DNA from: a virus
Reading direction: 5' to 3' (one strand)
IMG/VR virus record: IMGVR_UViG_3300032456_000020
Span: 1-23,441 of that record
DNA length: 23,441 bases
Part shown: positions 1-23,441 of the stretch, in pieces
How positions within the stretch are numbered: position 1 is the stretch's first letter
How the letters are laid out: the number at the start of each line of letters is the position of its first letter
Notes under the pieces: model-generated
Seen by the model: the letters and a program-made list of their open reading frames with translations, nothing else
What the model was told of the DNA's origin: nothing
Database searches by the model: none
Translations under genes and position numbers: made by a program

Positions 1-309
1 CTCAGCGATGTAAGCGCGATCGCGTTCCTTTTGGGATGGAGGACGATATTCAATATCGCTATAATTGCGATCGCCCGTGAGTACCCGCCGAGATGCAATA
101 CCGCTATCTTGTGCATCCGTTTCACTTTCGTCGAATGTGCGATCGCATCGGTTAAGCAGCTTCACCGCCTGGGCAATCCATTGCACCGTGCGACTGTTAT
201 CATTCAATGCCGCCCTGAGAATCACCTCATCGCCAAACGGAACCGCCCGACTGGTATAGCCCAGATGGATTTTAGCCCGTTCTTCATCGACAAAGAGCAG
301 CATCGGCAT
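1..309 (-). CDS. Head-tail connector-region protein, partial copy cut by the window edge
   Basis: This is the left copy of the complete 132-residue gene at 22522-22920. Its ATG at 309-307 overlaps the preceding gene's stop codon (TAATG), and it runs off the window at base 1 after 103 codons. Compared with the other copy it has several substitutions, for example SDIEYRPPSQKERDRAYIAE where the other has SDVEFRAPSQKERDQAYIKE. Position downstream of capsid genes suggests a connector or completion role, which is inference. In the circular reading this is the same locus as the right-hand copy, sampled from another variant. Confidence 0.8.
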   Translation of the reverse strand, partial: MPMLLFVDEERAKIHLGYTSRAVPFGDEVILRAALNDNSRTVQWIAQAVKLLNRCDRTFDESETDAQDSGIASRRVLTGDRNYSDIEYRPPSQKERDRAYIAE

Positions 310-581
310 TAAGTGACCACTCCATCTTTATCTAGCGGTATCCGTTTGCCGCTTGCTTTTGGTGCAGGTGGGAATTTATTAAAGCTGATTTCGTGGGGTT
401 CAATGAAGTCAGGCAACCCAGCAACATCGCCTTTTGGCTGATAGCAAAGCACCATACCAGAGTTATTCAGCAAAACATCTGCTTCAATCTTTTCACCCTT
501 ATAGAACAACTGATCTAAGGGAACATCGACCGAGAAATCACCAAAATAATCAGGGGTCAAAATAATTGGCGATCGATTCAT
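309..581 (-). CDS. Small virion-region protein, 90 residues (left copy)
   Basis: The protein starts MNRSPIILTPDYFGDF and carries the segment LFYKGEKIEADVLL. I recognise no family. It lacks a signal peptide or membrane segment and looks like a compact soluble protein. Its start overlaps the stop of the 201-residue gene by four bases (ATGA), and its own stop overlaps the next start (TAATG), so translation is coupled across three genes. The second copy at 22920-23192 differs at four residues (N2K, N40G, V88A, T90I). Position after the capsid gene suggests a head-completion or decoration role; this is inference. Confidence 0.85.
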   Translation of the reverse strand: MNRSPIILTPDYFGDFSVDVPLDQLFYKGEKIEADVLLNNSGMVLCYQPKGDVAGLPDFIEPHEISFNKFPPAPKASGKRIPLDKDGVVT

Positions 582-1183
582 AGCAAATCACTCCGATAAA
601 TAATATTTAATTCACGTTCCTGTTCATGCGATAGCAAAATGCCATCATCCACCGTAGGGGCACCCACAAGCATTTGAAACACAACCCGCACATCGACCCG
701 CACTGGACGAATTTGAGGCGAGTTTGGCGGCGCAACCGTCGCACCTACGGGCGATTGGTTAGTTCCTTGCAGTGTCCGAGTCCCAGGATCAATATTGCCA
801 GCATGCAAAAACAGCTTAGGGCTGAAGTTGGCAATTAGGGTTTCATTAGATATCTGCTGCACTCCTTGATCTTGTAAGAATCCATTAGTACCAACCTGCA
901 AGGATTGACAAACGTACGGTTGCACATCGGCAAAGCTAGCAGCAACTTTCAAGCGATCGCCAGGGGTACCAACACACGGGTTGTACACCGTAAAGGCAAG
1001 GTCGCGAATTCGTTTCCCTGCACTCACCTGCAAAGGTTGATTGGTGCTGTCTAGAATTGCCCACTCTTTCGCGGGTCTACCGATAAGAGCAACGCCATGC
1101 CAAATCACAGTGATCCAGCCCGGATCGGCTTGCACCATTCCGACGTTATTGCCATAAATGACATTACCTAGGTTCTGTGGCAT
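578..1183 (-). CDS. Virion-region protein of unknown function, 201 residues
   Basis: This gene begins nine bases after the capsid gene, with a strong purine-rich ribosome site (AAGGGGGGACT before ATG), which fits high expression. The protein is rich in beta-forming residues (ITVIWHGVALIG, RVDVRVVFQMLVGAP) and has a Pro/Asn/Gly-rich middle. Its last part, VDDGILLSHEQERELNIIY, looks helical. Position and apparent expression fit a capsid decoration, connector or tail-completion protein, but no family was recognised. The C-terminal 83 codons recur at 23189-23441, with one residue change (SHEQE/SREQE). Confidence 0.85.
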   Translation of the reverse strand: MPQNLGNVIYGNNVGMVQADPGWITVIWHGVALIGRPAKEWAILDSTNQPLQVSAGKRIRDLAFTVYNPCVGTPGDRLKVAASFADVQPYVCQSLQVGTNGFLQDQGVQQISNETLIANFSPKLFLHAGNIDPGTRTLQGTNQSPVGATVAPPNSPQIRPVRVDVRVVFQMLVGAPTVDDGILLSHEQERELNIIYRSDLL

Positions 1184-1192
1184 AGTCCCCCC

Positions 1193-2284
1193 TTAGTTTG
1201 CAAATGTACGCATTTCAATCGAAGTGCCTGAAAATTCGTCATCGTCCAACATATATTCGTATTCACCAAACATTTGCCAGATAAAAAACTCATGCCGCTG
1301 ATAGTCACGACCTTCATAATTACGCACGTTGGGACCGCGATCTGCAACCACCTGACCGACCGTACCAGGTCCAAAAGCCAAGGCTAAATAGGCGCGTTGA
1401 ACGCCGTTGGCTGTGGTAATCAATTTGGTGGGCAAAGTATTCGTAACAAATATCTCAAAGTTTTCATAGATGTACACCACTGGAGGCGGCGAATCAGCAA
1501 CAGGACCCAACCCAGTTGACCTCATCCCACCAGTAATAGGAGGGCTAACCACCGGGGACAGAGACTGGGGGTTACCGCCCTGAATGATGGCGATCGCAAA
1601 CTGTTGAAACTCAGGATCTTCTCGCAAATGCCGCATCCAGCGTTCATCTGCCACAATCCGGCGTTTGCCATTTGCGAAGAATCCCGTATTCATCCGAGAT
1701 AGTTGTTCATTTATCCGACGCAGATCAGATACCGAAGTTTTGTCAGTATTGAGTACGTTTGCATCAGTTTTGGCACCAGGATTATATTTAAAGATGCAGC
1801 GCATGACTTCCATAGCTAGGATGCGATCATCCAATCTGGCATAGTCATCCGATAGCAGCATGGAGCCAATCGACTGATGGAATTCCGTTAAACCGCCAAC
1901 AGAATCATTCCTCCTAGCCCTCTGCCAAAGGGCGTTAACCGCGAAACGCATACTCGCTTCAGTGATGTGCAGACACGCAGGCAGACCATCAAGCGTAGAA
2001 GGTCCAGTAAATTCTTTAACTTTCACTTGCCTGATTTTAGGATCGACTGAAACTGTCCGATTTGTGCCAATAATTTGATCCTCTTCACGGGTTCTTTGCT
2101 GTTTGGATAGACCGCGATCGCCCAAAGTAGGGAACCGCTTAAGCTGGGCATATTGACCCAGCGTTACATTCGGGTCCCAGATTGGCTGCACCTCCAGCGC
2201 CCGGCGCATTTGGTAAAAGCCCGTGCGAGTTTGCAGCAAGCTAGAAAGTAAAACCTCTGGTTCGTATCCGGTTGTTTGTGGCAT
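1193..2284 (-). CDS. Probable major capsid protein
   Basis: This 363-residue protein lies directly after portal and scaffold-candidate genes, the canonical position for a major capsid protein, and has a typical size. A segment around residues 200-225 (NGKRRIVADERWMRHLRED) resembles the region of phage coat proteins where a subunit surface is described as 'grr.ivv...w'. The N-terminal part (MPQTTGYEPEVLLSSLLQTR) resembles capsid N-arms, and the acidic C-terminus contains YMLDDDEF. The internal stretch PPITGGMRSTGLGPVADSPP looks like an exposed loop. The fold, HK97-like by expectation, was not tested. The following gene starts nine bases downstream. Confidence 0.72.
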   Translation of the reverse strand: MPQTTGYEPEVLLSSLLQTRTGFYQMRRALEVQPIWDPNVTLGQYAQLKRFPTLGDRGLSKQQRTREEDQIIGTNRTVSVDPKIRQVKVKEFTGPSTLDGLPACLHITEASMRFAVNALWQRARRNDSVGGLTEFHQSIGSMLLSDDYARLDDRILAMEVMRCIFKYNPGAKTDANVLNTDKTSVSDLRRINEQLSRMNTGFFANGKRRIVADERWMRHLREDPEFQQFAIAIIQGGNPQSLSPVVSPPITGGMRSTGLGPVADSPPPVVYIYENFEIFVTNTLPTKLITTANGVQRAYLALAFGPGTVGQVVADRGPNVRNYEGRDYQRHEFFIWQMFGEYEYMLDDDEFSGTSIEMRTFAN

Positions 2285-2288
2285 TTAG

Positions 2289-2939
2289 TTAATACTGGGG
2301 TGGAAGATATTGAGCAAGATTCTGCAAAATGCCAGCGGCTAACACATCAGAAGGGATCTCATTTGCAGCAGCCAGCATGGAGCCATCAGGAGGGTTAAAC
2401 CCGGCTGCAAGTCGGTTTAGCGCGTCTTGATGATCTAGCTTAGTAGGTGCAGGCTGACCAGGCGCAGGGGGAAACTGGGGACGCTGCTCGGCTAGCTGTT
2501 GATCAAATGCCGCTAAAGTTTGCGATCGCGTTTCTGGGTTCATAATTGCCGCTAAAAACTGGTTGTATTCATCTTGTGTATTGAGCAGTTCACGGTTAAG
2601 CCCTGATAAACTCAGCCCCTGATCTGACAAATATTGATCATTTTGCGGGAACCCATTCGCGTCAAGATCTGCGTCTACCTGATCCGCGATCGAAGAGGTT
2701 GAGGATGGGGGAGCGGCTGAGGTCGAAGAAGCCACGGTCACGAGAGGTTGATCCAGGGTCGGGGATGACTGCGGGTTCGACTGGCTGATCCGCCCTAGTA
2801 GGTTGTTGATCGTTTCTTGATACCACCGGGTCGGGGTTCCCGCGTCGGGCACGGTTGACGGCAGCGGCGACGGCAGCGGGTTCAAACCGCCCGGAGTTTC
2901 CGGCAGATTCGTTGGGGATTGAGGTAAATTCACGTCCAT
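2289..2939 (-). CDS. Scaffold or head-morphogenesis protein candidate, overlapping the portal gene
   Basis: The ATG at 2939 gives 216 residues; an in-frame ATG at 3002 would give 237. The first half is Pro/Ser/Thr-rich and predicted disordered. The second half is acidic and Gln/Ala-rich (ETRSQTLAAFDQQLAEQRPQ) and ends in PPQY. A disordered, helix-containing protein coded between portal and capsid is what scaffolds usually look like. The first 278 bases are also read in another frame as the C-terminus of the portal. No protease motif was seen. A portal-scaffold fusion by frameshifting is a possible alternative. Confidence 0.6.
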   Translation of the reverse strand: MDVNLPQSPTNLPETPGGLNPLPSPLPSTVPDAGTPTRWYQETINNLLGRISQSNPQSSPTLDQPLVTVASSTSAAPPSSTSSIADQVDADLDANGFPQNDQYLSDQGLSLSGLNRELLNTQDEYNQFLAAIMNPETRSQTLAAFDQQLAEQRPQFPPAPGQPAPTKLDHQDALNRLAAGFNPPDGSMLAAANEIPSDVLAAGILQNLAQYLPPQY

Positions 2940-4362
2940 AAGATAAAGCGTTAAGGATAAAGGGTATGAAAGCTTCGGCAATCGTGCCGCCAGTGTTGGC
3001 ATCCACGTAGGGCAAACCGTTGACTGGATTGATCAAAGTTTGGTTTGCCTGTGCAAACATCTGTATAACTTGAGTCAGGTAGCGGATAGGTATGCCGCCA
3101 CTGCCGACCATCATGTCGATTTCCGATTCTGTTTTGTCGGGGAAGATCCATTTCATTGTTTCTTTTGAATTTACGCCAACCTCAGTTAAATTACGCCCAA
3201 CAATCGATCGCTGTAAGGTATCTTGAGCCGTAGGCATAAATACTGCACCAATCCGATAGTTCACACTGCGATCGCCCAGAAATGGTAAACCTTGTCTTCC
3301 CGCAGTAGCAATAAATAACGCCTCTTCAGCCAGCAACGCCATAGCAAACAGTTCACATAGCCCATATTTAAATAGTGCTGCCTGCTTCAGCTTTGCCGTG
3401 GCAATAACCTTGCCATAGACAACCCGCGATTCTGTAGCCGTTTCGATGCCTCGCTCAAGGATACCGCCTAGCGCCTCTCTTAGCTGTTGCTCATACTGGT
3501 CAGAAAACTTTTGATGATCCGTTGGCACCGGATTGATTTGCAGTTGCTCCAGGCGATCGTCATTTTCAAAATCGCCGAACACTTTTTTTAGCTTGCGATG
3601 TTTCCTGATCGGAGGCACAGCGGCGGAACTGAAGCCACTAGCATAAGCAACCGAGTTACGGTCATTCGTTGCAGTGTCATACATGCCGCTATACACTGAC
3701 TCAGCACTTTTGTTTGTAATCAGCGGGTTATAGCAAAACTCTAGAATTTTCTCCACAATGCCGCTGGTGACTTGCTCATGGATATCTAGATGAGATTGAA
3801 TCTGCTCAAAATCACTTTCTCCCAAATTGCCGCCAGCAGGAGGAGGATTCAACACCTCAACATAGGGCAAGTAGCCCAGGGGATTTTCAACGGGGGGCAC
3901 TCCAGCCGGGATTTCCTGATCCAAGTCTGGCTTATTGTCTGATATCGCTGATTCAATTAAGGCAGATGTCACGCGCTGGCACACCCACTTAAGCTTAGGC
4001 GGACTACCCGGCTCGACTGCTTTGTAGGAATAGCAGTATTTCACCGCTGATATATCACCATACTGATCCTGTTCGATTCGATAGCAATCAGGCGTGTAGT
4101 GACGAATCCGGTAAGGCACCCGGTGACTATAGCCATTGGGGTATAGCTCCAGCAATAGCCGCCCTTTGCCGATCATATGGCTGATCATTTGCGGAATCGT
4201 TAGCTCTAACCGGTTACCCGATATCAGCTTTGATAAGAACGTAGCCCTCACACCATTTTCGTCCAGCGCCGGGATGAATTCTACCCCAGTGCCACGGACA
4301 AACGTCACCATCTGCTGATAGTGGTTGATACGTATTTGGGACTCTTGAGATTCAGCGGACAT
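2662..4362 (-). CDS. Portal protein
   Basis: This 566-residue protein follows the large terminase by 26 bases. Portal-like features include the clip/stem-like stretch PLGYLPYVEVLNPP followed by a helix containing FEQIQSHLDIHEQVTSGIVE, and a long helical region LREALGGILERGIETATES. Late in the protein SKETMKWIFPDKTESEIDMM resembles portal wing segments. It forms the dodecameric ring through which DNA is pumped by the terminase. The last 90 or so residues are Pro/Arg/Asp-rich, end in RRRS, and overlap the scaffold-candidate gene in another frame. That tail looks disordered and may not be part of the core fold. Confidence 0.8.
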   Translation of the reverse strand: MSAESQESQIRINHYQQMVTFVRGTGVEFIPALDENGVRATFLSKLISGNRLELTIPQMISHMIGKGRLLLELYPNGYSHRVPYRIRHYTPDCYRIEQDQYGDISAVKYCYSYKAVEPGSPPKLKWVCQRVTSALIESAISDNKPDLDQEIPAGVPPVENPLGYLPYVEVLNPPPAGGNLGESDFEQIQSHLDIHEQVTSGIVEKILEFCYNPLITNKSAESVYSGMYDTATNDRNSVAYASGFSSAAVPPIRKHRKLKKVFGDFENDDRLEQLQINPVPTDHQKFSDQYEQQLREALGGILERGIETATESRVVYGKVIATAKLKQAALFKYGLCELFAMALLAEEALFIATAGRQGLPFLGDRSVNYRIGAVFMPTAQDTLQRSIVGRNLTEVGVNSKETMKWIFPDKTESEIDMMVGSGGIPIRYLTQVIQMFAQANQTLINPVNGLPYVDANTGGTIAEAFIPFILNALSYGREFTSIPNESAGNSGRFEPAAVAAAVNRARRGNPDPVVSRNDQQPTRADQPVEPAVIPDPGSTSRDRGFFDLSRSPILNLFDRGSGRRRS

Positions 4363-4388
4363 GGCAAGACGAAAAGGTTTGTTTAATC

Positions 4389-5789
4389 CTAAGCGAAACT
4401 TGGCGATCGCTTGCCTTTCTTCAGCAAACTAGCCAATGCAATCACGCAGGCATCAGCGAGATCATCATGCTCTAAGTCCGTTCTTAAAAGTTCCGACACT
4501 AAGGAAGTCATAGGGCGATCGCGATTCAAGATGACCAAGCCATTAGCAAAAATGCCGCTAATCCCCTCTAACCGCTGGTCTTTGTCACCTTTTGGGATGT
4601 ACTCACCGCAATGCCAGCTTAACCGCCGTCGTTTCATTTCATCGCGCCAATCCCCAGCAAAACTAGCTTGGTAAGCAACCCGCTCAACTACCATTTTAAA
4701 CTGTCCATATTGTTTTCTTAATTCGCAGATACGGCGGATTTTTTCTAGGTTGCCAGCCATGCGATAGCGCAAAGCCTCCACCACATAATAGAGGTTACCG
4801 ACCCGCCCGATTAATACCATTGCTGTGTAATCACCTTTCTCCTTCTCACTGGCAGCGAGATCCACGCCCATTAGTAGCTCATCAAAGGCAGTAGGCACCA
4901 CCCCATATTTGATCCACTCTGCTTTAATGATCGCTTCATCATCATTGGGCGGGATGACGTTTTGAAATTGGTAAGCAAAGGTGATCGGGTTCTGCTGCTG
5001 CAAATTCTCTAGGAATTCTAGGCTAAAGCGATCCGCCCAGTAGCTCCGACCTTCCACGATCGCACTTTGTTCGATTAACTTCCAGCCCTGGTCAACCGTA
5101 AACTTGGTAGCGTGTAGGTCATCACGCCGGAATCGTGTTCCAATGTTCCTGACTCTGCCACCCGGAATCAAAGTCGGCATAATCACCTCGTCAATGTTGA
5201 TGATCAGCTTTTCGCGGATTTCTGGGTTTGCGATCGCCGCGCTGGATTTAATTAAGTCATCAAATAAAATCAGGTCAGATCGGCGGCTAGTAATACTGCC
5301 CAGGGCACCCACCCCATAAAAGGTATAGTCGCTATCTAGGCTAGTCACCCCGGCTCGTGACTTATCAATCTCCCAATCTGTGTCACTCCAGCGGGAGCCA
5401 GGGCGAATATGCGGGAATACTTCTTGGTACCGTTTGGACTCAAGCAACCGCTTCACTAAGCGACTCTGTTTTAGTGCAACGCTTTCGCTATAGCCAACGT
5501 AGATGATCTGAATATCAGGCGCTCTACCAATCTCCCAAGCTGCATCTAGCGCTAGCCAGGTACTCTTAGCACTCCCGCGAGGCGACAGGATAGATACTTT
5601 TTCATCATCGCCACACAGCAGCGGCAACCATTCTTTGTGATGATCTGCCGGAATTTTGCCAGCGACATATTCACCGAAAATACCAAGGTCATCCCGCGCG
5701 GCAACCGCTTGCAAGGTGATCTGTTGCCGCGCTGTTCGGGGTTGACGAGTTCTATATCGGCTTCGAGTATAGTCTACTAGAACGGGCAT
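4389..5789 (-). CDS. terL: Terminase large subunit (DNA-packaging motor)
   Basis: The 466-residue length is typical of TerL. The Walker A motif is SPRGSAKST (residues about 69-77). Walker B is LILFDD (about 173-178), and the coupling motif is GTRF (about 217-220). The C-terminal RNase H-like nuclease has its first acidic residue in LLMGVDLAAS (D310), then GDYTA (D320) and a late acidic cluster HDDLADACVIAL. All expected ATPase and nuclease elements are visible, so it is probably active. It starts three bases after the endolysin stop and is followed by the portal gene, forming one leftward late operon. Confidence 0.95.
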   Translation of the reverse strand: MPVLVDYTRSRYRTRQPRTARQQITLQAVAARDDLGIFGEYVAGKIPADHHKEWLPLLCGDDEKVSILSPRGSAKSTWLALDAAWEIGRAPDIQIIYVGYSESVALKQSRLVKRLLESKRYQEVFPHIRPGSRWSDTDWEIDKSRAGVTSLDSDYTFYGVGALGSITSRRSDLILFDDLIKSSAAIANPEIREKLIINIDEVIMPTLIPGGRVRNIGTRFRRDDLHATKFTVDQGWKLIEQSAIVEGRSYWADRFSLEFLENLQQQNPITFAYQFQNVIPPNDDEAIIKAEWIKYGVVPTAFDELLMGVDLAASEKEKGDYTAMVLIGRVGNLYYVVEALRYRMAGNLEKIRRICELRKQYGQFKMVVERVAYQASFAGDWRDEMKRRRLSWHCGEYIPKGDKDQRLEGISGIFANGLVILNRDRPMTSLVSELLRTDLEHDDLADACVIALASLLKKGKRSPSFA

Positions 5790-5792
5790 TAA

Positions 5793-6476
5793 TTAACCCA
5801 AGACAGCAGATGCCCTGGCATAGTAGGCAATGCGATCGCTCAATCCATTGATCTCACCCGCCCCACCACCGAGATTGACCATGCGAGAGATTTGCTCCAC
5901 ACTATCACCGCGATCGCATCTTGCATTCATGCCATTGATCATCCACCAAAATCCTGATGCTGTACCGGGATAGGTTTCAGCGACGTATGGACACCCTAAA
6001 TCATAGATTTTAGGATCGCCCATGTAATTAGCAAAAGCTAGATAATTCTCTGGCATAGACATTTGGAGCCACCCAGCCCCACGATACATATATTTACCGT
6101 CTACATCTACCACCATGGGCAGCTTAAACTTTTTTGGGATATACCAACCAGAATTAATTTCTTTGGTATGTCGCAACCCCCCCGATTCATGCCCGATCTG
6201 AGCAAGAAAGTGTCGCATCCTCCGGGTAGTATTTATCTCGAACCGCTCAAGGCAAGCGTTGAGGTCAAAAAGTTGAAGTGATGTAGGCGATCGCCCAAAG
6301 ATTGCAGTTGCTTGGTGCATAGAAATGATCGGAGCCGGGTCATTACGCCACAGTTCAGCGAAACGGTTTAGCGCTTCAGCCGGGATCTGAGTCTGAAGGT
6401 AAGCAAGCGCCGCGACTTGATGCGGTTTGGCTATGTAGAAACGGGCAACGTCCGTCAGTTTGATTGATTTGGTCAC
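5793..6476 (-). CDS. GH19-family endolysin with an N-terminal cell-wall-type module
   Basis: I chose the GTG at 6476 because GAGG lies six bases upstream; an in-frame ATG at 6512 would overlap the preceding gene by 35 bases. This gives 227 residues. Residues about 4-44 form a module (KLTDVARFYIAKPHQ...FAELWR) seen again in the gene at 18582-18926. The rest is a GH19 chitinase/lysozyme domain: FLAQIGHESGGL with the catalytic Glu, then YMYRGAGWLQMSMPENYLAF matching the family's 'RGRGLIQLTGR.NY' motif, and FWWMINGMNARCD. It should cleave peptidoglycan glycan strands at lysis. Its location between the two terminase genes is unusual. Confidence 0.85.
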   Translation of the reverse strand: MTKSIKLTDVARFYIAKPHQVAALAYLQTQIPAEALNRFAELWRNDPAPIISMHQATAIFGRSPTSLQLFDLNACLERFEINTTRRMRHFLAQIGHESGGLRHTKEINSGWYIPKKFKLPMVVDVDGKYMYRGAGWLQMSMPENYLAFANYMGDPKIYDLGCPYVAETYPGTASGFWWMINGMNARCDRGDSVEQISRMVNLGGGAGEINGLSDRIAYYARASAVLG

Positions 6477-6477
6477 T

Positions 6478-7032
6478 TTACACCTCACTTTCCAGTTTTG
6501 CGATCGCGCCATCCAGCACAGCCTTAATCACGTCGTAAGATTCGGTATCTCGGCTGAGGTTGAGCAATAGCTCTGCCAAGCGATAGCCGCCGCTTAGGAT
6601 TAGGGCTTTGCGGTCTTGCAATCGTTGCGTATTGTGCAGCGATTGGGCACTCTGGCGCTGTTCACGCAGTAGGTCTACCAAGTTACTCAGCAGCGACGGC
6701 GAAAAATCGCGGACGTTAATAATGTTGTTGGCAATATTGCTGGTTATCTTGACCACAATTGCCAAGCTAGCAGCATGGGCATCCACACAGTTAATCCCGT
6801 TTGCCTCAGAAATCAGCGCATTTACACAAACAGCTTCAATCCCTGCCGGGTATTCTCGGTTGTACCAAGTCAGGACGCTATCGTAGCTCAGGGCAGGCGC
6901 ATGCTGCAAAAGCCAGCGGTGAATGTCGGTTGCGTTGGCATGTTGGATGCAGAGCGATCGCAGATAGTCTCGCTGTTCGGCAGATAGCTTGGCGATCGCT
7001 TTATCTGCGTTTGTTTGAGGAGTTCTAGGCAC
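6478..7032 (-). CDS. Terminase small-subunit candidate
   Basis: This is the first gene of the leftward late operon, 184 residues, starting MPRTPQTNADKAIAKL. Its N-terminal 70 residues look like a helical DNA-binding domain (RDYLRSLCIQHANATDIHRW, then DSVLTWYNREYPAG). The remainder is helical, with LLSNLVDLLREQRQSAQSL and a final amphipathic helix. Size, helix-turn-helix-like start and location just ahead of TerL (with the endolysin between) fit a TerS that recognises the packaging site. I see no family-specific motif, so this is inferred from context. It could also be a late regulator. Confidence 0.5.
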   Translation of the reverse strand: MPRTPQTNADKAIAKLSAEQRDYLRSLCIQHANATDIHRWLLQHAPALSYDSVLTWYNREYPAGIEAVCVNALISEANGINCVDAHAASLAIVVKITSNIANNIINVRDFSPSLLSNLVDLLREQRQSAQSLHNTQRLQDRKALILSGGYRLAELLLNLSRDTESYDVIKAVLDGAIAKLESEV

Positions 7033-7325
7033 TTTGGCTCAGATTATGGGTGGGTTATTGGCAGGCATACCAACAATCTATTCTATGGTTCCCAGCCACC
7101 AACCCCGATCACCAGAATTCTGGGGGCGATTTGGGTTGGGGCAGGCGCGAGGCATTTCGATGACATATACACACGCCCAGGCGCAAAACAAAAAAAAAGG
7201 CATCGCTGGTAGAACGGTGCCCTGTTCGGTGTCTGTTGCGATTATTACGATCGCAGTTTCATTATGTCATCCAACAATCATGCGGCAATAGGGTAGTCTG
7301 AATGGGCAAGCTACGTTGAGGCACT
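7033..7325. other. Divergent intergenic region, 293 bp
   Basis: It separates the leftward late operon from a rightward gene pair and should hold the late promoter. It contains a perfect 12-bp palindrome CCAGAATTCTGG (7112-7123) and a run of nine A (from about 7190). No convincing -10/-35 pair was seen on either strand. A plus-strand reading frame at 7046-7291 is open, but the product has no recognisable feature and I do not call it a gene. Confidence 0.5.
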
Positions 7326-7751
7326 ATGCAAGTCTTAATCCCTGATTTTCAAGAATATTCTATCGCGCTTAATCCTGACAACCCAATGGATGGAACGCGG
7401 CGACTGAGGGTGGTATGCCGCGAGACTAGTCAGGTTTCTGATGGATACCACACGTTTGATGAGCTGTACAAACATCGCCATTTGTTGTTCTTTGCCTTGC
7501 TTATCCAACACAGTTCAAACGCATATAAGAGTCGCCTGCACTATGACGGATCAAGTTACGAAGGCTGGTTTATTGCAGGGTGTGATTTATTCACAGAGCC
7601 TATTGCATATCATCTGCCCAATTCTATATGGGATTTATGCCCCGTCCGTACAGTTGAACGCGCTCCAGAATGGGACGGACACACGAGTAATGATCTAGTC
7701 GATCACGTAGAGACTTGGCTTAGTCGGTTCACCGCATCTACCCGGCAGTAG
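7326..7751 (+). CDS. Conserved phage protein with SDGYHTFDELY...WDGHTS motifs (copy 1)
   Basis: This 141-residue protein contains VSDGYHTFDELYKHRHLLF (about residues 36-54), then SRLHYDGSSYEGWFIAG, AYHLPNSIWDLC and APEWDGHTSND. I recognise this motif order from hypothetical proteins of many phages and prophages, where the WDGHTS box is the most constant part. The function is not known to me. The conserved His and Asp residues hint at catalysis or metal binding, but this is inference. GAGG four bases before ATG gives a good ribosome site. It is the first member of a tandem pair and lies opposite to the surrounding late genes. Confidence 0.85.
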   Translation: MQVLIPDFQEYSIALNPDNPMDGTRRLRVVCRETSQVSDGYHTFDELYKHRHLLFFALLIQHSSNAYKSRLHYDGSSYEGWFIAGCDLFTEPIAYHLPNSIWDLCPVRTVERAPEWDGHTSNDLVDHVETWLSRFTASTRQ

Positions 7752-7785
7752 GGTAGTCTGGGTGGGCAAGCTACGTTGAGGCACT

Positions 7786-8208
7786 ATGGAAGTCTTAATC
7801 CCTGATGTTAAGGAATATACTGTCAACTTTGATCCTTACAAACAGGATGGAGAGCGACACCTAAGAGTGGTATGCGGCGAGACTGGTCAGATTTCCGATG
7901 GATACCACACATTTGATGAGTTGTATGAACACCGCCATTTGTTGTTCCTTGCCTTGCTTATCCAGCACAGTTCAAGCACGTATAAAAGTCGTCGGCACCA
8001 CGACGGCTCAAGTTACGGCGGCTATTTTATTGCAGGGTGTGATTTATGCCCAGGGATTATTACATATCATCTGCCCAATTCTATGTGGGATTTATGCCCC
8101 GCCCCTGAGATTGAATACGCTCCAGAGTGGGACGGACACACGAGTAATGATGTATGCGATCGCTTGAGAGATTGGGTTAGTCGGTCTGCACCATCTACCC
8201 CGCAGTAG
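7786..8208 (+). CDS. Conserved phage protein with SDGYHTFDELY...WDGHTS motifs (copy 2)
   Basis: A 140-residue paralogue of the preceding gene, with the same leader and ribosome site. It keeps ISDGYHTFDELYEHRHLLF, RHHDGSSYGGYFIAG, TYHLPNSMWDLC and APEWDGHTSND. Differences concentrate in the first 30 residues, the loop after IAGCDL, and the C-terminal 20 residues. All the invariant positions of the family remain in both copies, so neither looks degenerate. Its end overlaps the end of the convergent minus-strand gene by 14 bases. The function is unknown. Confidence 0.85.
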   Translation: MEVLIPDVKEYTVNFDPYKQDGERHLRVVCGETGQISDGYHTFDELYEHRHLLFLALLIQHSSSTYKSRRHHDGSSYGGYFIAGCDLCPGIITYHLPNSMWDLCPAPEIEYAPEWDGHTSNDVCDRLRDWVSRSAPSTPQ

Positions 8209-9313
8209 GGGTCATACCGGGACGCGCCGAGTTGAACACAGACAGCGCCGCCTTTCTTGCTTTCTTCCTTAAGTCTTCTTCTGCATTGGTTGCAATCTGT
8301 GGGCGATCGCGTTCCAGTTGTCGGGCACGATCGTCACCAGCAATTTTGGCAGCTTGACGGGCAGCGCTAGCAGTGTTGTTCTCTCGTGCGATCGCCAGCG
8401 CCGGGTTATCCTGTGGATTGCTGTAATCGGTGATACGGGTGCTAGTGCTAGTGCTGGTGCTGGTGCTAGTGCCTGTTCTGAGGTTTGATGTAGCAGCGCC
8501 GCCGCCTGTTGTACCTGTAGTGAAGCCAGTCGATCGCCCCGCTTCTTGAAGCACCATACGAGCGGAACCACCAGACATTGTGCGAGGAGAACCAAATGGG
8601 TTAGACAGTTCATTGCGTTTCTGCTGTGCGTCAGCCTGCAAGTTAGCCTGAGAGTTAGCCTGATCGGTTCCAGTCCGCCTGGTATCGGAAGCTTTAGCAA
8701 GCGCAGCCAAACCCGCAGCACTGACCTTAGCATTAGCATTAGCAGTAGCGGAACGTTCCCTAGAAGCATCTGATCGCGCCTTAGAATCCGAGCCGATCCG
8801 AGCCGCAACAATACGAGCCGCCGCCGCCGCCCGACCGTCACCGCGAGTAGCGCCAGATGAACTAGATGAGCCACTCTTTTTAGACCCTGCCACCTTTTCA
8901 CGCGATCGGGCGTTAAGGGTAGCAATACGTTCCTTAGATGCATTGGTTTCACGCGATCGCTGGAGTGATGTATCAGGCTTGCTTGACTTACTTTGTTGCC
9001 TTGAATATGCAGCGGAATCTTTCTGTCTTTGTAAGGAGCTTTGGGCAGCACTACGCCCCGTGATCGCCGCCTTATCCCGTGCGATCGCATTACGGTTACT
9101 GTCATTATCTCGCTGCTTACGAAGATCAGCATCGACCTGTTGAACACGTCTGTAATCGCGAATTTGATCACCCACCGGATCTTTTGAAGCGGGGACAAAA
9201 GCGGGAGGGCGATTCGGGTTAGGACTGTCACTAGTCCCAGAGATGCCCGCATTAAAAGAAGCCATGGGCGCTTTAGTCGGGCTTTGTTTTGCCTTTGCCT
9301 TTGCCTTTGTCAC
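8195..9313 (-). CDS. Basic, disordered low-complexity protein; possible internal virion protein
   Basis: This 372-residue protein starts MTKAKAKAKQSPTK and is dominated by Ala, Ser, Arg, Lys, Thr, Gln and Asn, with few aromatic or large hydrophobic residues. It includes runs such as KKSGSSSSSGATRG and a (TS)n tract coded at 8441-8472. One segment (QIRDYRRVQQVDADLRKQRD) and the C-terminal NAEEDLRKKARKAALSVF look helical. The start overlaps the upstream gene's stop by four bases (ATGA). Highly basic, disordered proteins next to lysis or tail genes can be internal or ejected virion proteins; that role is a guess here. Confidence 0.75.
   Translation of the reverse strand: MTKAKAKAKQSPTKAPMASFNAGISGTSDSPNPNRPPAFVPASKDPVGDQIRDYRRVQQVDADLRKQRDNDSNRNAIARDKAAITGRSAAQSSLQRQKDSAAYSRQQSKSSKPDTSLQRSRETNASKERIATLNARSREKVAGSKKSGSSSSSGATRGDGRAAAAARIVAARIGSDSKARSDASRERSATANANAKVSAAGLAALAKASDTRRTGTDQANSQANLQADAQQKRNELSNPFGSPRTMSGGSARMVLQEAGRSTGFTTGTTGGGAATSNLRTGTSTSTSTSTSTRITDYSNPQDNPALAIARENNTASAARQAAKIAGDDRARQLERDRPQIATNAEEDLRKKARKAALSVFNSARPGMTPTAG
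8441..8472. repeat. Hexamer microsatellite (GCTAGT/GCTGGT)
   Basis: About five tandem copies of a 6-bp unit, GCTAGT or GCTGGT, on the plus strand code for the Thr-Ser tract of the minus-strand disordered protein. The unit length keeps the frame, so copy number can vary without breaking the gene. Confidence 0.85.
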
Positions 9314-9633
9314 TGGTGACTCCCCCGGCGATTAAATTGAGTGGTTTTAGCTAGAAATTCTTCCATATCTTCAATCCTGCCAAGGGAGCGATCGCCCGTG
9401 CTAATGAAGCGGGTAGACTTATGTTCAATCACTTCACGCAGTCCATTCGTTGTCAAATCAAGCTTATCTTCCAAATAGATTAGCCGAGTTTGTAGGACCT
9501 GATATTGGTGTTCTAAAGCCTGAAGCTGGTCATAGACCTTTTCCCTGACAGCAAAGATTTTCCAAATTAGCACCAAGATCGGGATGGAGAAGGCGACAAA
9601 GGTAAGAAATTCTTTGATAAAGATAGGTGACAT
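9310..9633 (-). CDS. Membrane-anchored coiled-coil protein; holin or lysis-accessory candidate
   Basis: This 107-residue protein has one N-terminal membrane segment (FLTFVAFSIPILVLIWKIF, about residues 9-27). A long heptad-like helix follows (EKVYDQLQALEHQYQVLQTR...YLEDKLDLTTNGL), then an acidic/polar tail with MEEFLAKTTQFNRR. This one-helix-plus-coiled-coil arrangement is seen in some phage holin or XhlA-like lysis proteins and in cyanobacterial phage hypotheticals. It lies between the L,D-transpeptidase-like gene and the disordered protein, overlapping the latter by four bases. A spanin-like or virion role is possible. No second membrane segment is seen. Confidence 0.8.
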   Translation of the reverse strand: MSPIFIKEFLTFVAFSIPILVLIWKIFAVREKVYDQLQALEHQYQVLQTRLIYLEDKLDLTTNGLREVIEHKSTRFISTGDRSLGRIEDMEEFLAKTTQFNRRGSHQ

Positions 9634-9640
9634 TTTAGAT

Positions 9641-10135
9641 TTACATTTGGTTAACGGTGATCCACATCTTTGATCCGCTTTTAATCAGCTTTTCGAGCAA
9701 TGGCACCACAATTGTTTCCAAATCGCCATTATGCGATCGCACACAGCCCAGCGTAACAAGCAGCGGTTGCTTATCTGCCAGCGGGTTAGGCGCATCCGAT
9801 CCGCCCCCATGCCAGCAGATACCGCCGCGATTATGTTGACGCTCTTGATTTTCTTGCTCAACCATATCGATACAATGCTTTCCAAATGACAGCCAAGTTT
9901 TAGTCGGCTCAGATGGCTGAGTAACAAACAACTCTCCAGCTAGGTATAGCCCCGGTGGAGTATCACCGTTTCGCGCTTGCCACCTAGAACCACTCACACC
10001 TTTACATAATGCTGGAATAGTCCACAGCAGCAAGCCTTTAGCGGAATAACATTTTGCTTCGCCAACCCAGCGAGACTCCCAATCGTTGATCACCACATGA
10101 ACATCACCAGGTTTCAAGTCAGGGCGCTTAGACAT
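9641..10135 (-). CDS. L,D-transpeptidase (YkuD-fold)-like protein; possible peptidoglycan-acting enzyme
   Basis: The 164-residue protein begins MSKRPDLKPGDVHVVIND. It carries YSAKGLLLWTIPALCKG, GDTPPGLYLAGEL, ICWHGGGSDAP and VTLGCVRSHNGD. The pair HGG ... GCxR is the YkuD signature, in which the Cys of GCVR is the nucleophile and His of HGG is catalytic. The GDTPPG segment matches the family's 'TPxGxY' strand. Such enzymes form or cut peptide cross-links in peptidoglycan. There is no signal peptide, so export would need a holin or virion delivery. The ribosome site is GGAG five bases before ATG. It heads a three-gene leftward cluster. Confidence 0.75.
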   Translation of the reverse strand: MSKRPDLKPGDVHVVINDWESRWVGEAKCYSAKGLLLWTIPALCKGVSGSRWQARNGDTPPGLYLAGELFVTQPSEPTKTWLSFGKHCIDMVEQENQERQHNRGGICWHGGGSDAPNPLADKQPLLVTLGCVRSHNGDLETIVVPLLEKLIKSGSKMWITVNQM

Positions 10136-10216
10136 ATTGTCTCCAAAAGTTTAGTATTCCCTGAATAATTCGGTAATTACGATGATTCACCCGGCAAAGC
10201 TTATTTGAGAAAATAG

Positions 10217-10242
10217 AACCCCCAGCGGCAAGGCTGGGGGTT
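10217..10242. terminator. Strong hairpin; terminator or leader structure
   Basis: Perfect 10-bp inverted repeat AACCCCCAGC / GCTGGGGGTT with a 6-base loop GGCAAG. On the minus strand it is followed by CTATTTTCTC, a weak T-rich tail. On the plus strand there is no T run, and the hairpin lies 23 bases before the start of the secreted mini-protein gene. It may separate the divergent units or act in the plus-strand leader. Confidence 0.6.
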
Positions 10243-10265
10243 GAATGTAAACCAATTGAGTCACT

Positions 10266-10382
10266 ATGTTTAAAATTTTACTGCTAATGCTGCTGGTTTT
10301 GCCAGTGGTTAGCTTGCCTGATCAAGCCCAAGCCGGAAGGGATGGGGCACCAAGCGGTAGAATCGGAGGTGGAACCCGGTAG
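10266..10382 (+). CDS. Secreted mini-protein with GGGTR motif, 38 residues
   Basis: The short frame begins MFKILLLMLLVLPVVSL, a textbook hydrophobic signal sequence, and has a likely cleavage site after AQA (residues 21-23). The mature peptide would be only 15 residues: GRDGAPSGRIGGGTR. A G.P..R.GGGTR pattern occurs in exported cyanobacterial proteins (for example DUF928-type), from memory rather than a search. I see no lipobox Cys. The gene sits alone between a hairpin and the next plus gene. It may act as a periplasmic peptide, or could be a decayed N-terminus of a larger secreted protein. Confidence 0.6.
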   Translation: MFKILLLMLLVLPVVSLPDQAQAGRDGAPSGRIGGGTR

Positions 10383-10414
10383 TAGCGATCGCCTATAACT
10401 TTAGTGGAGGACTT

Positions 10415-10651
10415 ATGGCTCAGTTTAGGAAAAAGCCTGTAATTGTTGAAGCGGAGCAGTTTCTTTATGAACAAGACCCAAAAACTTATCCTCCAGATAT
10501 GCAATGGTCAGACGAGCATGAGAGTTACACAATTCCAACGCTGGAAGGAATTTATGTTGTCAGCGACAAGGACTGGATTATTACCGGAGTTAAGGGCGAA
10601 CGTTATCCCTGCAAGCCTGAAATTTTTGAATTAACCTACGAGCCAGCATGA
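10415..10651 (+). CDS. Conserved small phage protein (FRKKPVIVEA...YPCKPEIFE type)
   Basis: This 78-residue protein begins MAQFRKKPVIVEAEQF and ends DWIITGVKGERYPCKPEIFE. I recognise this arrangement from small hypothetical proteins common in phages and prophages of many hosts, where the start 'FRKKPVVIEA' and the 'GDW/YIITGVKGE.YPCKPDIFE' box are constant. The biochemical function is unknown to me. A strong ribosome site GGAGG precedes the ATG by four bases. The frame stays open for about 67 further codons after the TGA stop. Confidence 0.9.
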   Translation: MAQFRKKPVIVEAEQFLYEQDPKTYPPDMQWSDEHESYTIPTLEGIYVVSDKDWIITGVKGERYPCKPEIFELTYEPA

Positions 10652-10953
10652 GCAAGAGCCGCTAACGCGATATGCGATCGCTGGGGTACACCACACAGGG
10701 CAAGGCAAGTATACGCGATTAGGAATCCGGCAAAGGGCGGCGTTACGGTCGCTACCTATCAAGGCTGTGGCGAAATCATTAGCGTGGTGCAGTCCGCTCT
10801 CTACACTTGCAAGTCACGGCAGGCGGAGCAAAGTCTAGGGCGAAATCAAGGTTAAGTGCCGCCTCGTGCCGTGCCCCTTCTGCCTATTCTCTGGGGTGAA
10901 GTCAAAGTCAAGGTAGCCGCGTCAGGAGAGCCTGTCCTGTTTTGGTGTTTGTC
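10652..10953 (+). other. Region after the conserved small protein: in-frame open stretch without a start
   Basis: After the TGA at 10649-10651 the same frame continues open to a TAA at about 10853-10855. It encodes segments such as VYAIRNPAKGGVTVATYQGC and GEIISVVQSALYTCKSRQAE, which look protein-like, but there is no ATG, GTG or TTG in a sensible place. It could be a decayed second gene, a readthrough extension or chance. The remaining part to 10953 contains an AGGAG at 10924-10928 that may serve the GT-rich gene that follows. Confidence 0.35.
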
Positions 10954-11217
10954 ATGGCTGTTTTGTCTTGTTCGTCGGTTTCTGGTTCGTGGTCGTTGGG
11001 TCGGGCGTTTGGTTGTCCGGGTCTGTGGTCGTTGCGTTGTCCGTTGGGCGCTGAGCATCGGGCTGCGGCTCGGCTGTCTGCGTTGGGCTTGGTTGTGGCT
11101 TCGTCGTCGGGCTGTGGGGTTGGGGCTGGTTCGTTTGGTCTGGTGCTGTTCTCGGCTCCTCGGTCTGCGGCGGCGGCGTTGCGGTCGGTGTCTGCTGGGG
11201 TTGCGGCGGCGGTCTAG
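10954..11217 (+). CDS. GT-strand-biased gene 1, unknown protein of 87 residues
   Basis: The frame MAVLSCSSVSGSWSLG...VSAGVAAAV is rich in Ala, Ser, Val, Gly and Leu. The coding strand has only four A in 264 bases, and codons end almost always in G or T. In-frame TTG (10942) and GTG (10945) starts are alternatives; an AGGAG at 10924-10928 is rather far from all of them. A canonical terminator with a TTCG tetraloop lies 11 bases past the stop, supporting rightward transcription. The complementary strand is also open and encodes a Pro/Thr/Gln-rich sequence, which I take as a by-product of composition. No family was recognised. Confidence 0.5.
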   Translation: MAVLSCSSVSGSWSLGRAFGCPGLWSLRCPLGAEHRAAARLSALGLVVASSSGCGVGAGSFGLVLFSAPRSAAAALRSVSAGVAAAV

Positions 11218-11228
11218 TGGCTTTGGTG

Positions 11229-11257
11229 GGGGGCTTCGGCTCCCTGCCCTTTTTTTT
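11229..11257 (+). terminator. Rho-independent terminator with TTCG tetraloop
   Basis: Stem GGGGGC / GCTCCC (one G-T pair) closed by a TTCG loop, then TGCCC and eight T (11250-11257). It begins 11 bases after the stop of the first GT-rich gene. The tetraloop and T run make this a convincing plus-strand terminator. Confidence 0.85.
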
Positions 11258-11466
11258 GCGTGGAAGCAAAGACTGGGATAAACGCCACTCCATTGCGATC
11301 CGTTCACTGTTCCGGCTTGCTGCACTCCCTCCGCTTGAGGCTACGGTCGGTTCCGCTACACCTCCACGGGCGCTCTCTCCATCTCCATTCCGCTTAGTCT
11401 GTGATCTGTCAGAACAGCCGCTCTCGTTCGTGTCGCTAGCACTTGCTCACTCCGAGCTATACAGCC

Positions 11467-11495
11467 AACCCGGAAACCCGGAAAGAGAACCCGGA
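11467..11495. repeat. Three direct AACCCGGA repeats
   Basis: AACCCGGA occurs at 11467-11474, 11475-11482 (abutting) and 11488-11495. They lie in the 383-bp gap between the first GT-rich gene's stop and the second gene's start, about 75 bases upstream of a TATAAT box. They may be protein-binding sites. The rest of 11258-11567 holds no gene I can support. Confidence 0.6.
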
Positions 11496-11567
11496 GGAAC
11501 AGGAGAAATGCTTGTTTTTGGGAAAAAGTCAAGGGTGTTTTGGCGGTTTCTTTTGCACTCAGTTTAC

Positions 11568-11603
11568 GGTATAATTACCTTATGTTGTTGGTTTTTACTC
11601 ATG
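11568..11603 (+). promoter_or_regulatory. Promoter and short leader (TATAAT type), copy 1
   Basis: A perfect TATAAT (11570-11575) sits in GGTATAATTACCTTA, followed by GTTGGTTTTTACTCATG, with ATG at 11601. The same block recurs at 11983-12017 before another gene, with nearly the same TATAAT-to-ATG distance (25 against 24 bases after the box). No good -35 was seen, so an activator may be needed. The leader of about 20 bases contains no Shine-Dalgarno sequence. Confidence 0.7.
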
Positions 11604-11879
11604 CTGTCTGCTCTTCCTGCTGGTTGTTTTGCTGCCCCTGCTTCCTCGCGCTGGTCTGGCTATGTGGTTTTGGTTGTTCCGGTCAGTGGCGGCACTATTG
11701 GCGCGGCGCTTAAGTCGCTTAGCTGTTCGCTTATGGCGGCTCAGTGTTCCTCCCTCTGTGGCGGTTTCTACGGGGTTTTGGTGCAGTGCCCTAGGCGTGT
11801 TCGTTGGGCGTTGCTTTCCTTACCCCGCCCGGTTGCCGCTGGTTCTTTGGGCGTGGCGGCTTGCTTGCCTTGGCTCTAG
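11601..11879 (+). CDS. GT-strand-biased gene 2, unknown protein of 92 residues
   Basis: I chose the ATG at 11601 because the matching leader copy at 11983-12017 also ends in an ATG. The protein begins MLSALPAGCFAAPASSRW and contains YVVLVVPVSGGTIGAALKSL, with seven Cys. A makes up about 5% of the coding strand (15 of 279 bases), and codons end mostly in G, T or C. The stop is 22 bases before a strong terminator, so this is a complete promoter-gene-terminator unit. VVPVSGGTIGAAL could be a strand-loop-helix of a nucleotide-binding fold, but that is speculation. No family was recognised. Confidence 0.6.
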   Translation: MLSALPAGCFAAPASSRWSGYVVLVVPVSGGTIGAALKSLSCSLMAAQCSSLCGGFYGVLVQCPRRVRWALLSLPRPVAAGSLGVAACLPWL

Positions 11880-11901
11880 GGGGGCGGCTGCGCCACCCCA
11901 C

Positions 11902-11929
11902 AGCCTCCAAAGTTGGGGGCTTTTTTTTG
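11902..11929 (+). terminator. Rho-independent terminator after GT-rich gene 2
   Basis: Stem AGCCTCC / GGGGGCT (one T-G pair), loop AAAGTT, then eight T. It begins 22 bases after the stop of the gene at 11601-11879. A second small GC-rich hairpin-like stretch (GGGGCGGCTGCGCCACCCC) lies between. Confidence 0.85.
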
Positions 11930-11945
11930 TGTAAAGTTAGGATAA

Positions 11946-11999
11946 ATTAAGGTAAATTTGCCCCAATTAACCCGCTAAGTAGGGTATAATTACCTTAAT
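11946..11999. promoter_or_regulatory. Candidate operator: 10-bp inverted repeat flanking a promoter
   Basis: ATTAAGGTAA (11946-11955) and its exact reverse complement TTACCTTAAT (11990-11999) are 34 bases apart. The right arm overlaps the last base of the TATAAT box (11985-11990) and covers the likely transcription start. This layout fits a repressor that binds both arms, perhaps with looping. The right arm (TTACCTTA) is also present at the first promoter copy, but no left arm was found there. Confidence 0.6.
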
Positions 12000-12017
12000 G
12001 AGTTGGTTTTACGCATG
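11983..12017 (+). promoter_or_regulatory. Promoter and short leader (TATAAT type), copy 2
   Basis: GGTATAATTACCTTA at 11983-11997, then GTTGGTTTTACGCATG ending at the ATG of the next gene (12015). It matches copy 1 at 11568-11603 over the whole block with few changes. The two genes share no protein similarity that I can see, so the promoter-leader moved or was conserved independently. Confidence 0.7.
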
Positions 12018-12224
12018 GCTTCTCTCGATCAAGGTTTCTACTTTCAGCATTTACGGGCAAACCCAATCACAGCCGAGTATTACGCCGTTGCTGCAAAGTT
12101 TCGTGATTTATTCGGCATCAAAATCACCTGCTATGTGATCGAGTGGCGCAAGTTTGCCCACTGCTACTGGGTTCACATTCCCGGCTGTCGTCCTCGGTTT
12201 GTTTCCTTCAATTCAATCAAATAG
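12015..12224 (+). CDS. Unknown small protein, 69 residues
   Basis: The ATG at 12015 is chosen by analogy to the duplicated leader. The protein starts MASLDQGFYFQHLRANPITA. It has a helical middle (EYYAVAAKFRDLFGIKI) and an aromatic, Cys/His-containing end (WRKFAHCYWVHIPGCRPRF). Composition is normal, unlike the GT-rich gene before it. No Shine-Dalgarno sequence is present, so translation may be leaderless-like. I recognise no family. Confidence 0.65.
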   Translation: MASLDQGFYFQHLRANPITAEYYAVAAKFRDLFGIKITCYVIEWRKFAHCYWVHIPGCRPRFVSFNSIK

Positions 12225-12230
12225 CAAAAT

Positions 12231-12256
12231 CCCCAGAGCAGTTAGCGGCTCTGGGG
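12231..12256. other. Intergenic hairpin
   Basis: A perfect 9-bp inverted repeat CCCCAGAGC / GCTCTGGGG with an 8-base loop lies seven bases after the stop of the previous gene. There is no T run after it, so it is not a classic terminator. It precedes the ribosome site of the gene at 12294 and may protect or process the mRNA. Confidence 0.7.
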
Positions 12257-12293
12257 CATTCGTCCCCAAAGCAAGAAAGGAGATATACAGATT

Positions 12294-12566
12294 ATGGACT
12301 ACCTAGAAGTCAATCAACCCGGCGAATTGATCGAGAAGGGACTACAGCAGGCACTAGAGCAGGCGCACACGCGGGACGGAACCATGGACGCATATTACAG
12401 CGATTCACCTGAGAAAAAAGATCCAGCTTATCTAGATGGTTATTTGGCGGAGATCAGGCGGCGAGTAGAGGCAGGCGAACGCCTAGAGATTAGATGGTTC
12501 TCTGAATCCTTCAAGAGCGGAGCATATGACGCGCCCGACTGGTTCAACGACGGAGAGGGATTTTGA
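12294..12566 (+). CDS. Unknown acidic protein, 90 residues
   Basis: The protein starts MDYLEVNQPGELIEKGLQQA and is strongly acidic, with AYYSDSPEKKDPAYLDGYL and RRRVEAGERLEIRWFSES, ending APDWFNDGEGF. AAGGAG lies 12 bases before the ATG, a rather long spacing. It has no signal peptide or membrane segment. The stop overlaps the next gene's ATG by one base. Short acidic early phage proteins often bind and inhibit host factors, but nothing here points to a partner. Confidence 0.75.
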   Translation: MDYLEVNQPGELIEKGLQQALEQAHTRDGTMDAYYSDSPEKKDPAYLDGYLAEIRRRVEAGERLEIRWFSESFKSGAYDAPDWFNDGEGF

Positions 12567-12784
12567 TGAGAAATAAGGAGAAAACCGTGAAATTTGAAGT
12601 TGCTAATAACTGGATTTTCTCTAAGAGAGATCTTGCAAATCACGTACTCACATCAAGCGATCGCATCCGTCCTGATGCGTGGATCTTCGACTTTGAAGCC
12701 CAGGCGGCATGGGCAGCAGCAAGGCTAAACAAAACAGAAGCAAAGCACGGGCGCATATATGCCGTCGCTTGCATCATCAATTAA
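12566..12784 (+). CDS. Unknown small protein, 72 residues
   Basis: An ATG at 12566 overlaps the previous stop and has GAGGG six bases upstream. An internal GTG at 12587 has an even better site (AAGGAG, six bases) and would give 65 residues starting at KFEVANNWIFSKRDL. The C-terminal part, WIFDFEAQAAWAAARLNKTE, is helical. No family was recognised. It is followed, nine bases after the stop, by the first of three repeated leader elements. Confidence 0.7.
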   Translation: MRNKEKTVKFEVANNWIFSKRDLANHVLTSSDRIRPDAWIFDFEAQAAWAAARLNKTEAKHGRIYAVACIIN

Positions 12785-12792
12785 GCCAACAA

Positions 12793-12816
12793 GCGCACAG
12801 CCGGGAGTAGCGCCCC
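12793..12816 (+). repeat. Repeated leader element, copy 1 of 3
   Basis: The core contains CAGCCGGGAGTAGCGCCCC and lies 43 bases before the ATG of the gene at 12836. Other copies are at 13022-13045 and 13255-13278. The hairpin GGG / CCC is weaker here than in the other copies because CCCCTATC replaces CCCCGGTA. Confidence 0.85.
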
Positions 12817-12835
12817 TATCTACAGGTTTCTAATC

Positions 12836-13015
12836 ATGCAAATTTACAAGATTTATCCCGACTATCTCGATATTAGCTGTAACGGAAGCCGAAACCTGAT
12901 CGCCCGTTATTGCAGCATTTACGAGTATCACGCCAACGCGACTAGTTTCTCATCAAGCCAGTACAAGCTAAGCACCCAATGGGAGCAATGGGGTAAAGAG
13001 CTAGCCAAGCTTTAA
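12836..13015 (+). CDS. Unknown small protein, 59 residues
   Basis: This gene follows leader element copy 1. The protein starts MQIYKIYPDYLDISCNGSRN and ends QWEQWGKELAKL. It is rich in Tyr and Ser, with two Cys, and has neither signal peptide nor membrane segment. No Shine-Dalgarno sequence is visible before ATG. The neighbouring genes share the same leader but not the protein sequence. I recognise no family; the gene is supported by its position between two leader elements and by balanced composition. Confidence 0.6.
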   Translation: MQIYKIYPDYLDISCNGSRNLIARYCSIYEYHANATSFSSSQYKLSTQWEQWGKELAKL

Positions 13016-13021
13016 CCACCC

Positions 13022-13045
13022 GCGCACAGCCGGGAGTAGCGCCCC
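13022..13045 (+). repeat. Repeated leader element, copy 2 of 3
   Basis: The core is identical to copies 1 and 3, and is extended by GGTATTCA, shared with copy 3. The arms CCGGG (13031-13035) and CCCGG can pair around AGTAGCGC. The ATG of the next gene lies 49 bases from the core's start. Confidence 0.88.
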
Positions 13046-13070
13046 GGTATTCACAAGAGCAAGGCTAATC

Positions 13071-13244
13071 ATGTCGAAGATTATTATCACGATCAACACA
13101 GATAACGCAGCGTTTGACGACGAAGACGAACTTAGACGCATCCTTAAAGAGTTATCCGAAAGGATAGAAATTAGCGACTTTCCCACGATGTTAAGGGATA
13201 TAAACGGGAACTACGTTGGAAGTATTGAATACGTCGAAGACTAA
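13071..13244 (+). CDS. Small conserved phage-type protein, 57 residues (INTDNAAF...LRDINGN)
   Basis: The protein starts MSKIIITINTDNAAFDDEDE, continues LRRILKELSERIE and ends TMLRDINGNYVGSIEY. Small proteins with 'I.T.NAAF.D...E..RIL..LA.RL' and a final 'DINGN.VG' segment are common in phage and plasmid genomes, from memory. Their role is not established to my knowledge. The gene is preceded by leader element copy 2 and followed, 10 bases after its stop, by copy 3. Confidence 0.75.
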   Translation: MSKIIITINTDNAAFDDEDELRRILKELSERIEISDFPTMLRDINGNYVGSIEYVED

Positions 13245-13254
13245 CGCAGACCCC

Positions 13255-13278
13255 GCGCACAGCCGGGAGTAGCGCCCC
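13255..13278 (+). repeat. Repeated leader element, copy 3 of 3
   Basis: The core is identical to copy 2, extended by GGTATTCA. The next ATG is 45 bases from the core's start, with AGAGG as ribosome site. Spacing between the three copies is 229 and 233 bases. Confidence 0.88.
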
Positions 13279-13299
13279 GGTATTCAAGAGGAAACCAAG

Positions 13300-13710
13300 A
13301 TGAAAATCTTAGAGAATGGCAAGGGCAAGTGCCTAGCACCAGAAAATAAAATTGATCACCAACTACTAACAGCGCTAGCGATCGCCCAAGGTGGGGAAGA
13401 ATGGACGCTGCACAAATTATCGGGTTCTGAATTGGCTCAAGAAGCGACGATCCTGTTTGAGATAGACCTCGAATGGTTTGGGGATGGGACAGCCAGCTTA
13501 GAAGTTTGTTTTAAAAATGTCCCCTTCGATCCGCTTAGCAAGGTATCCGGCAATCGGGAGACAATTATTTTCTGGGTACAAGTACACGAGGATCAAACTT
13601 TAAACGTTATGTGGCAAGCCGCAGGGCAAATAAAGTGGCTCCCTCACAAGCCATCTTTTGCCAATTTATTACCCTCAGCAGCGGCTAGAACCAATGGCGG
13701 TGAATCATGA
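13300..13710 (+). CDS. Unknown protein, 136 residues, coupled to the SSB-like gene
   Basis: The protein starts MKILENGKGKCLAPENKIDH. It has a helical stretch HQLLTALAIAQGGEEW and alternating strands (ILFEIDLEWFGDGTASLEVC, ETIIFWVQVHEDQTLNVMW). It ends with a Pro/Ala tail. No motif was recognised. The stop overlaps the ATG of the SSB-like gene by four bases (ATGA), which suggests the two proteins act together, perhaps in replication or recombination. It is the third gene led by the repeated leader element. Confidence 0.75.
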   Translation: MKILENGKGKCLAPENKIDHQLLTALAIAQGGEEWTLHKLSGSELAQEATILFEIDLEWFGDGTASLEVCFKNVPFDPLSKVSGNRETIIFWVQVHEDQTLNVMWQAAGQIKWLPHKPSFANLLPSAAARTNGGES

Positions 13711-14210
13711 CTATCACCCTGATCACAGCGATCGTAAAACAACCCGCCACGCTCTTGCAAACCCAATGGGGGGAGAAGCTGAAAGCCACCGTTAATGATG
13801 GCAGGCAAGACATAGAGCTATGGCGAAAGCCCAATGATTCATCACTGCTATCGCTGAGCCTAGGGCAGCAGGTAACAATGACCGCAAAGCCAGCAACTAG
13901 CAGCAGTGGAACTGCTTACACCCAATACGATATCGTTACAGCCGCCGATCGCGTTAGCCCCCCCACCAACGGTAACGGTAACGGTAACGGTAACGGGCAC
14001 ATTGCCCCAGGCGTTCAAGCAATGAATACGCCAGTAGCTCACCCCGCAAAACCTGCGTTAAATGCCGATGTCAAGGAATGGATCTCAATCTTTGAAGAGC
14101 TAAAAGCAGCCTTGCCCCAGGCTCAAGAACATACATGGAGGGCAGCAGCTTCTACGCTATTTATTCAGCGGTTGCAGGTTAGGGCAAATTTTAATAATGA
14201 GGTATTCTAG
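13707..14210 (+). CDS. Single-stranded DNA-binding (OB-fold) protein candidate
   Basis: Residues 1-80 form an alternating strand pattern (MTITLITAIVKQPATLLQTQ, GEKLKATVNDGRQDIELW, LSLGQQVTMTAKPA, TQYDIV) typical of an OB fold. An Asn-Gly linker (NGNGNGNGNGH, residues about 88-98) follows, then a helical C-terminal domain (EWISIFEELKAALPQAQEHT). It lacks the usual acidic tip of bacterial SSB (DDDIPF) and ends NNEVF. The SSB role is inferred from strand pattern, linker and location in the replication region, so an alternative OB-fold partner protein is possible. Confidence 0.5.
   Translation: MTITLITAIVKQPATLLQTQWGEKLKATVNDGRQDIELWRKPNDSSLLSLSLGQQVTMTAKPATSSSGTAYTQYDIVTAADRVSPPTNGNGNGNGNGHIAPGVQAMNTPVAHPAKPALNADVKEWISIFEELKAALPQAQEHTWRAAASTLFIQRLQVRANFNNEVF
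13971..13994. repeat. GGTAAC hexamer repeat, four copies
   Basis: Four perfect GGTAAC units code for the Gly-Asn linker of the OB-fold candidate. Length changes by whole units keep the frame. Confidence 0.9.
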
Positions 14211-14232
14211 CCTTAGAAGTAGAGGCAAAACC

Positions 14233-14499
14233 ATGAACGCAGAGGATAGATCACGGGCGATTTTGGTCGCGATCGCCCTAGAAGCAAAAGAAAAATGGGG
14301 AAGCAGATGGCAGGCTGGATTAGTCAGTAATTACTGTTATATCGAGAGCCAGGAGACGGGCGAGAAAGTTCTGCCTGTCAATCGACGGAAGCAAATTGTC
14401 CGTAGCTTTGAGGAAGGTAGCTGTACCTTGGGATCTCTCTGCCGGATTGCCGAAGCGGTAGGGGCTGAAGTTGAGTTGACGATCAAGAGAAAATTATAG
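14233..14499 (+). CDS. Helix-turn-helix-like regulator candidate, 88 residues
   Basis: The ATG at 14233 has AGAGG seven bases upstream; an earlier in-frame ATG at 14197 overlaps the previous gene and has no such site. The C-terminal 40 residues (NRRKQIVRSFEEGSCTLGSL then CRIAEAVGAEVELTIKRK) resemble a Cro/antitoxin-type helix-turn-helix, in which 'TLGSLCRIAEAVGAEVEL' follows the pattern 'TL..L..IA.ALG..LE'. The N-terminal half is helical (SRAILVAIALEAKEKWG). It might repress the plus-strand promoters upstream, which is inference. Confidence 0.6.
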   Translation: MNAEDRSRAILVAIALEAKEKWGSRWQAGLVSNYCYIESQETGEKVLPVNRRKQIVRSFEEGSCTLGSLCRIAEAVGAEVELTIKRKL

Positions 14500-14570
14500 G
14501 CACAGGTTACTCAAATGGAAAGGCTTACACGCTGCGGAGTGGAGACTGTGAAGTTAGGCATTACAGCGCA

Positions 14571-15269
14571 ATGAACATCAATGATGAAGGTTTGACGGGT
14601 CCAGATTTAAGAAATGTAAATCTCAAGGGTGCAAATCTAAGTTACGGCTATCTAGAAAATGCAAACCTGAGAGGTACAGATCTCAGGGGTGCAGATATAA
14701 AAAGTGCCCATCTCAATGGGGCAAATCTAGGAAATGCAAACCTAAAAGGTGCAAATCTCAGGGGTGCCCACCTAGATTACGCATATCTCAGGGGTGTAGA
14801 TCTCAGGGGTGGAGATCTCAGTTACGCCAGCCTGAAATATGCAGATCTAGGAGGCGCGAATCTCAGGGGTGTAGATCTCAGGGGGGCAAATCTCTTTGGG
14901 GCAGATCTCAGTTACACGGACCTTAGAGGAGCAGATCTAAATTACGCAGATCTAGAAAATGCATGTCTCAGGGGTTCATATCTCAAAGGTTCGGATATCA
15001 GATTAGCAAATCTAATTCAGATCAAAGAAGATTTTTTCAAGAGGACAGCACCCCAGCTCCAAGAACTAAAGATGCTTCGATCTGCCTTAATCGCAGGAAA
15101 AGTCAACGGTCAAAGCAAGACAAGATTCTTTGCCTTCCAAAATTCCGTATGCCCAATACAAAGGTGGTTTCTGGGTATAAGCCCAGGTAATACAAATGAA
15201 AGTTCCGAGATAGTCGAAATAACGGTCGGATGGATCGACGAAATCTTAAATAGCAACTCCCACGGCTAA
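14571..15269 (+). CDS. Pentapeptide-repeat protein with unusual C-terminal domain
   Basis: Residues about 8-150 contain some 28 pentapeptide units (A[D/N]LXX pattern: GANLSYGYLENANLRGTDLR and onward), which form a right-handed quadrilateral beta helix. After them comes a cyanobacterial-type C-terminal region: EDFFKRTAPQLQELKMLRSA, AGKVNG, then IQRWFLGISPGNT and a final WIDEIL. In the family the Cys-rich 'GECACLVGTIAN' segment normally follows GKVNG; here it is missing and replaced by QSKTRFFAFQNSVCP. Pentapeptide proteins of phages and bacteria can mimic DNA and protect gyrase, but function cannot be fixed here. The start codon at 14571 lacks a clear ribosome site. Confidence 0.85.
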   Translation: MNINDEGLTGPDLRNVNLKGANLSYGYLENANLRGTDLRGADIKSAHLNGANLGNANLKGANLRGAHLDYAYLRGVDLRGGDLSYASLKYADLGGANLRGVDLRGANLFGADLSYTDLRGADLNYADLENACLRGSYLKGSDIRLANLIQIKEDFFKRTAPQLQELKMLRSALIAGKVNGQSKTRFFAFQNSVCPIQRWFLGISPGNTNESSEIVEITVGWIDEILNSNSHG

Positions 15270-15291
15270 CACCACGCAGGGCAAAAATTAA

Positions 15292-15312
15292 AGCCGTGCT
15301 AGAGGCACGGCT
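15292..15312 (+). other. Hairpin next to the initiator start codon
   Basis: A perfect 8-bp inverted repeat AGCCGTGC / GCACGGCT around the loop TAGAG ends only five bases before the ATG at 15318. It occupies the place of the ribosome site. It follows ACGCAGGGCAAAA (15274-15286), a sequence also found at 18529 and 18926. It may control translation of the initiator. Confidence 0.75.
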
Positions 15313-15317
15313 CAATC

Positions 15318-16307
15318 ATGAGAGATACACAATCATATCGCATCAGCAAATTTTACCCCCTCACAGCAGAAATGGCTAGAGAGCTACGAGAGATAGGCTT
15401 ACACGCCGCAGAATGGCGACTGTGGAGCTACCTAGCGACGTTTGAGCCATTTGGAGATGAATACACCGAATTGCCCGACCTACTGAGCATTCTGACTGAA
15501 TGCAACATCAGCAAGGCAACCTTCTACCGAGCGATCGCCAAGTTCGCTGAGCATGGGCTGTTTGATATTCAGATTAATCAAATCCAGGTGCGGAATTTAC
15601 GCGGCTCAAAAGCGTCTCATCCATGCAAGAAAAGTCTCATGGATGAGAGTAAAAGTCTCATGGATGAGAGTAAAAGTCTCATGGGTGAGACTATTCCTTA
15701 TATAAAGGAAACCTGTAACGTAGAACCAGAAAGGGATACAGCCGATTTGCCAAAAAGTACCATACAACAGAGTTTAAAAGAACAAGAACAATTGATTGTA
15801 AGCAAAAGCTTTAACAAAGAAGAACAAGCGATGGAATTAAAAAGACTTTGCAGAATTTTGGAAGAATCAGGAATAAATCCAAACAAAACGATCCAGGAAA
15901 CAATTGCTTCATTGATTAGCAACCGTTCCGCCGCCGCCGCCCTGGAATCTGTGGAAAACGCCATATCTGCCCTACACAAGCAGCAAACGAAGGAAACGGT
16001 GCGAAACCCGCAAGGCTTTATCAACGCAGCTTTAAGAGGCGGTTTTACCGCAAATGGAGCAATTAAGGCAAGGGCAACGCAACAGCAACCTAAGCCAGAC
16101 GAACCCTATGGCTTCCCAGTTGAGCCAGTTAGCCTTAGCCTGATTTCTCAGTCGGTTGATATGGCGTTAATGAGCGGCGATCGCCCGTTTGCGCTATCCA
16201 AACTTCAAGGGCTATGGGAAGGGGGGCATGACCTTGAGGAGCTACTGATACTCCGCAAAGATTGGGGTTTCTGCCTGACAACAGAAGGGGTGAGGGAGAA
16301 AACTTAG
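15318..16307 (+). CDS. Winged-helix replication-initiator candidate
   Basis: This 329-residue protein starts MRDTQSYRISKFYPLTAEMA. Residues about 20-90 form a winged helix-turn-helix (GLHAAEWRLWSYLATFEPFG then NISKATFYRAIAKFAEHGLF), as in RepA/DnaD/lambda O-type initiators and related plasmid proteins. Residues about 108-126 read SLMDESKSLMDESKSLMGE, coded by 21-bp tandem repeats that look like iterons. An AT-rich Lys/Gln/Asn section follows. The C-terminal 120 residues are helical (NAISALHKQQTKETVRNPQG, LEELLILRKDWGF). No helicase or polymerase motif was seen. Location at the end of the plus-strand early region supports a replication role. Confidence 0.6.
   Translation: MRDTQSYRISKFYPLTAEMARELREIGLHAAEWRLWSYLATFEPFGDEYTELPDLLSILTECNISKATFYRAIAKFAEHGLFDIQINQIQVRNLRGSKASHPCKKSLMDESKSLMDESKSLMGETIPYIKETCNVEPERDTADLPKSTIQQSLKEQEQLIVSKSFNKEEQAMELKRLCRILEESGINPNKTIQETIASLISNRSAAAALESVENAISALHKQQTKETVRNPQGFINAALRGGFTANGAIKARATQQQPKPDEPYGFPVEPVSLSLISQSVDMALMSGDRPFALSKLQGLWEGGHDLEELLILRKDWGFCLTTEGVREKT
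15613..15692. repeat. Iteron-like repeats inside the initiator gene (origin candidate)
   Basis: Three tandem 21-bp units start at 15630, 15651 and 15672. Each contains GTCTCATGGATGAGAG or a variant (GTGAGAC in the third) with internal arms CTCAT / ATGAG. Upstream, TCTCATCCATG (15615-15625) is the exact inverse of CATGGATGAGA in the first unit. Iterons followed by AT-rich DNA within an initiator gene recall the lambda O-gene origin. They also code for the SLMDESK repeats, so a protein-level explanation exists. Confidence 0.65.
15693..15900. other. AT-rich stretch after the iterons (possible unwinding element)
   Basis: By count, 15781-15900 has 38 G or C in 120 bases (about 32%), clearly lower than the surrounding DNA. 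It begins with TTATATAAAGGAA (15697-15709). One strand is strongly A-rich. Such a stretch beside iterons is what an origin's unwinding element looks like, though it also encodes a Lys/Gln/Asn-rich linker. Confidence 0.5.
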
Positions 16308-16924
16308 CTTTCTCCCAAATAGCGCAGCAGAGCATCACAATGCTTCAGCGCCCGACCCGCCTCAATACGCGATCGCATCTCCACAGCTTCCTTAGCATCA
16401 ATGTACTGGGCAGGCTTCCCAGTTTTCTTGTAGTACTGCACCCTAACGCGATCGCCCCCCGCCGACTCTAGCCAGCAATCAGTCAGAGCCGTTGCCGCGA
16501 CGCGATCGCGCAGGGCTTGTAAGACGATGAGGGGTTCAGCCCCTAGATCGTGAGGGGTTGAGGTCATTTCTTCTGAGGGGTTCAAGTCCTCAGAGTGAGG
16601 GGGTGAGGTCATCAGAGTGGGAGACTCAGCACTAGCAGGGGTTTCATCCACAGATCTTGAGGGGTTGAAGTCCTCTTGAGGGGGTGAGGTCATCCATTCA
16701 GGATCGCCCGTGAAGCCATCAATGATCGTCAGTTGTTCTGCTACGGGCAGGATGCCGGGGACGAACTCTAAGAGCAGCGGATCGAAAGCTTTGATCGTGC
16801 CGTGCTGATCACTTCTTACCTTAATCCTTTCCCCGTTTTTGCCAAACACCACCCCGGTAGAGCCGGAGTGTTTACCACCGATGAGCCTGACGCGATCGCC
16901 AGGAGCAAAAGCAAGATTATTCAT
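16304..16924 (-). CDS. KOW/SH3-like domain protein with repeated linker
   Basis: The ATG at 16924 gives 206 residues. Residues about 1-55 (FAPGDRVRLIGGKHSGSTGV, then ERIKVRSDQHGTIKAF) match a KOW-type SH3 barrel as found in NusG and ribosomal proteins, which bind RNA or DNA. The linker contains three related blocks: MTSPPQEDFNPS, MTSPPHSEDLNPS and MTSTPHDLGAE. The C-terminal 75 residues (ALRDRVAATALTDCWLESAG, VRVQYYKKTGKPAQYIDAKE) form a second domain. The gene overlaps the upstream gene by eight bases, and its stop overlaps the convergent initiator stop. A transcription role (antitermination) is a reasonable guess. Confidence 0.7.
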   Translation of the reverse strand: MNNLAFAPGDRVRLIGGKHSGSTGVVFGKNGERIKVRSDQHGTIKAFDPLLLEFVPGILPVAEQLTIIDGFTGDPEWMTSPPQEDFNPSRSVDETPASAESPTLMTSPPHSEDLNPSEEMTSTPHDLGAEPLIVLQALRDRVAATALTDCWLESAGGDRVRVQYYKKTGKPAQYIDAKEAVEMRSRIEAGRALKHCDALLRYLGES

Positions 16925-17087
16925 TCTCCAGCACCCGCAGAAACTCACGCAGCCTGTCAAACTTAGCCACGTCGCCAGATTGAACGGTCGCGCCGAAAGC
17001 TGCCAGCAAATCGGCAATCTTAGCCGCATTTGCCCCTGGTGGTGCAGTGATTTTGATCTCAATCACGTAATCCTTTAGCTTTTTCAT
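16917..17087 (-). CDS. Unknown small protein, 56 residues
   Basis: The protein starts MKKLKDYVIEIKITAPPGAN, then AAKIADLLAAFGATVQSGDV, and ends EFLRVLENE. The beta strand followed by a helix and a conserved-looking Gly/Ala turn suggests a small ferredoxin-like or ACT-like fold, which is speculation. Its ATG overlaps the stop of the upstream gene by four bases, and its end overlaps the start of the KOW-type gene by eight bases, so the three are translationally coupled. It is a strongly supported gene by spacing. Confidence 0.8.
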   Translation of the reverse strand: MKKLKDYVIEIKITAPPGANAAKIADLLAAFGATVQSGDVAKFDRLREFLRVLENE

Positions 17088-17395
17088 ACTTCCTCTTCTG
17101 TTGGGTTCTGTTGGGGAGATAGCAGCTTATGCAGTTGCGGAATGCTAATGCCTTTCAAGTCAGCCTGCCTAATCCGCTCCAGTAGCTCAGCCTGTCCCAG
17201 GTTGTACAGATCGCAGTAGTACTGGAGTTTGTCATCAATTAAGTCCTTGTTCGCATCAGTTCGAGCCACCGCCAGGTTACGCAGCAGCGCGGCTTTGCTT
17301 TGCCTATCGACAAATGCCCAAAGCAAAAGGCGATCGTAGTGATAGTCCCCAAACTCGGCAGAACCTATACGTGTATCGGATGGGGTGATCAACAT
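17084..17395 (-). CDS. Unknown helical protein, 103 residues, first gene of a three-gene unit
   Basis: The ATG at 17395 gives MLITPSDTRIGSAEFGDYHY. A TTG at 17410 would add five residues. The remainder is helical, including RLLLWAFVDRQSKAALLRNL, KLQYYCDLYNLGQAELLERI and ISIPQLHKLLSPQQN. The last part could hold a DNA-binding helix-turn-helix, but no motif is decisive. No Shine-Dalgarno sequence is visible. It faces the intergenic region with direct repeats (17396-17555), which may be its promoter and operator. Confidence 0.7.
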   Translation of the reverse strand: MLITPSDTRIGSAEFGDYHYDRLLLWAFVDRQSKAALLRNLAVARTDANKDLIDDKLQYYCDLYNLGQAELLERIRQADLKGISIPQLHKLLSPQQNPTEEEV

Positions 17396-17555
17396 ATTTA
17401 AAAGTGCCAAATGTTGGAATATTGCAGCAAACCTATATCTATTTTGCCTTATGTCCTGGTATATTGCGTATAGTATTGCTGGTATATGCCATCGATATTA
17501 TATCTACACTCCGCGATCGCTTTTGTTGTAGGAAGCGATCGCATTTATTACCAAA
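17396..17555. promoter_or_regulatory. Divergent intergenic region with direct repeats
   Basis: It separates two divergent units. CTGGTATATTGC and CTGGTATATGCC are direct repeats about 25 bases apart (near 17456 and 17481). On the minus strand TATAAT lies in GATATAATATCG, a possible -10 for the leftward unit, without a convincing -35. Two HIP1 sites (GCGATCGC) lie 17 bases apart near the plus-strand start. Operator function of the repeats is inferred. Confidence 0.45.
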
Positions 17556-17735
17556 ATGACATACACCCAAACTGAACTCAAACCCTGGATGGTGATGTAC
17601 CGGGCTGAAGATAGCCCTGGATGGACAAAAATCGGCACCTATCAATCGCGTTTTGAGGCTGAAGATCACGCCAATCATATCAAAACGAAAGTACTGGGCA
17701 AGCTAAGCATCATGTGGAGCGGAGCCGATGAATGA
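17556..17735 (+). CDS. Micro-gene A, 59 residues, module W..Y...SR.EAE.HA
   Basis: The protein reads MTYTQTELKPWMVMYRAEDS, then GWTKIGTYQSRFEAEDHANH followed by IKTKVLG. The segment 'Y.SRFEAEDHANHIKTK' recurs in the next gene and in weaker form in the third neighbour (Y.SRAEAERGE), so this is a small repeated module of about 40 residues. It overlaps the next gene by eight bases. The first gene of a tightly overlapping plus-strand cluster; function is unknown. Confidence 0.7.
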   Translation: MTYTQTELKPWMVMYRAEDSPGWTKIGTYQSRFEAEDHANHIKTKVLGKLSIMWSGADE

Positions 17736-17868
17736 TCAACTCGCCAAAGAATTAGCCGACAAGAAGCGGGGCGATAGCGCCGAACAGTGGCGACTATGGG
17801 AATATCGCTTTAAAGCCGAAAACCACGCCAATCATGTCAAAACAAAATACTTAGCTGGAAGCCAATGA
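17728..17868 (+). CDS. Micro-gene B, 46 residues, chimera of its neighbours
   Basis: The first ten residues MNDQLAKELA match the next gene (MTDQLAKELA), and the C-terminal part FKAENHANHVKTKYL matches the previous gene (FEAEDHANHIKTKVL). It is therefore a recombinant of both flanking modules. The gene overlaps its neighbours by eight and four bases, so it would be translated by coupling. It might be a functional mini-protein or a duplication by-product that stays open. Confidence 0.6.
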   Translation: MNDQLAKELADKKRGDSAEQWRLWEYRFKAENHANHVKTKYLAGSQ

Positions 17869-18029
17869 CTGATCAACTCGCCAAAGAATTAGCCGAGGAA
17901 GCAATCGAGGTGGTGTTTACGACTTTCTGGGCAAACAGCTTTAATAAAGCAGCCCTAAAAGACGCGATCGCCGCCCTTTTCAAGCATCATCTTACGAATG
18001 CCAAAGCGTTGAAAGAAGAGGTTAGCTAA
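17865..18029 (+). CDS. Micro-gene C, 54 residues
   Basis: The protein starts MTDQLAKELAEEAIEVVFTT and continues FWANSFNKAALKDAIAALFK. It looks like two amphipathic helices with Lys-rich ends. The ATG overlaps the stop of micro-gene B by four bases, and its stop overlaps the next ATG by one base. No family was recognised. Confidence 0.65.
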   Translation: MTDQLAKELAEEAIEVVFTTFWANSFNKAALKDAIAALFKHHLTNAKALKEEVS

Positions 18030-18193
18030 TGCAGTGGCAGCTATGGCGATATACCGATAGTCGCTATCTGTGCGGCGAGTACAACAGCAGAGCCGAAGCC
18101 GAGCGCGGCGAAGCGATGCTGAGGCGACTATTCCCCAAATCACAGTTTGAGATTCAGTTTACAGGCGGTAGCGATAGACAGAGGTATCGATAA
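18029..18193 (+). CDS. Micro-gene D, 54 residues, diverged module
   Basis: The protein reads MQWQLWRYTDSRYLCGEYNS followed by RAEAERGEAMLRRLFPKSQF. The pattern 'QW.LW.Y' matches micro-gene B (EQWRLWEY) and 'GEYNSRAEAE' matches micro-gene A (GTYQSRFEAE). It therefore belongs to the same module family but is more diverged. One base separates its stop from the next ATG. Function is unknown. Confidence 0.65.
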   Translation: MQWQLWRYTDSRYLCGEYNSRAEAERGEAMLRRLFPKSQFEIQFTGGSDRQRYR

Positions 18194-18194
18194 A

Positions 18195-18515
18195 ATGCTG
18201 CCAATATTGCAGAGAGACTACTGGCTAAAACCCTTAGAGGAAGCGAAGATGATTGAATTACCACAGCCCCACTGGCTAGCGCCCTTAGAAGAAGAGGAGG
18301 TTGATTACGCAATACCAACGCCCCTAAAGACGAAATGGGAGCAAGAAGCAATCAGGGAAATTTGCATGATCGCGCATGGATTGTGTCTAGGAAAATTCCC
18401 AAACGCGATCGCATTGCGGGATAAATTATTGGATATGGCAGAGGACATCGCAATCGAACAGACTGGACAAGTGCTGTACTCCACAAAGGTACAGCTACCA
18501 CGAATTTTGGAGTAG
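18195..18515 (+). CDS. Unknown protein, 106 residues, paralogue of the gene at 18582
   Basis: The ATG at 18195 follows the previous stop by one base; a longer frame from 18147 overlaps micro-gene D and is not preferred. The N-terminal part holds a short internal repeat (YWLKPLEEAK and HWLAPLEEEE). The C-terminal 55 residues (KWEQEAIREICMIAHGLCLG then KFPNAIALRDKLLDMAE) match the C-terminal part of the gene at 18582-18926 (KWEQEAIREISLIASCLCIG). The shared part looks like two helices. Function is unknown. Confidence 0.7.
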   Translation: MLPILQRDYWLKPLEEAKMIELPQPHWLAPLEEEEVDYAIPTPLKTKWEQEAIREICMIAHGLCLGKFPNAIALRDKLLDMAEDIAIEQTGQVLYSTKVQLPRILE

Positions 18516-18524
18516 CAGCGCCAG

Positions 18525-18563
18525 TCTAGACGCAGGGCAAAGTCGTTTGCCTGAAACTGATCA
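18525..18563. repeat. 39-bp repeat, copy 1 (matches 18922-18960)
   Basis: TCTAGACGCAGGGCAAAGTC then GTTTGCCTG.. CTGATCA aligns with 18922-18960, with about six mismatches. In copy 2 it is the coding 3' end of the minus-strand gene at 18918-19343; here it reads in the same minus frame as an orphan piece (ANDFALRLD against ANDFALRLE). Part of it also forms the hairpin GGCAAA-GTCG-TTTGCC (18535-18550) ahead of the gene at 18582. Confidence 0.8.
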
Positions 18564-18581
18564 TAATGAAGCAATCACACC

Positions 18582-18926
18582 ATGACAATTGAATTGACCG
18601 ATGTCATCGAATTTCATAGAAACCTCCCACACCAAAAGAAGGCGATCGCTTATCTGCAAGCCAATATCCCTGAAGATACCTTGACAAAATTCGCTGATTT
18701 ATGGAGGGTCATGAATCAAAAAACGCCCCTAAGCGCGAAGTGGGAGCAAGAAGCGATCAGGGAAATTTCTCTGATCGCTTCTTGCTTGTGTATAGGAAAA
18801 TTCCAAAACCCAATCGCGCTACGGGATGAATTATTGAATCTCGCGGACCGCGTTTGTGGCGAAGGAAAAACGCTAAGGATGCAAACACCAGACCCCGACG
18901 ATTGTTGGGAAGAGAATTCACTCTAG
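18582..18926 (+). CDS. Mosaic protein: endolysin-type N-terminal module plus duplicated C-terminal module, 114 residues
   Basis: Residues about 2-42 (IELTDVIEFHRNLPHQ...IPEDTLTKFADLWR) match the endolysin's N-terminal module, with 22 identical positions in 41 aligned by eye. Residues about 50-90 match the C-terminal part of the upstream gene at 18195. The last residues (TPDPDDCWEENSL) are unique. If the first module binds cell wall or a lysis partner, this small protein could compete with or regulate the endolysin; that is inference. Its end overlaps the convergent minus-strand gene by nine bases. Confidence 0.75.
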   Translation: MTIELTDVIEFHRNLPHQKKAIAYLQANIPEDTLTKFADLWRVMNQKTPLSAKWEQEAIREISLIASCLCIGKFQNPIALRDELLNLADRVCGEGKTLRMQTPDPDDCWEENSL

Positions 18927-19343
18927 ACGCAGGGCAAAATCGTTTGCTTCTAGCTGATCATTGATCCACTCAAGCTCATCGGTAGTTAGGTCACCATCGA
19001 TCGCTATTAAATCAAGACGCGCAATGTCGATCGCAAACTCTAAGGTTTCAAGGTCTTTATTCGAGATCGCACTAATGATCGCTGTCAAAGCCGTGCCCAC
19101 CCTCACCGTTTTTTGTAAGGCAGCGTTGGTATTAGCTTCAGGCTCTCTTGAGGCTACAAAGAGTTTTGCATAAACTGGACTTGATTTTAAAGCGTCATAT
19201 AGCCCTGCCCATTTAGGTTTTAGTGGAGGCGTGTTATACGCTACAACTTCTGGTGCATCGTCTTCTAGCCATTCCTCGGCAAATCCAGACTGGAGGTTAG
19301 CAAACAATCCAGTAATCTCACCATCCATGCGTTGAGCGAACAT
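18918..19343 (-). CDS. Unknown protein after the tail fibre, 141 residues
   Basis: It follows the fibre gene by two bases, as the last gene of the leftward late operon in the circular reading. The protein starts MFAQRMDGEITGLFANLQSG, has a middle segment AGLYDALKSSPVYAKLFVAS, and a helical C-terminus with acidic residues (DLDLTTDELEWINDQL is approximate; the end is ANDFALRLE). It could be a fibre chaperone or tail protein, judging only from location. No family motif was recognised. Its last 39 bases are duplicated at 18525-18563. Confidence 0.7.
   Translation of the reverse strand: MFAQRMDGEITGLFANLQSGFAEEWLEDDAPEVVAYNTPPLKPKWAGLYDALKSSPVYAKLFVASREPEANTNAALQKTVRVGTALTAIISAISNKDLETLEFAIDIARLDLIAIDGDLTTDELEWINDQLEANDFALRLE
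18922..18960. repeat. 39-bp repeat, copy 2
   Basis: Partner of 18525-18563, located 397 bases downstream. It is the 3' coding end of the minus-strand gene at 18918-19343. The plus-strand genes before each copy are also paralogous (about 405 bases apart), so the whole block of about 400 bp was probably duplicated. Confidence 0.8.
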
Positions 19344-19345
19344 GA

Positions 19346-21241
19346 TTAACGTCCTCTAGGGTGATCAAAACTCGAGATATTGAGGTGTAAAACATTGGCA
19401 CTAAGGAAGTTAGCTCTTATGCGGATCTGAGAGGCGGTGTTCGTCACCAAAGGTATCTGAGCGGTGGATGTAATGGAGTTGCCCTGAACATCAATCCTAG
19501 CAGCCGTAAAATCTGGAGTATCATTGTTTTGATCAGGACTACTAAAATACAAATGATCGCCAGAAGCCCCGCCGTAGTGCGCCCTGTAGTTTCCGGCGCA
19601 GTTTAAACCCAAGGGAGAAGAAACAGTATAGAGCGTCCCAGTAGATGGAATATTGGTAAGGTTGGAAATATCAACGGGCGGCGTAGACCACAGACAGCGA
19701 TCGCCCCTTTGCACAAAGGAGATAATGTTGCTACTAGCATCGGTACGGATGCTCCAGATCAGTCTCGGAGTCCATCCAGCAGGGCAACTCGCCCCACTAA
19801 CTGAGGTATCAAACCCAAAGTCAATCACCCCAGTAGTATTATTCTGCATGGCAAAGCAGTGATACCAGGTGTTTGCAGCCCTAGCGCCACTAAATAGACC
19901 GCCACTACCACTACCCGCCGCCCAGGTCGCATCCAGCCGCTTCGTAAAGGCAGCGACATTTTCTATCATCGTTGTCACCCAGGCAACGCCTAAGCCGAAG
20001 TCAATCTGAGCTAGCGGGGTAATCGCGTTACGCACAGCCACCAGACCGGACAAAAAGCCTCTAGCGTTGATTGAACCGGGCAGCGAAGTAGCCCATTGAA
20101 CAGTGCCACTAATCGTTTGCAGGAACGTATTGTTAGCACCCGGTGTCAACGTAGAAATTGGCGTACTGCCATTGTTGACCAGGAAGGGAGCGCGAGATCC
20201 AGCATCAAACCAAGTTGCAGCAGGTGTACGGATGCCAAAGTTACCCGCCGCCACGCCAGCAACAGCAGCGCCACTGGTATTACGCCAAATCTGACCCGCC
20301 GTAGCCCCCGTAGGCGCAGCATTAGCAGCCAGGAAGTCAGCGCCAAATACTTCTACTTCACGGGTATATTGAGCGTGAGGATCGGCTGCACCAAGATGGC
20401 TTGCGATCGCGCTATCTATAGCAGCAGGGGTCGCAGCACCAATAAAGCCAGGGGGATAGTCAGACGAGGCAGGCACCACCGCCCCAGTGCGAGAAGCAAA
20501 GCTAGCCACCCCAGAGCTAGCAGGGGGCGCGGCTGTAATCGTGACAATGCCTGCCGCTGTAGTAACGGTATTACCGCCAGCGCCTGCGATTTGCACCCCC
20601 CCAGTGGCACCGTTGAGCGAGGTTACCCCAGGAACTCCAGCCGCCGCGCCTGTTGCAGTTAAGGTCAAGCTATTACCCGATTGGGTGATATTCATGCCAG
20701 CGCCTTGCACCAGACTGATAGCCCCTTGCAGGTTATTCAGGCTGATCACACCCGCCGCCGCAGCGCCCCCTGTACCTGTTTGCGGTGTAGCAGCACCTAG
20801 CACAGTCCAACCTGTTCCATTCCAGTAAGCAAAGTTGCCCGGAGGAACTCCAGCAACAGCAGCGCCGCTAGTATTCTGCCAAACCGCACCCGTTACCGGA
20901 CTGGGGGGAGCAGTGTTAGAGGCAATCTGATTAGAGGATGGAGATGTAGTACCCACTAAGATCCACGCGGTGCCGTTCCAGTAGCCAAAGTTTCCTACGG
21001 GGATGCCGACTTGAGTTTGATTGCCGGAGTTGTACCAAACCGTACCAGGAGGCGGAGTCACCGGGGCGATATTGCTATTAACAATGCCGCCAACGGTGGA
21101 GCCAGCCAACCTAACTTGAGACAAAGGATAGGGATCAGATAGTACACCAGGAGTCAAATAGAGCCTGACACCGATCACCTGAGCGCCCGATCCGTCATAC
21201 ACCCAGACCCCTGGATAAGTGCCACCATTGAATTCAAACAT
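19346..21241 (-). CDS. Tail fibre / receptor-binding protein
   Basis: This 631-residue protein has the repetitive, Gly/Thr/Ala-rich make-up of phage fibres. Three copies of a module with NTSGAAVAGVPPGNFAYW-type sequence lie at about residues 66-97, 118-149 and 316-348. Two strand repeats (SLNNLQGAISLVQGAGMNIT and SLNGATGGVQIAGAGG) lie between them, then a segment LGAADPHAQYTREVE common in fibre shafts. The C-terminal 250 residues are non-repetitive (GGLFSGARAANTWYHCFAMQ, VQRGDRCLWSTPP) and probably form the receptor-binding head. It starts two bases after the stop of the preceding gene. It would decide host range. Confidence 0.9.
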   Translation of the reverse strand: MFEFNGGTYPGVWVYDGSGAQVIGVRLYLTPGVLSDPYPLSQVRLAGSTVGGIVNSNIAPVTPPPGTVWYNSGNQTQVGIPVGNFGYWNGTAWILVGTTSPSSNQIASNTAPPSPVTGAVWQNTSGAAVAGVPPGNFAYWNGTGWTVLGAATPQTGTGGAAAAGVISLNNLQGAISLVQGAGMNITQSGNSLTLTATGAAAGVPGVTSLNGATGGVQIAGAGGNTVTTAAGIVTITAAPPASSGVASFASRTGAVVPASSDYPPGFIGAATPAAIDSAIASHLGAADPHAQYTREVEVFGADFLAANAAPTGATAGQIWRNTSGAAVAGVAAGNFGIRTPAATWFDAGSRAPFLVNNGSTPISTLTPGANNTFLQTISGTVQWATSLPGSINARGFLSGLVAVRNAITPLAQIDFGLGVAWVTTMIENVAAFTKRLDATWAAGSGSGGLFSGARAANTWYHCFAMQNNTTGVIDFGFDTSVSGASCPAGWTPRLIWSIRTDASSNIISFVQRGDRCLWSTPPVDISNLTNIPSTGTLYTVSSPLGLNCAGNYRAHYGGASGDHLYFSSPDQNNDTPDFTAARIDVQGNSITSTAQIPLVTNTASQIRIRANFLSANVLHLNISSFDHPRGR

Positions 21242-21243
21242 CG

Positions 21244-22317
21244 TTAAGTTCCTATAGAGGGTAGAGGATCGCCGCGCTTTATCATAGTGGCTAAAACATG
21301 CTTGCAGTAAGCATTACCATCATCCACCGGAGCGCCAGCTTTGCTATCTGTCCAGACGCGATCGCGCCAACGAGAGGGGTATTCTGAGTCCCTATCTTGT
21401 AGCTCAGTGCGGGTGTAATCAGGGCAATTACAAGAATAATGGGCGCGATCAGGGTCAATCGGCAATGGTGGATCTTGAGGGGGTGGATCTGCTGGATCAG
21501 GGGGCAGCGTCACCGGAGGGGGACTGCCGGGGACAAAACCCACCGGATAAGCGGTTACGTTTGGCGGAAGTCCAGTAATACTCCAAGTTCCTGGGATATG
21601 GTTCCATCTAAATTCCCGTAATGCTGGATTGAATTGATAAGCATTTGGCACCAGTCCGCCCGGCTCAGGCACATAGCGGAATAGCAGCACGATCGCACTT
21701 GAGCCACCCACAAAATTATAGATTTTGCCATTACTCACCCAGTACCCCGCCGTTAAAATCGGTTGACCCGCTGGAGTGAATGGCGCAATCAGCCGCACAG
21801 CATTGATCGCCGTTACGGTATTCGATAGGGTTACGCCAGGGGCGAAAACTGTGTTTCGTAGCCACGGTAGCCGATAAGGGAAAGAAACAGGTCCACTATA
21901 GGCAGGGTTCCCCTGCGCGCTCAAGATTTGGGCAGGCAAGGGCAGCACACCGCCCAGATCAACCGCAAACACTGTGGATGTTGTAGGCAAACCGCCGCCG
22001 CCGCCCGTAGGCGGATCACCCGGAGGATCAGGGAAGGTAGGCACCGGGCGGGGCGGGGCGGATTCATCCACAATCACGATCCAGCCGCCATCAGGACTGC
22101 GAGTACTGGGAAAGCGGTACAGCATCCGAGTGCCAACGCCCGGTATTTCTTGGATTTTGCCCACCAGCGATCGCGCCTTTTCTAATCGCGAAGCAAGGGA
22201 GCGATAGCGGTCTGTTTGCTGTTGTGAGTAACTAACCTGAGTTCCAGATTGGCGAGGATTAAAAGATTTAACCTGGTTTGCAGTGCGAGGTCTGCGAGGA
22301 GTGCGAGGTTTATTCAT
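21244..22317 (-). CDS. Tail or adsorption-apparatus protein with a SWIM-like zinc motif
   Basis: I prefer the ATG at 22317 (357 residues; overlaps the upstream gene by eight bases) over 22362, because the latter has no ribosome site. The N-terminus is basic (MNKPRTPRRPRTANQVKSFN), followed by a Gly/Pro-rich region, a beta-rich middle (TAGYWVSNGKIYNFVGGSSA) and a Pro/Asp linker. The C-terminus contains YSCNCPDYTR and AYCKHVLATM: Cys296, Cys298, Cys338 and His340, a CxC...CxH arrangement as in SWIM zinc fingers. The 39-residue gap is longer than in typical SWIM domains. Position before the fibre gene suggests a structural role. Confidence 0.7.
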   Translation of the reverse strand: MNKPRTPRRPRTANQVKSFNPRQSGTQVSYSQQQTDRYRSLASRLEKARSLVGKIQEIPGVGTRMLYRFPSTRSPDGGWIVIVDESAPPRPVPTFPDPPGDPPTGGGGGLPTTSTVFAVDLGGVLPLPAQILSAQGNPAYSGPVSFPYRLPWLRNTVFAPGVTLSNTVTAINAVRLIAPFTPAGQPILTAGYWVSNGKIYNFVGGSSAIVLLFRYVPEPGGLVPNAYQFNPALREFRWNHIPGTWSITGLPPNVTAYPVGFVPGSPPPVTLPPDPADPPPQDPPLPIDPDRAHYSCNCPDYTRTELQDRDSEYPSRWRDRVWTDSKAGAPVDDGNAYCKHVLATMIKRGDPLPSIGT

Positions 22318-22525
22318 TACCGCTCTTGTATAGGCATTTGGGTACAGGAAAGTTGTACTCAAACAACCAATGAATCGCTTGTTGCTTATCGCTGTAGCTG
22401 CATTGCGCTGCCCTCACCGCAATCTCATCGTCCACAATCTCATCATCCGCCGAATCTTGAATGATCGCATTAAGTAAATGCTCTAGCTGTGCCGTACATT
22501 CAATCGTTAACCGACGTTGTGTCAT
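22310..22525 (-). CDS. Unknown protein of the connector/tail region, 71 residues
   Basis: The protein starts MTQRRLTIECTAQLEHLLNA and is acidic in the middle (QDSADDEIVDDEIAVRAA); it ends FEYNFPVPKCLYKSGNE. It overlaps the preceding 132-residue gene by four bases (ATGA) and the next gene by eight bases. Its small size, acidity and location between connector and tail genes fit a tail-completion or assembly-chaperone protein, but no motif supports this. No second copy is present at the left end because the window starts inside the preceding gene. Confidence 0.75.
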   Translation of the reverse strand: MTQRRLTIECTAQLEHLLNAIIQDSADDEIVDDEIAVRAAQCSYSDKQQAIHWLFEYNFPVPKCLYKSGNE

Positions 22526-22920
22526 TGCCGCATCGCGCTTACGTTCAAATATTGATGATTGTCGGGGTTGTTGTAGTTCGTTGCCCCCAGGAAACGCCCC
22601 AGGCGATCTGTCTCTTTGATGTAAGCCTGATCGCGTTCCTTTTGGGATGGGGCACGGAATTCAACATCGCTATAATTGCGATCGCCCGTGAGTACCCGCC
22701 GAGATGCAATACCGCTATCTTGTGCATCCGTTTCGGTTTCGTCAAATGTGCGATCGCATCGGTTAAGCAGCTTCACCGCCCAGGCAATCCATTGCACCGT
22801 GCGACTATTATCATTCAATGCCGCCCTGAGAATCACCTCATCGCCAAACGGAACCGCCCGACTGGTATAGCCCAGATGGTTTTTAGCCCGTTCTTCATCG
22901 GCAAAGAGCAGCATCGGCAT
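22522..22920 (-). CDS. Head-tail connector-region protein, 132 residues (complete copy)
   Basis: The protein starts MPMLLFADEERAKNHLGYTS and has helices RTVQWIAWAVKLLNRCDRTF and PSQKERDQAYIKETDRLGRF. The C-terminus is Asn/Tyr-rich (ATNYNNPDNHQYLNVSAMRQ). Mostly helical proteins of this length just after the capsid genes are often head-tail adaptors (gp6/gp15-like), but I see no specific motif. The start overlaps the previous stop (TAATG), and the end overlaps the 71-residue gene (ATGA). The left partial copy (1-309) shows substitutions scattered along the protein. Confidence 0.8.
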   Translation of the reverse strand: MPMLLFADEERAKNHLGYTSRAVPFGDEVILRAALNDNSRTVQWIAWAVKLLNRCDRTFDETETDAQDSGIASRRVLTGDRNYSDVEFRAPSQKERDQAYIKETDRLGRFLGATNYNNPDNHQYLNVSAMRQ

Positions 22921-23192
22921 TAAATGACTGCTCCATCTTTATCTAGCGGTATCCGTTTGCCGCTTGCTTTTGGTGCAGGTGGGAATTTATTAAAGCTGAT
23001 TTCGTGGGGTTCGATAAAGTCAGGCAACCCAGCGACATCGCCTTTTGGCTGATAGCAAAGCACCATACCAGAGCCATTCAGCAAAACATCTGCTTCAATC
23101 TTTTCACCCTTATAGAACAACTGATCTAAGGGGACATCGACCGAGAAATCACCAAAATAATCAGGGGTCAAAATAATTGGCGATCTTTTCAT
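22920..23192 (-). CDS. Small virion-region protein, 90 residues (right copy)
   Basis: The second copy of the gene at 309-581, starting MKRSPIILTPDYFGDF. Eleven base differences give four residue changes (positions 2, 40, 88 and 90); the rest are silent. The reading frame and both overlaps with neighbours are intact, so both copies look functional. In the circular reading they are alleles of a single gene. Confidence 0.85.
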   Translation of the reverse strand: MKRSPIILTPDYFGDFSVDVPLDQLFYKGEKIEADVLLNGSGMVLCYQPKGDVAGLPDFIEPHEISFNKFPPAPKASGKRIPLDKDGAVI

Positions 23193-23441
23193 AGCAAATC
23201 ACTCCGATAAATAATATTTAATTCACGTTCCTGTTCCCGCGATAGCAAAATGCCATCATCCACCGTAGGGGCACCCACAAGCATTTGGAATACAACCCGC
23301 ACATCGACCCGCACTGGACGAATTTGGGGCGAGTTTGGCGGCGCAACCGTCGCACCTACGGGCGATTGGTTAGTTCCTTGCAGTGTCCGAGTCCCAGGAT
23401 CAATATTGCCAGCATGCAAAAACAGCTTAGGGCTGAAGTTG
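23189..23441 (-). CDS. Virion-region protein, partial right copy (C-terminal 83 codons)
   Basis: The end of the gene corresponding to 578-1183, cut by the window edge at 23441. Within the shared part only one residue differs (SREQERELN against SHEQERELN) and the other three base changes are silent. The overlap of four bases with the 90-residue gene is kept. Confidence 0.8.
   Translation of the reverse strand, partial: NFSPKLFLHAGNIDPGTRTLQGTNQSPVGATVAPPNSPQIRPVRVDVRVVFQMLVGAPTVDDGILLSREQERELNIIYRSDLL

Follow-up and report, generated by a model that had tools for sequence, protein, structure and literature searches.

Does the near-repeat at the two ends of a viral contig mark a circular genome that assembly cut open, or a segment that the virus really carries twice? 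The window analyzed here, the whole 23,441 nucleotides of IMG/VR record IMGVR_UViG_3300032456_000020, raises this question through its first and last 830 bases, which the first-pass annotation, made from the letters alone, had described as gapless, 96% identical copies with 34 mismatches. Ungapped alignment of 1-830 to 22612-23441 bears this out (34 mismatches, 95.9% identity), and BLAST of 1-830 against the window's own record returned these two places only (1-830 and 22612-23441, E = 0). An exact terminal repeat was not found at any length from 11 to 400. The mismatches begin at position 4 and end at 716, leaving the final 114 bases identical, and fall from left to right as 10, 6, 2, 3, 5, 3, 4, 1 and 0 per 100 bases, agreeing with the earlier description of a pattern densest at the left and empty over the last 114 bases. 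When adjacent mismatches are counted as one event, giving 24 events, the first 54 bases hold 6 of the 24 (P of about 0.003 under an even spread), and the clean 114-base right end has P of about 0.03 by events and 0.006 by sites.

The answer we consider very probable is that the phage has a circular map of 22,611 bp, which the window covers once completely and then for a further 830 bases, the window's two ends coming from two strains. The genes at the ends fit together accordingly. All lie on the minus strand, and the reading frames are open in both copies. The left copy (1-830) holds a shortened gene A (1-309, cut by the window start), all of gene B (309-581, 90 aa) and the start of the shared part of gene C, and the right copy (22612-23441) holds the rest of gene A, gene B again whole (22920-23192, 90 aa) and a shortened gene C (23189-23440, cut by the window end). 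Thus gene A is whole only at the right (22522-22920, 132 aa; phrog_29158, annotated function unknown) and gene C only at the left (578-1183, 201 aa). It had been proposed that merging the copies would make the broken late operon gene-perfect; it does, since genes A and C are both whole in a sister contig described below. To the right of gene C on the window, also on the minus strand, lie a gene for a 363 aa product (1193-2284) that we infer to be MCP-like from its length and its place after the terminase and portal-like genes, then the genes for a portal-like virion structural protein (2662-4362; phrog_20475, E 2.8e-55) and the terminase large subunit (4389-5789; phrog_38, E 8.5e-80; PF17289). 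In a different frame, the gene at 2289-3002 shares 341 bases with the terminal part of the portal-like gene, and in its remainder 11 codons differ nonsynonymously and 2 synonymously from the sister contig.

To find independent assemblies of the same region, we searched the virus collection with the terminase (48 loci), gene C (1), gene A (1) and the MCP-like protein (2), which gave one sister strain and one looser relative. The sister contig, IMGVR_UViG_3300027823_000094 (L051; 16,774 bp), is about 96% identical to the window. Its positions 8248-9167 align to window 22522-23441 and its positions 1327-9077 to window 1-7754, so the 830-bp stretch, including gene B, occurs there once, continuing to window position 831 on one side and to 22611 and below on the other, and the junction is crossed from 22611 to 831. 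The looser relative, IMGVR_UViG_3300048597_000678 (G001, also L004; 22,551 bp), is roughly 70% identical to the window and has genes A, B and C once each, in order. Translated open frames show it to be colinear with the window from 19349-21313 (G001 251-1867) all the way round to 18026-18190 (G001 22321-22548); its ends fall about 1.2 kb apart on the window's map and have no repeat in common. The late gene that follows gene A across the junction (21244-22362, minus strand) keeps its order in G001 and in a further contig, L005. On the window's map, L051 is cut at about 9.45 and 14.7 kb and G001 at about 18.2 and 19.3 kb. These alignments indicate that the window, L051 and G001 are three linear cuts, at three places, of one 22.6-kb circle, as expected of a complete, circular-mapping genome: contigs assembled independently carry the stretch once and run through the junction, and the relatives are opened elsewhere. 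The earlier suggestion of a circle of about 22.6 kb assembled from two variants is supported by the same crossings.

Gene order was examined more widely by iterated HMMER searches over the open frames of the collected records, with slices, duplicate contigs and CRISPR loci excluded before counting. The searches recovered the MCP-like gene from 28 records, 16 of which also carry gene A; no record had gene A without the MCP-like gene. In every one of the 15 gene-A records other than the window, including the isolate S-EIV1, there is a single gene A, downstream of the MCP-like gene and sharing its strand. The window is the only one of the 16 with two copies, and gene A falls downstream of its MCP-like gene only when its ends are merged. 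Circular gene order and single copy hold in the relatives. Near-identical contigs are included among the 15 (for example, L008/L016 and L033/L037), so the number of independent lineages is smaller than 15. The searches did not detect gene A in the remaining 12 MCP-like records, many of which seem to be short or cut close to the MCP-like gene. One record, L071, has its terminase on the opposite strand, and a portal gene was not found in it.

These comparisons bear directly on the alternative offered in the first-pass annotation, a diverged duplication, in which the A-B-C region would truly be present twice, 22.6 kb apart, in a linear or larger genome. The window does have two copies that differ by 4%, but both are cut in mid-gene exactly at the would-be join, L051 and G001 pass through the junction and lack a second copy, and gene A is single in each of the 15 other records. 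Given that two copies occur in none of the relatives, we regard a real diverged duplication as highly unlikely. Some phages carry direct terminal repeats of hundreds of bases, which replication keeps identical. The existence of such repeats makes it conceivable that the window's ends are the true termini of a linear virion genome whose copies have since diverged, but that divergence is at odds with copies being kept identical, the repeat would have to begin and end within late genes, and L051 and G001 are continuous through the place; we consider this extremely improbable. A third arrangement, tandem prophages or a head-to-tail concatemer joining two strains in one molecule, with the contig covering one unit and a bit, would be indistinguishable in sequence from two strains of a circular genome. 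It requires an extra assumption, however, an integrase was absent from the proteins scanned, and host DNA was not seen at the ends, making it very unlikely as well. The circular map itself fits virion DNA that is circular, circularly permuted or terminally redundant alike.

The sister contig also helps to characterize the difference between the two copies. At the 34 mismatched sites, L051 agrees with the left copy 17 times and with the right copy 17 times, never showing a third base, and it has 13 private differences in the overlap, so that the left copy, the right copy and L051 are about equally distant from one another (34, 30 and 30 differences). The crowding of mismatches at the left contig end could point to a poor-quality end, one copy having accumulated sequencing or consensus errors. 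Indels and stops are absent, however, and errors would make L051 side with the other copy; the 17:17 split argues against either copy being just a faulty rendering of the other, and even in the first 54 bases L051 sides with the left at 5 sites and the right at 5. We give this explanation almost no credence. Both copies instead carry natural variants, and their divergence of 4.1% resembles that between the window and L051 (4.7%, 786 of 16,599 sites, with per-kb bins from 1.1% to 12.9%). By sequence comparison, the end copies resemble sequences from two strains within a single phage population, and the coexistence of at least two strains in the sample is the most likely cause of the repeat. We reject a mosaic reading: the interleaved pattern (17:17) carries no information on recombination between strains, since with only three sequences it consists of changes private to each branch (17 left, 17 right and 13 in L051).

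Two features of the substitutions do not enter this argument. Adjacent mismatch pairs between the end copies number 10 against 1.4 expected, 9 of the 10 falling within one codon. The window and L051 also show an excess (119 pairs against 37 expected, a figure inflated by patches of 11-13% divergence), so it is not peculiar to the window's ends. Between the left and right copies, 13 codons differ nonsynonymously and 10 synonymously, whereas the window and L051 differ at 116 nonsynonymous and 233 synonymous codons (14 genes, gene A only partly covered). The contrast has a Fisher P of 0.039, but the samples overlap and the excess lies in gene A (9:2), and we do not claim diversifying selection in the overlap.

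How would a circle leave such a contig? The CheckV (PMC8116208) and COBRA (PMC10914622) papers describe assemblers as breaking at path forks, a circular template leaving repeated sequence at the ends. For this window, the assembler would have opened the circle inside the late operon, between gene A and gene C, and taken the same 830 bp at the two ends from two strains about 4% apart; both strains would have been present in one sample, with branching of the assembly graph between them causing the break. A further suggestion was that the contig ends at the point where the two variant paths come together again. This is plausible for the identical right end, although we know of no assembler k-mer length that 114 matches. 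It does not suit the left end, which begins amid mismatches, inside the most divergent part, where a simple bubble offers no explanation.

The contigs with direct terminal repeats (DTRs) treated in PMC8116208 and PMC10914622 resemble the window in having repeated ends that derive from a circular template opened at an arbitrary point. They differ in that their repeat is short, of k-mer length, whereas the window's is 830 bp long and 96% identical. The CheckV screen requires an end repeat of 20 bp or more (PMC8116208); if this means exact repeats, as taken here, the window would escape it. With ends from strains about 4% apart, the repeat is inexact and the ends are not recognized as the same, and the record is classed as linear in IMG/VR: the repeat is long and inexact because two strains are involved, and hence is not counted as an end repeat. 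The end repeat is a known and ordinary assembly effect, not a real duplication, and what was filed as a linear fragment probably constitutes the whole of a compact phage genome. Screens for exact end repeats can accordingly miss complete genomes with circular maps when two strains assemble together.

The window is a small, circular-mapping cyanobacterial virus. Its phage genes include an endolysin (phrog_181) alongside the terminase (phrog_38) and the portal-like virion structural protein (phrog_20475), and it contains 46 copies of GCGATCGC, which we take to be the cyanobacterial HIP1 site, where base composition predicts 0.36. No phage matched window 1-12000 by megablast. By terminase, the closest isolate is Synechococcus phage S-EIV1 (36.9%; GenBank KJ410740.1, a circular record of 79,178 bp; its paper is cited in PMC8790148), and the MCP-like protein likewise matched this phage record and no other, through hypothetical proteins at 26.2%. 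S-EIV1 shares homologous terminase, portal-like, MCP-like and A genes in the same order, which agrees with membership of its lineage. It differs in size, at 79 kb compared with 22,611 bp for the window's circle and 22,551 bp for G001, and its proteins are 26-37% identical to those of the window. In a 29-kb stretch of S-EIV1, BLAST (E 0.01) matched the terminase, portal-like and MCP-like proteins only, and gene A was recovered by HMM. Related terminases also occur on contigs as long as 60.5 and 76.8 kb.

Given closure at 22.6 kb and a contig about 70% identical with near-equal length and order, we tentatively propose a compact clade of S-EIV1-related cyanobacterial phages, which could combine the capsid and packaging block of the 79-kb phage with a small, largely unrelated early region containing a plasmid-like gene, either as a natural minimal version of the lineage or as an element dependent on a larger relative. 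Closing the circle fixes the size of one compact relative of S-EIV1. The plasmid-like gene is at 15318-16307: the N-terminal part of its protein matches hypothetical proteins on 10 cyanobacterial plasmids, and it is possibly a replication protein. A search for a solved structure for this protein found none (best E 0.016). Among the window proteins scanned, none matched an integrase or DNA polymerase, and the window contains no Rfam match and no tRNA. Elsewhere in the window, 14571-15269 encodes a pentapeptide-repeat protein (PF00805, E 1.4e-45), and 7283-8208 holds two adjacent gene copies (about 84%), the first with a WDGH domain.

One part of the map is covered among close strains by the window contig alone. 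Window 9454-14717 is absent from L051, and in G001 the homologues of the window genes ending at 9310 and 16304, the only ones there with G001 homologues, adjoin each other without the window genes between. A misjoin may lie inside 9454-14717; the similar length of G001 supports the size of the circle. Within this stretch, 10900-11900 has only 0-10% A over long runs, is rich in T and G, carries sites with a hairpin followed by a T run, and contains no convincing gene. GCGATCGC is absent between 10674 and 12657. A 35-base repeat occurs three times between small plus-strand genes (12790-12824, 13019-13053 and 13252-13286, the last two identical), and is perhaps regulatory.

Traces of hosts appeared in two settings. 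The MCP-like protein was matched in 2 of 386 cyanobacterial genomes, at 30-32%; in both, on a 74-kb contig (L070) and a 17.9-kb contig (L071), there are relatives of the terminase, MCP-like and A block, as proviruses, episomes or contamination. The other trace is at the end of L051, whose first 92 bases read as a repeat, spacer and repeat of a cyanobacterial CRISPR. The repeat had no exact 27-base match in genome_contigs, and its 29-base form was found in 0 of the 386 cyanobacterial genomes at up to 1 mismatch; a 24-base core occurs in five cyanobacterial stretches (one from Chamaesiphon, two from Leptolyngbyaceae, one from Microcoleus and one without a genus name). The spacer, at L051 22-57, matches window 15216-15251 without a mismatch; another starts at L051 93 and runs directly into phage sequence (window position 9451 or so downwards). 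The end of L051 probably arose during assembly, when a host array was joined to the phage contig by way of a spacer that matches it, which suggests that a cyanobacterium in that sample had been immunized against this phage.

Follow-up and report, generated by a model that had tools for sequence, protein, structure and literature searches.

What are two neighboring stretches of viral DNA that are nearly devoid of adenine on one strand, both read in the same direction and each closed by its own terminator? They lie in an IMG/VR virus record (IMGVR_UViG_3300032456_000020), which was analyzed over its whole length of 23,441 bases and is referred to here as the window. To our knowledge, genes that nearly dispense with one base and whose amino acids and stop codons are suited to this have not been recognized before, and no paper describing such A-poor genes by title or abstract was found in the literature searched (open-licence papers only).

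Unit 1 covers positions 10941 to 11258 of the plus strand, from 13 nt 5' of an ATG to the end of a terminator T-run, and contains 0 A's in 10941 to 10953, 4 in 10954 to 11217, and 0 in 11218 to 11258 (the 41-nt 3' untranslated region [UTR]). Its open reading frame, ORF1 (10954 to 11217, plus strand; 87 amino acids, ATG to TAG), has 4 A, 56 C, 114 G, and 90 T in 264 nt. Unit 2 (11583 to 11928, plus strand) extends from just 3' of a TATAAT box through ORF2 (11601 to 11879, plus strand; 92 amino acids, ATG to TAG), which has 15 A, 76 C, 90 G, and 98 T in 279 nt; the 3' UTR of this unit shows no such depletion (6 A's in 49 nt). The coding-strand A contents of 1.5% and 5.4% agree with the initial annotation (four A's in 264 bases and about 5%), and those of the neighboring genes are normal. 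When A was counted in 264-nt windows across the 23.4 kb, the two units gave the two lowest counts (3 and 13; next, 33; mean, 68), and the longest A-free run was 158 nt (11058 to 11215, in unit 1), compared with at most 50 nt in 60 order-1 Markov simulations of the window. The extremes are confined to the two units, as had been stated from the sequence, and a repeat search found no tandem array.

A rho-independent terminator closes each unit. That of unit 1 (11225 to 11257, plus strand) consists of a 10-pair stem (11225 to 11248) with a TTCG loop followed by CTTTTTTTT (T8), and that of unit 2 (11902 to 11928, plus strand) consists of an 8-pair stem (11902 to 11921) followed by T8; they are the first and fourth entries in a list of 10 terminator-like sites between 10200 and 12700, where shuffled sequences led us to expect 3.7. 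This bears out the initial annotation, which placed the genes 11 to 22 bases before their terminators; the stop codon and the stem are separated by 7 nt for ORF1 and by 22 nt for ORF2. Upstream of unit 2, the TATAAT box (11570 to 11575) and its leader (11565 to 11595, plus strand) recur as an 84% repeat at 11980 to 12010, before the next gene. An A/G-rich tract of 48 nt with two CCGGAA copies (11461 to 11508, plus strand), which is the longest stretch without T in the window, lies 74 nt before unit 2. The start of ORF2 is unsure; it may be the ATG at 11601, with the TATAAT box upstream, or the ATG at 11508, preceded by GGAGG, which would give 123 amino acids. The structure model of the longer form was poor (pLDDT, 53).

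Each of the stop codons TAA, TAG, and TGA includes an A, and each of their complements a T, so that stops are absent from all six frames of an A-free strand. Overlapping ORFs were found on both strands over the A-poor region; such open frames follow from composition and are by themselves no proof of coding. ORF1 nevertheless has a triplet rhythm that is real and not due to composition: C occupies 5 of 86 third codon positions versus 37 of 86 second positions (chi-square, 39.5), a value reached by none of 2,000 dinucleotide shuffles. G or T fills the third position of 81 of its 86 codons, and of the four A's, two belong to the start and stop codons of the rhythm-bearing frame. No such rhythm was detected in ORF2 (422 of 2,000 shuffles as high), where A occurs 7, 5, and 1 times at codon positions 1, 2, and 3 (91 each). 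Third positions are free of A in 86 of 86 codons of ORF1 and in 90 of 91 of ORF2. Unit 1 also folds more stably than its shuffles (z = −3.07; 1 of 100 as low), and unit 2 folds like its own (z = 0.09).

Homology searches with the window ORFs yielded no credible homolog in phages (blastn and tblastn), plasmids, viral contigs, or 373 cyanobacterial genomes. One ORF1 match in the cyanobacterial genomes (E = 3e-4) had two internal stops and 19% A and was judged to be due to chance, and the four phage matches all fell on a neighboring gene (10415 to 10651). ORF1 matched no family in Pfam, PHROG (best E = 0.022), NCBIfam, or PADLOC, neither ORF had a relative in the four profile libraries, and the antisense reading of unit 1 (10952 to 11293, minus strand) had no match in phages, PHROGs, or NCBIfam. 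The initial annotation had proposed that the proteins fit no known family, and this was borne out; it had also counted a lack of homologs with a conserved frame against its own reading, and none were found for ORF1 or ORF2. Their coding may therefore be argued from rhythm and from analogy with the genes described below.

The window appears to be nearly complete, because its ends (7 to 830 and 22618 to 23441) are 96% alike; it is a near-complete genome assembled from joined strain variants. The genome appears to be cyanophage-like; its terminase (4389 to 5789, minus strand) has its best match among isolated phages in Synechococcus phage S-EIV1 (36.9%). No close relative covers the A-poor units, since a contig that is 96% alike (L002) covers the remainder of the genome but not 9454 to 14717 and a relative with a terminase 76% alike (L003) has no matching early region. 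Searching with the genes that neighbor the units yielded no relatives. The terminase search returned 48 loci, none of them A-poor (lowest, 27 A's in 250 nt), and DNA matching the A-poor region was absent from these loci (21 of the 48 records were searched whole). A 100-amino-acid protein at 14197 to 14499 has a relative (28%; E = 3e-11) on a virus contig (L175) that carries an A-purged gene of the kind described next. Elsewhere in the window, we noted tandem duplicate genes of unassigned function (7283 to 7753 and 7743 to 8210; 83% alike in DNA) and a near-perfect palindrome of 42 nt (18745 to 18786).

A composition pattern that excluded A and required G or T at each third base was applied to 386 cyanobacterial genomes and matched 88 of them; the matches listed were mostly simple repeats. 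Long A-free repeats, such as CCCTTTG arrays, occur in many cyanobacterial genomes and are unrelated to the purged genes. Nonrepetitive A-poor genes were chosen by eye among the matches listed, so that their number is a lower bound. Two of these (L155 and L156) were homologous to each other, about 560 nt long, and 2% A, with a T-run of 9 to 10 at the end, and their protein led to 12 plasmid records, 10 virus contigs, and 13 of the 386 genomes; 9 of the 12 plasmid records from this first protein search were examined, together with 8 new ones from the 19 in a later search. INPHARED phages contained no purged member of this family, which we call A1.

The A1 protein resembles DprA/SLOG proteins, and its predicted structure resembles the Rossmann fold of DprA. 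Like DprA/Smf (SLOG superfamily, PF02481), it has GSR and GCAxGxD motifs; 4 of 11 members matched PF02481 weakly (best E = 3.2e-4, below the Pfam cutoff), as did a member with normal A content, L195 (E = 2.8e-4; 20.6 bits versus a cutoff of 29.6). Among the structures listed by VIA-align, the one that aligned best with the model (pLDDT, 85) was Helicobacter pylori DprA (Z = 9.5; root mean square deviation, 3.0; 129 residues); MilB and DNPH1 gave Z values of 6.5 to 6.7, in the range (<8) that may be due to chance. Foldseek alone returned no match for the model at an E value of 0.001, and a PDB sequence search found nothing below 0.1. A1 differs from DprA/Smf in being a single short domain that scores below the Pfam cutoff and in its nearly A-free coding sequence. 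The window ORFs matched neither; against the A1 profile they had no hit with an E value of <1, and 942 (ORF1) and 1,488 (ORF2) of 2,000 shuffles scored as high.

Members of A1 occur in two states. Of the 36 tabulated, 27 have 0.3 to 7.5% A, a range that brackets both window ORFs, and 9 have 17.6 to 33% A; the table includes close relatives but leaves out near-copies (L180, L185 to L187, L190, and L193), duplicate records (L199 to L218), and L277, whose protein is identical to that of L195. At fourfold-degenerate sites, A accounts for 0 to 7.9% in the poor members and for 16 to 41% in the others, and lysines number 0 to 2 and 6 to 13, respectively. Stop codons follow suit, with 24 TAG, 2 TGA, no TAA, and one gene cut off among the poor members versus 7 TAA and 2 TAG among the A-rich ones. 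The 3' UTRs of eight purged members contain 5 A's in 229 nt versus 14 in 56 nt for A-rich L195; this sum excludes L170 (16 A's in 86 nt, with the first T6 far from the stop) and members without T6 within 90 nt. On a midpoint-rooted tree without L182 (cut by a contig end), in which composition may disturb the topology, the two states require two changes (0 of 500 shuffles as low), namely, a single gain and a single reversion, to 18% A, inside a poor clade. The return is seen in virus L179 (2782 to 3306), whose A-rich contig has 37% A in the flanks of the gene, and looks like a loss of the trait.

Purged A1 genes often head operons with ardA or other establishment genes. They lie upstream of ardA in Nostoc PCC 7524, on pNLP3, and in copy 2 of the purged module on pSYSX, a plasmid (L168 and L220) that holds two copies with 30 differences in 561 sites between the DprA-like genes; A-rich members also adjoin ardA, on pAQ5 and in Fischerella, in the opposite reading direction. 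In this placement upstream of ardA, the purged genes are similar to plasmid leading-region antidefense genes (ArdA and others), for which base purging goes unmentioned in the part of the source available (PMC11541004); no oriT was located in the present analysis.

A second pattern (80 bases without A followed by TAG), run over the same 386 genomes, revealed further nonrepetitive genes among the matches listed, belonging to families a and b. In Picosynechococcus PCC 7002, the two lie side by side on plasmid pAQ5 (17276 to 17906); the gene of family a has 1 A in 258 nt, that of family b has 3 A's in 288 nt, and the nuclease gene directly downstream has 27.9% A. The C terminus of family a looks by eye as if it may form a winged helix; family b was absent from the viral contigs searched. 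One genome (G148) carries a purged DprA-like gene whose conserved part is preceded, at a distance of about 1.3 kb, by a gene of family b, and on Microcystis p1 a short A-poor unit ending in T8 directly precedes the promoter of a second DprA-like copy. The window follows the same order, i.e., short unit, terminator, spacer, TATAAT, and second unit. By eye, ORF1 resembles family b and the start of ORF2 resembles the starts of Nostoc DprA-like genes, but neither similarity rose above shuffles. Against family b, 436 (ORF1) and 470 (ORF2) of 2,000 shuffles scored as high, and against family a, 1,000 and 49 of 1,000 did. The T-free upstream tract was likewise considered as a part common to purged genes. 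Such a tract is the longest of its locus at unit 2, at L177, at three Microcystis loci, and at the DprA-like gene of G148, as well as at one gene with normal A content, but this does not hold for most other loci. A similar CCGGAAG array precedes a purged DprA-like gene in virus G427 (L221, reverse strand, about 2844 to 2876).

Comparisons between close relatives bear on whether the depletion is being maintained. Under strand-symmetric mutation, G-to-A changes are expected to be about as common as C-to-T changes. In Picosynechococcus families a and b, 179 differences included 0 A/G and 102 C/T (three overlapping pairs, which are not independent), versus 34 and 64 in the neighboring nuclease gene. 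The DprA-like genes of Synechococcus elongatus plasmids gave 7 A/G and 39 C/T (252 and 263 in the downstream genes), those of Nostoc gave 16 and 73, and the pSYSX copies gave 4 and 9 (119 and 92 downstream). These counts suggest that new A's are now being kept out of the purged genes, for which selection against A is the best-fitting explanation; a mutator that is fast and specific for A would produce much the same A/G deficit. The initial annotation had raised an unusual mutational or transfer history; an oddity of that kind confined to this genome is not favored, because three further gene families show the trait and A is still kept out between close relatives. Its suggestion to look on cyanobacterial plasmids and phages proved fruitful in that A-poor genes of the same style were found there.

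Together, these genes look like a previously unnoticed class in cyanobacterial phages and plasmids, made up of short genes that each end in a terminator and have a sense strand purged of A. The trait appears in several unrelated families, affects synonymous sites, amino acids, stop choice, and often the 3' UTR, and ends at gene borders. We assign a probability of about 0.5 to the reading that the window units belong to this class by hallmark and that the class reflects selection against A in the sense strand. The window ORFs are placed in it by looks and location, not by homology; their lack of homology to the purged families, together with the absent rhythm and the A-bearing 3' UTR of unit 2, speaks against membership.

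We infer that the selection acts on RNA rather than on DNA. The purged genes would be made early after entry and translated while defenses act. An A-free transcript would survive adenosine-directed RNA attack, for example, by toxins that sit on the ribosome and cleave codons with a final A, and the proteins would still be made while the host destroys mRNA in answer to the invader. More broadly, it is possible, though we hold it only tentatively, that a set of unrelated genes in cyanobacterial phages and plasmids keep their mRNAs free of adenosine because they have to function when RNA containing it is being degraded or when adenosine nucleotides run short. Protection from RNA attack, taken on its own, is the weakest step and a doubtful one. 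In the parts of the sources available, several toxins favor codons ending in A, among them HigB and TAC HigB, and a HigBAC module is triggered by a phage protein (PMC9098466 and PMC11980606), but several toxins also cut codons without A (PMC9098466). Such adenosine-preferring mRNA interferases would be the pressure on the purged genes, which lack A at position 3, rather than their relatives. Against this step, nothing in the present analysis points to an A-directed attack in these hosts, and rRNA and tRNA keep their A's. A codon-acting toxin also leaves the A-poor 3' UTRs unexplained, and an agent acting off the ribosome would be needed.

Several other explanations were weighed against selection on the RNA. 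The units might be A-free structured regulatory RNAs that make no protein, in line with the functional RNA suggested initially. Their discrete form, strong terminators, and lack of protein homologs, as well as the folding of unit 1, agree with this, but the ordinary folding of unit 2, the triplet rhythm of unit 1, the absence of Rfam matches above the gathering score across the whole window, and the amino acids kept by families a, b, and A1 make it unlikely; the best-studied genes of this style are conserved proteins. Selection on DNA is rather unlikely as well. A T-free template or A-free sense strand might help single-stranded entry or remove m6A and palindromic restriction sites, and both the position of purged genes beside ardA and other establishment genes and the early reading of plasmid leading regions from single strands, as described in the available part of PMC11541004, would suit it. 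Shielding 0.5 kb of a 30- to 290-kb replicon from restriction is a small gain, however, and the members with normal A content in Fischerella, Calothrix, and Nostoc SO-36 show no depletion of the other strand (T, 23 to 30%). It is quite improbable that the window units are low-complexity or decayed sequence merely resembling the class: they lack homologs, and unit 2 lacks a rhythm, but the 158-nt A-free run is far beyond chance, there is no tandem array, and in unit 1 the ATG and TAG share the rhythm frame with a terminator just behind.

Mutation and self-protection would place the cause elsewhere. A mutagenic copying step or another A-specific process acting on the transcript could erode A while selection keeps the few A's that are needed. 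The loss is limited to sense-strand A within the transcribed stretch, short-lived A's would also make A/G differences scarce, and on pAQ5 a gene for reverse transcriptase lies roughly 1.4 kb from that of family b. Diversity-generating retroelements are one comparison, since in them change singles out A in one transcript strand; the purged genes, however, lose A rather than vary. A linked retroelement is unlikely because no reverse transcriptase is present in 16 of 19 records, the window included (PF00078 was found in 3 of 19 and in none of the window and 7 virus records, which may be fragments). The DprA-like protein, moreover, remains conserved, and A-directed mutagenesis seems to us as improbable as decay. 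Least probable of all is that the purged products bind or damage adenine-bearing nucleic acid and that A-free mRNA escapes its own product. The DprA-like fold includes single-stranded DNA binders and nucleotide N-glycosidases, and the alignments of A1 with H. pylori DprA, MilB, and DNPH1 fit this idea; against it, neither families a and b nor the window ORFs are known to have this fold, family members with normal A content exist, and Z values of <8 may be due to chance.

The examples on pAQ5 (PCC 7002) and pSYSX (PCC 6803) make both cause and function directly testable. If A-free RNA is a shield, it would point to an unseen A-directed defense; a mutational origin of the depletion would instead imply a mutator specific for A that has so far gone unseen. 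The idea that adenosine-free mRNAs keep working through RNA destruction or adenosine shortage, if true, would amount to base-level armor for early antidefense genes and would open a new front in the conflict between hosts and their parasites.

Two hypothetical proteins (WP_015116174.1 and WP_273769980.1) are annotated antisense to purged genes at L167 (3092 to 3523) and L170 (3092 to 3523, minus strand), where gene callers were probably misled because T-free strands are open in all frames. On pAQ5 (L271, 4280 to 4450), an "ACT beta-lactamase" entry in PLSDB covers a 171-bp hypothetical gene and is probably a false resistance call.

Follow-up and report, generated by a model that had tools for sequence, protein, structure and literature searches.

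A candidate replication initiator gene with palindromic iterons inside its coding sequence in a tailed phage and in cyanobacterial plasmids

In phage lambda the replication origin lies in the initiator gene O, where inverted-repeat iterons follow the part that encodes the N-terminal DNA-binding domain. These iterons start at 39034, 39054, 39078 and 39101, i.e. at a spacing of 20-24 bp. An A+T-rich stretch follows them within the origin (PMC5043065). In plasmid pSK41, the winged helix-turn-helix (wHTH) N-domain of a RepA_N initiator binds four Rep boxes within rep. The linker that the origin encodes can be dispensed with, and N-domain and origin have been exchanged as a module while the C-domain was kept (PMC5703833). 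The nearest precedent is pPR9, in which the pSK41 N-domain and origin have given way to an HTH_36 N-domain with its own origin (PMC5703833). The Rep proteins CyRepA1/CyRepA2 and CyRepX1/CyRepX2 are known from cyanobacterial plasmids (PMC9978351, PMC10079941, PMC10899382). In the passages of this literature that were covered they are larger proteins with helicase or primase-like domains, and in-gene iterons of a kind comparable to those considered here do not occur there. Here we examined a phage gene for which an earlier note had suggested a lambda-O-like origin within the coding sequence.

The gene and its iteron array

The window, i.e. the whole stretch of viral DNA that was analysed (23,441 nucleotides; IMG/VR record IMGVR_UViG_3300032456_000020), contains terminase, virion and endolysin genes and thus derives from a tailed phage. 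Its ends, 7-830 and 22618-23441, are repeats with 96.2% identity, and the 16.8-kb contig of a relative, L003, is a circular permutation across the window join. The phage map therefore comprises about 22.6 kb and is circular or terminally redundant with strain variation. DnaB, primase or polymerase were not recognised among the window proteins scanned, a subset of the ORFs. Two adjacent paralogous genes (7326-7751 and 7786-8208, about 83% DNA identity) both match phrog_3392, the function of which is unknown. An opposite-strand gene at 16304-17062 carries five copies of the 18-bp G-rich repeat TGAGGGGGTGAGGTCATC at 16551-16694. The features of the gene under study are:

15318-16307, plus strand: putative replication initiator gene, 329 amino acids (P0001; from the ORF, its translation, an AlphaFold2 model and homologues)
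15351-15608, plus strand: wHTH domain, about residues 12-97 (profile from 19 homologues and the model)
15513-15551, plus strand: predicted recognition helix, residues 66-78, KATFYRAIAKFAE; S65 precedes it and A67 covaries with the half-site
15615-15628, plus strand: degenerate iteron 0, TCTCATCCATGCAA, in a different reading frame; counterpart of TCTCAAAAATGCGA in homologues
15635-15648, plus strand: iteron 1, TCTCATGGATGAGA (palindrome search)
15656-15669, plus strand: iteron 2, TCTCATGGATGAGA (palindrome search)
15677-15690, plus strand: iteron 3, TCTCATGGGTGAGA, core of the longer palindrome AGTCTCATGGGTGAGACT (15675-15692)
15694-15711, plus strand: small palindrome TTCCTTATATAAAGGAAA immediately 3' of the iterons
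15769-15888, plus strand: AT-rich candidate duplex-unwinding element, 29.2% G+C, the lowest 120 bp in the window

P0001 begins with the wHTH, which is followed by the linker encoded by the iterons and by a helical C-terminal part. AlphaFold2 modelled residues 20-90, i.e. the wHTH, with a pLDDT of about 90; the C-terminus was poorly resolved and of low confidence, and no function was derived from it. The top matches in a structural search were wHTH proteins, including the RepA_N initiators 4pql and 4pt7 with Z about 7 over 82-83 residues, a score tied with many other wHTH proteins and typical of wHTH folds. Foldseek with the same model returned generic wHTH matches alone, none at E below 0.001, and a PDB sequence search had no matches. 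HTH_36 (pfam13730) was among the Pfam hints for the gene family, below cut-off. Directly 5' of the gene is one for a pentapeptide-repeat protein (14571-15269), with a 9-bp hairpin (15291-15313) between the two. Upstream of the pentapeptide gene lies a 39-bp relic (14518-14556) with a stop at its end. It shares 82% identity with the wHTH of the putative initiator gene (LHAAEWRLW), and is possibly the remnant of a second copy.

Three 21-bp iterons with internal palindromes had been noted before, and they are there. Directly after the wHTH, positions 15630-15692 consist of three units, AAAAGTCTCATGGATGAGAGT twice and then AAAAGTCTCATGGGTGAGACT. In the window there are exactly three copies of the palindrome TCTCAnnnnTGAGA, all within the array (15635, 15656 and 15677), against 0.03 expected; none of 100 shuffles of the window reached three copies. 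Upon encoding the same peptide with random synonymous codons the observed palindrome score was reached in 1 of 5000 trials. The inverted half-site TCTCATCCATG that the earlier note had seen just upstream is real (15615-15625) and an exact inverted copy of CATGGATGAGA, yet the better description is a fourth, degenerate iteron. It starts 20 bp before iteron 1, has kept the left arm and is in another reading frame (TCT CAT CCA TGC), and the TCTCAAAAATGCGA iterons of homologues behave alike. Iteron 0 keeps the 20-bp, shifted-frame form, and the 21-bp spacing of the other three is an in-frame variant. In Synechocystis plasmid members a TTATATA or TATATA tract is likewise located 3' of the iterons.

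The A+T-rich stretch that adjoins the array is a candidate unwinding element by composition. The segment proposed earlier, 15781-15900, ranks with 31.7% G+C in the bottom 0.14% of all segments of 120 bp. By nearest-neighbour stability 15769-15888 was not singled out, the least stable 120 bp being 17387-17506. GC skew did not serve as an origin marker, as had been proposed, because in the window, taken as a circle of about 22.6 kb, it did not turn at the iterons. GC and AT skew were computed for the window and four plasmids and were treated as uninformative: the GC-skew minimum was about 2.1 kb from the iterons in the related plasmids pSYLC and pSyn7338-2, and not near them in p1-NIES88, pSYSM or the window.

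Homologues, recognition helices and half-sites

The same wHTH, followed by palindromes at 20-21 bp spacing, is found in about 45 related genes, most of which lie on plasmids of cyanobacteria. The group, including the window gene, was delimited by a wHTH matching profile A3 directly followed by such palindromes. The plasmid homologues are from Anabaena, Dolichospermum, Calothrix, Tolypothrix, Synechocystis, Microcystis and Gloeocapsopsis. Further ones were found in cyanobacterial genomes, a set in which two loci are labelled as MAGs of other bacteria; homologues were present in 15 of 386 sampled cyanobacterial genomes. A scan of genome contigs with a single protein gave none, and with an alignment homologues were detected. 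Three viral contigs besides the window carry homologues; a protein search of phage records had none.

A residue of the recognition helix predicts the half-site. An alanine or proline goes with TCTC (16/16) and a serine or threonine with T[T/C]CC (11/11), counts that are not independent as the homologues are mutually related; among the 11 is L056, whose half-sites are TCCGC and in which no site of either type could be counted. Thus, the helices SKAT, SRAT and SKPT pair with TCTCA, and KKST, KKTT, SRTT and GKTT pair with T[T/C]CC. Other helices are accompanied by other palindromes (TGTCC, TCGCC, TGTGC, TGATC). The viral contig L090, found later, fits the rule with KKTTFYKA and TTTCCG. Two genes of one Synechocystis genome, L066 and L028, have C-termini that are 97.6% identical, whereas their wHTH domains share 64% and their linkers 37%, and their iterons are of the TCTC and the TCCC type, respectively. 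By these identities wHTH and iterons were exchanged as one block. This exchange is an independent event, despite the relatedness that inflates the counts. On the strength of covariation and module exchange the N-terminal wHTH is predicted to bind the iterons.

A putative initiator and its replicon setting

DnaB is encoded directly downstream of the gene in L017, L018 and L030, and the annotation places it downstream in L007 and L008 as well; the lineages with dnaB directly downstream are Aphanothece, Prochloraceae and the Nostoc/Calothrix/Tolypothrix group. Next to the window gene there is no dnaB, and an XRE-like regulator, sought with profile A5 in the window, was not found. Plasmid members have ParA downstream and, in many cases, a small divergent HTH regulator upstream. 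Plasmid pSYSM of Synechocystis 6803 carries two wHTH-iteron modules, 69335-70810 and 100798-102288 (L036:6007-7482 and L098:798-2288), each with genes for ParA and for a divergent HTH regulator in its vicinity. A search for CyRepA1/CyRepX1 at E 1e-3 had no match on pSYSM, pSyn7338-2 and p1-NIES88, all of which carry the module. pSYLC contains only broken CyRepX pieces, and pUHCC0315b one CyRepA-like gene. On the plasmids compared CyRepA1/CyRepX1 did not match the wHTH-iteron gene.

Identity with CyRepA or CyRepX was rejected in view of the small size of P0001 and of a Pfam scan in which it matched no helicase (DEXD) or primase domain. A resemblance to RepA_N may lie in the wHTH fold, RepA_N initiators being among the generic structural matches. 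The differences are the hosts, staphylococci versus cyanobacteria, and the palindromic iterons, whose reading frame rotates at the 20-bp spacing; the RepA_N model (PF06970) matched none of 16 full-length members, and membership by Pfam was rejected. The order of wHTH, iterons and AT-rich DNA does mirror the lambda O gene, as the earlier note had it, and in this the comparison upheld the proposal. What did not stand is a relationship. A probability of 4% in hhalign, profile A3 versus lambda O, means no detectable sequence relation; the iteron sequence is different, and in place of the lambda P loader there is dnaB or nothing adjacent. Membership in the lambda O family was rejected, and the system is better described as an initiator family of cyanobacterial plasmids and phages. 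It may work like lambda O or RepA_N, and these comparisons did not place it in either. A literature search of partial coverage gave no report of an in-gene iteron origin of this type in cyanobacteria.

The array, its spacing, its conservation as DNA, the covariation, the module exchange, the plasmid setting and the linkage to dnaB in relatives, all read from sequence, argue that the gene is very probably a replication initiator with the origin inside its own coding sequence. Counting against this are the lack of a dnaB or XRE-like neighbour of the window gene, the lack of the TTCAGACT repeats of most relatives, a GC skew that does not turn at the iterons, and a C-terminal model of low confidence. 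What we infer by analogy is that the protein binds the iterons and dimerises, that the DNA melts, that the helicase is recruited and that the site serves as an origin. The N-terminal wHTH would bind, probably as dimers, the four iterons in its own gene, one of them degenerate. As these are two helical turns apart, they would present themselves on the same face of the DNA. Loading of the array would bend the DNA and open the AT-rich stretch at about 15769-15888. DnaB would next be recruited with the help of the C-terminal part; this helicase is presumably encoded by the host in the case of the window phage and is encoded next door in some plasmid relatives.

Alternatively, the palindromes might be operators or a partition (centromere-like) site of a wHTH autoregulator or segregation adaptor, and the origin might be elsewhere. 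TubR and ParR, which bind iterons, are models for such an adaptor, wHTH regulators commonly bind palindromes, and ParA or ParM genes are near several plasmid members. We consider this unlikely because the iterons, at which no promoter-like site was found, are within the gene and 300 bp past its start, and because an HTH regulator and ParA are already encoded separately on the plasmids. Furthermore, the dnaB genes directly downstream in several lineages, and the module-bearing plasmids that have no other recognised Rep, speak for an initiator.

If the gene is an initiator, the analysis indicates a candidate gene and origin for plasmids whose Rep proteins are unknown. According to the passages covered this applies to many large cyanobacterial plasmids, and the Rep of pSYSM is explicitly stated as unknown (PMC10899382). 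From the helix/half-site rule one could predict which origins are compatible, on plasmids and phages alike, and new compatible vectors are a possible yield. A wider view is offered tentatively: the genes may constitute an unrecognised replicon family across cyanobacterial plasmids and phages, in which a swappable cassette of wHTH and iterons within rep determines incompatibility through a helix-to-half-site rule that can be read off, and nucleases fused to this type of wHTH, next to a rep of another class, would cut the origins of competitors.

Such fusions of a Rep-type wHTH with a nuclease-like domain, carrying a GRIDLLTESEIIEVK motif, are encoded at L006:2442-2993, L025:3495-4064, L033:3384-3968 and L074:1264-1809; further Rep-type wHTH-nuclease fusions are at L023:3498-3967 and L035:3474-3980 (HNH). 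From the motif, a nuclease of the PD-(D/E)XK type is a guess, and the model of the wHTH-nuclease was poor (pLDDT 51). The four fusions named first sit directly upstream of an intact wHTH-iteron gene, and in L006, L025 and L033 the wHTH of the fusion best matches an iteron/rep class other than that of the adjacent rep. Odn of phage ICP1 is an origin-directed nuclease with a PLE RepA-like DNA-binding domain (PMC8263062). The ORFs of L006, L025, L033 and L074 resemble it in that a Rep-type DNA-binding module is fused to a nuclease; they differ in their setting, which is a cyanobacterial plasmid with a neighbouring rep that is of another class (L006, L025 and L033). By this likeness the fusions are possibly origin-directed nucleases.

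The repeats as DNA, RNA and peptide

In 46 of 47 genes, covering all classes, the best repeat period was 20, 21 or the double thereof (39-42 bp); 20-21 bp correspond to two helical turns. In the TCTC class, at 20-bp spacing, the iteron is read in all three frames in 12 genes and in two frames in 2 more. Depending on the frame GTCTCAAAAATGAGAC encodes SLKNET or VSKMRQ and, as TCTCAAAAATGCGA, DSQKCE. With up to one mismatch, TCTC-class iterons matched 82 times after the wHTH and twice elsewhere. The mean palindrome score right after the wHTH was 5.8 compared to 2.3 in synonymous shuffles and 2.0 in the rest of the gene. In a synonymous-shuffle test 24 of 49 genes were below 0.05, a test that on its own is weak in repeat-rich relatives; the DNA-level argument therefore rests on frame rotation. 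As the same motif at 20 bp rotates through three frames, the DNA is selected and not the peptide. The 20-bp array through all three frames is a clear case of a coding sequence that is shaped by a function at the DNA level. The earlier note had suggested such a function, and had named homologues that keep the SLMDESK peptide while the DNA diverges as speaking against it. The alignment showed the opposite: the palindromes and their spacing are kept while peptide and frame change.

Could hairpins in the mRNA, for attenuation or ribosome control, be selected rather than DNA sites? RNA folding of the region is favourable (z = -5.6), as it would be for any palindromic array. We rejected this reading as highly improbable because the constant 20-21 bp pitch points to DNA helical phase, the recurrent TCTCAAAAATGCGA iterons retain a half-site yet are incapable of full pairing, and the arm sequence follows the recognition helix of the protein. 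Equally improbable, and likewise rejected, is that the DNA repeats arose incidentally, through selection for a repeat in the peptide linker (SLMDESK) or through a recent tandem duplication: the 21-bp spacing in the window does give an in-frame peptide repeat, and L003, a close relative, has four copies instead of three, with a D-to-G change within the repeats and unchanged arms, but homologues repeat the DNA at 20 bp with rotating frames and differing peptides, and palindromes almost never arise from random synonymous codons.

A second element is found 3' of the iterons in most relatives, namely TTCAGACTT direct repeats in 2-4 copies at 9-11 bp spacing. Neither these nor the TTCAGACT repeats, located 3' of the iterons in most relatives, occur in the window. 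Since the spacing of the TTCAGACTT repeats often is not a multiple of three, they are probably another DNA-level element, perhaps an unwinding element. In L018 they begin 232 bp after the wHTH.
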